From: Pararhizobium sp. IMCC21322
Lineage (GTDB): Bacteria > Pseudomonadota > Alphaproteobacteria > Rhizobiales > GCA-2746425
DNA: 64,000 nucleotides
Direction: 5' to 3'
NCBI RefSeq assembly: GCF_030758295.1
Contig: NZ_CP132335.1
Coordinates: 4,626,412-4,690,411 of the forward strand
Notes under the pieces: model-generated
Seen by the model: the letters and a program-made list of their open reading frames with translations, nothing else
Databases searched by the model: none
Told to the model about the DNA's origin: nothing
Translations under genes and position numbers: made by a program
Part shown: positions 1-64,000 of the stretch, one piece after another
Layout: each line of letters starts with the position of its first letter
Numbering within the stretch: position 1 is the stretch's first letter

Positions 1-2
1 TG

Positions 3-404
3 CCGGACGGGGCCAAAACGGCGCTTTACCGGGTGCTTCAGGAAAGCCTCACGAATATTGCCAAACACGCCGAGGCCAGTCGTGTCAGTGTCGAACTGAA
101 ACGGCAGGACGGCATGCTCGTCATGCGCATTCGCGACAATGGCAAGGGCCTGCCGTCCAAAGTGCGCAATGGTGGCTCTGGCAGTCCCGCTTCAACATCC
201 ACTGACACCGGCCTTGGTATTCGCAACATGATGGAACGAGTGGAAAGTCACGGCGGTAAACTGGTTATCAGGCCTGCAGAATTCGACGGCATCACTTGCG
301 GCACCGAAATCTACATCACCATGCCTCTCGATCTCACCCGCGAAGACCCAAGCGCAGAAACCAATCTGCAATCGACCACGCCACAAATTCGGGAGGCGGC
401 ATAA
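3..404 (+). CDS. Sensor histidine kinase, C-terminal part (NarX/DegS type)
   Basis: This is the 3' end of a gene that begins before the window, and the frame is open from base 3. It encodes the ATP-binding (HATPase) domain of a two-component kinase. The N-box region reads LQESLTNIAKHA, the G1 box RIRDNGKGLP and the G2 region TGLGIRNMMERV. These are typical of the HisKA_3/NarX-like subfamily, which phosphorylates LuxR-type regulators. The TAA stop (402-404) shares its last base with the ATG of the next gene, so the pair is translationally coupled. The signal sensed cannot be told because the sensor part is outside the window. Confidence 0.9.
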   Translation, partial: PDGAKTALYRVLQESLTNIAKHAEASRVSVELKRQDGMLVMRIRDNGKGLPSKVRNGGSGSPASTSTDTGLGIRNMMERVESHGGKLVIRPAEFDGITCGTEIYITMPLDLTREDPSAETNLQSTTPQIREAA

Positions 405-1120
405 TGTCCTCGAACATCTCGATCATCATAGCTGATGATCACGAAGTGGTCCGCGATGGCATCCGCGCCCGGCTGCTGGGCACGTCCGATCTGAAAATCC
501 TGGCAGAAGCCAAAAACGGCGCTGAGGCCGTAGATCTTGTGCAACGCCACAGCCCTGACGTGGTCATGCTGGATATTTCAATGCCGGTGATGAACGGTCT
601 GGAGGCTGCGCGCAAAATCCGCGAAAACAAGCATGATTGCAAAATCCTGATGCTGTCGATCTATGATGCCACTGAATATGTGCAAGGCGCGGTCAAAGCC
701 GGCGCCAATGGCTATCTGCTGAAAGAAGCCGATGCCCGGGAAATGCTATCCGCCATCCGCTCGGTTGCAGCTGGCGGTCTCTATTTTTCCGCAAAGGTCG
801 CACCATCCCTCATGCCCGCGTCCTTCGCCCCCGCAATTGATGAGGAGCAAAGCCGTCAACACAGCAACCGCATCAACGGTTCTGTCAGTGCCACACCCCC
901 GCCCGCCGACCCCAGCCGCATCTGCGCCTATGGCCTGTCCGGCCGCGAACGCCAAGTGCTGCAAGGCATCGCCGGTGGTCTTGCCAACAAGGAAATCGCC
1001 GAAAAACTCTCCATCAGCGTGCGCACGGTAGAAAGCCATCGCCTCAACATCCGCGAAAAAACCAATGGCGGCAACACCGCCCACCTGACACGCATCGCCA
1101 CAGAACTGAACCTTATCTGA
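404..1120 (+). CDS. NarL/FixJ-type response regulator
   Basis: A 238-residue DNA-binding response regulator. The N-terminal receiver domain has the acidic pair DD at 11-12, the phospho-acceptor Asp57 in VVMLDISMP, and a conserved Lys in the YLLKEAD segment. A linker of about 40 residues, rich in Pro and Ser, leads to a C-terminal LuxR-type helix-turn-helix (GLSGRERQVLQGIA, NKEIAEKLSISVRTVESH). The ATG at 404 overlaps the kinase stop and has GGGAGG at 391-396, which decides the start. It is the cognate partner of the upstream kinase. Target genes are not evident. Confidence 0.93.
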   Translation: MSSNISIIIADDHEVVRDGIRARLLGTSDLKILAEAKNGAEAVDLVQRHSPDVVMLDISMPVMNGLEAARKIRENKHDCKILMLSIYDATEYVQGAVKAGANGYLLKEADAREMLSAIRSVAAGGLYFSAKVAPSLMPASFAPAIDEEQSRQHSNRINGSVSATPPPADPSRICAYGLSGRERQVLQGIAGGLANKEIAEKLSISVRTVESHRLNIREKTNGGNTAHLTRIATELNLI

Positions 1121-1265
1121 CCCTATTTGCGCCCTTGAAAGGCCGGTTTCCGCCCTTTGATGGAAGGATCAAAAAAGACTTACAAAAAACGTCACATATA
1201 CCTTTCATTCCCCAAAGAGGAGTGCTACATGCTGCCTGTCGCTGAGGAACTCAGCACGTTTTTGG

Positions 1266-2948
<1,683 letters not shown>

Positions 2949-2962
2949 ATCAGGTTTTTCCT

Positions 2963-3124
2963 CTAGTTGTATTTTCCCTTAGGTGCTTCTTCGTCAATAA
3001 AATCCTCTTCAGCCGCGACACGCGCTATTAGCTTTACAAGGGCCGTAACCTCCTTTGGAGGCCAATGACGATAACCGCCCGGTTGGCCTGCATGCGGATT
3101 GTTCTTTGTTGGTTTTTCAATCAT
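2963..3124 (-). CDS. Small basic protein upstream of the integrase (candidate directionality factor)
   Basis: A 53-residue reading frame running from ATG at 3124 to TAG at 2963-2965, beginning MIEKPTKNN and ending EAPKGKYN. A strong ribosome-binding site (AGGAGG) lies about 10 bases before the ATG. It ends 14 bp before the integrase ATG, so the two genes are very likely one transcript. The motif GGYRHWPPKEV near the N-terminus is followed by a helix-forming segment. No family was recognised. Its place directly before a large serine recombinase makes a recombination directionality factor or a small regulator possible, but that is inference. Confidence 0.6.
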   Translation of the reverse strand: MIEKPTKNNPHAGQPGGYRHWPPKEVTALVKLIARVAAEEDFIDEEAPKGKYN

Positions 3125-3158
3125 ATCACTATACCTCCTTTCCGTTTGAACAAAAAGA

Positions 3159-3189
3159 GAACAATATAGGTTTATATTCCTGTATGTTC
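3159..3189. promoter_or_regulatory. Imperfect inverted repeat upstream of the integrase operon
   Basis: GAACAATATAGG and CCTGTATGTTC form an imperfect dyad about 35 bases upstream of the small-gene start at 3124, in AT-rich DNA. The position fits an operator or promoter element controlling the integrase transcript. No binding protein is identified. Confidence 0.35.
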
Positions 3190-3255
3190 AAGTAAAAACG
3201 GCGTAATATTGTTGCGTTTTCAGTTAGTTATGAAAATAAACCGTGCCGGGCGCGC

Positions 3256-3591
3256 TCACTCAGGCTTATCAATAAGCCCTTCGCCAAATTGCTCTTTGAT
3301 GCTGTGAAGTTCACCGATGGCCTGCAAAAGCAGCTCCCAGCGCAGGCATTGATTCATTGGCAATCGCCCGGCAGGACAATGATAATCAAGACACATTGCT
3401 TCGGCGCGTCCGATGTGACCCAAATCGTGCGTTTGCTCGTGTTCTATTCGGCGTACTGTATCGTGCGCCTCATTGAGATAGTGAACGGCGCTTTGACGTA
3501 TCCCGAATAACTCCAGGTGAGATTGCGTCACTGGCTGGGTCATGTTTTTTCCGTGTGGCAAATCAACCTTGGCGAAGAAAATATCTCTCAT
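3256..3591 (-). CDS. Hypothetical protein of the mobilizable element
   Basis: A 111-residue protein from ATG at 3591, with GGGAGA about 5 bases upstream. It is rich in His and acidic residues (HDTVRRIEHEQTHDLGHIGRAEAM) and has no signal peptide or membrane segment. No family was recognised. It lies 12 bp beyond the next minus-strand gene (3604-4221) and reads in the same direction, so it probably belongs to the left conjugation-region transcript. The open frame, ribosome-binding site and tight spacing support it as a gene. Confidence 0.6.
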   Translation of the reverse strand: MRDIFFAKVDLPHGKNMTQPVTQSHLELFGIRQSAVHYLNEAHDTVRRIEHEQTHDLGHIGRAEAMCLDYHCPAGRLPMNQCLRWELLLQAIGELHSIKEQFGEGLIDKPE

Positions 3592-3603
3592 GATGGTGTC
3601 TCC

Positions 3604-4221
3604 CTATTGCGACTGAGTGCGCGTTCGCCTTTGGGCTTGCCCGTCTTCTTTTCTTTCTCTTCGGCTGAAGGACCGTGCTTCAGGGGTATAATATTGCTTC
3701 TCAGTCTCTTTGGCCCACTGGTAGAAGTCTTTTCCCTCTTTGGCTTTGAATGATTCTGCGATGACGCGTTTAGCGCCCGCTTCGCTAATCCCGAGATCTT
3801 GTGCGTAATCCACAGCCGCTTTATCCAGGGCGCGGTAGAGAGGGATGTCACCGTCTTCTATCCGTATGCCGATATTAATCGCGTAAGCATGCCCTTTGCT
3901 TTTTTCGAGGTCAGTCAGCGTTGCCTCTCTGTCCTGCAGGACCTTCAGAGTCGCTTTCATGGTTAGGTCGTAACGCGAGGCGTAGACATCCCTGATGATA
4001 ATCTCGGCTTTCATGGCGTCGAAAGGTTGATGGCGGGCGAACGTTTGGGAAAAATCGGTAAGCACGTCCTTGAACTTGCCGGAATGCAGTATCTCCCGGT
4101 GCGTGATTTCCGTGAGGTTCCAAACGAACTGGAACTGTGAACCTGTCAGGCTGCGGCCAGTCTTGCTCTCCATTGCGCGTTGAAAGCCAGCCATGTCGTT
4201 TTCCGTATTGGTGATGTTCAT
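3604..4221 (-). CDS. Hypothetical protein, helical, conjugation region
   Basis: A 205-residue, soluble, largely helical protein with a charged C-terminus (SFSRRERKEDGQAQRR). No membrane segment or signal peptide is visible. It starts at ATG 4221, preceded by AAGGAGAACAAG, a good ribosome-binding site. It sits in a same-strand series with the 168- and 111-residue proteins. No family was recognised. A role as accessory mobilization or nucleic-acid-binding protein is possible from the basic tail and the neighbourhood, but is not shown. Confidence 0.65.
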   Translation of the reverse strand: MNITNTENDMAGFQRAMESKTGRSLTGSQFQFVWNLTEITHREILHSGKFKDVLTDFSQTFARHQPFDAMKAEIIIRDVYASRYDLTMKATLKVLQDREATLTDLEKSKGHAYAINIGIRIEDGDIPLYRALDKAAVDYAQDLGISEAGAKRVIAESFKAKEGKDFYQWAKETEKQYYTPEARSFSRRERKEDGQAQRRTRTQSQ

Positions 4222-4243
4222 CTTGTTCTCCTTTGGCTTTTGA

Positions 4244-4750
4244 TTAGCGGTCGCGGCTCAGTCTGCGAGACTGCCCGCGCGGTTGATTTTCCGTTTGATC
4301 TGCTTGGCGACGATCTGCGGAACGTTTGAATTCCTGCCTGCTTTTGTCGCGCTTTTCATTGCGCTCATGGACAACATCCAAAAAACTGCCGAGCTCGGTT
4401 TTTTCCCGGCCGTCAATTGAGCTCAAACGGCGGGCGTGGTCGTGTTGAACCTCCCGGTGCGCCTGGCGTTTTAAGCTCTGCTGATTGAACCGATCCGTAC
4501 CAAAGAGCTTGAGAGTATGGTCTTTGGTTTTCGCGCCCGCTTTGTCGATGAGCGTTTTAAGCCGCTTTGCAACGCGGGCGTCATATTCGCCATAGTATTT
4601 TTGTGATGTGAGGCGTGTTTCATTTTTGTAGCGGCTGGTAATTTCATTGGCCTTGTCCCAGTCACCGGGTTGTCGCAAAATCTGCGCCTGCCTGCGCAAG
4701 GCGCGCAGTTCAAATTGCCGTTTTATGTCGTCTGAAGTATCAGAGCACAT
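4244..4750 (-). CDS. Hypothetical basic protein, conjugation region
   Basis: A 168-residue, strongly basic protein that ends in an Arg/Gln-rich tail (RRQADQTENQPRGQSRRLSRDR in part). The body is predicted helical (LRALRRQAQILRQPGDWDKA). The start is ATG 4750. It precedes the 205-residue gene by 22 bp and likely shares its transcript. The charge suggests nucleic-acid binding. No family was recognised. Confidence 0.6.
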   Translation of the reverse strand: MCSDTSDDIKRQFELRALRRQAQILRQPGDWDKANEITSRYKNETRLTSQKYYGEYDARVAKRLKTLIDKAGAKTKDHTLKLFGTDRFNQQSLKRQAHREVQHDHARRLSSIDGREKTELGSFLDVVHERNEKRDKSRQEFKRSADRRQADQTENQPRGQSRRLSRDR

Positions 4751-4777
4751 GAGGAAATATTCCTTCTGCTGTTTTTA

Positions 4778-5074
4778 TTGCGTTGGCGAATCCGTTTGTG
4801 GTATTCTCAAAAGGTGAGAAGTTTCAGCGATATAGATGATGTTGACGAGTGGCTGGAACCGATGGATTACAGCGGTTTCTGGTACGCAATTGCGCCGTTT
4901 GATCTGGACATCATGACCAAGGAGCATTGTGACCAGCAGATCAGGGAGACCAATGTTTCCGCCGCTGTAGTGCTGAACGTCATGAAGAACTTTGCCCGGC
5001 AAGAATTGACGGAAAAACTCGATCTTGACCACCGCATGCCGACCCCCTGGGTGAAACTGGCAACCAGCCATTAG
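4778..5074 (+). CDS. Hypothetical small acidic protein, opposite strand to neighbours
   Basis: A frame of up to 98 residues on the plus strand, in a gap between two minus-strand genes. The translated core (DIDDVDEWLEPMDYSGFWYA, then FDLDIMTKEHCDQQ) has protein-like composition, unlike the Pro/His-rich opposite frame. The start is uncertain: TTG at 4778 and GTG at 4814 are the only candidates, and neither has a clear ribosome-binding site. It converges with the 5071-5319 gene. No family was recognised. Confidence 0.5.
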   Translation: MRWRIRLWYSQKVRSFSDIDDVDEWLEPMDYSGFWYAIAPFDLDIMTKEHCDQQIRETNVSAAVVLNVMKNFARQELTEKLDLDHRMPTPWVKLATSH

Positions 5075-5319
5075 CCCCTCTCGCTTTGTTGCTTGAAGAA
5101 TTTGAAGCGCGGGCAATTGCCATCACCGGGATGAATGGTGATTTCAGTGCGGAAATTCGTATAGGTGCAGCGCGTATATTGCCGTTCGGCAAACGGATCA
5201 TTGCCGCCATCACTGTAAAAATCATACGACCAGTTGAGATAAGGCGTGCCAAAAACCAGATAGATTGCGACGAGCGCTGCCGGAAAAATCAGCCACGGGA
5301 AAAAACGCAAAATCCTCAT
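5071..5319 (-). CDS. Small membrane-anchored protein next to the coupling protein
   Basis: An 82-residue protein. The ATG at 5319 overlaps the coupling-protein stop as ATGA, so I prefer it to the in-frame ATG at 5328. One N-terminal hydrophobic segment (ILRFFPWLIFPAALVAIYLVF) is followed by an exported-looking domain with two cysteines (RCTYTNF, NCPRF) and an aromatic stretch (YLNWSYDFY). It is probably anchored in the inner membrane with the domain in the periplasm. Translational coupling to the T4CP gene suggests a role in the transfer complex. Confidence 0.7.
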   Translation of the reverse strand: MRILRFFPWLIFPAALVAIYLVFGTPYLNWSYDFYSDGGNDPFAERQYTRCTYTNFRTEITIHPGDGNCPRFKFFKQQSERG

Positions 5320-6785
5320 GCCTGCCACCCGTCATAGTTGGGCAGTACCACCTTGTAGTCGGGCGGTAATATCTTTCCGCCTTCGTTCGGATTGCCTGAC
5401 AAATCAGCGGAGAGGGGGAAGAAGTTATTCTGCCGCACTTTCTTGCAATGGAGAGTGGGTTGGCCCGGGATGAATATAATTTGCTGGTCAGCCGGGAGGC
5501 TTTGGAGTTGATCAGCGGTGAACAGGCGTTCTTTGCCTAAATTGATTGTTCTTGAAACGTCGGGTTTGCCCGAGCTTTCATTGATGCTGTAACTGACATT
5601 CTCAACATCACCGATGGCTTTTGAAATGGTCTCGGCTGCCTGGTTGGTAATTTGCAGATACTGGATGGCGCAATTATCTTCCAAGGTCGCAACTATTTTC
5701 ACGCCGTTTTGACGTTCCAAGTCGGCTTTTGATTGGGCCAGATACAAGACCTGCAATCCGAACGATCTAAAGATCGTGACATTCTTAATGATGTCCTTGG
5801 CCGGAGTGTTTGCTACCTCATCGAAAATCAAAATCGTGCGCCCACACTCGCCGGACATCTGGGCATTCAGAAAGGCGTTGAAAGTCAGCCCATAATAAAT
5901 ACTGAGGTTGGCGGCATTTCTGGCATTTTGGCAGACACATACAATGTAGTTTTCTTTCAGCAATTGCTCATGGGTGATGTCCTCATTCTGTCCAACTTCG
6001 TGAAGGGGCCCGCCTTCCATGAAGATCGAGAAGGCCGAGAGCGCTGCCAAAATATGCTGGCTGTAATGCTCGGGATTATCGGCGTGCATTTGCAGTATTT
6101 GTCTGGCGCGGTTTTTGGTCAGCGGCGTGCCTTCTTCCGCTTCAATCTCGAGCGCGCTGTGCCATAGATCAGGATCAGCAATCAGGCTGGCTATTCCGCC
6201 CGGTGTGGCGTTATCGGGGCTGTGCGCCAGCAGGATTAATATCGCAACGATAACAAGCTCTCTTGGTGATTGCCGAAAATAGAAATTGCGGGGTTCGTTG
6301 TCGGGCTCATTTATAAAAACCTTGCTGACACTCTCAATTTCCAGCATCAGATTGGGCGAGTTTTCGCGGTGGGCAGCAATCAAATTGCTAAACGGATTGA
6401 CGCGCACACGATGAGGATAGGCCTTGCCCATCGACCCGCTATCATCGATGACCGCAAAATTGCGCCCAGCCTTGAGGCACATTTCGGCAATCTGGTGGGC
6501 CACTTCCGGCTTCACATCGTTGATGATCTGCCCCCGTGTGCTATCTGCCAGCAACGACAAAATCGCCGATATCGTGACACAAGTGGTCTTGCCTGATCCT
6601 GCACCACCATAGACGAGCCAGGACAGGGTGGTGTTCGGCTCATAGATAGGCGTTTCATCCTCAAGAGTGAGGCCGATCACCCGGCGGATTTCCCGGTGTT
6701 CAGCAGCGATCTTCCGCACATCTTTGCGGGTCAGTCCAAACGGCTTTTTAAGATGTCGGAGAATGTTTTTGAGACGTTTTCGCAT
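5316..6785 (-). CDS. Type IV coupling protein (VirD4/TraD-like ATPase)
   Basis: A 489-residue AAA-type ATPase. Walker A is VYGGAGSGKTT (about residue 60) and Walker B is TILIFDEVANTPA (about residue 310), followed by ATLEDNCAIQYLQ. It should dock the relaxosome to a secretion channel and drive DNA transfer. The usual two N-terminal transmembrane helices of VirD4 proteins are absent. Instead the gene immediately upstream encodes a two-helix membrane protein and overlaps this start as TGATG (start ATG 6785), as if the anchor were a separate polypeptide. No VirB-type channel genes are in the window, so a helper channel is likely used. Confidence 0.88.
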   Translation of the reverse strand: MRKRLKNILRHLKKPFGLTRKDVRKIAAEHREIRRVIGLTLEDETPIYEPNTTLSWLVYGGAGSGKTTCVTISAILSLLADSTRGQIINDVKPEVAHQIAEMCLKAGRNFAVIDDSGSMGKAYPHRVRVNPFSNLIAAHRENSPNLMLEIESVSKVFINEPDNEPRNFYFRQSPRELVIVAILILLAHSPDNATPGGIASLIADPDLWHSALEIEAEEGTPLTKNRARQILQMHADNPEHYSQHILAALSAFSIFMEGGPLHEVGQNEDITHEQLLKENYIVCVCQNARNAANLSIYYGLTFNAFLNAQMSGECGRTILIFDEVANTPAKDIIKNVTIFRSFGLQVLYLAQSKADLERQNGVKIVATLEDNCAIQYLQITNQAAETISKAIGDVENVSYSINESSGKPDVSRTINLGKERLFTADQLQSLPADQQIIFIPGQPTLHCKKVRQNNFFPLSADLSGNPNEGGKILPPDYKVVLPNYDGWQA

Positions 6786-7084
6786 CACAACATCCCCGCT
6801 TTTACAAGATCTTCGCGGTTGGCAAGTTTGGCATTGTGGGGCGCTGGCCGGGTGAGCATGTCCTCCCGAACGGCGGCATTCTGCCGTAGTTTAAGGGCTG
6901 CTGAAATTGCTTTGCCAATCAATCCGGCAGCGGCGAGATAACAGCAGATGCTTAAAAAGCCGAACGCCCACCAGTGCGGATGAGTGGGGTACACAACGTA
7001 ACCTGCCAAGATCAAAAAACAGCCATAGGCAATCATCAGATTGATCTTTGCAACGTCACCCCATGCACTATTGAGTTTTTGCAT
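6785..7084 (-). CDS. Two-helix inner-membrane protein (possible coupling-protein anchor)
   Basis: A 99-residue protein from ATG 7084, with AGGAG 8 bases upstream. Two adjacent hydrophobic segments (IAYGCFLILAGYVVY and WAFGFLSICCYLAAAGLIG) are separated by a short His/Pro loop. A basic cytoplasmic tail follows. The stop overlaps the start of the coupling protein. Two helices followed by a cytoplasmic tail are what the missing N-terminus of a VirD4-type protein would look like, so this may be its separate membrane anchor. That is inference from layout. Confidence 0.7.
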   Translation of the reverse strand: MQKLNSAWGDVAKINLMIAYGCFLILAGYVVYPTHPHWWAFGFLSICCYLAAAGLIGKAISAALKLRQNAAVREDMLTRPAPHNAKLANREDLVKAGML

Positions 7085-7454
7085 GTGAAGCTCCTTTTTT
7101 CGACGCGGCAATGCGCGGCGTGATCTCGTCCCGGAGCCGATCAAGCGTCTTGTGATGACCCCAGATCACATTCCCCTGCTTTGCTGAAATGAGCTCGCGC
7201 GAGATGAATTTCAGTTGGCCGACCTGAAATCCGGCAAAGACGGAAATTGCCGTAACGCTCGCTATTGTGATGATTTCGACGGGGTACAAGAGATCACTAA
7301 AGGCGACCACAAAACCAATCGCAGCAACCCCGAAGAAAGCAAATGCAAAGCGGAATGGTCGATCCGTATCCACGTGATCCAGGCTTGAAATGGAATAGCT
7401 TGTCCGATGCGTTTTGACGGTATCGGACCCGATGCGCACATACCCCAAAATCAT
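7068..7454 (-). CDS. Membrane protein resembling the DUF6232 type
   Basis: A 128-residue protein. ATG 7454 overlaps the previous stop as ATGA and has GGGAGG upstream. It begins with a short beta-rich stretch (VRIGSDTVKTHRTSYSISSL), then has two hydrophobic segments (FRFAFAFFGVAAIGFVV; IITIASVTAISVFAGFQVG) and a polar C-terminal part. The layout resembles small bacterial membrane proteins of the DUF6232 type, but this is recalled by eye and unconfirmed. It overlaps the next gene by 17 bp. The role is unknown. Confidence 0.65.
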   Translation of the reverse strand: MILGYVRIGSDTVKTHRTSYSISSLDHVDTDRPFRFAFAFFGVAAIGFVVAFSDLLYPVEIITIASVTAISVFAGFQVGQLKFISRELISAKQGNVIWGHHKTLDRLRDEITPRIAASKKGASHAKTQ

Positions 7455-7987
7455 TGAAACCTCCCGGCGCAAACGGGGGAGGACAAAGCCGCAAAAAGCT
7501 CTGCGTCCAGATTGCGGATTTTAGACGGGGTGATGAGCCGTGCCGAGCCGGCGTAGAGCGCCCAAGGCATGCGGTCTTCCAGTTGGACGTTAACAGCGCA
7601 TTTGCAGGATGATGAGGCGTGTGCCGCCGCATTTTTGAGGCGCGCATTATATGCGTCTTTCAGTTCTTGATTTTGTTTTTCAATCTGTCCCGCCAGCGGG
7701 TTCTGAAACAATGGCCCCACGATATTACAAAGCTGCTTGCCTTCCGGCCCGGCAAACATACCCATGATGCTATTGCAATCCGGGGTTGGAACAGGCGTTT
7801 GGAAAGTTGGCGCATCTTGCTTCGCCGCCAGAACAAGAGCTTGTTCACAGCGCGGCATCCAATTCGACTTCTCAATGACTCGAGTGCCGATCACTTGACC
7901 GGAAACCAGAGCGGAGAACGCCGCATAAGCCGCTCCTGTAAGAAACAGTCCGGTGCCAATTGGCGGTATGATCTGGTCAAAGGGCAT
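7451..7987 (-). CDS. Hypothetical Cys-rich protein with N-terminal membrane segment
   Basis: A 178-residue protein with one N-terminal hydrophobic segment (IGTGLFLTGAAYAAFSALVSG) and a probably periplasmic domain with several cysteines (MPRCEQ, PDCNS, KQLCN, SSCKCAV, SPVCAG). The ATGA overlap with the next gene places it inside the coupling-protein operon. The cysteines suggest disulfide bonding outside the cytoplasm. No family was recognised. Confidence 0.65.
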   Translation of the reverse strand: MPFDQIIPPIGTGLFLTGAAYAAFSALVSGQVIGTRVIEKSNWMPRCEQALVLAAKQDAPTFQTPVPTPDCNSIMGMFAGPEGKQLCNIVGPLFQNPLAGQIEKQNQELKDAYNARLKNAAAHASSSCKCAVNVQLEDRMPWALYAGSARLITPSKIRNLDAELFAALSSPVCAGRFQ

Positions 7988-8004
7988 GCTTGCTCTCCTT
8001 TTCT

Positions 8005-8571
8005 TTAGCGTGGGTTTTCAATGTCGAAGATGCCGAAGCGGCAATTGGCTTTTGCGATGGAGGCAAGGCGCTCTGTGCTTATGCCAAGCTCAGACAAGAC
8101 ATCTGGCGGCACGGTCTGTAGATCGCTGTAAATTGGCCGGGACGCCCCGGCCTGCTTGCCAAGATCAATATGTCTGGTAGCAACACCTTTGCCGAAGCCG
8201 ACATAGCACCACTGTTTCGCCGCACGTTTTTCAATGACGTCTTCAGCGGAGGCAAAGCTTGCTCCAGTCACGACGACGCCAAGCCCGCCGACAGTAACCC
8301 GCTTGAAGAAACTTATTTCGTCAACACCTGCCAGCAAGTCGGTTTGTTGGCTTGTGTTTTCAGTCAGCTCGGATGGTTGCCACTCACCAAACATTGCCAG
8401 TTTGAAATTCTCCCATTTGTCGCGGAAGACAAAGAAATCAGCATCCCACGCAATGAAAATCGTCATGGCAACGAGGACAGCGCCGCCCAGCATCGTGAAG
8501 CCGATAGTGCGCGCGAGGCGGTTGGCCCCGCGCACATATCGTTTGCCCTGTGGGGTCGCAGGGGCGTTCAT
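8005..8571 (-). CDS. Hypothetical membrane-anchored protein
   Basis: A 188-residue protein. A basic N-terminus (GKRYVRGANRLARTIG) precedes one transmembrane segment (FTMLGGAVLVAMTIFIAW). The rest is soluble, and a second weakly hydrophobic stretch (VTVGGLGVVVTGASFASA) occurs near residue 95. ATG 8571 overlaps the stop of the 403-residue gene as ATGA. It lies 17 bp before the 178-residue protein. It probably belongs to a membrane complex encoded by 5071-9779. No family was recognised. Confidence 0.65.
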   Translation of the reverse strand: MNAPATPQGKRYVRGANRLARTIGFTMLGGAVLVAMTIFIAWDADFFVFRDKWENFKLAMFGEWQPSELTENTSQQTDLLAGVDEISFFKRVTVGGLGVVVTGASFASAEDVIEKRAAKQWCYVGFGKGVATRHIDLGKQAGASRPIYSDLQTVPPDVLSELGISTERLASIAKANCRFGIFDIENPR

Positions 8572-9779
8572 TCGAGCGCATCCCCATCCAGAGGCGTCGT
8601 CTTGCCGTTCTTATAGGCTTGCGGAGGAGTAGCGTTGCCGGAGCCACTATTTTTTGCCGTATTCTGTGATTTGTATTTTTGCTGCTTGAGCGCCTGCTCA
8701 ATGATCCAGACTTCCTTGAGATAAGCCATGATCCAGACGGAGATCGGCAGTACGCCATCTATCGCGATGATCAGCAAAAACAGTGGCAAGAAATCCATGG
8801 CATGGGTCACCGCCTCACCAACCCCGGGACGCGCCGGAAAGATCGGACGCATGACTGCGGTACCGCCGCTACTCTCCAGGATTGCTTCAAGATTCTTGCC
8901 ATGTTCCGACAAAATGGCATTGATACGCTGTGCGACATCTGCCCGTCCTGACAGCTTAATGCCGTTCGACAATTCCTCCGCATATCGTTCGATAAGATGC
9001 AGCGGTACGGCATTGGACAGTTTTGCCGTTGCCTGGTGCAGCAGGTTGTCGGTCTGTTTCAGTGTGTTGCGGCGCTCCCAAATGCTGATCTCTGTCTGCC
9101 CAACAATGCGCTGATAGTCAGCAAAGTGATCGTTGATTTCTTCCAGCGCATGTTCACGCGCGGCTTCGCCCTGTTCATATTGCTGTTGAATGGCTTCTGC
9201 CTGTTCCGCCAGACCTTCTAGGACTACTGTGATAGACCCACGCCCCGTAGCGGCTGCTTTGCTTAAGCAAGACTGTGATTGCTCGCAGGCGGCCCAGCCA
9301 TGCAAATCCGATGCTATGACCCCGAGGGTCGCGCCACTTCTGCTGGCCTCAGTCGCGACTTGATTAACTTGCGAAATCTCTTGCGCTAGCTTGGTACCGT
9401 GATCCTGCATTCGAAGAGCAGCAACATCGGGTAAAATGTTCCCGGAAAATGTTGCCAAGGCGAAACCCGCGCCGACAAACATTATCCCAACTATGCTGGC
9501 GATCGCCGCCAACCTAAAGCGTTTGGCGGCATAAGGCGCACCAAAGCTAACAGCAAGGTGCATGACACCAAAACTCACTATCCCTGCACCAAGGGTCAGG
9601 GATGCAATCTTCAAATTGTGAAAACCGCCTGATCCTGTGATGATGTTTGGCAGGCCAAGCGCCAGTGTCAGTGTTTGGGTTCCGACAAGAAGGGGTGGGA
9701 CCCAATCCATCAATGGGCGGCTCGGCGGGCGTTCATGAACCTGTAAGTCATTGTCAAAAGTATCGTCGTGAACGTTCAT
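8568..9779 (-). CDS. Large membrane protein with coiled-coil domain
   Basis: A 403-residue protein. About four hydrophobic segments lie in the first 130 residues (for example LKIASLTLGAGIVSFGVMHL and LAAIASIVGIMFVGAGFALA), a long helical coiled-coil-like region spans about 140-290 (QYEQGEAAREHALEEINDHF), and another membrane segment lies near 335-360 (FLPLFLLIIAIDGVLPISVW). It is first in the minus-strand operon leading to the coupling protein, with gene overlaps throughout. A structural part of a transfer-associated membrane assembly is plausible. No known VirB family was recognised. Confidence 0.65.
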   Translation of the reverse strand: MNVHDDTFDNDLQVHERPPSRPLMDWVPPLLVGTQTLTLALGLPNIITGSGGFHNLKIASLTLGAGIVSFGVMHLAVSFGAPYAAKRFRLAAIASIVGIMFVGAGFALATFSGNILPDVAALRMQDHGTKLAQEISQVNQVATEASRSGATLGVIASDLHGWAACEQSQSCLSKAAATGRGSITVVLEGLAEQAEAIQQQYEQGEAAREHALEEINDHFADYQRIVGQTEISIWERRNTLKQTDNLLHQATAKLSNAVPLHLIERYAEELSNGIKLSGRADVAQRINAILSEHGKNLEAILESSGGTAVMRPIFPARPGVGEAVTHAMDFLPLFLLIIAIDGVLPISVWIMAYLKEVWIIEQALKQQKYKSQNTAKNSGSGNATPPQAYKNGKTTPLDGDALE

Positions 9780-9890
9780 ATTAATCTCCGGTTTTGGATG
9801 ACAGCGACGAACGGGCCATGATTGCGGGCGTGCGGAAACAGCCGCGCAAAATCTGTCCGGTGGTTCGGTGTCGATATATTTTGAAACTTT

Positions 9891-9926
9891 GACGGCTACG
9901 GACGTGCCGAAGCCGTCAGGGTTTTT
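9891..9926 (+). terminator. Strong hairpin followed by T-run, reading plus strand
   Basis: GACGGCT and AGCCGTC, with inner CGG/CCG pairing, form a stable stem followed by AGGGTTTTTTG. This is a rho-independent terminator on the plus strand, yet all neighbouring genes are on the minus strand. It may end antisense or untracked transcription entering the element, or belong to a small RNA. Confidence 0.6.
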
Positions 9927-9941
9927 TGTCTGTGCGGTTCC

Positions 9942-10133
9942 CTAGATGGGAAATGATCCGCGACCACGACAGCTCCGGCAAAAGAAGGAATGCCGCGTCA
10001 TGCCCCATCCCCTGCAAACTGGGCAGGACGTATCTTCAAAAATATTGGCAATTTGCCCGTCAGTGGACATTGGTGAATATTCGAGATCGATAATTGACCC
10101 GAAATCACCGAGCCGTGATAAGATCGTCTTCAT
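9942..10133 (-). CDS. Small zinc-ribbon protein
   Basis: A 63-residue protein. ATG 10133 with GGAGG 7 bases upstream is preferred over an earlier in-frame ATG. The C-terminus has two CxxC motifs in DnaJ-like spacing (CPVCRGWGMT and CRSCRGRGSF), suggesting a single zinc-binding ribbon. The rest is polar. It stands alone on the minus strand, upstream of the 403-residue membrane gene. A nucleic-acid- or protein-binding role is possible. No specific family was recognised. Confidence 0.6.
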   Translation of the reverse strand: MKTILSRLGDFGSIIDLEYSPMSTDGQIANIFEDTSCPVCRGWGMTRHSFFCRSCRGRGSFPI

Positions 10134-10170
10134 CTTAAATCCTCCATGCAAGTGGGCTTTGGATGTGTCA

Positions 10171-10202
10171 GGTGTTCGGGACGCGCCAACTTCCCGAACA
10201 CC
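10171..10202. repeat. Perfect 11-bp inverted repeat
   Basis: GGTGTTCGGGA and TCCCGAACACC face each other across a 10-base loop between two small minus-strand genes. No T-run follows on either strand, so it is not a classical terminator. It may be an operator or RNA processing site. Confidence 0.4.
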
Positions 10203-10209
10203 CCTTGGC

Positions 10210-10320
10210 CTATTTCCCGGTCATGTGGCCAGAGGAATAGAGCCCGATCTGATTGGCCGCCGAGCCGGTGACAACACCTATTTGACCGAGCCAGAGATTA
10301 AGAATGGGACTGTTTTTCAT
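10210..10320 (-). CDS. 36-residue small protein
   Basis: A short frame from ATG 10320 to TAG 10210-10212. AGGAG lies about 8 bases before the ATG, a good ribosome-binding site. The peptide begins MKNSPILNLWLGQIG, contains a mildly hydrophobic Gly/Ala/Ser-rich centre and ends GHMTGK. It occupies the otherwise empty 10134-10519 stretch. It resembles no family known to me. A small membrane-interacting peptide is possible. Confidence 0.45.
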   Translation of the reverse strand: MKNSPILNLWLGQIGVVTGSAANQIGLYSSGHMTGK

Positions 10321-10519
10321 TTGAGATTCTCCTGATTTATTCAGCCGGGTTTGTTCGGCCTAACTACACGCTAATGCAGCTTTGAATATACCTTGGGAGA
10401 GTTTAGGGAGAATTAGCCCAATATGTAGGCAGTGCTTTGTTTATAAAGCTTTTTTATTCTTGGCGAGTTCGTAGGTGGCTCATTTACGGGCTGGTCTCCG
10501 GCCACAATTGGCAAGGCGT

Positions 10520-13261
10520 TCAGCGTTCAATGAATTTATCTACGGAAATAACATTCTCGCGGAACGGCGAACAGACTTTTCTAACCTCAGCCGACTCGTC
10601 GCCATCGACGGCTTGTTCGATAATCGCGTTGGTTTCATCCTTACTGTACGCACTCATACCCATGTTCCGAAGCTGTTTAAGGGCTTCACCCGCCGTAGCA
10701 AAATCTCGTTGCTCTTTGCTGTAAAGGGTTTCGTAGGCAAGGCCACACAAGGCCGCCACATTGCCCTTTGCAGCAAGATCGGAAATCCGTGCGTATGACA
10801 TTTGTCGGTTATCTACTGCCAACAAGCTCGACAACCTTATATGATTTTCCTCCCCGTTTTTGTTGCCCGCCTCCATAGCCTGCCGGTAATAGTCAAGCGC
10901 CGTCTGAGAATCGAATTTGTGAAGAGCGCCAATTTCGTAGGACACACCCAACAGATTTATTGCGCACGTATTTCCTTCCGTCGCAGAGAATTCAAGCGCA
11001 TTGCGCGCATCAGTCTCGGTGATCTCGACTTTACTGTCTTCGAACATACATGAGTACCCATCCGAATGGAGATAGGTTTCAGCGACCATGTAGGCTCCCA
11101 TTGCATGGCCCTGTTTCCAGGATAGAAGTAAGCGCTCAACTCCGCGCGCCTCTCCAACAGTACGCGGGTCCGACATTCTAATAAGAGTCTTCCCTACCAT
11201 AGCTGACGCTTTCCCGTCCCCCTCGTCAGAAGCCTGTGAAATCAGATTGAACGCTTCTTCCCATTCCGGCGTTTCGCGTTCAAACCGCCCTGTCAGATTT
11301 ACTACCAGTGGATAGAGCGCGGGTTTGTGGCCCTGTTCCAGCGCCTTTCGGTACCAACCTTCTGCGATGGCCGCATTGTTCTCGCTGTCTTCTACGCCCC
11401 GGTTGTTTTCATACATCAATGCAAGATTGAACTGAGCACTTGGCAATCCCAGTTCAGCGGCTTGGCTGTACCACGATACGGCTATTGAATCATTGTCGGA
11501 ACTTGGCGGAACACCTCGATCAACCTCATACATCCAACCTAGATTTTTTTGCGCCAAAGCGAATCCTTGCTCTGCCGCTTTTCGCAACCAATCTACAGCA
11601 GTCTCATCATTGCGGCCTTCCTTCGCCACACCCTCATCTTCCACGTACATCATTGCCAGATTGTTTTGCGCCGCTGCCAAACCCTGCTCTGCCGCCAATT
11701 TGTACCAACGCACGGCCTCTTCATCATCTAACGCGACACCGCGCCCCATGTCGTATGACCAACCCAAATCAAGTTGTCCGCGCGAGTTTCCTGTTGACGC
11801 GGCCTTTCGGAACAATTCCAGCGCTGCGCGGTCATTTTCATTCGAGACCTCAGATCCTCTGCCATCCCTCAGCATACTTCCCAAGTCCACCTGAGCATCC
11901 GTCACACCTTTGTTGGCAGCCTCCCTGAAATGTTCGACAGCGATCTTGTCGTTTTCGGGATCGGCCTGCACCCCCCGGTTTCTTGCATACATGACGCCAA
12001 GTTTCCATGTAGCGCGAGGGTGATCATGGTTGGCCGCGTGAGTTAGTAGTTCGACCGCTGCCACTAGCCGGTCTTTTGGATCTTTGCCTCCCTCCGGGCA
12101 AAGACCGCGATCATAGTAGACAGCTTCCAGGAAATAACCATCAAACTCTTCTGCCTGCCTGGCAGCAATTGCAAAACCCAACCCGTCGCAATCATCATTT
12201 GCAGATTTATTGTTTAGATATAGCTCAGCAAGATGGACCCCAGCGCGGCTGCTACCATGGCTGGCGGCCGCAAGGAGAAAATCAACACCTTTGCCGAGGT
12301 CCTTCTCAATGCCAACGCCCCGAAGAAGGATGAAGCCATAAGCATTTTGAGCCTCTACATCGCCCGATCTTGCAAGAGACGGCAGGCCGCGCTCTATCGC
12401 AGTTTCGATGTATCGTTCGCCCAGCCCTTCATTCTTGAGGGTGCGCTCACCAAGCAAGTAGCTTACACCAAGTCTCGCCGCCGCAACCGGATAGCCTTGT
12501 TCATTTGACCGGCGGAGGTCAGCGAGAAACCCATCAAAATCGCCTTCTCGCCCATGATCCATGGCTTCATTGTAAGCAGAATTGCCAAGTGCTTCGGATT
12601 CTACTGGTTGTGAAGGATTTGCGAGAAACAGGTACGCGCCACCCACCACGAGCGCGATGCAGGTTGCCGCGAGACCGGCGCCCACAAATATTTGCTTCTC
12701 CTTGCGTGCCTTGGATATTCTCTCTTCTTCGAGAACGCGATCATAAAGCGCTTTTGCCACCGACATTGTGTGCGGTACTGGTTTATTAAAGGCCTTCTCA
12801 AATGAACTGCCAAGGATATCGTGATCAACAGCGGACACCGCCGAGGCAAACCCGTCGCCGGCCATTGTGTGCGCCCAAAAATAGGCCAACAGAGGAACGA
12901 GCTTGTGGGATTTCGTCGTGGTCGGTGCCCATTTGTCGAGGAGATTTTCCTGAATGTCCCGCAATTCCGGTTCCCCCGTAAATTGACGTGGAATCTTGCC
13001 GGGAAAATCCTTCTTGAGATCGTTCAGAAAACGCGACCAGGCTATTGGAACCGGCGCAGAGCCAGCGTTGTCCGAATATTTCTCCTGTAACGGATTACGA
13101 AAATGCTCCTTGACCGTCCACGCGATCTCGTTGACAGGAGCCTCTCTCTTGAAAAATAGTCGCTTCGCCTGCGCGGCGCGCTTCGCGTGTTTTAGGCGAA
13201 CTATCTTGCAAAAGTACTCGAAAGCCTCGACATCAGGGATGACCATTTTTTCGCTCGACAT
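10520..13261 (-). CDS. Membrane-anchored Sel1-repeat protein
   Basis: A 913-residue protein. A soluble N-terminal domain of about 185 residues has no recognised family. One transmembrane helix follows (IFVGAGLAATCIALVVGGAYLF). A long array of Sel1-like (TPR-related) repeats then runs to near the C-terminus; examples are DLGWSYDMGRGV, NLAMMYVEDEGV and NLGWMYEVDRGV, spaced about 36-40 residues apart. Such arrays act as protein-interaction scaffolds, and here they would lie outside the cytoplasm. I prefer ATG 13261 (MSSEKMV) to an ATG 18 bases earlier. It is transcribed alone, as cargo or backbone of the element. Confidence 0.8.
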   Translation of the reverse strand: MSSEKMVIPDVEAFEYFCKIVRLKHAKRAAQAKRLFFKREAPVNEIAWTVKEHFRNPLQEKYSDNAGSAPVPIAWSRFLNDLKKDFPGKIPRQFTGEPELRDIQENLLDKWAPTTTKSHKLVPLLAYFWAHTMAGDGFASAVSAVDHDILGSSFEKAFNKPVPHTMSVAKALYDRVLEEERISKARKEKQIFVGAGLAATCIALVVGGAYLFLANPSQPVESEALGNSAYNEAMDHGREGDFDGFLADLRRSNEQGYPVAAARLGVSYLLGERTLKNEGLGERYIETAIERGLPSLARSGDVEAQNAYGFILLRGVGIEKDLGKGVDFLLAAASHGSSRAGVHLAELYLNNKSANDDCDGLGFAIAARQAEEFDGYFLEAVYYDRGLCPEGGKDPKDRLVAAVELLTHAANHDHPRATWKLGVMYARNRGVQADPENDKIAVEHFREAANKGVTDAQVDLGSMLRDGRGSEVSNENDRAALELFRKAASTGNSRGQLDLGWSYDMGRGVALDDEEAVRWYKLAAEQGLAAAQNNLAMMYVEDEGVAKEGRNDETAVDWLRKAAEQGFALAQKNLGWMYEVDRGVPPSSDNDSIAVSWYSQAAELGLPSAQFNLALMYENNRGVEDSENNAAIAEGWYRKALEQGHKPALYPLVVNLTGRFERETPEWEEAFNLISQASDEGDGKASAMVGKTLIRMSDPRTVGEARGVERLLLSWKQGHAMGAYMVAETYLHSDGYSCMFEDSKVEITETDARNALEFSATEGNTCAINLLGVSYEIGALHKFDSQTALDYYRQAMEAGNKNGEENHIRLSSLLAVDNRQMSYARISDLAAKGNVAALCGLAYETLYSKEQRDFATAGEALKQLRNMGMSAYSKDETNAIIEQAVDGDESAEVRKVCSPFRENVISVDKFIER

Positions 13262-13317
13262 TCCAAAGTCCCCGCACACGTTTTGCGAGAAACAATAATG
13301 TCGAACTACTCAAAGGT

Positions 13318-13725
13318 CTAGGTGGGTTTTGGTGGCGGGGCTTTCGGTATGCTTTGATCCCCGTGTTCGTGAACGTAATTCTCGGTGCGTCTTACAGCCC
13401 CCGTCTTGGCGTCCCTGACAATATAAGCCGGCCCATCGATTCGGTGACGGTTGCCTGAATCGAACCATTCTTCTCCGATGATCACATCGGTATCCGGATC
13501 AATCACCTCAACCGCCGGAACGTGCAATCCGTGCCGCCTGCCGTGGAACCATCTTTCGAGCTTTACCGGTTTTCCGGAGACCGGATCATACTCGATTATC
13601 GCAGGCATGTTGACCCCTCCGTGAAGCTTGCCGTTTTCGTCCCGGCAGGTCTTGGTGATCACCTGATCGGTTTGCAGGTCTCGTTCAATCTCAATTTGAA
13701 ATGTTTCTGTATAGGTCCTTCTCAC
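13318..13725 (-). CDS. Hypothetical protein with MORN-like motifs
   Basis: A 135-residue beta-rich protein with repeated aromatic and G-rich segments (WFHGRRHGLHVPAVEV; EEWFDSGNRHRIDGPAYIV). The pattern of a short strand, G-N-R-H-R-x-D-G-P-A and another strand resembles MORN-like repeats in small phage and plasmid proteins. The C-terminus is Pro-rich (IPKAPPPKPT). It is separated from the Sel1-repeat gene by 56 bp and reads in the same direction upstream of it. The role is unknown. Confidence 0.6.
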   Translation of the reverse strand: MRRTYTETFQIEIERDLQTDQVITKTCRDENGKLHGGVNMPAIIEYDPVSGKPVKLERWFHGRRHGLHVPAVEVIDPDTDVIIGEEWFDSGNRHRIDGPAYIVRDAKTGAVRRTENYVHEHGDQSIPKAPPPKPT

Positions 13726-13917
13726 AAAATCATTCTATCAAAGATTCTACAAAATAACCATAAAAAACAACATGTTATATGGGAAATATCAGCATGGGTT
13801 CAGGCATATGTCAGGCATATATCTGCTGACAAGTACCGGCAGGTTTCAGCATTATCCCGGTGTCGACCAAGCCCGGGGTAACCCAGGAGAGCTCTCCGCA
13901 GCGTCACGGAGAATAAA

Positions 13918-14391
13918 ATGACGCAGATTTATACAGGGGATCTGTATTCCCTCTCGACCGCCGCTTTGCGGCATCCTCACATGGCAGGTAAAATTGCCCG
14001 CTACTGGAATTTCGGTGGCATGTCCGGAGAACTGATTCTGGACACTATCATGGATGAGCTGAACCTGAACCACGAAGGACGTCTTTTCCAATACAACCAG
14101 CGGGCTCTTGACAACAAGCGGGCTCTTGATCTGGTGGCGCTTAGGCCGAAAGAACTATGGGGCGAGCAAGCACTGAGTACGATGAAGTCGCTTTCAAAAT
14201 TCCGCGATCAACATATGATCGAAGTTACGGATTTATTCGGCGAAGACGGGCGGCGTGCTATCAATGCTATTCGGACTTTGGCCTCGATTCCCCCCAAAAA
14301 AGCACTTTGTCGGTCAGTCGTACCGCGCTTTATGATGCTCGATTTCGCGCGCCGGATTCGCGAAGCTCGGTTGGCACCAGCGATGGCCTAA
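13918..14391 (+). CDS. Hypothetical protein
   Basis: A 157-residue, mostly helical, soluble protein from ATG 13918, with GGAG about 7 bases upstream. It contains a small tandem duplication (RALDNKRALD) encoded by repeated DNA at about 14100-14130, a possible recent slippage. It has a basic C-terminus (RRIREARLAPAMA). It opens the plus-strand block of the element. No family was recognised. Confidence 0.6.
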   Translation: MTQIYTGDLYSLSTAALRHPHMAGKIARYWNFGGMSGELILDTIMDELNLNHEGRLFQYNQRALDNKRALDLVALRPKELWGEQALSTMKSLSKFRDQHMIEVTDLFGEDGRRAINAIRTLASIPPKKALCRSVVPRFMMLDFARRIREARLAPAMA

Positions 14392-14701
14392 CAGGATCGG
14401 CTAATAATAGTGCTTGCCTTGCTGTCCGGGCGGGCTCTATTTCACTAGGCGCGTGCCTTGCCAAGTGAAACCGAACCAATGAGGCATTGTTTCGGCGCAT
14501 TCGCGTAACGATCCCTGACAAAGAAAAGCCAAGCGGCCGGTACTCCAAGGGTGCTCTCGATCCCACGGCGTTGGCCGCTCCTGCGGGAACACCGGGAACC
14601 TTGGCTTACCGATCGACGCGTCCCGCCACCTCAAATGTGGCTCCTGGCAGTCTTCATTTTATGGTGTCGTCGTTGACGGCGTTTTTAAGGACTGTCGGAG
14701 A

Positions 14702-14723
14702 CGGCACAATCAGGATTGTGCCG
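14702..14723. repeat. Perfect 10-bp-arm palindrome (operator or oriT candidate)
   Basis: CGGCACAATC and GATTGTGCCG flank a two-base centre. It is not followed by a T-run. Dyads of this kind are binding sites for relaxosome proteins or repressors. It sits in gene-poor DNA between the hypothetical gene and ArdC. Confidence 0.45.
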
Positions 14724-14935
14724 CCGCTTATAGTGATGCCCGGCACACCGGACATGGAAACCCTAGGCCAGCTTACACCGACACAAAACACCTGATCCAA
14801 TAGCCAAAATCCTCCGGCCCGCTCCATTCCCCTCATTGCATTCGGCTCCCGTGTTGTCGGATCGGCTGGCAAGCAGCCGCCGCAAGCGGTGAGGCTTTGG
14901 GGCGTTTTGCTTTCGGCACAACCGTCCAAAGAGAC

Positions 14936-14967
14936 GTCGCCTCCGATAAATCGGGGGCGGCTTTTTT
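14936..14967 (+). terminator. Rho-independent terminator
   Basis: A 12-bp stem with two G-T pairs (GTCGCCTCCGAT / ATCGGGGGCGGC), a two-base loop and TTTTTT. It would end plus-strand transcription about 100 bases before the ArdC start, either from the 13918 gene or from an unseen small RNA. Confidence 0.65.
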
Positions 14968-15065
14968 CGTTTTTGGACGCTCGCCGCGAGCAAGGTTTCA
15001 TGTGCGGGGTAGACAGAAGAAAGTCTGAAAACCTCGTTTTTGAAAACCAACAATGCGAGGAAAAA

Positions 15066-15953
15066 ATGACCAAGCGAGATATTTACCAAGAGATAACCGA
15101 CAAGATTATAGCCGTTCTGGATCAGGTGAATCTGGACGACTACCAAGCCCCATTCGCTGGATTGGCGGCGCAGGGATTACCAGCGAACCCCACAACAGAC
15201 CACCAATATCAAGGCATCAATATTCCGTCCCTTTGGGTAGACCAGCAGGTGAATGGGTTTGAGTCCAACCAATGGGCAACCTTCAAACAATGGAAGGACA
15301 AGGGCGCACAGGTTCGCAAAGGCGAAAAGGGAAGCCCGATTATCTTTTTCAAAACGCTTCAAAAGACCGCAGAAAACACCGCAGGCGAGCCGGAAGAATT
15401 TAACATACCAATGACGCGGTTCTATACCGTCTTTAATGCCAGTCAGGTCGATGGTTACGACCATCAGGATGGCGGCGCAGAGCCAAAAATTGATCTTGTC
15501 ACACGCATTGACCATGCAGACCGATATTGCACCCAGACGGGCGCAGACATCCGTCATGGCGGGTTAAGTGCCTTCTATCGACGCAGCGGCGACTTTATCA
15601 ATCTGCCCGACACTGCCGCCTTTGTGGATACATCACAGGCCACCGCCACAGAAAACTATTATGCGACTTTGTTCCATGAACTGACCCACTGGACAGGCGC
15701 GCCCAAACGCCTTGACCGTGACAAGGCAAAAAACCGCCAAGACCGCGAAAAATACGCCTTTGAGGAATTGATTGCAGAACTTGGCGCGGCATTTTTGTGT
15801 TCCAAACTCGCAATCGTACAGACCCCGCGCAACGATCACGCGCTTTACATCAAGAGTTGGCTGGCGGCGCTCAAAAACAACAAGAAATTCATATTCAAGG
15901 CATCGGCACAAGCCGCCCGTGCCGTGGCGTTTCTCGACGGGTTTCAGGAATAG
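15066..15953 (+). CDS. ardC: ArdC-like antirestriction protein
   Basis: A 295-residue protein of the ArdC type. The N-terminal domain binds single-stranded DNA (WATFKQWKDKGAQVRKGEKG is the typical signature, about residues 70-90). The C-terminal metallopeptidase-like domain has the zinc motif HELTHW (about residue 203) with a downstream Glu in FEELIAELGAAFL. ArdC proteins protect incoming single-stranded DNA from host restriction during conjugation. The start is ATG 15066, with GAGG upstream. The partition-like gene follows 87 bp later. It fits the transfer life-style of the element, which also carries its own restriction genes. Confidence 0.88.
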   Translation: MTKRDIYQEITDKIIAVLDQVNLDDYQAPFAGLAAQGLPANPTTDHQYQGINIPSLWVDQQVNGFESNQWATFKQWKDKGAQVRKGEKGSPIIFFKTLQKTAENTAGEPEEFNIPMTRFYTVFNASQVDGYDHQDGGAEPKIDLVTRIDHADRYCTQTGADIRHGGLSAFYRRSGDFINLPDTAAFVDTSQATATENYYATLFHELTHWTGAPKRLDRDKAKNRQDREKYAFEELIAELGAAFLCSKLAIVQTPRNDHALYIKSWLAALKNNKKFIFKASAQAARAVAFLDGFQE

Positions 15954-15966
15954 GGATTGCAGCACA

Positions 15967-15989
15967 GAGGCCAATCGCTGGTTGGCCTC
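15967..15989. repeat. Inverted repeat between ardC and the ParB-like gene
   Basis: GAGGCCAA and TTGGCCTC pair across a 7-base loop in the 87-bp gap. No U-run follows, so it is more likely an mRNA stability element or attenuator than a terminator. Confidence 0.4.
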
Positions 15990-16040
15990 GATGGTGCAAT
16001 TCCGCGCCTTTTAAAAACCTAACCACCCAAGGAGAAGACC

Positions 16041-17750
16041 ATGGAACTACAACATATTGAATTGAAAGATTTAAAAACAACAAAACTGAATGTCCGCAAA
16101 ATCGGTGCCAAGAACACCGCCGATCTTGAGGCCAGCATTCAATCGCTTGGCATTATCCAGCCATTGCTGGTACGTGCCAACTGTGAGGGCTTTGAAGTTG
16201 TCGCAGGACAGCGGCGCTTTCATGCTTTGAGCAAATTGGCGCAACAAGGCGAGATTGAGCCTGTGCCGTGCATTGTCATGCAAGAGGGCGATGATGCCAA
16301 AGCGATAGAGGCGTCCTTGGCGGAAAACATTGCCCGTCTGCCGATGGATGAAATTGACCAGTACAAGGCTTTTTCAGCGCTGGCAAAACAAGGGACAAGC
16401 ATTGAAGATATTGCCCTGCAATTCGGCATTACCGACAGGCAGGTCAAACAGCGCCTTGCCCTTGGCAATCTATATGCACCGATATTGAGCGCGTACCGCA
16501 AGGCTGAGATTAACGCAGGAACACTTCGCGCATTGACACTGGCAACCACCAAACAACAAAAACTGTGGTGGGATTTGTTCAAGAGCGAAGATCAACACGC
16601 CCCGCAAGGTCACAGCCTTAAAAGCTGGTTGTTTGGCGGCGCGAATATTCCACTGGAAAATGCGCTGTTTGATGTCGCAAATTACAAAGGCGCAAGCGTG
16701 TCTGATCTGTTTGAAGACGCCAGCTATTTTGATGATGCAACGAATTTCTGGACATTGCAAAATCAAGCCATTGCCGCCGCGAAGGAAACCTATCTTGCCA
16801 ATGGTTGGCAGGAGGTTATCATTCTGGATATCGGTGAGTATTGGAGCGATTGGGAATATGCGAAAGCCACCAAGAAGGATGGCGGCAGAATCTATGTCCA
16901 GATTGCCACCAATGGCGAAGTGACATTCCATGAGGGGTATCTGACGAGACAGGAAACAAAGCGCCAGAAGAAAGTTGAAGCTGGCGAAGTTGTGGCAGAC
17001 ATACAAAAGGCCGAGATTACCAAAGCCATGCAGAATTATCTTGCGCTTCATCGTCATAGCGCAGTGAGAACAGATTTACTCTCACATCAAGGCATTGCCC
17101 TGCGTTTGGCAGTGGCGCAGATGATTGCGGGATCTTCGCTTTGGAGTGTTCAGGCCGACCCGCAAATGGCCAATACGGACGCAATTGCCCAAAGCCTTGC
17201 AACCAATAAGGCAGAAAGCGTGTTTCAGGCAGAGCGCGAACGGGTGCAGAACCTGTTAGGCCTGTCTGGTGAAGAGGGCGAAACCATCGTACCGCGCAAA
17301 ACCGATTGGGGTAAAAGTCCTGATCTTTACGCCATAGTCGCCAAGCTGATGGAACTGGACGATGCCAGCGTCACTATGATTTTGACCTTTGTCGTTGCCG
17401 AAACCCTGCCGAGCGGTTCTGCGCTTGTTGAGGTGTTGGGCGAAAAACTGGGTGTCGATATGGCGAAGCACTGGCAACCGGATCAAACCTTCTTTGATCT
17501 GTTGCGCGACAAGGAAACGCTCAACACCATTGTCAAACAAGTCGCTGGAAAGAGCACGGCAGACGCGCATGTCGCCTCGACCGCCAAAGTCCAGAAACAG
17601 ATTATTCAGGACGGATTAAGCGGCAAGCGCAAGAATGGCAAAAAGGACTGGCAACCGGGCTATATGAGTTTCCCCATGATCGCCTACACCAAAAAGGGCG
17701 GCATTGAAGCCATGGACAGCCGCAAAGCCCTCAAGAAGCTGTTTAAATAG
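16041..17750 (+). CDS. ParB/Spo0J-family protein
   Basis: A 569-residue protein. The N-terminal ParB/sulfiredoxin-like domain has LEASIQSLGIIQPLLVR and VVAGQRRFHAL, and the helix-turn-helix reads TSIEDIALQFGITDRQVKQRLALGNL (about residues 115-140). A long C-terminal region typical of plasmid and ICE ParB-like proteins follows. It may bind DNA for partition, stability or regulation. No ParA partner is nearby, so it may not act in classical segregation. GGAGAAG precedes the ATG. A perfect terminator follows at 17765. Confidence 0.85.
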   Translation: MELQHIELKDLKTTKLNVRKIGAKNTADLEASIQSLGIIQPLLVRANCEGFEVVAGQRRFHALSKLAQQGEIEPVPCIVMQEGDDAKAIEASLAENIARLPMDEIDQYKAFSALAKQGTSIEDIALQFGITDRQVKQRLALGNLYAPILSAYRKAEINAGTLRALTLATTKQQKLWWDLFKSEDQHAPQGHSLKSWLFGGANIPLENALFDVANYKGASVSDLFEDASYFDDATNFWTLQNQAIAAAKETYLANGWQEVIILDIGEYWSDWEYAKATKKDGGRIYVQIATNGEVTFHEGYLTRQETKRQKKVEAGEVVADIQKAEITKAMQNYLALHRHSAVRTDLLSHQGIALRLAVAQMIAGSSLWSVQADPQMANTDAIAQSLATNKAESVFQAERERVQNLLGLSGEEGETIVPRKTDWGKSPDLYAIVAKLMELDDASVTMILTFVVAETLPSGSALVEVLGEKLGVDMAKHWQPDQTFFDLLRDKETLNTIVKQVAGKSTADAHVASTAKVQKQIIQDGLSGKRKNGKKDWQPGYMSFPMIAYTKKGGIEAMDSRKALKKLFK

Positions 17751-17764
17751 CACTCACCAAAACA

Positions 17765-17800
17765 AAAACCGCCCGTTGGTTTCGACCAACGGGCGGTTTT
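17765..17800 (+). terminator. Perfect rho-independent terminator
   Basis: A 16-bp perfect stem (AAAACCGCCCGTTGGT with its complement) around a TTCG tetraloop, ending in TTTT. It closes the ParB-like transcript and, by symmetry, could work in both directions. Confidence 0.85.
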
Positions 17801-17864
17801 ACCGCTTTCGCGGCAATTGTCGTTTTTTATGGATTTTTGCCCTTATTTTGCGTTACAATGGGGC

Positions 17865-18047
17865 ATGAGCGAAATCAAAGAAACATCATCATTGGCTGAG
17901 TTGACACAGCCTTGCGAACCGTCTTCCGACCCAAACTATCTGGCTTGGAAAGAGGCCAAGATACGCAAAGGCCTTGAGCAGTCAAAAGACCGATCAAACA
18001 TGATTCCCGCCCATAAGGTCTGGGAGACATTCGGCTTTGAACGTTAA
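17865..18047 (+). CDS. Antitoxin of a ParDE-type pair
   Basis: A 60-residue protein from ATG 17865. The N-terminus is acidic and disordered-looking (EIKETSSLAELTQPCE), followed by WKEAKIRKGLEQSKDRSNMIPAHKVWETFGFER. The pattern AWKEAKIRKGLE..D....IP..KVWE.FG.ER is typical of short antitoxins preceding RelE/ParE toxins. It overlaps the toxin frame by 11 bp, giving coupled translation. It should neutralise the toxin and repress the operon. Confidence 0.8.
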   Translation: MSEIKETSSLAELTQPCEPSSDPNYLAWKEAKIRKGLEQSKDRSNMIPAHKVWETFGFER

Positions 18048-18333
18048 TTTTACCCCCGAAGCCCTTTCTGACCTTAAACATATTCATACCTACATCGCTG
18101 AGTTTGACCCGTCTGCCGCTGACCGCGTGATATCGCGCATTCGTCAGGTCACGCAGATTTTTGAAAACTTCCCGCTTCTGGGGCGTGAGGGACTTGTCAA
18201 AGATACGCGGGAGTTCGCCGTAACGGGTTTGCCCTATACGATCATCTACAAGATCACATCACCAACCGACATTGATATCCTGACCGTGATCCATCAGCGA
18301 AGGCAATACCCTCCGGAAGAGCAGGATGAATAG
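18037..18333 (+). CDS. RelE/ParE-family toxin
   Basis: A 98-residue toxin. It shows the ParE pattern: N-terminal FTPEALSDLKHIHTYIAEFDPSAADRVISRI, central FPLLGREG, and C-terminal YTIIYKITSPTDIDILTVIHQRRQYP. The start is TTG at 18037, inside the end of the antitoxin gene. No ATG fits, since the conserved strand begins at once. It probably poisons DNA gyrase or translation and serves to stabilise the element. Its 3' end overlaps, in antisense, a truncated ParE gene on the other strand. Confidence 0.85.
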   Translation: MNVNFTPEALSDLKHIHTYIAEFDPSAADRVISRIRQVTQIFENFPLLGREGLVKDTREFAVTGLPYTIIYKITSPTDIDILTVIHQRRQYPPEEQDE

Positions 18334-18488
18334 GCACGACCTATTTTATGGTTGTCGCCAATGATTTCAAAAACGGCATCGAGTTCATGCAGATATTTAT
18401 CTGCCTGCCCTTTGCCAAACGATTTAAATGTGTGCGTGTAAATATCTTTGAGGTCGCGTTCTGCCCGCCGGGATAGTCTATGCGCCAT
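18294..18488 (-). pseudogene. Truncated ParE-family toxin
   Basis: A 64-residue frame with an intact ParE N-terminus (AHRLSRRAERDLKDIYTHTF, FGKGQADKYLHELDAVFEII, then IGRAY). It then leaves the family (SSCSSGGYCLR), losing the last two beta strands. The foreign tail is encoded by antisense of the intact toxin gene, so two TA loci were fused by a deletion. It is probably inactive. Confidence 0.7.
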
Positions 18489-18693
18489 CCCTGATATCGG
18501 CTTTTGCCTCTGCAATGATATCACTCATCGCCTTGTCGCTGACACCGCTTGAAAAACCCTCTTCAATGGCGTCCTCCAGAGCCTGGCGCTTTTCTTCGGT
18601 TGAAAGCCTATCAAAGGCGCGTTTTTGCGCTTCCGTCGGCACAGCCCACGGATAAACGTTAATCTGAATTGTCTCTAGAACATCGTCTTTCAT
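18478..18693 (-). CDS. ParD-type antitoxin of the truncated toxin
   Basis: A 71-residue protein. ATG 18693 is preferred, although the frame is open for another 43 codons upstream. It carries TEAQKRAFDRLSTEEKRQALEDAIEEGFSSGVSDKAMSDI, a pattern of antitoxins and antitoxin-like addenda in alphaproteobacteria. It overlaps the truncated toxin frame by 11 bp, as in an intact pair. With the toxin truncated, it may persist as an orphan antitoxin. Confidence 0.6.
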   Translation of the reverse strand: MKDDVLETIQINVYPWAVPTEAQKRAFDRLSTEEKRQALEDAIEEGFSSGVSDKAMSDIIAEAKADIRDGA

Positions 18694-18825
18694 AATGTAA
18701 TTATCGCTGAAACCAACCCGATTTGCCAGAATTTTGATGACTTTTGGTGCGGCCTGGGAGCGAACACTGTCATTCTGCATCTGACAGTGGATTTCGACAG
18801 GCATCTTGACGATTAAGACCAATCC

Positions 18826-19395
18826 CTAATGGAGTGTCCGCTCCGACGGCAAAGCCCGCATTCTGCGCGATAGCGTCCATGGGTGCACTTTCAAAGAGGC
18901 CGCCGCATCTTTGATGGTTGTATCGGAGCTATCAATCAATGCTTTTGCGCCACGCACTTGTTCATCGGTAATTTTGGGCGGTCTGCCTAACCGGCTTCCC
19001 CGCTTGCGTGCCATGAGCAGCCCTTCAATCGTACGCTCCGATATCTTGCGCCGTTCCCATTCCGCCGCTGCCGCTCTGCTTTGATATTCGTGATTTCCAT
19101 CTGCTGTGCTGGTGTCGATGTTCATGTTCATGGCCTTGAATTTGATGCCACGCCGCCGAAATTCCTTCTCATAGACAATCGCGTCATATGTTGTCCTGAA
19201 AACCCGATCCAAATCCCAGACAAGAAACGTATCGCCGCACTGTAGCTTTTGGACGATTTCCTCAAATATTGGCCGTTTTGCCGATACAGCAGACAGCACT
19301 TCAACATAAAACGCGTCACATAAGCCTTTCAGCCCCTCAATTTGACGATCAGGCCTCTGCATTTTTGTACTGATCCGAAGATATCCATATATCAT
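18826..19395 (-). CDS. Serine resolvase/invertase family recombinase
   Basis: A 189-residue small serine recombinase. The N-terminus is IYGYLRISTKMQRPDRQIEGL with the catalytic serine at position 9, the central motif is LVWDLDRVFRT, and the E helix includes AAAAEWERRKISERTIEGL. A C-terminal Hin-like helix-turn-helix follows (GRPPKITDEQVRGAKALI, TTIKDAAASLKVHPWTLSRRM). It may resolve multimers of the excised element or invert a segment. No paired recombination sites were found. ATG 19395 is chosen because the conserved domain begins there. Confidence 0.85.
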   Translation of the reverse strand: MIYGYLRISTKMQRPDRQIEGLKGLCDAFYVEVLSAVSAKRPIFEEIVQKLQCGDTFLVWDLDRVFRTTYDAIVYEKEFRRRGIKFKAMNMNIDTSTADGNHEYQSRAAAAEWERRKISERTIEGLLMARKRGSRLGRPPKITDEQVRGAKALIDSSDTTIKDAAASLKVHPWTLSRRMRALPSERTLH

Positions 19396-19584
19396 GTTTT
19401 TCAATGCGTTAGCTACATATAGTCGGTGACAAGCCAACCAACAAAATCGGTCCTTTTCGTGTGATCCTGAATTTGTGAGGAAGCGCCGGGATTGTGTCCA
19501 GCCAAGCCCTTGAAATTGCACGATTACAATTCAATTATAACAAAACCAAGGCATGAGAATCAAATTCCACAATATTGACCGATT

Positions 19585-19944
19585 ATGTTGAATAGAAAAG
19601 TTAATATATTAAGTAAATATAAACAAATATCTGCAATAATACTTCTATGTATATTTGGAAACACTGCCAGGGCGCAGGAAGACGTGATAAATGCCGGGTT
19701 TGTGTTGCATAAAATGGCGGTTGCAGAGCAGTTCGCTTATGTTTCAGGGGTCGTGGAAGGCTTGGCCTACGCACGGTTTTTGCGGGATAAGCCAAATGAG
19801 GATGGGATGAAGTGTATTTATGACTGGTATTATGCGGATAGTGACCGACAGTGGGCGCGAATTGAAACGGTTTTTGGCGCACACTTGGAAAAACCAGTTG
19901 GAGTGTTGCTCCACGTCCTAATCAAAAAAAAGTGTGGTGCGTAG
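19585..19944 (+). CDS. Secreted small protein, Rap1a/immunity-like pattern
   Basis: A 119-residue protein with a signal peptide (ISAIILLCIFGNTARAQ, cleavage after ARA). The mature part has SGVVEGLAYARF, MKCIYDWYY and LLHVLIKKKCG with two cysteines. This arrangement resembles periplasmic Rap1a/Tai-like immunity proteins, but only by eye. Its TAG stop directly abuts the ATG of the next gene. It is AT-rich compared with its neighbours. Confidence 0.6.
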   Translation: MLNRKVNILSKYKQISAIILLCIFGNTARAQEDVINAGFVLHKMAVAEQFAYVSGVVEGLAYARFLRDKPNEDGMKCIYDWYYADSDRQWARIETVFGAHLEKPVGVLLHVLIKKKCGA

Positions 19945-20823
19945 ATGATTGAATTGGTGAGCCATTTTGCAAGCAAGGAACGAAGTCGCAATTTAGAGCC
20001 ACTTCGCCAAAAGCAATGGTTCATCAAGGCAAAACAGGAAGCCAAACAACGCACGGACGTTGAAGATAGACTTGAAGGCGATGTTCTGGCGTTTGCAGCC
20101 GAAACCATCACCGCTACACAAATTCAGATTGAAGCATTTGAAGCCCGTCTTGATAGCTACGGTTCACAGCTTGATAAGAACGAAGCACAGCTGCTTGCAT
20201 ATGACACAGCTATTGTTGAGGCGTTGATGGAAAATCGACGACGTTTAGATCAAATTGGAGACGAACTGAACGAAGTTGACGCTGAACTGGAAAGCTTGCT
20301 TGAACAAGCCCATGTCCATGAAGACGGACGCCGCCTTTTTAAATCGCGAGATGGCTTGTCTGTCATTGATGAAACTGGTGAGAACGTCTCACTTGATGAG
20401 ATTGATGTAGATTCTGTTTTTAGTCCTGCCTCTGAATTATATACGGATGGACTTGCTCGAAGGCGCGATTTACAGGGACAACAGTTGCTTGCCGAACAAG
20501 AACGCAGTGAACTTCTAGACGCACAGGAAGATATTGCCGTTGAACTTGAAGGGATTTCTGAATCCCGCGAAAATCTTGGTCAGGCGCGGGAACGCGCCGC
20601 TTCCGGCGACATGACAGTCAAAGAGATGGAAGAATTCGACGCCGAGCTTGAGGACGCCATGTCCCTGCCAATGCCAAAGATTCCAGCTTCTGCCATGAAA
20701 CATATCACTGGAATTGAAAGCGCGATTGACACGCCAAATGCCACAACCGCCTTTACCAGCAATGCCGATCCAGCCGCAGCATTGCAGTCTCCAAATCATA
20801 ATCCAGCCTTTCAACCTGGCTAG
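19945..20823 (+). CDS. Acidic coiled-coil protein
   Basis: A 292-residue acidic protein, mainly long helices between residues 25 and 220 (for example ENRRRLDQIGDELNEVDAEL and EQERSELLDAQEDIAVELEG), with a disordered C-terminus rich in Asn, Pro and Ala. No membrane segment. The ATG follows the previous stop without a gap, so the two are cotranslated. It may be a structural or scaffold protein. No family was recognised. Confidence 0.65.
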   Translation: MIELVSHFASKERSRNLEPLRQKQWFIKAKQEAKQRTDVEDRLEGDVLAFAAETITATQIQIEAFEARLDSYGSQLDKNEAQLLAYDTAIVEALMENRRRLDQIGDELNEVDAELESLLEQAHVHEDGRRLFKSRDGLSVIDETGENVSLDEIDVDSVFSPASELYTDGLARRRDLQGQQLLAEQERSELLDAQEDIAVELEGISESRENLGQARERAASGDMTVKEMEEFDAELEDAMSLPMPKIPASAMKHITGIESAIDTPNATTAFTSNADPAAALQSPNHNPAFQPG

Positions 20824-20836
20824 ATGCAAAGAAGTT

Positions 20837-21217
20837 TTACGCCGCGTCTTTGCTGCGCTTTTCGTCCCACCGGATGATGGAGCGCACAAGATGAAAAACG
20901 CTTTTGCGGATATTCTCGTCCGGCAACTCCATGATCTCAGCCGCCAGCAACAAGCCGACTTTGTTCGTGTTCGAAGCTGCCGGATGCTGGTCAGTCTCGC
21001 CATAGAAAAAGCCGACAGGCGTATTCAGCGATGCGGCGCATTTGCCGATTGCCTCCGCAGTCAAAGGGATTTCACCCGCTTCATAGCGTTGCATTGTCGG
21101 GGTTGAAACACCCAGTCTCTCGCCCAGAACCTCTTGCGACCACTTGTTGAGACTTCGTATCTGCCGGACACGAAAGCCCAGCTCGACATTGAATTTGTTT
21201 TTCTGTTTCTTTTTCAT
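20837..21217 (-). CDS. XRE-family transcriptional regulator
   Basis: A 126-residue regulator. The helix-turn-helix (FRVRQIRSLNKWSQEVLGERLGVSTPTMQRYEAGEIPLTAEAI in part) occupies residues 14-60. The remainder is helical (VGLLLAAEIMELPDENIRKSVFHLVRSI). ATG 21217 has a G-rich Shine-Dalgarno (GGGGG). It converges with the coiled-coil gene and is preceded by the 146-residue gene (21237), 19 bp away. It may control that small operon. Confidence 0.85.
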   Translation of the reverse strand: MKKKQKNKFNVELGFRVRQIRSLNKWSQEVLGERLGVSTPTMQRYEAGEIPLTAEAIGKCAASLNTPVGFFYGETDQHPAASNTNKVGLLLAAEIMELPDENIRKSVFHLVRSIIRWDEKRSKDAA

Positions 21218-21236
21218 TGCGACCCCCATCATCTGA

Positions 21237-21677
21237 TCAGGCAGCAAACGCCTGGCACAGGGGAGTGCCAGACGTTTGCGGGGAAAGCCGCCTTGAAAGG
21301 TATGACGGCTTTGACAGTGCCGTTTTAACCTTGTGGTATAATGCGTGGTGCAGTTTCATGCTTGTCCAGTAGAGCCGGAAGACACGGTTGAACTCGATCT
21401 CAAGCGTGCGCTCGGCAATGTAGGCGATTTTACCCTCTTTGCGGCTTCGGCGCATTTTTCTCAACTCTTTGGATAAGTCCTGCGCTTCCCCACGGAACAG
21501 CTCCAGCATTTCAGTGCTGGCTTTGAAGGGCATATAGTCCGGCACTGTCGTTTCCGCCGTTGCGCGTTCGATTTGATCCATGATTTCCTGGGCTACAGCC
21601 TCGCCATAGCGTTTTTCGAGCTCTGCTCTGAGCGCCTCATTGTCTTCTTTTTCAGTATTCTTATTAGTATTACTCAT
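21237..21677 (-). CDS. Hypothetical protein cotranscribed with an XRE regulator
   Basis: A 146-residue helical protein. The N-terminus is Asn/Glu-rich (NTNKNTEKEDNEALRAELEK), the middle has RKMRRSRKEGKIAYIAERTLEIEFNRVFRLYW, and the C-terminus is basic. It lies 19 bp upstream of the XRE gene on the same strand. No family was recognised. The long AT-rich gap before it (21678-21803) should hold divergent promoters for this gene and the plus-strand regulator at 21804. Confidence 0.6.
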   Translation of the reverse strand: MSNTNKNTEKEDNEALRAELEKRYGEAVAQEIMDQIERATAETTVPDYMPFKASTEMLELFRGEAQDLSKELRKMRRSRKEGKIAYIAERTLEIEFNRVFRLYWTSMKLHHALYHKVKTALSKPSYLSRRLSPQTSGTPLCQAFAA

Positions 21678-21803
21678 AATAAACCCCCGTGTGTCTCAAC
21701 TAATTAAATATGTAAATTAATAATATGTTGTACTTTCTACAGATATATGGTTAAAGAATGGTTAATATATAGTAATAATAGAAATTAAATTCCGGTATAG
21801 ACA

Positions 21804-22460
21804 ATGATTACTAAAGAACAATTACGCGCAGCAAGAGGTTTGGCGGGCTTCGAGCAAAAATTCGTTGCTGAGAATATCGGCGTAGACCCGAAAACTATTT
21901 CCAATATCGAAAATGGAAAGGGCAATGTTTCAAGCCCCCATGCTGCAAAGCTCGTCAATTTCTATGAAACCCGCGGCGTCGAATTTACCGATCACAATGG
22001 GGTCCGGCAAATCCCTTCGGGTGTTCGGGTCTATCGTGGAAACGCTGAGTTCCGCCAATTCTATGACGATATCTACGAAACAGCCCGGAAGGTCGGCGGC
22101 GAGATATGCCTTTACAATGCCGCATCACACCTTGTCATCGGCGCTTTGGGTGCTGACTTCGTGAAGGTTCAACAAGAACGTATGCTGGCGTTGAAAGACA
22201 AGAAGCCCAATCAGTTTAGATACCGGGTCATTTTTGCGGAAGGTGACGGCACATTTTTTGGCGCGTCCTATTGCGAATATCGCTGGATAAATCCCGAACA
22301 TTTCAATGATACGGCTACCTTTGTCTACGGCGACAAGGTGGGCATTGCCACGTTTGAGAACAACGACGTCATGGTTGTTGTTATCAAGAATGCCGGTTTT
22401 GCCGAGTCCCTGAAAAAGCAGTTCAGCTTGCAGTGGCAATTGACGCATGAGCCAAAGTGA
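21804..22460 (+). CDS. XRE regulator with TrmB/PLD-like sensor domain
   Basis: A 218-residue protein. The N-terminal helix-turn-helix (LRAARGLAGFEQKFVAENIGVDPKTISNIENGKG in part, residues 6-45) is joined to a C-terminal domain with FRQFYDDIYETARKVGGEICL, YRWINPEHFNDTATFVYGDKVGIATF and SLKKQFSLQWQLT. The latter resembles the C-terminal phospholipase-D-like fold of TrmB-type regulators. It probably senses a small ligand. The stop overlaps the next ATG as TGATG, so an acetyltransferase-like partner is coupled to it. Confidence 0.75.
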   Translation: MITKEQLRAARGLAGFEQKFVAENIGVDPKTISNIENGKGNVSSPHAAKLVNFYETRGVEFTDHNGVRQIPSGVRVYRGNAEFRQFYDDIYETARKVGGEICLYNAASHLVIGALGADFVKVQQERMLALKDKKPNQFRYRVIFAEGDGTFFGASYCEYRWINPEHFNDTATFVYGDKVGIATFENNDVMVVVIKNAGFAESLKKQFSLQWQLTHEPK

Positions 22461-23023
22461 TGCTCGGGACAATCAAACGCACGCATTTCTTGAAGACCAG
22501 GGATCAGTTCAATGCGCGTGGCGTTTGCGCGAAACACAGATTGGTTGAAGTCACTCCTAATCCGAAGAATATTGTTGACCGTGTGTCGCGCATACCGTGG
22601 AATTGGATCAACAAGGAACTTTACGATGTTGATGTTTTAACCGCGCGGATCAAAAATCAAAATATGCGCTTGTTTGATTTTGTTGAGGCTGGAAAACAGA
22701 TTGGCTATTGTATCGCTGTACCCCCGGATCAAAATATTGCCAGGACGTTTCTTACGGCGGTAAGGCCGAAAAACCCGATTGAGATTGAGAATATCGCCCT
22801 GTTCCCCGAACATGCTGGCAATGGCAGAGGCCGTAGCGTGGTAAATCTCATGATGGGTAAGTTGTTTGAAGACGGTCATGATGTCGTGTGTCTGAATACC
22901 AGCGAAACAAATTATCCAACATTATCCGCATTCTATGAGCGCATCGGAATGACCAATGTGGGGCAGGATGAAATACCGGACTTCAACATCAGGACGCGTC
23001 AGCCAGCATGCATCGTGGCTTGA
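22460..23023 (+). CDS. GNAT-family N-acetyltransferase
   Basis: A 187-residue protein. The acetyl-CoA binding region is recognisable as IENIALFPEHAGNGRGRSVVNLMMGKLFEDGHD (about residues 112-145; the G-x-G-R-G loop is NGRGRS), followed by LNTSETNYPTLSAFYERIGM. The start ATG lies inside the previous stop (TGATG). It should acetylate an unknown small molecule or protein. Its coupling to a ligand-sensing regulator suggests that the substrate or product is what the regulator reads. Confidence 0.75.
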   Translation: MLGTIKRTHFLKTRDQFNARGVCAKHRLVEVTPNPKNIVDRVSRIPWNWINKELYDVDVLTARIKNQNMRLFDFVEAGKQIGYCIAVPPDQNIARTFLTAVRPKNPIEIENIALFPEHAGNGRGRSVVNLMMGKLFEDGHDVVCLNTSETNYPTLSAFYERIGMTNVGQDEIPDFNIRTRQPACIVA

Positions 23024-23069
23024 TCTGATTGCTGCATTGCGTCCTGCGCAAATCCCACGTTCAAGAGCT

Positions 23070-23085
23070 ACGCAAGAATTTGCGT
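23070..23085. promoter_or_regulatory. Short dyad in the 310-bp gap before an XRE gene
   Basis: ACGCAA and TTGCGT face each other across four bases, with a third TTGCGT just downstream (23087-23092). The gap 23024-23333 has no supported gene, so this may be the operator of the XRE regulator at 23334. Confidence 0.3.
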
Positions 23086-23333
23086 GTTGCGTAATGGTGC
23101 TACGTTGGCAACCGCGCCACACGCACAAAATGCTGCCTATGGCATGGTTTCTCTTGAGCGTTGATCCAAAGATCTGCGATTATCTTTTGATGAGCGAAAC
23201 AAAAACCATCACCCAACATCACAGAACAATGCGATATTTCCCCATCGCTTGTGCAGATCGGGGGAAAGCCAGCCGAAAGCGATTTGGGGTGTGTAGGCTT
23301 TCCTCCGGTTTCATGCGCTTTTGAAAGCCTGAA

Positions 23334-23723
23334 ATGCGCCTGGTAGATCAAGATATTGAAAAACTAATCGGGCAACGCCTAAAGAAGGCACGGCTTGAGG
23401 CAGGTCTGACGCAAGCCGCTCTAGCTGAAAAAATTGGGGTCAAATTCCAACAACTTCAAAAATATGAGTCCGGCAAGAACAGGATTTCATCATCCAAATT
23501 GTTGCAATCCGCTATCATCCTGGATCAACCAGTGAGTTATTTTTTGTGTGATGCGCGTGCCGTTTTGACGGGCAGGCAACTATTATCAGAGCCGCGAAGC
23601 TTAGATGATGATGAAACGATTTTTAGCTATGGCCTTATCGTTCATCAAATACGCGACCCAGCATTCAGGCGATCTTTTATCAATCTCATTCGCCGCCACA
23701 ACAAAATTGCTGAAATCACCTAA
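23334..23723 (+). CDS. XRE-family transcriptional regulator
   Basis: A 129-residue regulator with a canonical XRE helix-turn-helix (IGQRLKKARLEAGLTQAALAEKIGVKFQQLQKYESGKNRIS in part, residues 12-52). A short C-terminal helical region includes RDPAFRRSFINLIRRHNKIAEI. The pattern is typical of alphaproteobacterial regulators of plasmids and ICEs. The start is ATG 23334. No partner gene is adjacent. The following DNA is the boundary with IS-rich cargo. Confidence 0.85.
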   Translation: MRLVDQDIEKLIGQRLKKARLEAGLTQAALAEKIGVKFQQLQKYESGKNRISSSKLLQSAIILDQPVSYFLCDARAVLTGRQLLSEPRSLDDDETIFSYGLIVHQIRDPAFRRSFINLIRRHNKIAEIT

Positions 23724-23914
23724 ATTGGTTTCAGCCCATCCTGTTTAGCCCCGCGCGCAACAATCTTGAGGCTGCTATCTGGCAGAGGCCGCTGTAATGT
23801 AACGGCTTCATCCCGTTGAAGCCACCGGACAATGCCGCTATTTGAGAGCTGCCAGAAAAGAAAATTGAAAAGTGTTAAACATTTCCAGAGTGTTGCCGTT
23901 GAGGGAGAATCAAA

Positions 23915-24339
23915 GTGGCAATGTGTGGATATCGAACTGGCGTGATATGGGACCCGACGCGCCCGAACTGGCAAAACAATGGCGAACGCCCAATTGCATG
24001 GTCAGCGTGGTATCCCACAGATGACATAGGCAGCGTCCAAATACCTTCCGGGCATTTCTTTGAATTGGGCGATGTGATCCAGAATGCCGCTCTTACCTCG
24101 CAGAAAAGGTTGCCAGTTGTATTGCTCTCCCATGGCACTGGCGGAACGGCAGAGAGCGTGAGTTGGCTTGCATGGGCACTCGCTTGCGAAGGCTATGTGG
24201 TTACTGGAGCAAATCACCACGGCAACACGGGCTTGGAACCATACCTTGCAGAAGGCTTCCTATGTTGGTGGGAGCGCGCACCAGACCTTTCGATGTTGCT
24301 TACATCACTAGGGGCAACCGGTTTTTTCGCGGACCAACT
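23915..24339 (+). pseudogene. Dienelactone hydrolase-like alpha/beta hydrolase, truncated by IS5
   Basis: A frame from GTG 23915 (GAGGGAG upstream) with the N-terminal part of a predicted dienelactone-hydrolase-type alpha/beta hydrolase: YRTGVIWDPTRPNWQ, RPIAWSAWYPTD, and VVLLSHGTGGTAESVSWLAWALACEGY, which is the oxyanion-hole strand. It reaches FFADQL and then runs into the left end of the IS at 24340. The nucleophile elbow and the rest of the fold are missing and do not reappear beyond the IS, so DNA was deleted as well as interrupted. Confidence 0.7.
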
Positions 24340-25640
24340 GGAAACTTCTAAAAACCTCGCCTGGTCCCTCATTTTTTGATTCACTATCCCAAATCGCTGA
24401 TTTGGAGATTGATTGTGTCAGGACAGGCTGGGTTTTGGGATGTTGATGATCGCTATGAGCTGCTGAGCCGGTCGGGAGACCCGCTGGAAAGTCTTGAGCG
24501 GATCGTGCCATGGGATGTTTTTCGCAAGCCGTTGGCCAAGGCGCTGAAGCGTTCGGACGGTGCGAAGGGCGGCAGACCGCCGTTTGACAGCGTGATGATG
24601 TTCAAGGTTCTTGTTCTGCAGACGCTGTATAATCTGGGCGATGACCAGACCGAATTCATGATCAACGACCGGTTGTCCTTCATGCGGTTTCTGGGGTTGA
24701 GACTCGGTGACAAAGTGCCGGATGCCAAGACGATCTGGCTGTTTCGCGAGCACCTCACGCAGGCCAGCGCCGTGGATAATCTGTTTGCCCGGTTCGACAA
24801 GCACCTTGCAAAGAACGGTTATCTGGCGATGGGCGGTCAGCTTGTCGATGCCACCATTGTAGCCGCTCCCAAGCAGCGCATCACCAAGGACGAAAAGGCC
24901 GCCATCAAGGCGGGCAAGACCGTCGATGAGATCTGGCCGGATGAGCCCAACAAGGCGGCGCAGAAAGATGTGAGCGCTCGCTGGACGGTCAAATATTCCA
25001 AGGCCAAGGCTGTACCCGATGGTCAAAAGCTACAGCGTGATATCGCCATCCCTTCGTTTGGTTACAAAAATCACATTGCCATCGACCGGGAGCTTGGTCT
25101 GATCCGTTCGTGGAAAGTGACCGATGCGGCCCGCTACGACGGGGCGCAGCTTGCCGATCTGGCGACCCGCAACAACACCGCGTCTGGCGTGTGGGCAGAC
25201 ACGGCCTATTGCTCGAAGAAGAACAAGGCATGGCTCGCCAAAAACGGTTTTCACTCGCACATACACACCAAAAAGCCGAAGGGGCGTGACATGTCTGGCC
25301 GAGCGCGCGAGGCCAACATCAGGCGCTCCCGAATTCGTTCCTTTGTCGAGCATCCGTTTGCCCGTATCAAAAATGTGATGGGATTATTCATCCGCACTAT
25401 CGGCATCAAGCGGGCAACCACAAAGATCGGATTGGCCAATCTGGTCTACAATTTCCAGAGGATGATGTGGATCAACAGGAAACGTGCGCCTGCATGAGGC
25501 GAAAACACCCTGCAAAGGAATATCCAACCCAAAAGCCGCAGCCAGCAACGTCAAATCGACGGCGCTTAAACACCCATCAGGACATCACCTTGGGACACAG
25601 CTATGCCATACGCAGAAATAGGTGGTTTTTAGAGGTGTCC
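24340..25640 (+). mobile_element. IS5-family insertion sequence, about 1.3 kb
   Basis: The ends are imperfect inverted repeats: GGAAACTTCTAAAAACC (24340-24356) and the complement of GGACACCTCTAAAAACC (25624-25640). One intact transposase lies between them. No clean target duplication was seen, in line with deletion of flanking DNA. Confidence 0.8.
24415..25497 (+). CDS. IS5-family transposase
   Basis: A 360-residue DDE transposase. GTG 24415 is chosen because GGAG lies 8 bases upstream and family similarity begins there (GQAGFWDVDDRYELLSRSGDPL). It has the usual N-terminal region (GGRPPFDSVMMFKVLVLQTLYNL). The catalytic core includes GQLVDATIVAAPKQR, GYKNHIAID, VWADTAYCSKKN and the C-terminal RSFVEHPFARIKNVMGLFIRTIG with the Glu of the DDE triad. 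The frame is intact, so the element may be active. Confidence 0.92.
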   Translation: MSGQAGFWDVDDRYELLSRSGDPLESLERIVPWDVFRKPLAKALKRSDGAKGGRPPFDSVMMFKVLVLQTLYNLGDDQTEFMINDRLSFMRFLGLRLGDKVPDAKTIWLFREHLTQASAVDNLFARFDKHLAKNGYLAMGGQLVDATIVAAPKQRITKDEKAAIKAGKTVDEIWPDEPNKAAQKDVSARWTVKYSKAKAVPDGQKLQRDIAIPSFGYKNHIAIDRELGLIRSWKVTDAARYDGAQLADLATRNNTASGVWADTAYCSKKNKAWLAKNGFHSHIHTKKPKGRDMSGRAREANIRRSRIRSFVEHPFARIKNVMGLFIRTIGIKRATTKIGLANLVYNFQRMMWINRKRAPA

Positions 25641-25745
25641 AATTGGGTGGAAAGGGAAATTAAATTTTGACATTGAAGAAATCGCTCCATTCAATCACAA
25701 AGTCAGTTATTAAATAATAGGATATTAGAATATAGAGGTTACACG

Positions 25746-26183
25746 ATGAAAACAAATTTACCGTTATTGACAACTATGTTCATTCTAGGTTTTTTGAATA
25801 TAGTATACGCCAATTCTCATGAACGCGAAAGAATTTCTGAACAAGATGAATATTGTCGAGGGGATGTGGCGCTTGTTAAGACCGGTGAGATTGTCTTTAA
25901 ACAGTGCCGCTCTTGCCATCAATTTGGCCCTGCAGCGAAACACGGTGTTGGCCCCGTCTTAAATGATGTGCTTAACTCTGCTGCCGGTAGCAAAATAGAG
26001 TACAAATACTCAGATGCTTTTAAAAAGGTTTCGGCTCGCGGATTGCGCTGGGATATTCTAAATATCAATGAATTTTTGATCCATCCAGGGAAGTTCATCC
26101 CTGGAACTGCTATGAAATTTCGCGGATTGAGCTATGAAGGTGACAGACAAGCTGTGATCGCATTTTTGGCCTGCTCCAAATGA
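25746..26183 (+). CDS. Class I c-type cytochrome
   Basis: A 145-residue exported protein with a signal peptide (LLTTMFILGFLNIVYANS). Haem is attached at CRSCH (about residues 54-58), and the Met ligand lies in PGTAMKFRG (about residues 118-126). The fold is cytochrome c2-like (GPVLNDVLNSAAG, YSDAFKK, FLIHPGKFIPGT). It should carry electrons in the periplasm. It stands alone in AT-rich cargo next to a leucine-rich-repeat protein, with no electron-transfer partner nearby. Confidence 0.88.
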   Translation: MKTNLPLLTTMFILGFLNIVYANSHERERISEQDEYCRGDVALVKTGEIVFKQCRSCHQFGPAAKHGVGPVLNDVLNSAAGSKIEYKYSDAFKKVSARGLRWDILNINEFLIHPGKFIPGTAMKFRGLSYEGDRQAVIAFLACSK

Positions 26184-26257
26184 ATCTAAACTCCTGCAGA
26201 CATTTGGGAATAGCCTAAACGACGGCGCCGAAACAGCGCCATCGCGTTCTAAATATT

Positions 26258-26962
26258 CTATCTGATTATAAAATTTGATCTTTCAGAGAACATAGGCTGT
26301 AGTTTTTCAATTACAGAACTTTCCCCAATCCAATAGTATTGGAGCATGGGAAGCTTCACTGCGACTTCGTAATTTTCGACTGGATTGTCGCGAACGTTAA
26401 GAAGGGACATCTTACTCATTTCGAGAATGGGACTTAAATCCGAAATGCGATTATTTTCCAACTCCAATATTTCAATATTTCTAAGACCAGACAACGCCGA
26501 AATGTCCGAGATTTGGTTGTGATCCAACTCCAACTCTATTAGATTGGTTAGTCCGGCGAACGCGCTCACATCGCTCAGCAAATTATTTTCCATCTGCACG
26601 CGTTCAAGCGATGTTATTCTAGAGACAGCTGAGATGTCCACCAGGTCATTGTCACACATCCAAAGTTTCTTCAGATTCTGCAATTCAGCTAGAGGCGCTA
26701 AATCTTGAATACGGTTGAAATCAAGCTCGACCTCTTCTAAATTTACGGCATACTCAAGTCCCTTGGCACTAGTTATTCCTAGGCTCACAGCGGACAAGAC
26801 CGTGAGTTTCTCCATGTCTGCGGACGTCGGATCGGATACACCTAGTGTTTCCTCAACCGCAGCTTTGAGGTTTGGGTCGCCAAACTCAACGGACTGTGAA
26901 TAGCCTGACGTTGAAATCGTCAATAAGAGAGCCGCAGAAATTACAGTTCTTTTGAATAACAT
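26258..26962 (-). CDS. Secreted leucine-rich-repeat protein
   Basis: A 234-residue protein. A signal peptide (TVISAALLLTISTSGYSQS) is followed by about seven internalin-type 22-residue LRRs, such as LAELQNLKKLWMCDNDLVDIS and FAGLTNLIELELDHNQISDIS (in part). It probably folds as a short exported solenoid for protein binding. Bacterial LRRs of this type are scattered and often horizontally acquired. It converges with the cytochrome gene. Its partner is unknown. Confidence 0.85.
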   Translation of the reverse strand: MLFKRTVISAALLLTISTSGYSQSVEFGDPNLKAAVEETLGVSDPTSADMEKLTVLSAVSLGITSAKGLEYAVNLEEVELDFNRIQDLAPLAELQNLKKLWMCDNDLVDISAVSRITSLERVQMENNLLSDVSAFAGLTNLIELELDHNQISDISALSGLRNIEILELENNRISDLSPILEMSKMSLLNVRDNPVENYEVAVKLPMLQYYWIGESSVIEKLQPMFSERSNFIIR

Positions 26963-27156
26963 AGTCTCACCCCTTGTGAAATTTTCATCACTTACGCGTC
27001 AGCGCGCGTGTATAGTATGACGTTAAAGGTGCAGTAAATCAATATTTCGTGTAAAAGGTGCATTGCTGTCGATAAAAAGATATTTGTAAATATCACTCTA
27101 AGCTTAGGGTGTGGCCTCAATTGGCCCAGCATCTAAATGCAAAGAGTTGGACCAAT

Positions 27157-27216
27157 TGACGTGCTCCCCTGAAACCTCACTGATTTGAAGTTAGTCCTTC
27201 TCGGCATTTGCTTCGC
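27157..27216 (+). mobile_element. Left-end fragment of an IS3-family (IS407-like) remnant
   Basis: The sequence GACGTGCTCCCCTGAAA is the kind of terminus seen on IS407-type elements, and a diverged copy occurs at 52688. It runs into the first half of a small repeat (27196-27216) and is then cut by the IS3 element at 27217. The remainder resumes at 32351. Confidence 0.5.
27196..27216 (+). repeat. Small palindromic repeat, left half (split by IS3)
   Basis: CCTTCTCGGCATTTGCTTCGC here and CAATTGCCTGCAGGGCAATG at 32354-32373 together match the 38-bp insertion at 62632-62669. The IS3-family element landed in its centre. Confidence 0.65.
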
Positions 27217-27257
27217 ACTGAACCGCCCCGGGATTGTCGGAGGCTGTTTGGTTTAAG

Positions 27258-27740
27258 TCATGCTGCCACGGGTAGTTTGTCCTGCATTGCGTAATATTGT
27301 TCCTCGGCTTCAATTGGCGGGATGTTGCCGATGGGTTCGAGTAGGCGGCGGTTGTTGAACCAGTCGACCCATTCAAGCGTGGCGAATTCGACAGCTTCGA
27401 AGCTGCGCCATGGGCCACGTCGGTGGATCACTTCAGCCTTGTAAAGTCCGTTGATGGTTTCTGCCAGAGCATTGTCGTAGGAATCTCCAACACTCCCGAC
27501 CGATGGTTCAATACCCGCTTGTGCCAGGCGTTCGGTGTACTTTATCGATACATATTGACTTCCTCTGTCGCTGTGGTGGATGAGTCCGCCGCGATGAATT
27601 GGACGACGGTCATGCAAAGCCTGTTCGAGAGCATCCAGGACAAAGCCTGCATGCGCTGTGCGTGAGACACGAACCCACGATGTATCGAGCGTAAACGTCG
27701 ATCACGAAGGCGACATAGACGAAGCCTTTCCAAGTGGCCA
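27258..27740 (-). pseudogene. IS3 OrfB transposase, 3' exon with frameshift
   Basis: This encodes the C-terminal half of the DDE integrase core: ATWKGFVYVAFVIDVYARYIVG, then HAGFVLDALEQALHDRRPIHRGG, HHSDRGSQYVS and YDNALAETINGLYKAE. A 2-bp deletion near 27671-27673 throws the frame after YIVG, so even a spliced mRNA would not give a full transposase. The 5' half is at 31553-32054. The catalytic Asp and Glu are present in this part. Confidence 0.85.
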
Positions 27741-27748
27741 ATGGAGTA

Positions 27749-27768
27749 AGAAGCGCTTTCGCGCTTCT
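27749..27768. repeat. 20-bp target duplication of IS1182 (left copy)
   Basis: The self-complementary 20-mer AGAAGCGCTTTCGCGCTTCT is identical to 29285-29304 and flanks the IS1182-family element directly. It is the stem-loop of intron domain VI, so the element duplicated a whole hairpin. Confidence 0.85.
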
Positions 27769-29284
27769 CAGACTGCTGACAAACCCCGTCATTTTTGGCG
27801 GGGTTTTATTTTTTGGTGTGATTATTGTCGGTTCAGTTCTGGCAGGATGAGGCCATTGTCTCATGCGGGCTTTGTTTGTGGTCTTTGTGCCATTGTATTT
27901 GCGATTTTTTTGATATTCTGTGCGGTGGCTGCCAGCAGGCATTGACAAGCAACCCTGGTCAAACTTCGGAACCGTGCATAGCGATGGCCGTGGAGTTGTT
28001 TGGCATCGGCGAAGGAACGCTCGACGGTCTCTTTCCGTCGCTTGTAGATGGCCTTGCCCCAGGGCTGTAGACGGTGGCTATCGGTACGCTCGCGGCTGTC
28101 CGCCCACACATGGCGGGCTATGGTGCGTTGCGCCTTGGTATTTGTGGTGCAGGAAGCCAGTAGTGGACAGGTTTTGCAGATGGCTGGGTCGGATGTGTAA
28201 TGGCGATAGCCATTGCGGCCGGTGGTGGCATAGCTTAGCATCTGGCCTTGCGGACAACGATAGCCATCGTGCTGCGGCTCATAGATGAACTTGCTCTTGC
28301 GCATCATGCCAGGTCTGGGCGGCGTCGGATTGCGGTAGCCCGTCACACCAAGAACATCTCTGTCTTCAAGTCCCTTGGCAATGCCGGTTGTGGCATAACC
28401 GGCATCAAGGCCTACGGCTTTTGGGTCAAAGCCAAAGCGGGCTTGCTGCCGGTCGAGGCGCTCCAGATAGACAATGCTGTCATGCACATTGGCCGGCGTC
28501 GCATGGGTGTCGGTAATGATGGCAAGTTTCCCGTCTACGGTGCGGTGATCGAGATAAAAGAAACCCTTGGGCTTGCCATCGCGCACCATATAGCCAGCCT
28601 CAGGATCGGTGCGCGAGATTTTGGTTTCCTTTTCCACCGGTTTGCGCTCGCGTTTCTTCAACGGCTTTTTGCCGCGGACCACACGGTCTTCATTGATGGC
28701 CGTATCCAGATCATCCCAATAATCGGAGCGTGATTTGACAACGACTGCCTTATCGTACCGGTTCTTGTTGGCATTGGCCTTCAGATGCGTACTGTCGGTG
28801 TAAAGCACGGTGCCATCGACCAGTCCATGAGCAATGGCCTGTTCAACTATTTGATCGAATATCGCCTGAGCCACCCTCGTGTCGCGATAGCGCCGTCGGC
28901 GGTTCTGCGACAATGTCGAAGCATCGAACACCCGATCGGTCAACTTCAGTCCCAAAAACCAGCGATAGGCCACATTAACCTCAATCTCGCGGGCAAGCTG
29001 GCGTTCCGAGCGGATGCCGAAAAGATAACCAATGAACAAAGCCTTGAACATCAAAACAGGATCAAGCGCCGGGCGGCCATTGTCCGGACAATACAAATCC
29101 GCAACCAGATCGTGGATAAACGAAAAATCAATCACCGCATCAATGCGACGGAGCAAATGATCCATGGGAACAAGCGAATCGAGCGTTACCATCTCGATCG
29201 CCGTTTGCTGGGATGGGGGTTTTTTCAACATAACACACTGAATCAAAAACCTCCGGCAAAAGCCAGAGGTTTGTCAGCAGTCTG
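27769..29284 (-). mobile_element. IS1182-family insertion sequence, 1516 bp
   Basis: The inverted termini CAGACTGCTGACAAACC (27769) and GGTTTGTCAGCAGTCTG (ending 29284) enclose one intact transposase. It sits inside the domain VI hairpin of the group II intron, flanked by exact 20-bp repeats of that hairpin. Confidence 0.9.
27861..29231 (-). CDS. IS1182-family transposase
   Basis: A 456-residue transposase. ATG 29231 begins MLKKPPSQQ; an upstream in-frame start would add five residues. The N-terminal domain has VPMDHLLRRIDAVIDFSFI, PALDPVLMFKALFIGYLFGI and YRWFLGL. The DDE core includes YTDSTHLKANANK, HVDSIVYLERL-like context, VGLDAGYAT and the cysteine-rich CKTCPLLASCT insertion. RRKETVERSFADAKQLHGHRYARFR supplies the final Glu. 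The frame is intact, so the element looks young. Confidence 0.92.
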   Translation of the reverse strand: MLKKPPSQQTAIEMVTLDSLVPMDHLLRRIDAVIDFSFIHDLVADLYCPDNGRPALDPVLMFKALFIGYLFGIRSERQLAREIEVNVAYRWFLGLKLTDRVFDASTLSQNRRRRYRDTRVAQAIFDQIVEQAIAHGLVDGTVLYTDSTHLKANANKNRYDKAVVVKSRSDYWDDLDTAINEDRVVRGKKPLKKRERKPVEKETKISRTDPEAGYMVRDGKPKGFFYLDHRTVDGKLAIITDTHATPANVHDSIVYLERLDRQQARFGFDPKAVGLDAGYATTGIAKGLEDRDVLGVTGYRNPTPPRPGMMRKSKFIYEPQHDGYRCPQGQMLSYATTGRNGYRHYTSDPAICKTCPLLASCTTNTKAQRTIARHVWADSRERTDSHRLQPWGKAIYKRRKETVERSFADAKQLHGHRYARFRSLTRVACQCLLAATAQNIKKIANTMAQRPQTKPA

Positions 29285-29304
29285 AGAAGCGCTTTCGCGC
29301 TTCT
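29285..29304. repeat. 20-bp target duplication of IS1182 (right copy)
   Basis: This copy is identical to 27749-27768. On the minus strand it reads as an 8-bp stem closed by a GAAA tetraloop, the tip of intron domain VI. Confidence 0.85.
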
Positions 29305-29311
29305 CCTCCCC

Positions 29312-29345
29312 GAACCGTACGTGCACCTCTCAGCGCATACGGCTC
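29312..29345 (-). ncRNA. Group II intron domain V
   Basis: A 34-nt hairpin on the minus strand. GAGCCGTATGCG pairs with the CGTACGGTTC side, with the conserved AGC-type catalytic triad region near the 5' base (GAGCCG). It lies just downstream of the reverse-transcriptase stop, as in other bacterial introns. Only 7 bases separate it from the domain VI hairpin. Confidence 0.88.
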
Positions 29346-29350
29346 TCCGT

Positions 29351-30877
29351 TCAAGCTTGGCCCAAGGCCATAGCAACATCACGATAGCGGGAAGTGACGG
29401 TGGAGCGGGTTTCCTCACGAAAGATGTAGGGATTGCGCTCCGGGGTCCGCCACTTGAACTGCGCTTTCGGGCTTGTGACCAGTCTGCGCAGTGCTTTGCC
29501 GATATGCACCCCACGTTGGTTCGTGTCGAAGACAAGCCAGGTCTTTGCCTTGCCCGCCTCCGGCACCCGGAACCATTTGCGCATCAAGGGTTTGATGCGT
29601 GTCCGGTATTTCCGGGCCAACCAGTGCGCCACTTTCCAGAACACGACATGGTCGATGCGCCGGAATGTAGTCGCAGTGAAGTCGGTGAACTTGTAGAATG
29701 CCGCCCATCCCGCCAATTGGCGGTTCAGACGGTCGATCATATCGACTTTCCCAACGTCGTGATTGCCGGAAAGGGCCTCGGACAGTTTGCAGACAAACGC
29801 CTTGGCCTTTTCCTTGGGTATCGTCGTCACGACGTTCCTACGTCCCCGTGACCCTCGCTTGCGAATGATCCGGTGCCCTAGAAAGACAAAACCGTCATTG
29901 ACGTGGGTGATATGGGTTTTCTCCATATTCAACGTCAGTTTCAGTCTGCCTTCCAGAAACGACCGGCATTCCTCACGGATGGTTTCGGCATGAGCCTTGT
30001 TCCCTTTGACGATGACAACGAAGTCATCGGCGTAGCGGCAGTAGGCGACAGCAGGTTTCCACTGCCGGTTCTCCTTCACCGCTATGGGACGGCCCTTTTG
30101 TATGCCGAAGTTCCATGCCCAGCGATCCTTACGGGCTTTCTTGTTCAGGTATTTCGCCTCCAGCCACGCATCAAACTCATGGAGCATGATGTTGGACAGG
30201 AGTGGTGAGAGAAACCCACCTTGCGGAACACCCTCGCTTGAAGCCCTGAACAGACCACGATCAATGTGGCCTGCCTTCAGGATGCACCAAAGTAGATCAA
30301 CGAACCGTGTGTCCCGAACCCGCCGCCGCACACATTTGAGAAGCAGCCGGTGATGCACCGTATCAAAGTAACTCGCCAGATCACCTTCGATGATCCAGCG
30401 GCCACGTTGATGGGTGCTATCCTGTAGCTGTATCTTCACGGTGCGCACAGCATGATGCACACTGCGTTCTGGCCGGAAGCCATAGGATAGGCGATGGAAG
30501 TTGCTTTCCCAGATAGGCTCCATGGCCATCAGCATTGCGCGTTGGACAATGCGATCCGTCAGGGTTGGGATACCCAACGGGCGAAGCTTGCCATTCGACT
30601 TTGGAATGTAGATCCGTTTCACCGGCTGCGGGCGATACCTGCCCGTCAGAAGTTCAACCCGCAATTGATCCAGATGGTTATCCAGAATGCCTTGCAGGCG
30701 TTGCTTATCCATCCCGTCAATGCCCGGGGTTCTCGCGCCTGACGACGACAGAACGATCCGGGCGGCCTCAGTAAGCCATTGCCCATTGGCGATGAGCCGT
30801 AAAAGCCGATCAAACCGGCGGGTCTGATCACTCTCGGCCCATGTTGCGAGCTTGTGTTGCATTTCGCTGATTATCAA
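29351..30877 (-). CDS. ltrA: Group II intron reverse transcriptase/maturase
   Basis: A 508-residue intron-encoded protein. RT motifs: IYIPKSNGKLRPLGIPTLTDR, LSYGFRPERSVHHAV, GDLASYFDTV, GVPQGGFLSPLLSNIMLHEFD and the catalytic YADDFVVIVKG. LGHRIIRKRG follows, then a maturase (X) domain with LNRQLAGWAAFYKF. No C-terminal HNH endonuclease is visible, so target-site cleavage may use the endonuclease-independent route. The start is TTG 30877 with GAGGTG upstream, or ATG 30862. The frame is intact although the intron RNA is broken by IS1182. Confidence 0.93.
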   Translation of the reverse strand: MIISEMQHKLATWAESDQTRRFDRLLRLIANGQWLTEAARIVLSSSGARTPGIDGMDKQRLQGILDNHLDQLRVELLTGRYRPQPVKRIYIPKSNGKLRPLGIPTLTDRIVQRAMLMAMEPIWESNFHRLSYGFRPERSVHHAVRTVKIQLQDSTHQRGRWIIEGDLASYFDTVHHRLLLKCVRRRVRDTRFVDLLWCILKAGHIDRGLFRASSEGVPQGGFLSPLLSNIMLHEFDAWLEAKYLNKKARKDRWAWNFGIQKGRPIAVKENRQWKPAVAYCRYADDFVVIVKGNKAHAETIREECRSFLEGRLKLTLNMEKTHITHVNDGFVFLGHRIIRKRGSRGRRNVVTTIPKEKAKAFVCKLSEALSGNHDVGKVDMIDRLNRQLAGWAAFYKFTDFTATTFRRIDHVVFWKVAHWLARKYRTRIKPLMRKWFRVPEAGKAKTWLVFDTNQRGVHIGKALRRLVTSPKAQFKWRTPERNPYIFREETRSTVTSRYRDVAMALGQA

Positions 30878-31552
30878 AGGTCTTCACCTCATTTGGTCAG
30901 GTAATCCGCACCTCAAGCGGCTTGAACTGTTCCCCTTCGCCAGCCCGCCACTATGGCGAGCAAAGTGACAGGCTTTCCCTGCCGCAGACTACTACGGGAA
31001 CTCTGCCAGCATGGCGGACATTGGGGTCAACTCCCTTGTCGTATCATCCTACCGGATGGGCATTCCACCATGCCTTCCCTCGTTCATATGCTGGACTTAA
31101 ATCGTATCGGTGAGGCTGCCGGTCGCAGTCTTTGTCCTTGCTTGCTGCAAGTCGATGCCGATGCGATGGCATGGCTGCATTCGCTCCATCGCTCCCCGCA
31201 GGACAGCTACATGTAGCCCTGCGTTCGGACGGTTCCGACATACATGTCCGGAACCATCATCGCCATTGCGCCTGTTAAACCGTGTAGGCGCAGGTGACAT
31301 TTCAACCCTCAGATGCGGGTGAACCGGTTCGTGTTCCTCAACCTTCCAATACTCAGCCTGGGGGACCATCTCAGCGTAACGGTTTCGCCTCAAGCCCCTT
31401 TTCCCAAGGGCTACGTCACCCTGCCAGTCGACAGCAGGTCACCTCCGCTTCGGCTCATGTTCCCTCGCAGCAGGGAACAGGCATTCCATAATCCTCCTTT
31501 CTCAAAGCATTCCAGACATACGCCACCCCGGATAGTCCGGGTCGAGGCGCAC

Positions 31553-32054
31553 AATACGTAAAATCAGACACCCAAAGCCTGTTGGGCGCAGGTGCATGGA
31601 ATTGCCGATTGACGTGATCAAGCGGACATGGTGCAGCCTTGTTGCTGACCGTGGTTCGCACGGGTTTGCCCCGGATAACCCCTTGCAATCCCATGCCTCT
31701 CATCAGCCGTACGACCGTACAACGGGCGACATCAAAGCCTTCCTGTTGCATTTGCCGCCAGACTTTCCGTACGCCATAAACACCAAAATTGTCTGCAAAC
31801 ACACGCGCTATCTCCGGCTTCAGCGCCAGATCCCGCTTTGCCCGCAAGGACAATTTGGCTGGATCAACTCGCTTGGCTGCATGGAGATGATAGGTGGAGG
31901 GGGCAATCGGCAGAACCCTGCAAATTGGCTCGACCCCGTGGTCCTCCCGGTGATCGTCGATGAACGCGATCATTTCTTGAATGGGCGGTCGAGCTCCGCC
32001 TGGCAAAATATGCGGACGCCTTGCGCAATATCTCATTGGCTTGGCGAAGCTCAC
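31553..32054 (-). pseudogene. IS3 OrfB transposase, 5' exon
   Basis: The N-terminal half of Orf[95 protein letters not shown]. At the last Tyr the group II intron begins (31552). OrfB would be made by -1 frameshifting from OrfA near 32030. The coding continues at 27740. Confidence 0.85.
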
Positions 32055-32298
32055 GGTTCTCCCGTTCCAGGGCCTTCATCTTCTCACTCATCTCGGAGGG
32101 AACACCGGCGCGTTGGCCACTGTCCACTTCGACCTTCTTAACCCATTCATTGAGAGTTTGGGGCACACAACCGATCTTGTCCAATATCGACACAATCGCA
32201 GCCCAGCGGGAGTTGTGTTCGCCTTCATGCTCCAGAACCATCCGCACCGCACGGGCGCGAACTTCAGCGGAAAACTTGTTCGTTGTTTTGTTTGTCAT
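31864..32298 (-). CDS. IS3-family OrfA (helix-turn-helix, leucine zipper)
   Basis: A 144-residue frame, of which about 90 residues are OrfA proper: [34 protein letters not shown] forms the HTH_Tnp_1 domain, followed by a leucine zipper ([28 protein letters not shown]). After that the frame continues meaninglessly, because the transposase is normally made by a programmed shift into OrfB here. The start is ATG 32298. Confidence 0.85.
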
Positions 32299-32350
32299 AG
32301 CTCAATCCTCTCAGGAGTTTGAGCCTCCGACAATCCCGGGGCGGTTCAGT

Positions 32351-33064
32351 TCACAATTGCCTGCAGGGCAATGGATGAGACTTTTTACAAATGGCGCTCC
32401 AAATTTGGCGGCATGGAAGTTTCGGATGCCAAAAGGTTGAAGACGCTTGAGGAAGAAAACAGGAAACTGAAGAAGCTTCTGGCAGAGCAGATGTTGGATG
32501 TTGCGACATTGAAGGAAATGCTGGGAAAAAACTTCTTAAGTCCAGTTCGTAGAAACGAGGTGTGAGCTGGGTTATAAAGATCAAAAACTACTCCTTACGC
32601 AAAGCGTGTGAACTGGTGGGCATTGCTCCTCGGGTCTAATCGCTATCGATTGACGCGTAGTGACGGCAATGAAGTGAGCAAGCGGCTTGTGGAGATGTCT
32701 GCGGAGCGGCGACGGTTTGGCTATCGGCGGCTACACATCTTGCTGAAGCGGGAAGGCTGGGAACTGAATTGGAAGAAGCTGTACAGGCTTTACAAGGAAG
32801 AACGGCTCACTGTGCGCAAACGTGGTGGCCGAAGCGTGCCTTGGGCACCAGAGCACCCATGACGACCCTGCAGAGCCGCAATCAGCGTTGGAGCTTGGAT
32901 TTTGTGTCTGACACATTGGTAGATGGACGCAGGTTCCGCATCCTGTGTGTGATTGACAACTTCAGTCGGGCATGTTTGGCAACCATTGTCGACAGCTCTC
33001 TGTCAGGAACGCGTGTTGTGCGTGAACTGGACCTCATCGCTGAACGCCGGGGCTATTCGAAATG
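32351..33064 (+). pseudogene. Degenerate IS3-family (IS407-like) transposase remnant
   Basis: Fragments of OrfA (DETFYKWRSKFGGMEVSDAKRL, EENRKLKKLLAEQMLDVATLKEM) and OrfB (KRLVEMSAERRRFGYRRLHILL, LNWKKLYRLYKEERLTVRKRGGR, NQRWSLDFVSDTL) in three frames. The element lacks its 5' OrfA part, replaced by the small repeat ending at 32373. It stops at about 33064 within OrfB. It is a dead element forming the left border of the defence genes. Confidence 0.85.
32354..32373 (+). repeat. Small palindromic repeat, right half
   Basis: CAATTGCCTGCAGGGCAATG contains the hairpin ATTGCC/GGCAAT and abuts GATGAGAC (32374-32381). The left half is at 27196-27216 and the full related copy is at 62632-62669, which also abuts GATGAGAC. 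Confidence 0.65.
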
Positions 33065-33287
33065 ATACAGACCAAGTTGCCATTCCGCGCAGGTGCGCTT
33101 CTGCGTTGGTTAAAAGGGTATAGTTAGAAAAGTGTTGGTAATTGCTCAGGCGATAGCCGGTTCTTTTGCGATGATAATATACTGAATTGGTACAACGGCT
33201 TGCATTAGCTGGTTTACACTAGCATAAATTGAATTTAACCGAACTAATAGTGCAAGCCGCGCATGCGGCGAGTTTGCAGGGGATAGC
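33065..33287 (+). promoter_or_regulatory. Leader region of the defence cassette
   Basis: A 223-bp AT-rich stretch without a gene between the dead IS3 remnant and the GHKL ATPase. It ends with GCAGGGGATAGC before the ATG and holds an AT-rich block (33205-33250) suited to a promoter. No clear operator dyad was seen apart from GCCGCGCATGCGGC near 33255-33268, a 14-bp palindrome close to the start codon. Confidence 0.4.
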
Positions 33288-34943
33288 ATGACCGAGACCA
33301 CTAGTTTGCCACTTACAAACCCACCCGACGCTGCACGGCTGATATATGGACTCCGTGATACGGGCTACAGCTTCAATACCGCTGCGGCGGATGTCATTGA
33401 TAATTCAATCGCGGCGAATGCAGTTGAAGTACACATCAAAATCGCGATGAACGAGGACGGACGCAAGGTTGTCACGATCGGCGACAATGGAGACGGCATG
33501 AACGAGAAGAACCTGTTTGGCGCAATGAAATACGGCGCCCAAGCACGGCAGAGCCTCGCTAGCCTCGGGAAGTTCGGGCTCGGTCTGAAAACGGCATCGA
33601 GTTCGGTTTGCCTTCGATTTACCGTCATATCGCGAGATGCCGCGGACGGATCGCTAGCGAAACTCACTTGGGACCTCGAGCACGTCCAAAAGGCCGACAA
33701 ATGGGAGATGTTGCAGACGGAGGTTTCAGCAGATGAATACGACACGTTCGAGGAAATGTGCGGTGAGCGCGGTACTCTGGTCGTATGGGAGAACTGCGAC
33801 CGGATCCTTTCCAAGGAATATGCTAATCCGGGCGGTGCACACGAGCAGGCCGCGCTCAATAAACTTGAGCATAAGCTGATCGAGCACGCCTCTCTGATCT
33901 ACTACCGGTTTCTAGACAAAAACGACGGGCGCGAACGCGATGTGACCATCACTGTAAACGGCACGGCGGTCGACGCATGGAACCCGTTCTTCACCGAGAA
34001 GTCGGACCAAGTTCTGGAGACGGTGGCCCAGAAGATCGAGATAGTGCGGGAAGACGGCACAGACGGCGAGGCCACGATCAAGGCGTGGATTCTGCCCCCC
34101 CGGAGCCTTCTGACGAAAGAGGAAGAGGACCGCGCAAAGATCGCGAACCACCGGCAGGGGTTCTACATCCACCGCGAAGGACGCCTGATCCAGCAGGGCG
34201 GCTGGCTTGGTGTCTTCGGAACACTCGAACCTCACATGTCCCTATTGCGGGTAGAGTTCGACTTCAATCACGAGCTAGACGAAGCATTCAAGGTCGATGT
34301 GAAAAAGTCCCGAATTCACTTCGATCCCGCACTTGAGGCTCATCTCAAGGAGAGGCTTACGCCTGTCAGGCGCGAGGCGCAGAACCGCTATCGGCGAAAG
34401 AACAAAGAAGACACGGCCAACAATGAAATCAATCACTCAGGGTCGAACAACAACATCGCCGGCACTCAATCGACGAAGAAGCCGGGGGTCACATCGGTCG
34501 ATGTGGATGGCGGTACTGGGATCGTCAGCAATAACCATGGCACCGGCATCACTATCAAATCGCCGGTTCAGAACAACGTCGACCCCAAGAGCATCCATGT
34601 TGAGGCGGTTGACGATATAAACTCTGGCGAGCTTTATGAGCCTACCTTGCGCAGCACCGGAAACAGTGGGCACGTTCCCGCCGTGCGGATCAACAAGCAC
34701 CACGACTTCTACCAAAAGATCTACCAACGAGCGGCTGGCGGAGGGTTCGCGGTGCAGGGCATGGACCTGCTTCTGTGGGCGTTCGCCGTCGCGGAACAGA
34801 ACAACACGAACGAAGACCTCGACGCCGTGTTTGAGGACCTGCGCGACGAGGTGTCCGGCAATCTGAAGAAGCTCCTGCGAAACGTAGAAATGCCCGAAGC
34901 GGACGAGTTGGATAACGGTACGGACAATGAGGACGATGATTGA
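33288..34943 (+). CDS. MORC/MutL-like GHKL ATPase (defence cassette gene 1)
   Basis: A 551-residue GHKL ATPase. The ATP-lid motifs are clear: N-box AAADVIDNSIAANA with Asn39, G1 box IGDNGDGMN (residues 64-72) and G2 box LGKFGLGLKTAS (93-104). A transducer-like domain follows (KAWILPPRSL, GFYIHREGRLIQQGGW, VDVKKSRIHF with the Lys that usually contacts ATP). Then come a low-complexity Asn/Gly/Thr linker (about 375-450) and a helical acidic tail. GHKL proteins of this type clamp or move on DNA and are known in restriction-modification operons. It overlaps the HNH gene. No histidine-kinase features are present. Confidence 0.88.
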   Translation: MTETTSLPLTNPPDAARLIYGLRDTGYSFNTAAADVIDNSIAANAVEVHIKIAMNEDGRKVVTIGDNGDGMNEKNLFGAMKYGAQARQSLASLGKFGLGLKTASSSVCLRFTVISRDAADGSLAKLTWDLEHVQKADKWEMLQTEVSADEYDTFEEMCGERGTLVVWENCDRILSKEYANPGGAHEQAALNKLEHKLIEHASLIYYRFLDKNDGRERDVTITVNGTAVDAWNPFFTEKSDQVLETVAQKIEIVREDGTDGEATIKAWILPPRSLLTKEEEDRAKIANHRQGFYIHREGRLIQQGGWLGVFGTLEPHMSLLRVEFDFNHELDEAFKVDVKKSRIHFDPALEAHLKERLTPVRREAQNRYRRKNKEDTANNEINHSGSNNNIAGTQSTKKPGVTSVDVDGGTGIVSNNHGTGITIKSPVQNNVDPKSIHVEAVDDINSGELYEPTLRSTGNSGHVPAVRINKHHDFYQKIYQRAAGGGFAVQGMDLLLWAFAVAEQNNTNEDLDAVFEDLRDEVSGNLKKLLRNVEMPEADELDNGTDNEDDD

Positions 34944-35757
34944 TACCAAGGCAGGGCTGATCGGCCAGACAATCGCGAAACGAACGGGAGCAGATATCGC
35001 CATCGATGCAGCGCCGGAGGGATTGCAGAAAGGCCTCAGCATCCGGTTCGCCGACCTGAACAAGAATGGGGGGCCTCTCATCACGCTCAGGCCGAGTGGG
35101 CTTCACCGTCATAAGGTATCCTTGGGATTTGGCAGTTACTCGGGCTCGGTTGTTTCGTGCATTGCCCAAGCTAATCCCGAACAGATTACGCTCGCACGTG
35201 CCCTTGTGCGCTCGATCGACGTCGCAGCTACCTTGGCGTTCCCCTCATCCATGGACGTCGATAGCTGGGTAATCGACAGCCCGGCATTCTCCATGAGCGC
35301 TGAGCGCAAGGTTCGCGGGAACCGCCAGTCGGACGAGCAGATTATCGAGACCTGTGAAATTGTGGTTGTGCCAATCATGGCGGCGCTCGCGGAGCTGATC
35401 GGCTACGAGGATAAACAGCCGGCGACCGACGACGAGGTGGACGGTGAGCTGGAAGGCGCAGTGGCGGTTTCAACTGTTCAGCGCCGCGAACGAAACCCCC
35501 GCAACCGCCTTCTATGCCTTCTTGTCCATGGATACGCCTGTGCGACCTGCAGAACCGATCCCCGCAAGAAGTACGGTCCGAACGGCGCTGTGCTGGAGAT
35601 CCACCACCTTCAGCCTCTTTCGCAGATCAAAGCGCCCCGTGCCTACGACCCTCGGACCGACCTCGTTCCCCTTTGCCCCACCTGCCACCGTGTCGTGCAT
35701 TCCAGAAGACCTGTACCGTGGAGCCCGGCCGAGGTCGGAGAGATGATAAATGAGTGA
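34936..35757 (+). CDS. HNH endonuclease (defence cassette gene 2)
   Basis: About 273 residues. ATG 34936 (GAGG just upstream) or ATG 34927 could start it, and both lie inside the ATPase gene. An N-terminal domain of about 180 residues has no recognised family. The C-terminal HNH nuclease shows, by numbering from ATG 34927, the zinc pair C205/C208 (YACATCR), the catalytic HH at 226-227 (LEIHHLQPL), and C250/C253 with H254 and H258 (LVPLCPTCHRVVH). It should cut DNA. Its stop overlaps the helicase start by 8 bp, so the cassette is cotranslated. Confidence 0.88.
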   Translation: MIDTKAGLIGQTIAKRTGADIAIDAAPEGLQKGLSIRFADLNKNGGPLITLRPSGLHRHKVSLGFGSYSGSVVSCIAQANPEQITLARALVRSIDVAATLAFPSSMDVDSWVIDSPAFSMSAERKVRGNRQSDEQIIETCEIVVVPIMAALAELIGYEDKQPATDDEVDGELEGAVAVSTVQRRERNPRNRLLCLLVHGYACATCRTDPRKKYGPNGAVLEIHHLQPLSQIKAPRAYDPRTDLVPLCPTCHRVVHSRRPVPWSPAEVGEMINE

Positions 35758-37588
35758 TGATCCGGACGCATTATCTTGGTCTGTGCAGTACCGCGATCTG
35801 GCCTCGGTCCCTCCTGAAGGCTATGCCATATCGGAGCGGGTGCTTCCACCGCGCCTCGTAGTCCGCCGGACCAATAACGGGTTCGAGGTCGTTCTCTGTG
35901 GCGTCAGAATGATCCGCACGGAAGAGCGTGTGCTGGATGCCTTCAGCACGGCGCACAACTGGGTTCTGGACGGAACCACGATCCGGCCGCTTCCCCGTGA
36001 TGTCGCCGAAGCCCTTACGACCGCCTTTACCGGCTCGGACCTGAAGCAACCCAGTTTCAGCGAGGTGCTGGCGATCGCGCGACATACTCAGGATGTCGTT
36101 CCTGTTTCCGTCGACCCAGACGTTTTTGCCGCAGCCAAGGGTATTGCCACTGGCATGGGCGAAGGGTTCAAGGTCCCGGGCCTGCAGGCGACCCCTTTCC
36201 CTTACCAGACAGACGGTATCGCATGGATGCACCGGACACTCGCCGCCACGGGTGGGCTGGTCCTTGCTGATGAAATGGGGCTGGGAAAGACCATCCAGAT
36301 CATCGCGCTCCTTCTTCTGGAACCACCGGATACCGAAGCCCCTGCCCTCGTCATTTGCCCGACGAGCCTGATCACCAACTGGCAGCGGGAGATCGAGAGG
36401 TTTGGACCATCCCTGTCCATCCTTCAGCATCGAGGGGCATACCGGACCGGCATCGTGAGCGGGCTTCGCAAGGCACAGGTGGTCATCGCCACCTACGACA
36501 CCGTGGTCAATGATATTGCCCTGTTCTCTGGTACGCGTTGGTCGTGGGTGATCGCGGATGAGGCGCAGGCTATCAAAAACCCTAGCGCGAGTAGGCGTCG
36601 GGCGCTCGCTTCCATTCCGCGGGACCGAACAATTCCGATGACCGGAACACCAGTCGAGAACAGTCTGATGGACCTGTGGTCCCTTGCCGACTTCGCGATC
36701 CCCGGCCTTCTGGGAACGCGAGAAGAGTTCGGACGGCTCTATCCGGATGGCACGGAGGCGGCGCAAGAGATCTCAGACATGACATCTCCAATCGTGTTGC
36801 GGAGACGGGTCGCGGACGTGGCCGACGACCTCCCCCAACGCACGGACGTCGATGTGCCTCTTTCACTTGGGGACGACCTCGCGCGGGAATATAAAATGCT
36901 TCTGGCCGAAACGCTGGAGGAATACCCTGTAGCGGGTGCCTTGGTGGCGACCGGTCGTCTCCAAATGTTCTGCGCGCACCCAATGTTGAGGTCACGTCAG
37001 GGGCACGATGGCGAGGATCCCGATAGTGACGCGATAGCGGACGTGGAGGCCGGGCGGATCATGCCGACGCCGAAGCTGGAGCGCACCGTCGACCTAGTTC
37101 ATGAAGCCTTCGCGAATGATCGCAGGGTACTTATTTTCTCCACGTTCAACCGAATCGGAGACATTCTGCAGAGTTTGCTTGGCAACACGCCCGGCATGTT
37201 TTGGGGAACGATCAACGGGTCGACGCCAGCGGATGAGCGGCAGCCTTTGGTTGACCGTTTCTCAGAGCACGCAGGCCCTGCCTGCATGGTGTTGAATCCG
37301 AAAGCCGCAGGTGCCGGCCTCAACATAACGGCCGCAACAGTCGTGATTCACTACACGCAGGTCTGGAACCCGGCTCTGGAGGCTCAGGCGAGCGCAAGAG
37401 CGCACCGTCGAGGGCAGAAGCATCCTGTCACGATCTACCGCCTGTTTTACGAAGGGACGGTCGAGGAGGTGATGATCGACCGCTCCGCGTGGAAGCGCAA
37501 GCTTGGCAACGAGGCAGTGCCCGTATCGACACGCGACGCAGGTGACCTTTCGAGGGCGCTCTCCATTACGCCCAGAGGGACATCATGA
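35750..37588 (+). CDS. SNF2-family helicase (defence cassette gene 3)
   Basis: A 612-residue SWI2/SNF2 ATPase. An N-terminal region of about 145 residues of unknown fold precedes FPYQTDGIAWMHRTL. Motif I is ADEMGLGKT (173-181), motif Ia ICPTSLITNW, motif II IADEAQAIKN (D270, E271), motif III MTGTPVENSL (297-306), motif V LNPKAAGAGLNITAA and motif VI QASARAHRRGQKHPVTIYR. It is a double-stranded DNA translocase rather than a strand-separating helicase by family. It overlaps the next gene as ATGA. It probably moves the nuclease complex along, or remodels, invading DNA. Confidence 0.92.
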   Translation: MSDDPDALSWSVQYRDLASVPPEGYAISERVLPPRLVVRRTNNGFEVVLCGVRMIRTEERVLDAFSTAHNWVLDGTTIRPLPRDVAEALTTAFTGSDLKQPSFSEVLAIARHTQDVVPVSVDPDVFAAAKGIATGMGEGFKVPGLQATPFPYQTDGIAWMHRTLAATGGLVLADEMGLGKTIQIIALLLLEPPDTEAPALVICPTSLITNWQREIERFGPSLSILQHRGAYRTGIVSGLRKAQVVIATYDTVVNDIALFSGTRWSWVIADEAQAIKNPSASRRRALASIPRDRTIPMTGTPVENSLMDLWSLADFAIPGLLGTREEFGRLYPDGTEAAQEISDMTSPIVLRRRVADVADDLPQRTDVDVPLSLGDDLAREYKMLLAETLEEYPVAGALVATGRLQMFCAHPMLRSRQGHDGEDPDSDAIADVEAGRIMPTPKLERTVDLVHEAFANDRRVLIFSTFNRIGDILQSLLGNTPGMFWGTINGSTPADERQPLVDRFSEHAGPACMVLNPKAAGAGLNITAATVVIHYTQVWNPALEAQASARAHRRGQKHPVTIYRLFYEGTVEEVMIDRSAWKRKLGNEAVPVSTRDAGDLSRALSITPRGTS

Positions 37589-38007
37589 CCAGACAGACCT
37601 TCAAGAAAACCCTATCGGCGAACGATACTGGTGAGTCCGGGGGGCATCAGGCTGGTATTCTCGTGCCGAAGGGGGATGCAGACTTCCTTTCGTTCCTGCC
37701 GGAGTTGGGGAACGCGGAGAAGAACCCGCGCGCATGGATCGAGTGCAAGGACCCGGATGGTCGGACGTGGGACTTCTGCTTCATCTACTACAACAACAAG
37801 CACCATGATCCTGGTGGTACCCGCGACGAATACCGCATCACGCATATGACAAAGTTCCTCAAGTCTTTCGGAGCAACCAAGCGCGATGAGTTTGTGATAA
37901 CCGGTGAACCGGGAAGCAGTAGCTACTTAATCGCCGTCGAGAAATCGCCCGTCACCGAGAACAAGGTTGCCCGCATCGTTCTGAAGGGTTGGCGCAGAGT
38001 TCACTGA
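37585..38007 (+). CDS. Stand-alone EcoRII-N (B3-like) DNA-binding protein (defence cassette gene 4)
   Basis: A 140-residue protein matching, by eye, the N-terminal effector-binding domain of EcoRII: FKKTLSANDTGESGGHQAGILVP, then FCFIYYNNKHHDPGGTRDEYRIT and FLKSFGATKRDEFVIT. EcoRII itself reads RLSANDTG-TGGHQ and IYYNSRH--TRNE-RIT at the same places. That domain has a B3-type pseudobarrel fold and reads CCWGG. Here there is no EcoRII-C nuclease domain attached. The ATG overlaps the helicase stop, so it is part of the cassette and probably supplies sequence recognition to the ATPase/HNH/SNF2 machine. Confidence 0.85.
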   Translation: MTRQTFKKTLSANDTGESGGHQAGILVPKGDADFLSFLPELGNAEKNPRAWIECKDPDGRTWDFCFIYYNNKHHDPGGTRDEYRITHMTKFLKSFGATKRDEFVITGEPGSSSYLIAVEKSPVTENKVARIVLKGWRRVH

Positions 38008-38249
38008 TCCGTCTGCTGGAATGGATTGACCGGCGACCAGTTCGCTACTCGCCGTATTGTTGCGAAACGCTCGGCCGAATTGGCCCTTGCTATCAATCGT
38101 CCGTCAAACGGGCTTGGTCAAAGCATCAGCGCACTGCCTTCGCATACCATGGCAGCATGCGCCCATGCCCGGCATTCTCTATGAGAATGCATTCAATGAG
38201 GATCTCTTTCAAGAGGTTGAGTGAGAGACTGATTATTTGAATTAGTCTC
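38008..38249. other. 242-bp gap between cassette and IS481 element
   Basis: Nothing coding is supported. It may be the 3' end of the cassette transcript plus DNA disturbed by the IS insertion. A short dyad-like AGAATGCATTCAATGAGG stretch lies at 38183-38200. Confidence 0.5.
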
Positions 38250-39458
38250 GATGTGATCTGACACCGCCCCCTTCCCAGCAAGCTGGAATGGGGACGGCAC
38301 ATCTCTTGAAGGAGATGATGGTTATCCGTTTTGATGGTGGTGCAAACCCAACCACAAAACGAGGAAACCACGATGTTGAATACTACCGACAAGATCATCA
38401 AACACAAAACCGGATTGCTGAACCTGGCCGAGGAACTGGGCAACGTGTCGAAAGCTTGTCAAGTGATGGGCATGTCGCGCGACACGTTCTACCGCTACAA
38501 ATCGGCGGTCGAGGACGGCGGCGTTGAGGCCCTGTTCGAACGGACCCGGCGCAAGCCCAATCTGGCGAACCGGGTCGATCAGGCGACCGAGGACGCGGTG
38601 ATCAAATCCGCCACGGACTTCCCGGCCTACGGCCAGGCACGCACATCGAACGAGCTGCGCAAGCTGGGGGTCTTTGTCTCGCCCTCGGGCGTGCGGTCGA
38701 TCTGGCTGCGGCACGACTTGGCAAACTTCAAAAACCGGCTCAAGGCGCTGGAAGCCAAGGTTGCCGAAGGCGGTGGCATTCTGACTGAAGCGCAGGTGCA
38801 GGCGCTTGAAAAGAAGAAACACGATGACGAGGCTTGTGGTGAGATCGAGACGGCCCACCCGGGCTATCTGGGCTCACAGGACACGTTCTACGTCGGCACC
38901 CTCAAGGGCGTCGGACGCGTCTATCAGCAGACCTATGTCGACACCTACAGCAAGGTGGCCCATGCCAAGCTTTACACCACCAAGACGCCTATCACGGCGG
39001 CTGATTTGCTCAACGACAGGGTGCTGCCGTTCCATGAGGAAAACGATCTACCGGTGCTGCGAATTCTGACGGATCGCGGCACGGAATATTGTGGCCGCGT
39101 CGACAAGCACGACTTCCAGCTCTTCTTGGCAATCAACGATATCGATCACACAAAAACCAAGGTGAAATCACCGCAGACAAATGGCATTTGCGAGCGGTTC
39201 CACAAAACGATCCTGCAGGAGTTTTACCAGATCACGTTCCGCAAAAAGGTCTACCAATCCATCGAGGAATTGCAGGCCGATCTGGATGAATGGCTGGATC
39301 ACTACAACCACGAACGCACGCATCAGGGCAAAATGTGTTGCGGCAGAACGCCCATCGAAACTATGATCGAGGGCAAAGAAATCTGGAAGGATAAGTTCGT
39401 GAACTGAACTTCGCCTGACAGACGCCGCCCGAAAAACGGCCAACTGTCAGATCACATC
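38250..39458 (+). mobile_element. IS481-type insertion sequence, about 1.2 kb
   Basis: The terminal inverted repeats GATGTGATCTGACA (38250) and TGTCAGATCACATC (ending 39458) enclose one intact transposase. It separates the ATPase/HNH/SNF2/EcoRII-N cassette from the methyltransferase/Vsr/EcoRII genes. No target duplication is obvious. Confidence 0.85.
38373..39407 (+). CDS. IS481-family transposase
   Basis: A 344-residue integrase-type transposase. ATG 38373 with GAGG upstream. The N-terminal helix-turn-helix reads NLAEELGNVSKACQVMGMSRDTFYRY. The rve core has TYVDTYSKVAHAKLY, ILTDRGTEYCG with the second Asp, and SPQTNGICERFHKTILQEFY with the Glu. It ends with HYNHERTHQGKMCCGRTPIETM. The frame is intact. 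Confidence 0.92.
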   Translation: MLNTTDKIIKHKTGLLNLAEELGNVSKACQVMGMSRDTFYRYKSAVEDGGVEALFERTRRKPNLANRVDQATEDAVIKSATDFPAYGQARTSNELRKLGVFVSPSGVRSIWLRHDLANFKNRLKALEAKVAEGGGILTEAQVQALEKKKHDDEACGEIETAHPGYLGSQDTFYVGTLKGVGRVYQQTYVDTYSKVAHAKLYTTKTPITAADLLNDRVLPFHEENDLPVLRILTDRGTEYCGRVDKHDFQLFLAINDIDHTKTKVKSPQTNGICERFHKTILQEFYQITFRKKVYQSIEELQADLDEWLDHYNHERTHQGKMCCGRTPIETMIEGKEIWKDKFVN

Positions 39459-39660
39459 TGAACCACTACAGATTATTGGATTATGTCGTTCGCAACTTCG
39501 ACTATTACGACAGAGTCCTTTCACGCTGGCGGACCCGACGGGCGCAATTGCCGTGAATCTAGAACAAAACATGCACAAATGCGACAAGCAGGGTTCCCAA
39601 ACGTGCTGGGACAGATTATGACATGTTGTCAATAACTGACACAGAAACAGGGGCAGTCAC

Positions 39661-40920
39661 ATGAACGCACATCCACCGACAGAATTTTCGGAATTGTTGG
39701 AGCGTGCAGGCCTCAGTATAGAGACTGCGGCAGAGCTGCTGGACGTAAGCGAGCGCACAATTCGCCGCAACATCAACGGTGAAGGCAAGCGGATCGACCA
39801 GCTCAGGCTGGCCAAGCTGCGCGAAGCCGCAGACTCCCGCTGCACCGGAGAGCGGCCTGAAGGTTTCCGGTTTATCGATCTGTTCGCCGGGATCGGGGGG
39901 CTGCGCCGTCCCTTCGAGACTATTGGCGGGCGATGCGTGTTTACTGCCGAGTGGGATCGCTTTAGCCGCGAGACCTATAACGCAAACTTTCCCGAACCTG
40001 CCTACAGCGATCATGTCTTCGCGGAGGATGTGCGACCATTTGCCGACGCACCGGACCAGATTCCGGCGCATGATGTCCTTCTGGCCGGTTTTCCATGCCA
40101 GCCGTTCTCTATTGCGGGTGTCAGCAAGAAGAACGCACTGGGCCGACCTCACGGCTTTCTGTGCGATACGCAGGGAACACTGTTCTACGATCTGGCGAAA
40201 ATCATTGCCCACCATCGCCCGCCTGCCTTCCTGCTGGAAAACGTGAAGAACCTGCAACGCCATGACGGCGGCAAGACCTTTGCAACGATTATGCACGTCC
40301 TTCAGAAGGAGCTGGGATACAACGTCAGTCACCAAGTGGTCAGTTCGACGCCTTGGGTTCCGCAGAAGCGCGAACGGATTTTTATTGTCGGTTTCCGCGA
40401 CGATGCCAGCTTTGACTTTGATGATCTGGCAGTCCCTGAAGGCGATGGCCCGAAACTTGGCCGCATACTCGACAAAGATGTAGACCCGAAATACACCCTG
40501 ACAGAGCATATGTGGAAATACCTTCAGGGCTATAAGGAGAAGCACCGCAAAGCAGGGAATGGTTTTGGGTTCTCCCTGTTCGGTCCCAATGACGTCGCCC
40601 GTACCCTGTCAGCCCGTTACTACAAGGACGGCTCCGAAATCCTGATCGAGCAGAAGGGCAACCGGCCCCGCCGTCTGACCCCGCGTGAGTGCGCGAGGCT
40701 TATGGGGTTCGAAAAACCCGGAGAGACCAAATTTCGTATCCCCGTATCCGACACACAGGCATACCGGCAGTTCGGCAACGCGGTTGTCGTGCCTGCGGTG
40801 CAGGCTGTGGCCAATCTGATGGAGCCGCACATAGCAGAGGCGCTTGAGCGTGATGGACGCGCCGTGCCCTCTCTGCAACAGCGCAAGCTACTTTTGCCTG
40901 AGCAGGGCGTTGCGGCCTGA
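39661..40920 (+). CDS. dcm: DNA (cytosine-5) methyltransferase, Dcm/M.EcoRII-like
   Basis: A 419-residue C5 methyltransferase. A short N-terminal helix-turn-helix (IETAAELLDVSERTIRRNING, residues 19-40) precedes motif I FRFIDLFAGIGGLRRPFE, motif IV LAGFPCQPFSIAG with the catalytic Cys, motif VI LLENVKNL, motif VIII-like WVPQKRERIFIVGF, the target region with RPRRLTPRECARLMGF, and motif X AYRQFGNAVVVPAVQAVA. With an EcoRII-type endonuclease beside it, the likely target is CCWGG. It should protect host DNA. The N-terminal HTH may let it repress its own promoter, as M.EcoRII does. Confidence 0.92.
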   Translation: MNAHPPTEFSELLERAGLSIETAAELLDVSERTIRRNINGEGKRIDQLRLAKLREAADSRCTGERPEGFRFIDLFAGIGGLRRPFETIGGRCVFTAEWDRFSRETYNANFPEPAYSDHVFAEDVRPFADAPDQIPAHDVLLAGFPCQPFSIAGVSKKNALGRPHGFLCDTQGTLFYDLAKIIAHHRPPAFLLENVKNLQRHDGGKTFATIMHVLQKELGYNVSHQVVSSTPWVPQKRERIFIVGFRDDASFDFDDLAVPEGDGPKLGRILDKDVDPKYTLTEHMWKYLQGYKEKHRKAGNGFGFSLFGPNDVARTLSARYYKDGSEILIEQKGNRPRRLTPRECARLMGFEKPGETKFRIPVSDTQAYRQFGNAVVVPAVQAVANLMEPHIAEALERDGRAVPSLQQRKLLLPEQGVAA

Positions 40921-40923
40921 ACC

Positions 40924-41397
40924 ATGTGTGCCGACCATGTGACGCCAACCGTTCGCAGCCGGATGATGGCTGGTATCAAGGGCAAGAACACCAAGCCTGA
41001 AATGATAATCCGATCCGCGCTTCACCGGCGCGGAATCCGTTTTCGGCTCCACCGGAAAAACCTTCCCGGAAAACCCGATCTTGTCTTTAACGGACGCAAC
41101 GCCGTGATTTTCGTTCATGGGTGTTTTTGGCACGGCCACAACTGTCATTTGTTCCGCTGGCCAAAGAGCCGCCAGGATTTCTGGCGGGAGAAGATCAGAA
41201 AGAATACCGAGCGTGACCGGAGGCAGTATCTGGCCCTTGCCGATAATGGCTGGCGCATTGGCACGGTTTGGGAATGCGCCCTGAAGGGCAAGACCCGTCT
41301 TTCTATTGAGGATATTGCCGATCAGTGTGCCATATGGTTGAAATCGGATATAAAATCACTGGAGGTAAGCGGAAATGAAGCGGGGGCAACTGTCTGA
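40924..41397 (+). CDS. vsr: Very short patch repair endonuclease Vsr
   Basis: A 157-residue Vsr protein. Signatures: VRSRMMAGIKGKNTKPEM, GIRFRLHRKNLPGKPDLVF with the catalytic Asp, FVHGCFWHGHNCHLFRWPKS, and FWREKIRKNTERDRR. Vsr nicks at T:G mismatches left by deamination of 5-methylcytosine in the methyltransferase site and starts repair. It follows the methyltransferase by 3 bp and overlaps the endonuclease gene by 23 bp, a standard M-V-R order. Confidence 0.93.
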   Translation: MCADHVTPTVRSRMMAGIKGKNTKPEMIIRSALHRRGIRFRLHRKNLPGKPDLVFNGRNAVIFVHGCFWHGHNCHLFRWPKSRQDFWREKIRKNTERDRRQYLALADNGWRIGTVWECALKGKTRLSIEDIADQCAIWLKSDIKSLEVSGNEAGATV

Positions 41398-42592
41398 CTA
41401 TTTTGAAGGTGTCGGGATTAAACGTTTGTCCGCCGTCGATGCTGAACCGAAAACATCCAACCAGCACGAAGTTGGCACAACCAAGAAGATGCGGGATGAT
41501 TTTCTGGGTGAGACACACCAGCAGAAATTCCCTGCGATCTACATCTGGCTTGGTGGTGATCAAGAAGGCATCACTGAAGAAAGCTGGGCGACGCATTACG
41601 ATTCCCGCTTCAATAAGCCACGCGCCGCTGAATGGCGGCTTTACTACCCCTCCAATCCTGTCACCGAGGCCATGGGCGAGGGTGACACCCTGTTCCTTGC
41701 CAAAGACCAGAGTGGCCTTCTGTGGTTCATCGTAGCCCCTGAAAGCTCCACCAGCGAACAGCAGCTCTTCTGGCTGTTTGGCCTGCGTCCAGAGGGAAAG
41801 TCCTTTGTATCGCGCGAGTTCTCAGTCGAAGAACCAGAGCTGGACTTCGCGGCCCGTTTCATCCTGGATGAGATAGGTGTCGAGTTTGAGGAACCGGAGG
41901 CGGACAAGCTGGACGCCATCATCTACAAGTTCGGGACCACATTTCCGAAGACGGCCGAGTTCTCCGATCTTGCCCGCCTCACATTGCCCGAGGTCAGAGC
42001 CGAGGATGACCCTGACGCCGCGCTGATCGCGTGGCTGGACCACGAGGAGGCGCTGTTCAGGCGTCTGGAGCGCCGGGTTGTGTCATCAAGGATCGAGGCA
42101 GGATTTGTCAATAGCGACGGCACCGATGTTGATGGCTTCATCAGTTTTTCGCTGAGCGTTCAAAATCGCCGGAAATCGCGCATGGGCCATTCATTGGAAC
42201 ATCATTTGGCGGCAGTTCTAAGGTCGCATGACGTTCAGCACGTCCGTGGCGCCGTTACAGAACACAATCACAAGCCTGACTTTCTATTCCCTGACCTCGC
42301 CACTTATCAAACCGCTCCGCCAGAAGGCGATGTGAGGTTGACCATGTTAGGGGCAAAGTCCACCTGCAAAGACCGCTGGCGGCAGGTCTTGGCAGAAGCG
42401 GAAAAGATCAGTCGAAAACATCTTGTGACTCTAGAGCCGGGAATTTCCGAGCCGCAAACGCACCAGATGGAAGCATCGAGCCTTCAATTAGTCGTACCTA
42501 AGCCAGTTCAGGCTAGCTACACAGTAGCGCAGCAGGGATGGCTTTGGTCTGTTGCGGACTTCATTGGGGCGGTCAGATTAAAGCAGACCTGA
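41375..42592 (+). CDS. EcoRII-like type IIE restriction endonuclease
   Basis: A 405-residue protein, nearly EcoRII length (404). The N-terminal recognition domain (about 1-150) has IKRLSAVDAEPKTSNQHE and RAAEWRLYYPSNPVT. The C-terminal PD-(D/E)xK nuclease domain has SVQNRRKSRMGHSLEHHL, HNHKPDFLFPDLATY (Asp302) and MLGAKSTCKDRWRQVLAEAE with Lys328, then HLVTLEPGISEPQTHQM. These match the EcoRII-C signature. It should cleave unmethylated CCWGG-type sites with two-site activation. It overlaps vsr by 23 bp and closes the island. Confidence 0.92.
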   Translation: MKRGQLSDYFEGVGIKRLSAVDAEPKTSNQHEVGTTKKMRDDFLGETHQQKFPAIYIWLGGDQEGITEESWATHYDSRFNKPRAAEWRLYYPSNPVTEAMGEGDTLFLAKDQSGLLWFIVAPESSTSEQQLFWLFGLRPEGKSFVSREFSVEEPELDFAARFILDEIGVEFEEPEADKLDAIIYKFGTTFPKTAEFSDLARLTLPEVRAEDDPDAALIAWLDHEEALFRRLERRVVSSRIEAGFVNSDGTDVDGFISFSLSVQNRRKSRMGHSLEHHLAAVLRSHDVQHVRGAVTEHNHKPDFLFPDLATYQTAPPEGDVRLTMLGAKSTCKDRWRQVLAEAEKISRKHLVTLEPGISEPQTHQMEASSLQLVVPKPVQASYTVAQQGWLWSVADFIGAVRLKQT

Positions 42593-42949
42593 ATACGCTA
42601 AGGTGCACATTCCAAGTTTGCTCTACCCGCAATCCTAGTTATTCTGCGATCTCTGCGACGAAGGTCTGCTTCTAATTTGGGTGACCATTGAACTCACACC
42701 CCCAACTTCGCCGTTTGTGGCACCGCAATAGGCTTGGCCAAGGAATTTGCCTTCATGCGACAGGCACTTGCATTTAGAAAAGCCTCAGTCCCAATTGGCG
42801 TCGCACATGTGAATTTTCAATAGTACATTGGAGCTCCGTGAAGCAAATTTGCGACGGGTCATGACCGCAATGAAAGTGGAAATGAGCCGAGGAAGAAGAA
42901 ATACCGGAGGCGGCAAGATGTGTGTTGTTAAACAACACCACTTGGCAAG
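42593..42949. other. Gap after the EcoRII gene with two small palindromes
   Basis: No gene is supported. It contains GTGTTGTT-A-AACAACAC (42922-42938) and a perfect hairpin GGGGGC-AAA-GCCCCC (42949-42963) next to the decayed resolvase. These could be recombination or termination elements of a lost transposon. Confidence 0.45.
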
Positions 42950-43239
42950 GGGGCAAAGCCCCCGTTGCATCCCCGAGTAACGGCATATCTACAGTTGGGT
43001 CGATTGTCTCATTGAGTGATTGAAAACCTACATTTCGCGCTTTGAAGACTGCCACCACACCGAGAAGATGCGGCAATGAACGCCCAACCTTATCCAATCG
43101 CCAGACTGTCAGAACATCGCCAGCATCGAGGGAGCGCAAAAGCTTTTCCAGTTTTGGCCGCTTGAGCGATGCGCCAGACACTTTCTCTGTGACAACCTTT
43201 TCACAGCTAGCCGCCTTTAGAGCATCATGTTTGTAGATA
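42950..43239 (-). pseudogene. Serine resolvase fragment (Tn3/invertase type)
   Basis: An internal part of a resolvase: HDALKAASCEKVVTEKVSGASLKRPKLEKLL, LDAGDVLTVWRLDKVGRSLPHLLGVV, VGFQSLNETIDPTVDMPL. The catalytic N-terminus is missing, cut by the IS at 43240. The similarity ends near the hairpin at 42949. It is a remnant of a transposon that once lay here. Confidence 0.85.
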
Positions 43240-44224
43240 TGTCGTTACTCGCGGGACATTTCCATTAACCTCCCAGAATTGGGATGAAGGAGATGTTTAT
43301 GAACAAGGATCAACGCGAGGTTCTGCGCAAACTACGCATTTTACGATACGCTGACGAAATGGGGCATGTTGCCAAGACCTGCCGGTTTTTTGGTATTGGC
43401 AGGACGAGCTTTTATCGATGGCGAGACGCCTATGCCAAACGCGGCGAAGACGGGCTGATAAACCGACCGTCCATTCCCAAGCAGCATTACAATAGAACAC
43501 CTGTTGAGATCGAAGAGAAAGTCCTTCATCTACGGCGTAAATACCATCTGGGACCGATCAGGATCGTTTGGTATCTGGAGCGCTATCACGACATTAAAAT
43601 GTCCGATTCTACGGTCTCCCGGATACTTAAACGAAACTGCATGAACCGCCTTCCTCGCGGCACCCGTATCCGCAAAGTCCATACCAAACGCTACAACAAA
43701 CAGGTGCCGGGTCACCATATTCAGATGGATGTTAAGTTCCTTACATTCAAAGGGAAACAAGGTGAGAAGGTCCGTCGCTTTCAATATACAGCCATCGATG
43801 ACGCAACCCGGGTCAGAGCCCTCAAAGTCTATGAGAAACACACCCAGGCAAACGCTATCGACTTTGTCGATCACGTCATCGAAAAATTCCCTTTCCGCAT
43901 CAAGGAAATCAGAACGGATAACGGACATGAGTTCCAGGCCAAATTCCATTGGCATGTCGAAGATCTCGGCATCAGGCACGCATATATAAAACGTGGAACG
44001 CCTCAGTTGAATGGAAAAGTTGAACGTTCACACCGGTCCGACGGTCAGGAATTCTATCAGTTGCTCAGTTACAAAGGCGACGTTGATCTCGAGGCCAAAC
44101 TCGAGGAATGGGAGCGCTTTTACAACTTCCACAGGCCGCACGGTGCCCACAATGGAAAGACACCTTACGAAGCGCTCCGGGAGAAGCTATAATCAACAAA
44201 CAAGATGTCCCACGAGAAACCGCA
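43240..44224 (+). mobile_element. IS481-type insertion sequence, about 985 bp
   Basis: The imperfect 20-bp inverted ends (TGTCGTTACTCGCGGGACAT at 43240 and the complement of TGCGGTTTCTCGTGGGACAT ending at 44224) enclose one transposase. It interrupts the resolvase remnant on its left. Confidence 0.8.
43299..44192 (+). CDS. IS481-family transposase
   Basis: A 297-residue transposase. ATG 43299 is chosen because AAGGAG lies 6 bases upstream. The helix-turn-helix is YADEMGHVAKTCRFFGIGRTSFYRW. The rve core has HHIQMDVKFLTF, FQYTAIDDATRVRALKVYE, IRTDNGHEFQAKF and GTPQLNGKVERSHRSDGQEFY, with all three acidic residues. The frame is intact. Confidence 0.9.
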   Translation: MNKDQREVLRKLRILRYADEMGHVAKTCRFFGIGRTSFYRWRDAYAKRGEDGLINRPSIPKQHYNRTPVEIEEKVLHLRRKYHLGPIRIVWYLERYHDIKMSDSTVSRILKRNCMNRLPRGTRIRKVHTKRYNKQVPGHHIQMDVKFLTFKGKQGEKVRRFQYTAIDDATRVRALKVYEKHTQANAIDFVDHVIEKFPFRIKEIRTDNGHEFQAKFHWHVEDLGIRHAYIKRGTPQLNGKVERSHRSDGQEFYQLLSYKGDVDLEAKLEEWERFYNFHRPHGAHNGKTPYEALREKL

Positions 44225-44298
44225 CCTTACATTACGCTGCCCAGACAGCATAATGCCATTTCCAATTCTAGAAACGTGGCGCGCGCCGGACGCTCACT

Positions 44299-44368
44299 TC
44301 GTTGTTTTGTTTGTCATTGCTCAATCCTACTCAGGAGTTTGAGCCTCCGACAATCCCGGGGCGGTTCA
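44299..44368 (-). mobile_element. Terminal fragment of the same IS3 family as 27217-32350
   Basis: About 70 bp match the OrfA start and right inverted repeat of the intron-bearing IS3 element (TCAGGAGTTTGAGCCTCCGA and following). It is a leftover of a second copy. The rest of that copy is missing. Confidence 0.8.
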
Positions 44369-44435
44369 CCCCGCTCAAAAGGGTCCATCTGTATAACTCC
44401 GTTTAATTATCCCACCAACCGCACTCGGCCAAAGA

Positions 44436-45152
44436 TTAAAGTTCCAATTTGTTGATCCACGTGACTCGCAAACCCCCTAACATTTCACGAACATCGGATT
44501 GCGGAACAAATGTACAACACTCTGAATTAGTCATATTGGACAGATCCTTTTTGACTTCTTCTTCCGTTTCACTTTTGGTGATGACGTAAGAAAGCTGTGC
44601 CGCTTTAAATATGGGCACATCAGATATCGTGTCTCCAAACGACAGGGCGACTTTTTTGCCTTGCTTCATTAGTCTATCAACTATGATCTGCTTGCTAGAG
44701 CTGATCGCGAGATTCATAGCTACCGATCCATCGTACGACCCATTGCTGTCGAAACCTAATTCCAAACCAAAGCAATCATCTATATCAATCCGCTCTGCAA
44801 TGTGTTCGACTACTACCATCGGTGCCCCTGAGACCAAAACAGGTGAGATCCCGAGTTCTCGGATAGTTTCAATTAGCGGTATGGCGAAGTCATTAAGCCT
44901 CGCGTTTGTTGACCAAAACTCGTGCACTAAATTGCTCAAGTTGGCCGGGTGCAATCCTTGCATTGCTTCCGCGTAGGTATTGACCACGTCCCATGCCATA
45001 CTTTCATATGAAGATTTTTTCTGCTGAAATTGGTTTAAGCTGGTCAACATCTTGGTTTCGTGACGAATAGGAACGACCCCTGTCCGTACCAGGAACTTCA
45101 ACCAATCAAAAATGACGAACCCTTCTCGAAGCGTCCCGTCCCAATCTAACAA
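44436..45152 (-). CDS. HAD-superfamily hydrolase
   Basis: At least 238 residues. HAD motif I is LLDWDGTLREG, motif II PVLVSGAPM (Ser), motif III lies around KQGKKVALS and motif IV SFGDTISDVPIF. The cap region is helical. It should be a phosphoserine-phosphatase-like or related phosphatase (PSP/UmpH group). The start is odd: TTG 45152 is the only standard start, but it falls within the motif I strand (KKYICLLDWDGT). The frame is open for 13 more codons without ATG, GTG or TTG, so a rare CTG start or N-terminal loss is likely. Confidence 0.75.
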   Translation of the reverse strand: MLDWDGTLREGFVIFDWLKFLVRTGVVPIRHETKMLTSLNQFQQKKSSYESMAWDVVNTYAEAMQGLHPANLSNLVHEFWSTNARLNDFAIPLIETIRELGISPVLVSGAPMVVVEHIAERIDIDDCFGLELGFDSNGSYDGSVAMNLAISSSKQIIVDRLMKQGKKVALSFGDTISDVPIFKAAQLSYVITKSETEEEVKKDLSNMTNSECCTFVPQSDVREMLGGLRVTWINKLEL

Positions 45153-45480
45153 GCAAATATATTTCTTGACTGGTTCCAGGACAGACTTCCCCTATTTTGA
45201 TTGGCTATCGCAATGTGCCTACAGGGTTCCAATCCTGAGTTCAGTTTTTCTCAATTATCAACCGAGCAGGTAGGCTCCAGCACTACCACCACCATAGTTC
45301 GATTCAACTTCTCTGGTATGAGACTTTGATTTCAGTTTCTAATATGCGTTTTCGCTTAAGATAAGAAGTGGTGAGCAGCCCCGAGGTCCGGGGCTGCTCG
45401 AGGTTCAGAGGCTCTTCTTGCACAGAGACCTAATTACTCTTATCAAAGAGCTACGTTATCGAGCGACGAAGTATCGCTTT
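45153..45480. other. 328-bp stretch with a strong hairpin
   Basis: No gene was found. A perfect 11-bp stem (GAGCAGCCCCG / CGGGGCTGCTC, 45373-45399, 5-base loop) has no T-run on either side. It could be part of a small RNA. The rest shows nothing recognisable. Confidence 0.45.
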
Positions 45481-45663
45481 TTAATCGACTCGCGGACCGG
45501 AACCGAGCGGCTTTTCCCACTCGTTCCCACTGGCTTGCGCCTGTTCTAGGCGCTCTTGAGCCTGTTCGGGGCTGCCTCCCTCACCGTGATGACCTTCGCC
45601 ATCCGATGCAACGTAGTGGTTATCACCAGGGAAACATGACTTGTCTTCCATTTTCGTATCCAT
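45481..45663 (-). CDS. Small acidic hypothetical protein
   Basis: A 60-residue protein. ATG 45663 with GGAG upstream is preferred over earlier in-frame starts. It has a Gly/His/Glu-rich middle (ASDGEGHHGEGGSPEQAQER) and a helical end (RLEQAQASGNEWEKPLG). No hydrophobic segment. No family was recognised. Confidence 0.5.
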   Translation of the reverse strand: MDTKMEDKSCFPGDNHYVASDGEGHHGEGGSPEQAQERLEQAQASGNEWEKPLGSGPRVD

Positions 45664-45812
45664 AATAGTTCTCCGTGACTGCATCACCAGCTGATCCTAC
45701 GCAACGGATTTGCTGTTCCGTCAAGGCCAACCCAGACGTTAAGTATGGTACCGTTCAGGTACTGGTGCGCCGCGATGGTGCAGTCTGGATGGAGTGCTGT
45801 ACCGCGCACCTT

Positions 45813-45850
45813 CCCTGAGCCCTTCTACTAAAGGGCTCAGGGATTCTTTT
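45813..45850 (+). terminator. Rho-independent terminator
   Basis: A 12-bp perfect stem (CCCTGAGCCCTT / AAGGGCTCAGGG) with a 5-6 base loop, followed by ATTCTTTTT. It would stop plus-strand transcription about 40 bases before the small membrane gene at 45892, and would insulate that two-gene unit. Confidence 0.75.
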
Positions 45851-45891
45851 TGTCAGGCGGACTGATTTTTCGAAAAATCAGGAGCATAAGC

Positions 45892-46116
45892 GTGGAATCC
45901 GCAACCCGCTTTTGCCTGCACATATTTATTCTTTTTCTTCTAACTATTTCGACTCTGGGTTTCGTGCATATAATCTGTGGCCGACCGGGTATTATTGCAT
46001 CTGGTTTATTTTCCGCTTGGTTGATAACTTTACGTAATTTTCGAAAAATAGGCTTCAGAGGGAATTGGTCATGCAAGGAAAGTTGGAACACCACCGCCGC
46101 TTGGTCGCTGCTTTAA
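45892..46116 (+). CDS. Two-helix small membrane protein
   Basis: A 74-residue protein from GTG 45892, with AGGAG about 9 bases upstream. It has two hydrophobic segments (CLHIFILFLLTISTLGFVHII and GIIASGLFSAWLITL) and a basic, Trp-containing tail. It overlaps the following gene by 46 bp in another frame, so the two are coupled. It may anchor its partner to the membrane. No family was recognised. Confidence 0.5.
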   Translation: MESATRFCLHIFILFLLTISTLGFVHIICGRPGIIASGLFSAWLITLRNFRKIGFRGNWSCKESWNTTAAWSLL

Positions 46117-46991
46117 CGCTGATACGAAAAAACCTAAAATCAACATCCACCAGGAGATTAGCGTCGGTCTCGGACTTGCTATCTGCGCTGAACGCTAAGA
46201 AGGAAGAAGCGGTCTTCTCTCGTCCGGCTTTGGACGAACGCATGAAAACACACGCTTTTTCGCACGAAGAAGAAACTGCCATTGTCGCTCTGACTAAAAC
46301 GGAGTTGGGCATCTCAGATCTACGGATGCTTGATCCGATGATCGATGAGGATCCCACACTAGTACCTGACGTTCTTCTTGAATCAGAAAGCTTGTTGTCA
46401 GGCGAGTCGTTTTCGACAGAGAAGTCCTTTGTGGAGGGGCATTGGCAAATAGCAATTGTTTACCCAGAAACAAAAACTGCTAAGTTCCAGGCACGCGTCC
46501 TGACTATGGTTCTTTCAACGCTCAACCGGGATCCAGGCCGGATGGAGTGCCTGATTTTATCTCAGAGCAATACCTGGTTTGGAAACGCCTTTGGTGAACG
46601 CCAATGTCTATCCGCACTGGTCCGTTCAAAAATAACCAACGAAGCTGCTTACTGTGCCTGCAACGTGCCGTTTCGGGAAGAACCAATCGCGGGCATTTTT
46701 ACTGTGTTGGAACGAGACAATTCTTCTCGGAGGCGTGGGTTAGTATCATTCTATTTTTGTGGCGAAAAGGTTCAGAATCCTACAAAGGAACTCGGAGGCG
46801 ATCGTACAGCCAAGGAATTGCTGCTTGATGACAAGATGCGTGAAAAAATCCGCTCTTCGGTTCCAGGATCTCTTTTGAGCACGGCTGAGGCGAAAAGCAA
46901 GTTGCCGAAAGCCTGGGCATTCGCAAAGGAATGTGGAATTGATCTCTCAAGAGAAAAACATTCCGAAGGGCTAAAAATTGAGTGGCCCTAG
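46071..46991 (+). CDS. Hypothetical soluble protein paired with a membrane peptide
   Basis: A 306-residue protein from ATG 46071, with GAGGGA upstream. The N-terminus is helical and basic (LVAALTLIRKNLKSTSTRRLASVSDLL), the middle is acidic (LDPMIDEDPTLVPDVLLESESLLSG), and the C-terminal half is probably alpha/beta (QIAIVYPETKTAKFQARVLTMVL; ARGLVSFYFCGEKVQ-like). No nuclease or ATPase motif was seen. With its overlapping membrane partner it forms an isolated two-gene unit bounded by a terminator. The function is unknown, and a defence role would be a guess from the position. Confidence 0.6.
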   Translation: MQGKLEHHRRLVAALTLIRKNLKSTSTRRLASVSDLLSALNAKKEEAVFSRPALDERMKTHAFSHEEETAIVALTKTELGISDLRMLDPMIDEDPTLVPDVLLESESLLSGESFSTEKSFVEGHWQIAIVYPETKTAKFQARVLTMVLSTLNRDPGRMECLILSQSNTWFGNAFGERQCLSALVRSKITNEAAYCACNVPFREEPIAGIFTVLERDNSSRRRGLVSFYFCGEKVQNPTKELGGDRTAKELLLDDKMREKIRSSVPGSLLSTAEAKSKLPKAWAFAKECGIDLSREKHSEGLKIEWP

Positions 46992-47046
46992 TCTGCTATA
47001 ACTTCCAAAATGTTTGTTTCAGCTAAAGCAGCATCTATTTTTTTGA

Positions 47047-47220
47047 TCACTGCAAACGATCTTTTAAAACCCACAAGGACAAGCTCATCTGCTGTCTGGA
47101 TATGTGGGTAACCCGTTCGACAATGACCTCATCGCATCTAGCTTGGGTTAGTGCCTTCTTTTGCTGATCAATTATTTCGGGGTCGTTCCCATTATCTCTT
47201 ATGTATCCTGCTTTTCTCAT
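47047..47220 (-). pseudogene. Serine-recombinase-like N-terminal fragment without the catalytic serine
   Basis: About 57 residues starting MRKAGYIRDNGNDPEIIDQQKKAL and continuing to ARCDEVIVERVTHISRQ. This follows the resolvase pattern GYIRVSTxDQ...Q..AL...CD....E, but the VST segment with the catalytic serine is replaced by DNGND and the rest of the domain is missing. It lies just after the relaxase gene. It is either decay or a small dominant-negative-like derivative. Confidence 0.45.
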
Positions 47221-47335
47221 AAATGATGTCCCCAAGCTCTGAATTATTTGTGTAAACTGTTGTAATATATACACTAATTGTAACATGCTTTTGGTTGATC
47301 ACAAAGAATTTCGTATGACGAAAACTCAGCCCAAT

Positions 47336-50137
47336 CTACCTCTCCCGGCGCAGCTTGTTTGACCTTGTTGGTGCAGGCACACGCTCCCGCTTCATTCCTG
47401 GCATGTTGTCGCTGTCGCTATAGAAGCGGGCGTCATGTTTGTGGCGTGTGAGAGCGACGTAGGTCAGGTGTTTGTCCAGCGTTCGCGACGATAGGACAAA
47501 TGATCTATCCACCGTTGCGCCCTGGCTTTTGTGGATGGTGGTGGCGTAGCCATGATCAATGGAGGCGTATTGGCTTGGGGAGAAGGTCAGGCGGCGCGGG
47601 CTGCCGTTATTGGCACCATCAAGGGTAACGAATATGTTGTCTTTGGTGATTTTTTCAATCGTCGCTAAAGCACCATTCTTAACGCCAAGCTCGGTATCGT
47701 TTTTGGTGAAGATTATGCGGTCATTGGGGGCGAAGGCACGCTTGCCATGAGTGGTTTTGAAATAATGCTCATCGACCAGTTCACCGCTTGATTTGCGAGC
47801 CATGCGAACAGCCTGATTGATAGCATGGACATCTTTGCGGCGATGGGCGAAGGCCAGCCGTGAGGCGCTGTTGCCGCGTGTTTCGATATCAACCATATAA
47901 TCCTGTACCAAGGCGGCAATGGCGTCATCCTGGCTTTTGGTGGTTTTGACCGCGCCGTGCTTTTGATAGGCATCTATCGCCTTTCCGGTATTGCCCGTCG
48001 CCAGATCAAGCGAGGCTTGGCGCTGCCAGTCTGATTTTTGGCGACGAATTTCTGTGAGTTTTGCCGCGCCAATATTTTCAGCAATATCTTTAAACGGCGT
48101 TCCCGCATTGATGGGCTGTAATTGTTCTGGGTCGCCGACAAGAACGAGCTTTGCACCATATTTCTTGGTGTGCTCGACAATACGGTTCAATTGGCGTGTG
48201 CCAATCATTCCGGCTTCATCAATCACCAGAACATCGCCGGGTTTTAATTGGTTGTAGCCGTTCTTCCAGCTCATTTCCATCGAGGCCAAAGTGCGACTGA
48301 TAATGCCGGAGGCGCTTTGCAGACCATCGGCAGCTTTACCGGACAATGCCGCACCAAAAACCTGATAGCCTTGTTTTGTCCAAGCCTCATGCGCGGCGGC
48401 AAGCATAGTGCTTTTACCGGTCCCGGCCAAGCCGATAACGGCGCTTATTCGTTCTGGATTTAGAATATGATTTATCGCCGCTTGTTGCTCATCGCTCAGG
48501 CTTGCCCCATGCAATTTTTGCAATATCGCGTTTTGACGTTTGATGGCGTCATGCGTATGGGTAGATTTCACGCCATGAGTGTTTTGATCGACCATGATTT
48601 TTGCGTCATGGGTGAGCCCGCTTTTAAGCCCCTCCATTTCCCGCGTTGAATAAATCGGTAGCGGATCACTTTTGATCTCGACCAGTTCTTTCGAGCGCAA
48701 AACCGCATCGGAGGCGGCGCGTAAGGCCAACGGATCATCGATATAATTAGCCAGCCCGTGTAGAATATCACGGCGGTTAAACTCGGACTTTTTATCGGTG
48801 ATAATATCCAGAATTTTAACCGGCGATTGCCGGACTTGTTGCGCCGTATAGAGTTGGTCTTCTTCGGGCAGTAAAAGCGCTTGGTCGGGATCTGCCAACA
48901 GATCGACACCAAGCAGCTGTTCGTTAAGGTCAAAAGCATTCTCGCGATGCAGTTTCGCCAGATGCACCGCGTGTTGTTCTTTGAGGGCGCAAAATTCTTC
49001 CTCTAAGCCGCGTCTTTCACCGAGCTGCCTTTCAATCAGTTTTTGCAGCTCCACCTGGTCACGGATTTTATCTGCTTCTGCGGCCTGTGTGTGTTCAGCA
49101 CGCAAAACGTCGTATCTGCCGGAAAGCCGCGCCCAGAGTGCTTTCACTCCTATCGGTAAAAGCGCGACGCGGGATTTAACGACTTCAATCCGGCGCGTCT
49201 CTTGTGCTGCCTCCAATGCTGCACGTGTTTGTCTGTGATCACCGACAAGAGCGCGGCGTTTTGATTCAAGGGCATCAATTTGATTCTGAAAAAGTGTTTC
49301 AGCTTCTGCAAAGGCGGCATCAAACGGAGCGCCCACCTTATCGGCAAAGCGTTCTGTGATACGCAATTGGACATCATCAACAGAAGGCAGCTTTTCAATA
49401 TCACCAAGGCGCGCGCGTAAGTCTTTGGTCTTCACGCCAAGCCAGCGCGAAAGCGAATAAACTTCGCCCTGACCATCAACCGCAACAAAGCCGCGTCTGT
49501 CACCCTTGGCGAGTGTCAAACCATGTTCAGACAGAGCGGCGGCAAAGGCGGCCTTTGAATCAGAGCCCGCCCAGCAACCCAGCAAAAGGCTTTTTAATTC
49601 CTTTGGGTCACGTCGAACCCTTTTTGCTTGCTGGTGTTCAGCTTGGGAGTAATTGAGTTGGTCTCGTTCCTCGCTGTTCATCAAACCGCGTGGCATTTGC
49701 CAACCATGTTCAAGGAATAGCTCCCGCGATAGTTCTTGTAGCTTGCGCTTGTAAAGTGAGACATTCAGCGCACGCATGCGGACAATATCAATGCGTGACC
49801 ACACACAGTGGGCGTGACGTCTGCCTTTCTTCTCGTGAAAGATAATTGCGCGGGGTTGGCCGGTTAATCCAAGTTTTGCTTCAATTCCGGCAATGGCTTG
49901 TTCATATGCTTCGACAGAAACACTCTCCATTTCCGGCGGACTTAAGACCAGCGAGAACATGAAGTTCCTGCACTTCGTTCCCCGGCTCACCGCATAGGCT
50001 TCTGTTAAAGCCTCGGTCAGATCATCAGATACAAATCCAGAAATTTCATGCACGCGGACATGCTCATTCTCACGCGTGTTCAAAAGATGCCGCGCCAATT
50101 GCGCAGCACCACCGCGTTCATTGCCCTTTAAAATCAA
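47336..50137 (-). CDS. Relaxase fused to a TraA/RecD-type helicase
   Basis: About 933 residues. The start is TTG 50137, which overlaps the mobC stop (TTGA); the conserved strand LILKGNERGGAAQLARHLL begins there. N-terminal relaxase domain (to about 170): EISGFVSDDLTEALTEAYAV, FMFSLVLSPPE, and the metal-binding GRRHAHCVWSRID. A coiled middle follows. The C-terminal helicase has Walker A VIGLAGTGKSTMLAAA, Walker B DVLVIDEAGM, LVGDPEQLQPI and a UvrD-like end (YATTIHKSQGATVDRSFVL, YVALTRHKH). It nicks oriT and pilots the strand in conjugation. Confidence 0.92.
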   Translation of the reverse strand: MILKGNERGGAAQLARHLLNTRENEHVRVHEISGFVSDDLTEALTEAYAVSRGTKCRNFMFSLVLSPPEMESVSVEAYEQAIAGIEAKLGLTGQPRAIIFHEKKGRRHAHCVWSRIDIVRMRALNVSLYKRKLQELSRELFLEHGWQMPRGLMNSEERDQLNYSQAEHQQAKRVRRDPKELKSLLLGCWAGSDSKAAFAAALSEHGLTLAKGDRRGFVAVDGQGEVYSLSRWLGVKTKDLRARLGDIEKLPSVDDVQLRITERFADKVGAPFDAAFAEAETLFQNQIDALESKRRALVGDHRQTRAALEAAQETRRIEVVKSRVALLPIGVKALWARLSGRYDVLRAEHTQAAEADKIRDQVELQKLIERQLGERRGLEEEFCALKEQHAVHLAKLHRENAFDLNEQLLGVDLLADPDQALLLPEEDQLYTAQQVRQSPVKILDIITDKKSEFNRRDILHGLANYIDDPLALRAASDAVLRSKELVEIKSDPLPIYSTREMEGLKSGLTHDAKIMVDQNTHGVKSTHTHDAIKRQNAILQKLHGASLSDEQQAAINHILNPERISAVIGLAGTGKSTMLAAAHEAWTKQGYQVFGAALSGKAADGLQSASGIISRTLASMEMSWKNGYNQLKPGDVLVIDEAGMIGTRQLNRIVEHTKKYGAKLVLVGDPEQLQPINAGTPFKDIAENIGAAKLTEIRRQKSDWQRQASLDLATGNTGKAIDAYQKHGAVKTTKSQDDAIAALVQDYMVDIETRGNSASRLAFAHRRKDVHAINQAVRMARKSSGELVDEHYFKTTHGKRAFAPNDRIIFTKNDTELGVKNGALATIEKITKDNIFVTLDGANNGSPRRLTFSPSQYASIDHGYATTIHKSQGATVDRSFVLSSRTLDKHLTYVALTRHKHDARFYSDSDNMPGMKRERVPAPTRSNKLRRER

Positions 50138-50583
50138 TGTTGCGTCTGCCCGCCAATACCGAGCGCCTGCGTCAGATCGAGCCGCATTGAGCGCACATAG
50201 GCATAGGCTTCGTTGATCTGGTCTTCGCTCTGCTGATCCAGTAATAGCGTGCCGCAATTGGCGTCATAGGCAAGCTGGTTCAGATTATTGGCAATCCGCG
50301 ATTGCCCCAATAATCCCAACACCCGTCCCAAAGCTTCTTGATCTTTGACAGGAGCGCGAAGCCTTATCTTGCGCGGCGCACTATCACCGCCAAACAGACA
50401 CTTACGAATATAGGCACTCACCGACATTCCCGCCGATAAGTGTTTTAGCTGCGCCAGTTCCTCATCTGTCACCCGAAAACCCACGAACGGCGGCTTGGCT
50501 GGCTTGATTGCTCCATTGGTGACGGCATCCGCAAACACAGCGCCAACAGCCTTACGGCCCTGAAACCCGCCGTCCTTCCTCAT
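50134..50583 (-). CDS. mobC: MobC-like relaxosome protein
   Basis: A 149-residue accessory protein. The MobC signature LGRVLGLLGQSRIANNLNQLAYDANCGTL lies in the C-terminal half, after a ribbon-helix-helix-like segment (FVGFRVTDEELAQLKHLSAGMSVSAYIRKCL). It should bind oriT and help the relaxase. It overlaps the relaxase gene. The ATG has no good Shine-Dalgarno. In the excised circle this ATG would overlap the recombinase stop as ATGA, so its translation may depend on coupling. Confidence 0.88.
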   Translation of the reverse strand: MRKDGGFQGRKAVGAVFADAVTNGAIKPAKPPFVGFRVTDEELAQLKHLSAGMSVSAYIRKCLFGGDSAPRKIRLRAPVKDQEALGRVLGLLGQSRIANNLNQLAYDANCGTLLLDQQSEDQINEAYAYVRSMRLDLTQALGIGGQTQH

Positions 50584-50686
50584 AGCGATGGCCCCCGAGG
50601 GCGAGTACTGCGCGCCGCCAGCGTTCGTTTTGCTTCTGGTGATGTTATGTCTGTTGCATGATACAGCAAGTTAAGTTGTGGGCGCA

Positions 50687-50699
50687 CTCCCGCAACCAA
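50687..50699. repeat. Second att-like repeat
   Basis: CTCCCGCAACCAA differs from the att core by one base and lies exactly 51 bp (17 codons) before the right att site. It may be a trace of an earlier insertion or a secondary site. Confidence 0.55.
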
Positions 50700-50737
50700 T
50701 GCCTCTTGGTTTTTCATAAAGTCGCGTTTAGGGTCAG

Positions 50738-50750
50738 CCCCCGCAACCAA
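50738..50750. other. Right attachment site
   Basis: CCCCCGCAACCAA is identical to the tRNA-fMet 3' end at 1331-1343 and in direct orientation. It is the right border of the element of about 49.4 kb. The bases beyond it (from 50751) should be the DNA that originally followed the tRNA. Confidence 0.8.
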
Positions 50751-51404
50751 AATTTTCCTTATTAATCAATATGTTAGACCTAGTCGAGATTTTGCGTTGT
50801 TTCGCGATTTTCGAATTAATAAGGCTATAATAAGGTGGCGGAATAGCAATCAGTAGGAAAGCAGGGTGATTGCTGCTCTGAATTGCGGCGCAAATCAAAG
50901 ATATCCATGTTCAATTTCGCGACGCAAATCATCTGCGCAACCGCTGAAACTTGGTTCACTTAGAAATCTGAATAGCAACTGCTTCATGCGTCTCAATATA
51001 CTGCATTATGCAGTGGTGACAGATCGATAATCCGCTCTCACGATACAATGAAGCCATCATCGGATGATGATATTCTGGCGGAATTGGTAATTATTTTGAT
51101 CTCAACCCATGATCTGATTCGTGTTTCGATGTAAAAATGGGCGGGCGGCAGACTTTCGTTTCAGTTCACATAAACGGTCGCTATGCGGACAAAGCGCACG
51201 CTTGGAACCATGACTTGAATGTCAATTTAAATGCATCCCGATCTGGATGTTATCAGCTGCGGATGCCGAGGCGACTGATCGCTTTGAACGCAACAGTTCG
51301 GCTGCGATGACCATGATAATTCTGCTGTTTTTGAATTTGAGTCTCTAACGAATTTGTTCCGTTGCCCTCCTTGTGCTTTTAACCAATTACGGCCAAAAGT
51401 GATT
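50751..51404. other. 654-bp chromosomal stretch without a supported gene
   Basis: AT-rich DNA just outside the element. Short frames have no ribosome-binding site or family signature. The promoter of the antiporter gene should lie near its end. No remnant was recognised. Confidence 0.5.
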
Positions 51405-52616
51405 ATGGAACATAGCGGTACAAACATTGAATTGATCGTTCTGGGCATTCTGGTTTGTACCATCGCCTATTCTTTGCTGACCAAGGTAGTTTCTAAAACA
51501 ATATTGACACTCCCGATTATCTTTGTGGGAATTGGCTATCTTTGTGCGCCTGTGACCCAATCCCTCGGCACGACAGTGGAACTCCGCGAGTCAGCACGTT
51601 TTCTAGCCGAGTTGACACTGGTTCTCATTCTTTTCGCCGATGCCAGCCATGTTCGCTTTTCAGGATTGAAAATAACCTTCGCAATTCCGTTACGCATGCT
51701 GATTATTGGATTGCCTGGATCAATCGCATTGGGAACTCTGGTGGTGTTTTACGTTTTTCCGGCAGGAGGTCTGGCCCTGGCACTGCTAACGGCTGCGTTG
51801 TTGGCTCCAACAGATGCCGCAATTGGGCAAGCCGTTGTATCGAGTGCCAGGGTTCCCGAGCGTTTGAGTCAATCAATGAATGTGGAAGGCGGCCTGAATG
51901 ACGGGCTGGTTCTTCCCTTTGTCCTTTTGGGAGCAATTTTAGCCTCGACCAACATGACAGAAACGGATGGGTTGGCGCTTTTTGCAGTCACGCAGGTTGT
52001 CCTGGGACCGATAGTTGGCCTTGCAATAGGCTGGATCAGCGCAAAAGCTCTCGACTATGTGCAGCAGCGCGATTGGATTGTTGGAAGCGCCCAAGGCATC
52101 GTCTTTCTGTCCACTGCCTTTGTGAGTTTCATTGCAGCTGTGCTTGTCGGGGGAAACGGGTTTATTGCAGCATTTGTTGCCGGTGCCGTTTTTGGCAACA
52201 CATACCGAAATGACATCCACTTCATTAAGGAGTTTATGGATGGTGCCGGACAGCTTTTGACCATGGCAGCGTTTCTGGTCTTTGGCGCATTAATGCTGCC
52301 CGATGGCTTAGCCCATATCTCTTGGTCTACAGTCTTAGTCGCCATTTCATTCCTGACAGTCATACGGATGCTGCCTATCCTTGTGTCGCTTGCAGGTACA
52401 GGCCTTGCAATGCGGGAAAAGCTGTTTCTTGGGTGGTTTGGTCCGCGTGGTCTCGCATCCATCCTGTTTACGCTGATCATTATGGATGAGTTTGAGTTCC
52501 CAAATGAAGAAGAGCTGTTAGCTTGTGTCTCACTGACCGTCGCACTTTCGGTATTGCTGCACGGGGTCAGTGCATCTCCGTTGGCAAAGCGCATTGGAAT
52601 CAGCACGGAAACTTGA
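51405..52616 (+). CDS. CPA1-type sodium/proton antiporter (NhaP-like)
   Basis: A 403-residue inner-membrane protein with about 12 hydrophobic segments. Family motifs: LAELTLVLILFADASHVRF, AALLAPTDAAIGQAVVSS (the ion-binding Asp region), NVEGGLNDGLVLPFVLL (the ND motif), GFIAAFVAGAVFGN, and FLGWFGPRGLASILFTLI. It exchanges monovalent cations for protons. ATG 51405 is chosen over an upstream in-frame start because the earlier residues are not hydrophobic or conserved. It stands alone. Confidence 0.9.
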   Translation: MEHSGTNIELIVLGILVCTIAYSLLTKVVSKTILTLPIIFVGIGYLCAPVTQSLGTTVELRESARFLAELTLVLILFADASHVRFSGLKITFAIPLRMLIIGLPGSIALGTLVVFYVFPAGGLALALLTAALLAPTDAAIGQAVVSSARVPERLSQSMNVEGGLNDGLVLPFVLLGAILASTNMTETDGLALFAVTQVVLGPIVGLAIGWISAKALDYVQQRDWIVGSAQGIVFLSTAFVSFIAAVLVGGNGFIAAFVAGAVFGNTYRNDIHFIKEFMDGAGQLLTMAAFLVFGALMLPDGLAHISWSTVLVAISFLTVIRMLPILVSLAGTGLAMREKLFLGWFGPRGLASILFTLIIMDEFEFPNEEELLACVSLTVALSVLLHGVSASPLAKRIGISTET

Positions 52617-52687
52617 GGTCACGCCGCTACATTTGGTTTTTATGCGAAATTTGCTAACTGGATTGCAGTCGCACTCCGATTGAATGT

Positions 52688-52850
52688 CACGTGTTCCGCT
52701 GAAGACTCCCTGATTTGAAGTTGAGGTCAAACCCCATTGATAGGATTGATTTTAATTAGCAAATCAGACTCAAGGATTCCAATCAATGATTTGGAGGCTT
52801 TGATGGGATATCTGTTTTGGCTGTCTGAGCTGCTGCGGCAGTCGCTCCGC
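52688..52850 (+). mobile_element. Transposable-element debris
   Basis: A terminus related to the IS407-like end at 27157 (ACGTGTTCCGCTGAA, then CTGATTTGAAGTT) is followed by MGYLFWLSE, the start of an IS5-type transposase that decays immediately. It appears to be fragments of two elements. The adjacent frame to 53180 is not supported as a gene. Confidence 0.45.
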
Positions 52851-52998
52851 GAAGTGATAGCCCTATTGGCAGCGCCCGCACTCCACCATTCGCCAACATC
52901 AGGCACTCAACATGCGTCCAACAGTCCCGGAAAATCTGTCATAAAATGGCTCATGACGTTAGACCGGACGCGGGAACGGGTTTTGTGTTGGGCTGGGT

Positions 52999-53760
52999 TC
53001 ACTCTGGTGTCAAAACATCCAAACCCAGGTGATTCAGATACGTTGCCAATTCGGTCGTTGGTTGAATGTCTGTGGCTAGAAAGGCAGCCTGGTCAGCACG
53101 TCTCAATCGAACAGATGCCGATTTGTCAAATTTTTCATGCCCCGCCACAAAAAGCGGCGTCGTCGCTGCGGCAATCATAGCATCGCGCATCTTTGCGACG
53201 TCGCGATCATAATCTGTGAAACCGTGCTCTGCGCTTAGTCCGCCAACACCGATGAGCGCAAAGTCGGCGCGATAGTTCGACAGCATTTCCAATGTGTCAT
53301 GCCCTCGTGTCGAGTATTCCGACCGGCCCAGTTTTCCACCAAGAACTTGAACCTCAGCAGCCGTCGCTACCATGATCAATGCCACGGTCAGGTCATTGGT
53401 ATAGATGGTGAGGTCGTTTTTCCCTGTCAGTGCGCGGGCCGCCATCAATGTGGTGGAGCCGGAATCAATGATGACAGATGCGCCATCCGGAATCATGCCG
53501 GCAACAATCTGTCCGATCTTTTGTTTGCCTGCGTGATTGATATTCTGACGCTCGCTCATCGCCGCCTCGGTCTTTTCGATGCGTGTTGCGCCGCCCCGAA
53601 CCTGTTGCAACAAATTCTGCTTTGCCAAATGCGATATGTCACTTCTGATCGTTTCACGGCTCACATTCAAGCGATCGCCCAATTCGATGATTGAGACAAA
53701 TTTGTGCGCCTCGATTGCGCTCAAGATAATCGAATGACGTTCTTCAGGAAGAGGGATCAC
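52999..53760 (-). CDS. DeoR-family transcriptional regulator
   Basis: A 253-residue regulator. The N-terminal HTH is ILSAIEAHKFVSIIELGDRLNVSRETIRSDI, followed by the family wing LLQQVRGGATRIEKTE. The sugar-phosphate-isomerase-like sensor domain has GASVIIDSGSTTLMAARAL, LTIYTNDLTVA, VQVLGGKL, ADFALIGVGGLSAEHGFTDYD. GTG 53760 with CGGAG upstream is preferred. It is divergent from the oxidoreductase gene (93 bp between starts), so it likely represses that locus and responds to a pathway intermediate. Confidence 0.9.
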   Translation of the reverse strand: MIPLPEERHSIILSAIEAHKFVSIIELGDRLNVSRETIRSDISHLAKQNLLQQVRGGATRIEKTEAAMSERQNINHAGKQKIGQIVAGMIPDGASVIIDSGSTTLMAARALTGKNDLTIYTNDLTVALIMVATAAEVQVLGGKLGRSEYSTRGHDTLEMLSNYRADFALIGVGGLSAEHGFTDYDRDVAKMRDAMIAAATTPLFVAGHEKFDKSASVRLRRADQAAFLATDIQPTTELATYLNHLGLDVLTPE

Positions 53761-53853
53761 GACACGGCTCCGGGCAAATTGCAAACAATTTTCTTGCAAA
53801 ATTTCGCATATATTGGCAAATTTTTGCAAATACCTGTCTTGCCCGTTTATAGG

Positions 53854-56319
53854 ATGCTCATTGTGCCGTCAAACACTCTCCCCTCAGCCGCTCAAATTGT
53901 CATCATCGGAGGTGGCATTGTCGGCTGTTCCGTTGCCTACCACCTCACAAAGCTGGGCCGGAAAGATATTGTCCTGTTGGAACAGGGGCAATTGAGTTCA
54001 GGTACAACTTGGCATGCTGCCGGGCTTGTCGGACAATTGCGCGGTCATGCAAGCATGACGGGCCTCATTCAATACTCCACCAAATTGTATGCAGAACTTG
54101 AGGCAGAAACCGGACTGGCAACCGGCTGGAAAAGCTGCGGCTCGCTTTCGGTTGCACGCACAGGCGAGCGCATGACCCAATTGAAGCGCACAGCGGCGTC
54201 TGCCCGGGCGCAGGGCGTGGAAGTCGAAATGGTGACGGCAAGTGAAGCCGGCGATCTGTGGCCGGTGATGGCAATTGATGATCTACAAGGCGGTATTTGG
54301 TTACCGAGCGATGGCAAAGCCAATCCGACAGATCTGACGCAGTCCTTGGCGAAGGGCGCACGAAATGGCGGCGCGAAAATTATCGAGGGCATTCATGTAG
54401 CTGACATATCAACACGCGATGGTGTCGTTACCGGGGTTCGCACGGACCATGGTGATGTTAAAGCGGAGATCGTCGTTAATTGTGCTGGGCAGTGGGCAAG
54501 AAAAATTGGCAAGATGTGCGGCGTGTCGGTGCCACTGCATTCAGCAGAGCATATGTATATCGTGACCGGCAAAATTGGAGGTGTTCACACGGATCTTCCC
54601 GTGATGCGGGATCCTGATGGTTACATATATTTCAAAGAAGAAGTTGGTGGTCTGGCCATGGGCGGATTTGAACCGGAAGCCAAACCGTGGGGCATGGACG
54701 GCATTCCCGATGATTTTGAGTTTTCATTATTGCCGGATGATTGGGACCAGTTTGAGATACTTATGGAAAACGCGTTGATGCGCGTGCCTCAGTTGGAACA
54801 TGCCGAAGTCCGAAAATTCTACAATGGTCCGGAAAGTTTTACACCGGACAATAACTTCCTGTTGGGCGAAGCGCCGGAATTGAAAAATTTCTTTGTGGGC
54901 GCAGGTTTCAACTCCATGGGCATTGCCAGTGCTGGCGGCGCCGGAAAATCTTTGGCCGAATGGATCGTCAACGGTGCGCCGACAATTGATTTGTGGCCAG
55001 TGGATATTCGCCGGTTTGCAGGCTTCAACAACAATCCCAAATGGCTTCACGATAGAATTAAAGAAACGCTGGGGCTGCATTACGCCATGCCGTGGCCAAA
55101 CCGCGAGCTGGACACAGCACGCCCCTTCCGCCGTTCGCCACTTTACGACCGGCTTGAGGCAAAAAATGCTGTCTTCGGATCAAAAATGGGTTGGGAGCGG
55201 GTAAATTATTTCGCGGGTGTCGGTGAAAAACCCGGAATTGAATACTCATTTGGCAGGCAGAACTGGCACGAAGCAGTCAAACGTGAGCATGACGCTGTGC
55301 GCAATGAAGTTGGGATATTCGATCAAACATCGTTCTCCAAGCTGATGGTCGAGGGCAAGGATGCGTGCAATGTTCTCAACGAAATCTGCGCCGCCAATAT
55401 TGATCGGCCCATCGGCAGTTCAGTTTATACAGGTCTGCTGAATGACCGCGGCGGCTATGAAAGCGACCTGACGGTTTTGCGGTTGGGAGAGCAAAAGTTT
55501 CTCATCATCACCGGTTCAGCTCAAACGGTTCACGATGCCGATTGGATAAGAAAGAACATGCCAACTGATGCACATTGCCATATCAGCGACGTCACGGGTG
55601 CCTGGTCGGTATTGGCAATCATGGGCCCCAACGCTCGCACCCTGCTTGAGCGGGTCTCGAAAGCTGATTTCACCAACGCTGCATTTCCGTTCGCAACGGT
55701 TCAGGAAATCGACATTGGTTACGCTACCGTATTCGCCAATCGTATGACCTATGTCGGTGAATTGGGTTGGGAGCTGATCCTGCCAACCGAATTTACAGTT
55801 GGGGTGTACGAATTATTGCACGAGGTTGGCGGTGATCTGGGTCTGATAGATGCAGGCTACTACGCGCTTGAGGGCCTGCGCATCGAAAAGGGATTTCGAG
55901 CCTGGAGCCGGGAGTTGACGCCCGAAATCAATCCTTACGAGGCAGGTTTATCCTTTGCGGTAGACATGGAAAAGCCAGGGGGGTTTATTGGCAAGCAAGC
56001 ATTGCTAGAGCACAGGGAAGCCGCAAAATTGACCAAGCGTATTGTGCAATTTACGCTTGATGATGCTGACGCACAATTGTGGGGTGGGGAGCTTGTCCTG
56101 CGAAATGGAACGCCTGTTGGTGAAGTTCGTTCCGCTGCCTATGGTCACACGTTAAAGTCTAGTGTTGTATTGGCGTTGCTGCAGGATAATGCCGGAATCG
56201 ACAAAGCCTATATCAAATCGGGTGTTTTTCAAATTGATCTGGCCAGTGAGTTGTTGTCGGCGCAGGCGCATTTAAGAAGCCCTTATGATCCCAAATCAGA
56301 ACGGGTGAAAGTAGGCTGA
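53854..56319 (+). CDS. FAD-dependent oxidoreductase with GcvT domain (DMGDH/sarcosine dehydrogenase-like)
   Basis: An 821-residue protein. The N-terminal DAO domain begins with the FAD Rossmann motif VIIGGGIVGCSVAYHLTKLG and has TTWHAAGLVGQLR, the site of covalent flavin in relatives. A middle FAO-type domain (YYFKEEVGGLAMGGFE-like, FTPDNNFLLGEAPELKNFF) leads to a C-terminal aminomethyltransferase (GcvT) part with FDQTSFSKLMVEG, FANRMTYVGELGWELI, GLRIEKGFRAWSRELTP. It oxidatively demethylates N-methylated amines and passes formaldehyde to tetrahydrofolate. ATG 53854 is chosen as the domain starts soon after. Confidence 0.88.
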   Translation: MLIVPSNTLPSAAQIVIIGGGIVGCSVAYHLTKLGRKDIVLLEQGQLSSGTTWHAAGLVGQLRGHASMTGLIQYSTKLYAELEAETGLATGWKSCGSLSVARTGERMTQLKRTAASARAQGVEVEMVTASEAGDLWPVMAIDDLQGGIWLPSDGKANPTDLTQSLAKGARNGGAKIIEGIHVADISTRDGVVTGVRTDHGDVKAEIVVNCAGQWARKIGKMCGVSVPLHSAEHMYIVTGKIGGVHTDLPVMRDPDGYIYFKEEVGGLAMGGFEPEAKPWGMDGIPDDFEFSLLPDDWDQFEILMENALMRVPQLEHAEVRKFYNGPESFTPDNNFLLGEAPELKNFFVGAGFNSMGIASAGGAGKSLAEWIVNGAPTIDLWPVDIRRFAGFNNNPKWLHDRIKETLGLHYAMPWPNRELDTARPFRRSPLYDRLEAKNAVFGSKMGWERVNYFAGVGEKPGIEYSFGRQNWHEAVKREHDAVRNEVGIFDQTSFSKLMVEGKDACNVLNEICAANIDRPIGSSVYTGLLNDRGGYESDLTVLRLGEQKFLIITGSAQTVHDADWIRKNMPTDAHCHISDVTGAWSVLAIMGPNARTLLERVSKADFTNAAFPFATVQEIDIGYATVFANRMTYVGELGWELILPTEFTVGVYELLHEVGGDLGLIDAGYYALEGLRIEKGFRAWSRELTPEINPYEAGLSFAVDMEKPGGFIGKQALLEHREAAKLTKRIVQFTLDDADAQLWGGELVLRNGTPVGEVRSAAYGHTLKSSVVLALLQDNAGIDKAYIKSGVFQIDLASELLSAQAHLRSPYDPKSERVKVG

Positions 56320-56553
56320 AATTCATCCGAGCCCAGAGCGCCCTAACGGCTTGTTGAAGGCTTATCAAATCAGCCATCCATCATTAAAATCAATTTACCC
56401 ATCAGAATTATCGATTTTAGCTATGCAATGCAAAAGGCAATGTTGATAATATGTAAGCTGAAGGACCTGCTTGGACTGTGTAAAAATGATAATATCGCAT
56501 GGTCTTGTCGATACCGAGGCCAAGTTTTTAACTATCAAAACCGGGAGAATTTT

Positions 56554-57576
56554 ATGATCAAAAAGACCCTCAAGACCCTTTCGATGGGTGTCGCGTTGGG
56601 AACTGTCGCATTTGCATATGCAAATGCTGCCGAACTCACCGTGTACACAGCTGTCGAGGCTGAAGATCTGGCCCGCTATGCGGCTGAATTCAATAAGGAT
56701 CACCCTGATATTAAGATCAACTGGGTTCGTGATTCAACGGGAATTGTGACCGCCAAACTGTTGGCAGAAAAAGACAATCCTCAAGCAGATGTGGTCTGGG
56801 GTTTGGCTGCAACATCTTTGCTGTTGATGAAATCCGAAGGCATGCTGGAAGGATATGCGCCAGCAGGTGTTGAAAACCTCGATCCCAAATTTGTCGACAA
56901 GAGCACTCCGCCAACATGGACTGGTATGGACGCTTGGGTCGCCGCTGTTTGCTACAATACTGTTGAATCCGAAAAACTGGGTCTAACACCGCCTAAAACA
57001 TGGAAAGATCTCACGAAGGTCGAATATAAAGGCCACGTGATTATGCCAAACCCGAATTCGTCCGGCACAGGCTTTCTGGATGTTTCCAGTTGGCTCCAGA
57101 TGTTCGGTGAAGTTGAAGGCTGGGCATACATGGATGCGCTGCATGAAAACATTGCGCGTTACACTCATTCTGGCTCCAAGCCCTGCAAGCTGGCAGCAGC
57201 GGGTGAGATTCCAATCGGTATTTCCTTCGCTTTCCGCGGTGCCAAGTCTAAAGAAGACGGCGCGCCGCTTGAAATCATCGTGCCGGAAGAAGGCGTTGGT
57301 TGGGACATGGAAGCGACAGCCATCATCGCCGGTACAGATGCTCTGGAAGCCGCAAAAACTCTGGTCGATTGGACTGTGACCAAGAAGGCCAATGAAATGT
57401 ACAACACTGGTTATGCGGTTGTAGCTTATCCAGGTGTCGCAAAACCCGTCAAACATTTCCCAGCAAATCTGGCTGAGAAAATGATCGATAATGATTTCGA
57501 ATTTGCCGCGAATAACCGCGCAGCAATCTTGAAAGAATGGCAGAGCCGCTACGACTCAAAATCTGAGGCTAAATAA
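56554..57576 (+). CDS. Periplasmic substrate-binding protein (2-aminoethylphosphonate/Fe3+ type)
   Basis: A 340-residue exported protein from ATG 56554 (GGGAG 6 bases upstream), with a signal peptide ending FAYANAAE. The mature protein has the family start LTVYTAVEAEDLARYAAEF, DVVWGLAATSLLLM, VIMPNPNSSGTGFLDVSSWLQM and GCDMEATAII-like VGWDMEATAIIAG. These resemble 2-aminoethylphosphonate binding proteins (PhnS-like). It delivers ligand to the ABC transporter that follows. A perfect terminator comes after it. Confidence 0.85.
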   Translation: MIKKTLKTLSMGVALGTVAFAYANAAELTVYTAVEAEDLARYAAEFNKDHPDIKINWVRDSTGIVTAKLLAEKDNPQADVVWGLAATSLLLMKSEGMLEGYAPAGVENLDPKFVDKSTPPTWTGMDAWVAAVCYNTVESEKLGLTPPKTWKDLTKVEYKGHVIMPNPNSSGTGFLDVSSWLQMFGEVEGWAYMDALHENIARYTHSGSKPCKLAAAGEIPIGISFAFRGAKSKEDGAPLEIIVPEEGVGWDMEATAIIAGTDALEAAKTLVDWTVTKKANEMYNTGYAVVAYPGVAKPVKHFPANLAEKMIDNDFEFAANNRAAILKEWQSRYDSKSEAK

Positions 57577-57590
57577 ATCAAAAACCAAAG

Positions 57591-57618
57591 TGGCGCTTCA
57601 TAATGAAGCGCCATTTTT
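57591..57618 (+). terminator. Rho-independent terminator
   Basis: A 10-bp perfect stem (TGGCGCTTCA / TGAAGCGCCA), TAA loop and TTTTT. It lies 15 bp after the binding-protein gene, allowing more binding protein than transporter to be made, a common arrangement. Confidence 0.85.
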
Positions 57619-57695
57619 GTATCCGGCGGTCTATACAGCAGCCACGCCACCTTATTAAGTTGAACAATAATTGACTGCCGTTCCGGGAGGTTGGT

Positions 57696-58853
57696 GTGAC
57701 CATTGAGATGACTGATTCAACAACAAGGGACGCCGCCCAGCAGGACCAGTCCTTCCTGACTATCGAGGGCCTATGGAAGGCTTTCGGCAATTTTGTTGCG
57801 CTCAAAGACATTTCACTGGAAATCCAACAAGGCGAATTCATTTGTTTTCTCGGCCCGTCAGGCTGCGGGAAAACGACATTGCTCAGAGCTATTGCCGGGC
57901 TGGACATTCAATCGCGCGGGTCAGTTGCACAAGATGGCAAAGATATTTCCAGTCTGCCCCCGGCTGAGCGCGATTTTGGGATCGTATTTCAATCTTACGC
58001 GCTGTTTCCAAACCTGACGATTGAAAAGAATATTGCATTTGGCCTCGAGAATATTGGCATGCCCAAGGACGCAATTGCCGCGAGGGTGGCAGAACTTTTG
58101 GAACTGGTGGGTCTGCCCGAGCAAGGCAAAAAATATCCGGCACAACTTTCTGGCGGACAGCAGCAACGTATCGCTTTGGCGCGCGCCATCGCTTCTAAAC
58201 CTGGGCTGCTTTTGCTGGATGAACCACTTTCAGCGCTGGATGCGAAAGTACGCGTATCACTGCGCCACGAAATCAAGGAGCTCCAAAGAAAACTGGGCGT
58301 CACGACCATCATGGTGACCCACGATCAGGAGGAAGGTCTTGCGATGGGCGATCGCATTGTCGTTATGAACCATGGTGTTGTGGAGCAGATTGGGACACCA
58401 ACCGAAATTTACAGAGATCCGGAGAGCCTGTTTGTTGCCGACTTCATTGGTGAGATGAACCAAGTAAAAGCCAGCTCAACGGGCAATGATGGCGTGATGA
58501 TCGGCAAAACGTCTTTCAAATGTATCGCGCACAACTTTCCATCAGGCACAGCTGTCATTGCAGCCATACGCCCTGAAGACATCATTCCACATGGAGAAGG
58601 CGCTCGTTCCCCCGGCGCAATAGACGTTGTTGAAACGCCTGAAAACATGATTGATGTTGAGATTGTTGATATGGAATTTCTCGGCTCCTTCTGGCGTGCG
58701 GAATTGAGTGGTGCACAATCGGATGGCCTGACGCTGGTGGTGAATTTTTCAGTCAACGCCATCCGCAGGATGGAATTGGGTGTTGGTAAAAAACTGTCGA
58801 TTGAAATTCCCCTTGATCGACTGAAGGTATTTCCACTGGACAATGCGACATGA
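57696..58853 (+). CDS. ABC transporter ATP-binding protein (2-AEP type)
   Basis: A 385-residue ATPase. GTG 57696 with GGGAGG upstream is chosen. Walker A FLGPSGCGKTTLLRAIAGL, Q-loop IVFQSYALFPNL, signature QLSGGQQQRIALARAIA, Walker B LLLLDEPLSALDAKVR, H-loop TIMVTHDQEEGLAM. A C-terminal TOBE-like regulatory domain covers about residues 245-385. It powers import of the ligand caught by the preceding protein and overlaps the permease start as ATGA. Confidence 0.93.
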   Translation: MTIEMTDSTTRDAAQQDQSFLTIEGLWKAFGNFVALKDISLEIQQGEFICFLGPSGCGKTTLLRAIAGLDIQSRGSVAQDGKDISSLPPAERDFGIVFQSYALFPNLTIEKNIAFGLENIGMPKDAIAARVAELLELVGLPEQGKKYPAQLSGGQQQRIALARAIASKPGLLLLDEPLSALDAKVRVSLRHEIKELQRKLGVTTIMVTHDQEEGLAMGDRIVVMNHGVVEQIGTPTEIYRDPESLFVADFIGEMNQVKASSTGNDGVMIGKTSFKCIAHNFPSGTAVIAAIRPEDIIPHGEGARSPGAIDVVETPENMIDVEIVDMEFLGSFWRAELSGAQSDGLTLVVNFSVNAIRRMELGVGKKLSIEIPLDRLKVFPLDNAT

Positions 58854-60865
58854 CCGACGTGTCTCACGCATCGCTGCCGGCGGGCAAAAATGTCAAGCCC
58901 AAGCTCGGCGTTGATGATTGGATCATGCGTGGTTTTATCGCTATGATTGCCGTCTATTTGGTCATCGCTCTGGCCCTACCGCTCTATTCCATGTTGTCGA
59001 AAGCTTTCGCCACCTATCAATTTAATCTGACACAATTTGAGTTTCAGGTCAGCGACGATACCGGAAATTTCGACGGTACAATATTCACCGCGCAATCGCT
59101 GAATGAGGAAACGGGCACGTATGGACCAGATGATCTGGCTGCTGGATCAAACGGCCGTCTGAATGTCACGGCCTGGTTTCCAGACTTTTCTTTCCGAAGC
59201 CCTGTTCGCTACAAGATACGCGGAACCACTGATAGTGCTGTTTATCTGTTCGGATCAGAGCGCCGCAGCGGAATTGATTGGAACGAGTTTGATTCCAATC
59301 AATTCCGTAAAGTTGTGTTGCGACCTGAGGCAGATAATGGCCTGAGCAATTTCATACGCTATTTTTCCACGCCATCTCTGGTACGTTCGATAAGCAACTC
59401 ACTGCTGATTTCCGCCATAAGCACGGTGATTACCGTATCGCTGGCTTTTGGGTTCGCCTATTCGCTTGCCAGAAGCCGAATGCGCTTCAAGGGTGTTTTT
59501 AGGTTAATCGCGATGGCGCCAATTTTGGTGCCTTCGCTCTTGCCCGGCATCGCACTGGTCTATCTGTTCGGAAATCAAGGCATGCTGAAATCATTTATGA
59601 TGGGCGAGTCGATCTATGGCCCTTACGGCATTATCATTGGGTCAGTCTTCTTCACATTTCCCCATGCCATGCTGATCATCACCACCGCTTTGGCAATTTC
59701 GGACGCGCGTCTTTACGAGGCCGCAGTTACTCTTAGGGCCAGCAGCTGGCGGACGTTCTGGACCGTGACCATCCCCAGCGCACGGTATGGTTTGATTTCC
59801 GCAGCATTTGTTGTGTTCAATCTGGTCATCACCGATTTCGGTCTGCCCAAAGTTATCGGTGGGCAATTCAACATGCTGGCTGTGGACATCTACAAACAGG
59901 TGATTGGCCAGCAAAATTTTGAAATGGGTGCCGTTGTTTCAGTGGTACTGCTCATTCCGGCGATGTTTGCATTTGCAATCGATCGGATTATCCAGCGTAA
60001 GCAGGTTGCCTCCCTGTCAGCCCGTTCTGTCGTTTACCAACCCAAAGTCAGTCCCCGTTTTGACTGGATGTGCTTCGCATATTGTTCTGCAATTGCGATT
60101 TTTATCGCCGGTATTCTGCTCGTCTGCCAGTATGCGGCACTGGTCAAATTCTGGCCCTATGATCTGAGCCTCAGCCTGAAGAATTACGCCTTCGATCTGA
60201 TGGATGGCGGCGGTTGGAGCGCCTATAAGAATTCCATCAAGCTGGCGCTACTGACCGCTTTTTTCGGTACCATCGTGGTGTTTATCGGCGCTTACATGGT
60301 TGAAAAAACGCAAGGCTTCAAAACCGGACGCACATTGTTCCAGTTTTTGGCTATGCTGCCGATGGCAATTCCCGGGATGGTTTTGGGCTTGGCCTACATT
60401 TTCTTTTTCAACAATCCTGACAATCCGCTTCACGTTATCTACGCGACAATGACCATTCTCGTTCTTTGTACCGTCACTCACTTTTACACAGTGTCACACC
60501 TGACGGCTGCAACAGCACTCAAGCAAATGGACAATGAATTTGAGGCAGTTTCGTCATCGCTCAAACAGCCATTCTATAAATTATTTGCCAGAGTAAGTGT
60601 TCCGGTTTGTTTGCCGGCCATCCTGGACATATCGATTTATCTTTTTGTGAACGCCATGACGACGGTTTCGGCTGTGGTGTTCCTTTATTCATCAGGGACG
60701 GCGCTCGCCTCCGTCGCGGTATTGAACATGGATGATGCGGGTGATGTCGCCCCCGCAGCCGCGATGGGCATGATGATTCTCTATACAAATGTGGCTGCGC
60801 GAACGATCCACGCATTGGTGTCAAAAGGACTGCTCGCGCGAACCCAAACATGGCGATATCGATGA
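58850..60865 (+). CDS. ABC transporter permease, fused double (2-AEP type)
   Basis: A 671-residue inner-membrane protein with about 12 helices. Two BPD_transp_1 halves each carry an EAA loop (YEAAVTLRASSWRTFWTVTIPSA near 296; FEAVSSSLKQPFYKLFARVSVP near 565). After the first helix a periplasmic-looking insertion of about 120 residues (QFEFQVSDDTGNFDGTIF onward) lengthens the protein beyond related permeases. It forms the channel for the upstream ATPase and binding protein. ATG 58850 lies in the ATGA overlap. Confidence 0.92.
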   Translation: MTDVSHASLPAGKNVKPKLGVDDWIMRGFIAMIAVYLVIALALPLYSMLSKAFATYQFNLTQFEFQVSDDTGNFDGTIFTAQSLNEETGTYGPDDLAAGSNGRLNVTAWFPDFSFRSPVRYKIRGTTDSAVYLFGSERRSGIDWNEFDSNQFRKVVLRPEADNGLSNFIRYFSTPSLVRSISNSLLISAISTVITVSLAFGFAYSLARSRMRFKGVFRLIAMAPILVPSLLPGIALVYLFGNQGMLKSFMMGESIYGPYGIIIGSVFFTFPHAMLIITTALAISDARLYEAAVTLRASSWRTFWTVTIPSARYGLISAAFVVFNLVITDFGLPKVIGGQFNMLAVDIYKQVIGQQNFEMGAVVSVVLLIPAMFAFAIDRIIQRKQVASLSARSVVYQPKVSPRFDWMCFAYCSAIAIFIAGILLVCQYAALVKFWPYDLSLSLKNYAFDLMDGGGWSAYKNSIKLALLTAFFGTIVVFIGAYMVEKTQGFKTGRTLFQFLAMLPMAIPGMVLGLAYIFFFNNPDNPLHVIYATMTILVLCTVTHFYTVSHLTAATALKQMDNEFEAVSSSLKQPFYKLFARVSVPVCLPAILDISIYLFVNAMTTVSAVVFLYSSGTALASVAVLNMDDAGDVAPAAAMGMMILYTNVAARTIHALVSKGLLARTQTWRYR

Positions 60866-60957
60866 ACAATAAGCGCCACGCAGTGGATTGGGTGGAGAGA
60901 AAGCGCGTCAGGCATTTCCTTTAAAGTTCAAAGTTGTGCCATTCGCTGGTTCCCAAT

Positions 60958-61086
60958 ATGCGAATGGCGCAGAGAAGAACAATTGAGGAAGCATGGCGAT
61001 ATGTCGGCAAGCTTGTGGAAGACATAAGCCCCGCCGAATGCGCCAAATTGCTGCGTGTGGATCATGCGGGCGACATTGATGCCTGA
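60958..61086 (+). pseudogene. IS630-family transposase, C-terminal fragment
   Basis: A 42-codon fragment (MAQRRTIEEAWRYVGKLVEDISPAECAKLL) nearly identical to the end of the IS630 transposase at 62135, on the opposite strand. No IS end is attached. It shows that the transporter operon is bounded by IS630 activity. Confidence 0.85.
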
Positions 61087-61110
61087 GAGGCTTGTCCCGC
61101 TTTTCCAGAC

Positions 61111-61827
61111 TCAATGACACGAGGACGAGAAAACATTGCCGAGTTGGGAAATATCGTTCAGGATCATATCAGCAAGAGGGCTTAAATCCGCATGAGTGCC
61201 ATTGCCACTCAACACGCCAATGCTCATTCCTGCCTTCCCCGTCCTGGCCATTTGCAGATCTTGAGGATTATCGCCGATCATCGCAACCCGCTCCGGGCTT
61301 AATTCTATAGTTCTGCAAAAGGCATCGAACATGCCCGTATCAGGCTTGTGGCCGAAACCGGAATCATACCCTGAAACAAAACTGAAATGGCTCGCCAGCC
61401 CCATCTGCTGGAGAAATACCCGAATGGCATTCTCACTGTCGCTGCTGGCAACGCCTAACTGATATCCGCGTTGACGCAGTTGACTTATGATCTGGACCAA
61501 GCCGTTAACCGGCACTGCATTCTGCATAGCTTTTGAAAACTCTGAATCCAACATGCTGATGAGTTCAGTCTTTAAAAACAGAGCGCCATTTTGACTCCAG
61601 ATCTCTGCAATTTCTTCGGTACTTCCGGCGCCAAGAAGACTACCAGCCTGAACCGCACCGGACTTTGGATCGAAACCGGTCGAGACCAGAAGATGGAGAG
61701 CAATAATTTCATCGCCCCGTGCTGCCAGCCGCGCTGCTTTCATATTTATAGGTACCCAAGTCTCGTTGTATTTGAGAAGAGTACCGTCCTTGTCAAAAAG
61801 CACAGCTTTTATCTTTGAAGAACCCAT
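61111..61827 (-). CDS. HAD-superfamily phosphatase (phosphoglycolate-phosphatase-like)
   Basis: A 238-residue protein. Motif I AVLFDKDGTLLKYNETWVPIN, motif II LGVASSDSENAIRVFL, motif III Lys in GFGHKPDTGMFDAF, motif IV VAMIGDNPQDLQMA. The helical cap between motifs I and II is of the Gph type. It removes phosphate from a small molecule. It converges with the transporter operon and may or may not share its pathway. Confidence 0.88.
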   Translation of the reverse strand: MGSSKIKAVLFDKDGTLLKYNETWVPINMKAARLAARGDEIIALHLLVSTGFDPKSGAVQAGSLLGAGSTEEIAEIWSQNGALFLKTELISMLDSEFSKAMQNAVPVNGLVQIISQLRQRGYQLGVASSDSENAIRVFLQQMGLASHFSFVSGYDSGFGHKPDTGMFDAFCRTIELSPERVAMIGDNPQDLQMARTGKAGMSIGVLSGNGTHADLSPLADMILNDISQLGNVFSSSCH

Positions 61828-62119
61828 TTAGCGACCTTATAAAAATTACGTATTGCTCCCATAAACCAGAGACCAAACCGAACGTACAATAGCATACCAA
61901 GTCTATTGTCGGGGGTGTAAGGCTAATGTGGGCCAGTCTTTGAACGGTCAGAAGCGCGTTCCGACAAGCCAAAAACAACAATGCCTTTTTTATCAAAATC
62001 GGCTCTAAGGTATCAATGAGTTGAAAGTGGAATTGCTGCGATAATGCTGTCATCGAGGCTTTTTTTTCAAAATCACCGAGGCTGAACTCATTCGGCGTCA
62101 CAAATGGAAAACACAGCAT
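61828..62119. other. 292-bp stretch without a recognised gene
   Basis: A 108-codon minus-strand frame covers it, but it lacks a ribosome-binding site and a recognisable family. It may be a transposase remnant between the HAD gene and the IS630 element. Confidence 0.4.
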
Positions 62120-62134
62120 TAGAGTCTTTCACGT

Positions 62135-63114
62135 TTAGACGGAAGCATATCCTGCGTTTTTGAGACATTTGGCGCATTCGGCGGGGCTTATGTCTCCCAC
62201 GAGCTTGCCGACATATCGCCATGCTTCCTCGATTGTTCTCTTCTGCGCCATTCGCATCCAGTGCTTGATCTTGGCAAAGGTCTGCTCAATGGGATTTAGA
62301 TCGGGTGAATATGGTTGCAAAAACCACAGGCGCGCTCCGGCGGCCTTTATGGTGTCTCGAATGACCTTTGCCTTGTGGCTGCCAAGGTTGTCCATCATGA
62401 CGATGTCACCAGGCTTCAAGGTTGCGATGAGGATTTGCTCCACATAGGCGCGGAACGAAATCCCATTGATGGGTCCGTCAAAGACGCAGGGAGCCGTCAG
62501 CCCATTACAGCGCAGGGCAGCGATGAAGGTCATGGTGTTCCAGTGCCATGTGGCGCATAGCCTCTCAGGCGCTTGCCCTTTGTACCCCAACCCCGAATGG
62601 GCGCCATGTTGGTCTTTATCCATGTCTCATCCATTGCCGGCAGGCAATTGCAAAGCAAATGCCGAGAGGGATGAACACCAATCGTCGTGGATCAAGCTGG
62701 CCCATGAAGCTCTTCCAACGCCGCCTGCGCCGCACCACATCAGCGCGACCCTGTTCAAGGCCGAACAGTGTTTTTTTTAAAGCTTAATCCCTCACGGCGC
62801 AGGAAATGCCACACCGCATTGTGAGAAACTGGGGTGCCTCGCTTGGCCAGAAGGGCCCTCAGGCCATGAAGGGTCAGATGTGGTGTATGCTTGATCTGAT
62901 CCAGAATAAAGTCACGATGCGGGTCGAGAACAGATTTACGATAGCCGCCAATCTGACCAGGTTCGACACTACCCGTTTGCCGGTAACGTTGATGCCACTT
63001 GACGACGCTCGAAACCGCAACGCCAAAGCGCTCCGCTACGACCCTTGTCGTTTCCCCCGAAACAACGGCATTTACCGCGCGCTCGCGCAGATCATTGGAA
63101 TAAGGTTTCGCCAT
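62135..63114 (-). pseudogene. IS630-family transposase, disrupted
   Basis: The N-terminal HTH part (62755-63114: MAKPYSNDLRERAVNAVVSGETTRVVAERFGVAVSSVVKWHQRY in part) and the DDE part (62135-62623: FDGPINGISFRAYVEQIL, MMDNLGSHKAKVIRDTI, LQPYSPDLNPIEQTFAKIKHWMR) are in different frames. An A8 run at 62772-62780 could allow frameshifting, but a 38-bp insertion at 62632-62669 splits the catalytic FI-DETW motif, so the gene is dead. Confidence 0.85.
62632..62669 (-). repeat. 38-bp palindromic insertion in the IS630 transposase
   Basis: This lies between codons for FI and DETW of the transposase and abuts GATGAGAC. It contains the hairpin ATTGCC/GGCAAT and a weaker TTGC-AAA-GCAA. A related copy is split between 27196-27216 and 32354-32373, also abutting GATGAGAC. 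Confidence 0.7.
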
Positions 63115-63208
63115 ATGTGCTGGCCTCCTTGCTCCAGCACACATCTTGAATCAGAAAAATAACCAAAAGGGAATCATTTTGATTCAGTCAATCCGTGAAA
63201 CGCTCTAG

Positions 63209-63262
63209 GTCACCGACGCCCTGTTCCAATATATCGGCGGCTTCTACAACTCGTGCCGAAAA
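63209..63262 (+). pseudogene. IS3-family OrfB C-terminal scrap
   Basis: The translation VTDALFQYIGGFYNSCRKPS recalls the usual end of IS3 OrfB (DALFQYIDGFYN followed by basic residues). Nothing else of the element remains. Confidence 0.4.
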
Positions 63263-63334
63263 CCCTCAGAAACAGCAGAAATATCTCCGTCAAATTTGAA
63301 CGAAAATCAGCCTAAATTGGAATTGGATGCGGAA

Positions 63335-64000
63335 TTAATACGTGACGCGTCCATGCACCGCATGCTCCGCAATTCGGCGGCGGAATATCTCCGCACCCGA
63401 GTGTATATGGTCCACTATCGCATCAATTGCCCAATGTTTCTCACGAATATCGTCTCCAATTACGCGTGAACGGATCGTCCCAAACGTGCCAATCTTTTGA
63501 TGATAAATCTTCGCCAATCCGGGATACCCCATGGGTTCAGCGCAGGCTGAGAGAGCTAGGAAATTCACCAAATCTCTGACCAGAGGTGCGTCAGAATTCA
63601 TATTTTTATAAAGCCAAGCGTAGAGGTCTGGATGAAAGTTTGTGAAGACGCCGGCAAAGCCCTTTGAACCTGCCCGCATGGCGTCGAAGGCGATGGCGGC
63701 ATTGGCATTGATGATCGAAAATTCACTGCCCTTTACAATTTCCAAACGTCGCTCAACGATTTCCAGGTCGCACGAAACATCTTTCAGAACCACAAACCGA
63801 CCGGTATCCAGACAAAATTTCAATTCATCATCACTTATGAGCCGTCGAAAGGGAGCTGGGCATTCATAAAGGCCAAGCGGCATGTCCGATGGAATTGAAC
63901 TCATGATCTTTTGAAGGTTTTGACGGAACACCGGCAGACCTTCATTGTTCTCCGCCAGCCTGTTTGTTACCAGTACCAGTGCATCAATACCCGTTTCGCA
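63335..64000 (-). CDS. Dihydrodipicolinate synthase (DapA)-family protein, partial
   Basis: The C-terminal 221 codons of a gene that begins beyond the window; the frame is open to base 64000. The (beta/alpha)8 lyase pattern is visible: ETGIDALVLVTNRLA, SDMPLGLYECPAPFRRLI, the Schiff-base Lys region FVVLKDVSCDLE, INANAAIAFDAMRAGSKGFAGVFTNF. Members are aldolases or dehydratases acting on 2-keto acids, not necessarily in lysine synthesis. Its place near the oxidoreductase and transporter genes hints at a catabolic role, but IS debris lies between. Confidence 0.85.
   Translation of the reverse strand, partial: CETGIDALVLVTNRLAENNEGLPVFRQNLQKIMSSIPSDMPLGLYECPAPFRRLISDDELKFCLDTGRFVVLKDVSCDLEIVERRLEIVKGSEFSIINANAAIAFDAMRAGSKGFAGVFTNFHPDLYAWLYKNMNSDAPLVRDLVNFLALSACAEPMGYPGLAKIYHQKIGTFGTIRSRVIGDDIREKHWAIDAIVDHIHSGAEIFRRRIAEHAVHGRVTY

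Follow-up and report, generated by a model that had tools for sequence, protein, structure and literature searches.

SSV-type archaeal integrases carry attP inside the integrase gene, so that integration splits the gene, which is whole only in the circle; the split is taken to inactivate it. In mycobacteriophage BPs, attP lies in the repressor gene, and integration-dependent immunity, with one protein having two C-termini, has been demonstrated experimentally (PMC4557955). Circle-dependent transcription is known from Tn916 (PMC11658703) and ICEKp1 (PMC13023037), where joining the ends brings transfer or integrase genes under the control of a promoter at the opposite end; we group ICEclc, a further ICE with circle-dependent expression, with these two. 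Fusions of a serine integrase with an RDF indicate that a C-terminal addition can alter the direction of the reaction (PMC5737554), and the att sites of serine-recombinase prophages in Alphaproteobacteria are hard to find (PMC6536676).

Here we analyse a 64,000-nt stretch of the genome of Pararhizobium sp. IMCC21322 (the window). As read from its sequence, the window holds an element whose integration splits a recombinase gene, and only the excised circle is predicted to encode the full protein and to set its gene directly upstream of mobC and the relaxase gene.

Results

Borders and predicted circle junction of the window element

The features of the element, in window coordinates, are as follows.

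1266–1342, plus strand: tRNA-Met(CAT) gene, the integration target, with its 3′ CCA end within the att core; its antisense strand codes the recombinase end VGFEPTTFRL
1331–1343, no strand: left att core, CCCCCGCAACCAA (13-bp repeat; empty site in G003)
1299–2948, minus strand: large serine recombinase (LSR), integrated form, 549 aa (Pfam Resolvase, Recombinase, Zn_ribbon_recom)
5316–6788: coupling protein (domain search)
47336–50137, minus strand: relaxase with a TraA/RecD-like helicase domain and a probable TTG start over the mobC stop (TTGA; ORF and domain search)
50134–50583, minus strand: mobC, NikA/MobC-like accessory protein, 149 aa (domain search)
50580–50583, minus strand: ATGA overlap of the circle-form recombinase stop and the mobC start (in-silico join)
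50591–50597, minus strand: G-rich Shine-Dalgarno-like stretch for mobC, CGGGGGC, inside the tail (sequence)
50580–50737, minus strand: tail frame with the C-terminus ..RPRGPSL and stop, predicted to continue the recombinase frame in the circle only; its last residues are like those of relatives' tails (GPTRRGPSP and stop in L141)
50738–50750, no strand: right att core, CCCCCGCAACCAA (13-bp repeat; empty site in G003)

The 13-bp repeat is maximal in the sequence of the window. The left and right flanks, when joined, match an uninterrupted site in a congener (88%, query 2–453, at G003:C3:8580–9032), indicating that the borders of the element are correct and backing the proposal of the initial annotation that the circle junction lies at the repeat. 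The integrated LSR gene has 549 codons: positions 1344–2948 are encoded by the element; positions 1299–1343 comprise the core and antisense tRNA; and the final residues of the C-terminus (..QQAALVAGVGFEPTTFRL) come from antisense tRNA-Met. The protein has the hallmarks of a large serine recombinase, namely Resolvase N-terminal, Recombinase, and zinc-ribbon domains that all exceed their cut-offs (PF00239, PF07508, and PF13408), a short shared core (13 bp), and precise insertion between the attB halves, as seen from the empty site in G003.

Joining the ends in silico gives a circle in which the recombinase frame starts at 2948 on the minus strand, runs for 591 codons, and ends ..RPRGPSL at a TGA at 50582–50580. 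Counted from the start of the core, 56 codons lie past the junction (about 52 after the core), and two bases of the TGA also belong to the ATG of mobC (50583–50581). This in-frame join and overlap had been described in the initial annotation, and the description is correct to the base. The accompanying argument, that such coupling is unlikely to arise by chance, fares less evenly. When the region from core to mobC is shuffled with dinucleotides preserved, 16% of shuffles hold the frame open to the exact stop, given the ATGA and an in-phase length; including the phase factor of 1/3, the chance is about 5%. The argument is weak for the window alone and becomes strong only once relatives are counted. 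A coincidence at the 5% level would suit a reading in which attP falls close to the LSR gene's end by chance or under DNA-level constraint only, and the frame across it is meaningless; we return to this reading with the comparative data.

A second core-like copy, CTCCCGCAACCAA, is located at 50687–50699, inside the tail and 51 bp inward of the right core; a plasmid LSR (L138) has a similar doubled core-like motif, on the LSR side. The genome also contains a second place that matches the tRNA 3′ end and the right flank of the window element at 81% (L077, G000:C1:2148546–2148840), about 1 kb from another serine recombinase.

Gene content and translation signals

The window element carries its own recombinase, relaxase, and accessory protein, as expected of an integrative mobilizable element. 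No VirB4 was found among the element's proteins that were scanned, and the element has no other unassigned ORF of VirB4 size; among the ORFs scanned, it appears mobilizable, not self-transmissible. The cargo comprises plasmid-like genes at 14889–17750 (an ArdC-like anti-restriction gene and a ParB_N gene); a group II intron reverse transcriptase adjoining a DDE transposase at 27861–30877; three adjoining genes with HATPase_c_3, HNH, and SNF2/Helicase_C domains at 33288–37588, possibly, from the domains alone, a defence island; and restriction-modification genes at 39661–42592 (a cytosine-5 methylase, a Vsr mismatch endonuclease, and an EcoRII-C type restriction enzyme).

The coding sequence of mobC ends in TTGA, so that the relaxase gene can start at the TTG at 50137–50135, in agreement with the overlap of these two genes noted earlier. 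The earlier view that mobC is without a good ribosome-binding site is not supported: a Shine-Dalgarno-like G-run lies 9–13 nt 5′ of mobC, in the final codons of the tail, exists in both the integrated and the circular state, and pairs as well as those of relatives. Because this site is available in both states, mobC could also be expressed in the integrated state from a flanking promoter. A promoter scan, itself weak evidence, found no σ70-like promoter at 50100–51000.

Related elements in the same genome and genus

Close copies of mobC (82–84%) occur at two other sites in this genome and at one in a congener, and further relatives comprise one 64% copy and one remnant 14 kb left of the window. 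Upstream of every such copy lies a reading frame whose stop overlaps the mobC start in an ATGA. The remnant (L013, G000:C1:4611803–4612026) consists of a tail and a mobC N-terminus, the latter closest to the window copy.

Four complete elements of 35–56 kb were delimited, E1–E3 in the genome of the window (G000) and E4 in G004, each having tRNA-Thr sequence and an antisense LSR at the end opposite mobC. In E2–E4 the tRNA-Thr gene is whole; E1 adjoins a 3′ fragment of it (L039, G000:C1:3513244–3513520). Joining their ends at a 7–8 bp core gives, in 4/4, one frame that leads from the LSR through the tail to the ATGA of mobC. A search with the E2 flanks gave matches reaching no further than the tRNA end or slightly beyond it, which leaves the E-type without a clean empty site; the empty site is demonstrated for the window element only.

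Comparison with these elements suggests that the window element is a derived case. Specifically, the sole match of the window LSR to any of their LSRs in its genome is 36% over about 95 residues, to the LSR of E3, and on sequence the LSR of E1–E4 belongs to another lineage. By comparison, the window mobC is 82–84% identical to the E1, E2, and E4 copies. The lineage of the window LSR mostly reads into antisense tRNA-Met, and in some relatives, such as L109, L123, and Rhizobium phage RR1-A, a VAG motif is followed by a short, unsplit end; in the phage collection, window-type LSRs such as that of RR1-A stop shortly past this core-like motif. The window tail contains two VAG copies, is without the LFE.L.DW motif, and has no relative above noise among 372 genomes; its last codons (RPRGPSL) resemble the tail ends of relatives (GPTRRGPSP and EGPTP). 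We infer that an unrelated, tRNA-Met-specific LSR/att module replaced the ancestral one, and that the tail motif was lost in the window element while the tail end, Shine-Dalgarno-like site, and ATGA coupling were kept through the swap. Several tRNA-Met-specific LSR genes (L138, L139, and L004) have hairpin-like GC-rich sequences in their 3′ part, which could terminate the tRNA transcript.

Related elements across Alphaproteobacteria

A search of 385 alphaproteobacterial genomes, sampled at one genome per species, found mobC matches in 20. Most of the matching loci have an upstream tail of the pattern ES.N.LFE.L.DW..QLK, and the tail overlaps mobC by 4 bp at 20 loci. Of 20 genomes searched for an E1-lineage LSR, 18 contain one (E at most 1e-43). 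Full-length LSR matches to the joined query stop at about the att core, and the frames of E1-lineage LSRs continue into the antisense strand of diverse tRNA genes, 18/19 sharing one phase at the CCA end.

Thirteen further end pairs, eight of them on a single contig, could be joined (for G109 by hand, at GGCGCACC), and 13/13 are in frame. With the window, E1–E4, and the five validation elements described below, the LSR, core, and tail form one frame in 23/23 mobC-carrying elements with pairable ends, a count in which five end pairs lie on different contigs and the cores are short (5–10 bp). The tail stop and the mobC start overlap by exactly 4 bp in 20 of these, by more in two, and not at all in one. 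The elements target tRNA-Thr, Leu, Arg, Val, Ala, Ser, and Met, and their hosts are Alphaproteobacteria. The check on relatives at other sites that had been proposed with the initial annotation therefore bears it out, with the frame conserved throughout and an overlap, exact or longer, in all but one. As the same in-frame junction is predicted for every element that could be joined, the junction looks selected, not accidental. The 23 cases share descent and are thus not independent; the nearest to independent are the module swap in the window and two compensated frame shifts.

Prediction of frame phase

A second search covered 398 genomes from the phylum, again sampled at one per species, and provided LSR loci in previously unused genomes, all Alphaproteobacteria. 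Pooled with loci recovered from the order to which G331 belongs, these gave 17 LSRs that adjoin a tRNA gene; 15 enter it in phase 1 and two enter it in phase 2. Selection on the fused frame would require every phase-2 LSR to have an equally shifted partner tail. For the phase-2 LSR in G585 (L212), this was predicted before its partner was sought: mobC was found 22 kb away on the same contig, preceded by a phase-2 tail (K/NGAPQGSNLELSDLDNCLSEIANW..LRGPRP and stop) with an ATGA over mobC. An earlier phase-2 LSR, in G331 (L081), has its partner tail on another contig (L015), and this tail is also in phase 2; these two are the phase-2 LSRs for which a partner was located. For a further one, L213 in G708, a phase-2 partner tail is predicted. 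Two shifted LSRs matching two shifted tails correspond to p = 1/253 if phases are independent, a rough figure since the elements are related.

In four other new elements, too, mobC lies at the end opposite the LSR and its upstream tail is in frame. Among the five validation elements, the overlap with mobC is exactly 4 bp in four and longer in one; the tail regular expression matched 0/5, and the tails were found by reading upstream of mobC.

The tail as part of the recombinase

Beyond the first nine alignment columns, distal to att, divergent pairs of tails have pS of 0.6–0.98, near saturation, against pN of 0.15–0.36, and close pairs have dN/dS of 0.03–0.46. These ratios place the tail under purifying selection at the protein level. 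Selection distal to the att arms, the compensated frame shifts, and the in-frame junction in 23/23 all argue against the chance or DNA-constraint reading, which the comparative data largely refute and which we consider extremely improbable.

The first codon of the integrated tail comes partly from the host flank, so that the tail has no conserved start: ATG, GTG, TTG, ATA, TTT, and CAG all occur. A candidate stand-alone ORF for the tail was rejected for this reason. A related reading would make the tail a separate small protein of the integrated state, started at an xTG from the antisense CCA end at attR. In many elements the antisense CCA does supply a possible start codon, but in some the first codon is ATA, TTT, or CAG; in the two phase-2 tails, which keep step with their LSR, the xTG lies in another frame; and upstream lies host flank, without an element-borne ribosome-binding site. 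We regard a separate small protein as very improbable.

The recombinase reading of the tail is supported by a 27-kb phage contig (L165), in which LSR and tail form one unsplit gene of 533 codons, ending ..VLVDISGESSNSFLDILRNWSDALNPYKSTLLAA, with neither a tRNA nor mobC adjacent. We read this gene as the natural attP form, which shows from sequence that the tail belongs to the LSR. It is the only unsplit copy found in IMG/VR: the L165 query returned itself alone, and a scan with alignment A2 added none. The plasmid collection held no unsplit ancestral LSR and tail at 80% coverage, and the phage collection held only distant relatives of the E1-type LSR. The predicted structure of L165 is confident to about residue 493, and the tail has pLDDT below 50, so that its contacts are unreadable; the modelled fold stops close to the position of the core. 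A cut after the folded part implies that the integrated and circle forms of the LSR are probably both active. Sequence comparison indicates that the tail is the conserved C-terminal segment of most related recombinases, and in L165 it is unsplit; the circle-only product would thus also be a different recombinase, a point absent from the initial annotation.

ATGA overlaps are frequent in bacterial operons. The tail might accordingly have been selected only as the recombinase C-terminus of the free form, with the mobC overlap reflecting operon compaction without a regulatory role. Consistent with this, the tail is conserved in phage L165 with no adjacent mobC and in two elements without overlap (G125 L024 and G004 L010), from which tail function and coupling are separable. 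Set against it are the exact overlaps in 20/23 elements and the two longer ones, across deep divergence, the Shine-Dalgarno-like stretch in the tail end, and the window itself, which keeps the coupling despite a lost tail motif. We consider a purely C-terminal role unlikely, though well worth keeping in view.

Discussion

The split-gene architecture and the extent to which it is conserved are shown by sequence, as are protein-level selection on the tail, the two frame shifts with matching compensation, and one natural copy of the gene that is not split. The best explanation is a split LSR gene that would be complete only in the circle, where LSR, mobC, and relaxase would form a translationally coupled operon; we assign this reading a probability of about 0.74. 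In the mechanism proposed, attP would lie within the 3′ part of the LSR gene, and in the free circle a single ORF would comprise the catalytic and DNA-binding domains, the core, and a tail of about 35–70 residues. Because the tail stop overlaps the mobC start and the last tail codons hold a Shine-Dalgarno-like site, the three genes would be one translationally coupled operon in this state. Recombination with the 3′ end of a tRNA gene would cut the LSR gene at the core; the integrated LSR would end in residues from antisense tRNA, and the tail would be left at the other end of the element without an upstream frame or promoter. Transcription from the LSR promoter would enter mobC only in the circle, the tail may alter LSR behavior (such as whether the enzyme integrates or excises), and expression of mobC and relaxase would rise in the circle, making mobilization dependent on excision. 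Such circle-dependent mobilization is plausible.

More generally, and only tentatively, tRNA-targeting LSRs of Alphaproteobacteria might sense element topology through the reading frame, the circle supplying an activity-biasing tail and switching on a coupled mobilization operon, and integration removing both. The arrangement suggests that a single recombination event can alter the recombinase and at the same time switch transfer genes on or off without a dedicated regulator. Circle junctions can be predicted from it for a group of elements that is widespread but little studied and in which the att cores have only about 5–10 bp in common, and it may help explain why the att sites of alphaproteobacterial serine-recombinase prophages have been elusive (PMC6536676). 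It also provides a natural test of the effect of a C-terminal tail on a serine integrase, which would be useful for genome-engineering tools.

We found no description of this arrangement in the literature searched, which included only a minority of subscription journals. As in SSV-type elements, attP lies inside the recombinase ORF, which is whole only in the circle, as seen here from the joins and from L165. SSV-type integrases are tyrosine recombinases, whereas the window element encodes serine recombinase domains; the SSV-type split is taken to inactivate, whereas the LSR here loses only a C-terminal tail past its folded domains and, from the predicted structure, is probably active; and here, unlike in SSV-type elements, the tail leads into transfer genes. 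As in BPs, one protein has two C-termini, one per state, but the protein switched in BPs is a repressor, whose longer free form carries a degradation tag, whereas here it is the recombinase itself, followed by mobC. Serine integrase–RDF fusions are engineered, whereas the tail here is natural, and an effect on direction is conjectured only by likeness to them. As in Tn916, ICEclc, and ICEKp1, joining the ends in the circle gives transfer or integrase genes an upstream input from the other end; in those elements the link across the joined ends is transcriptional, whereas here the link is one reading frame that spans the junction and overlaps the gene that follows.
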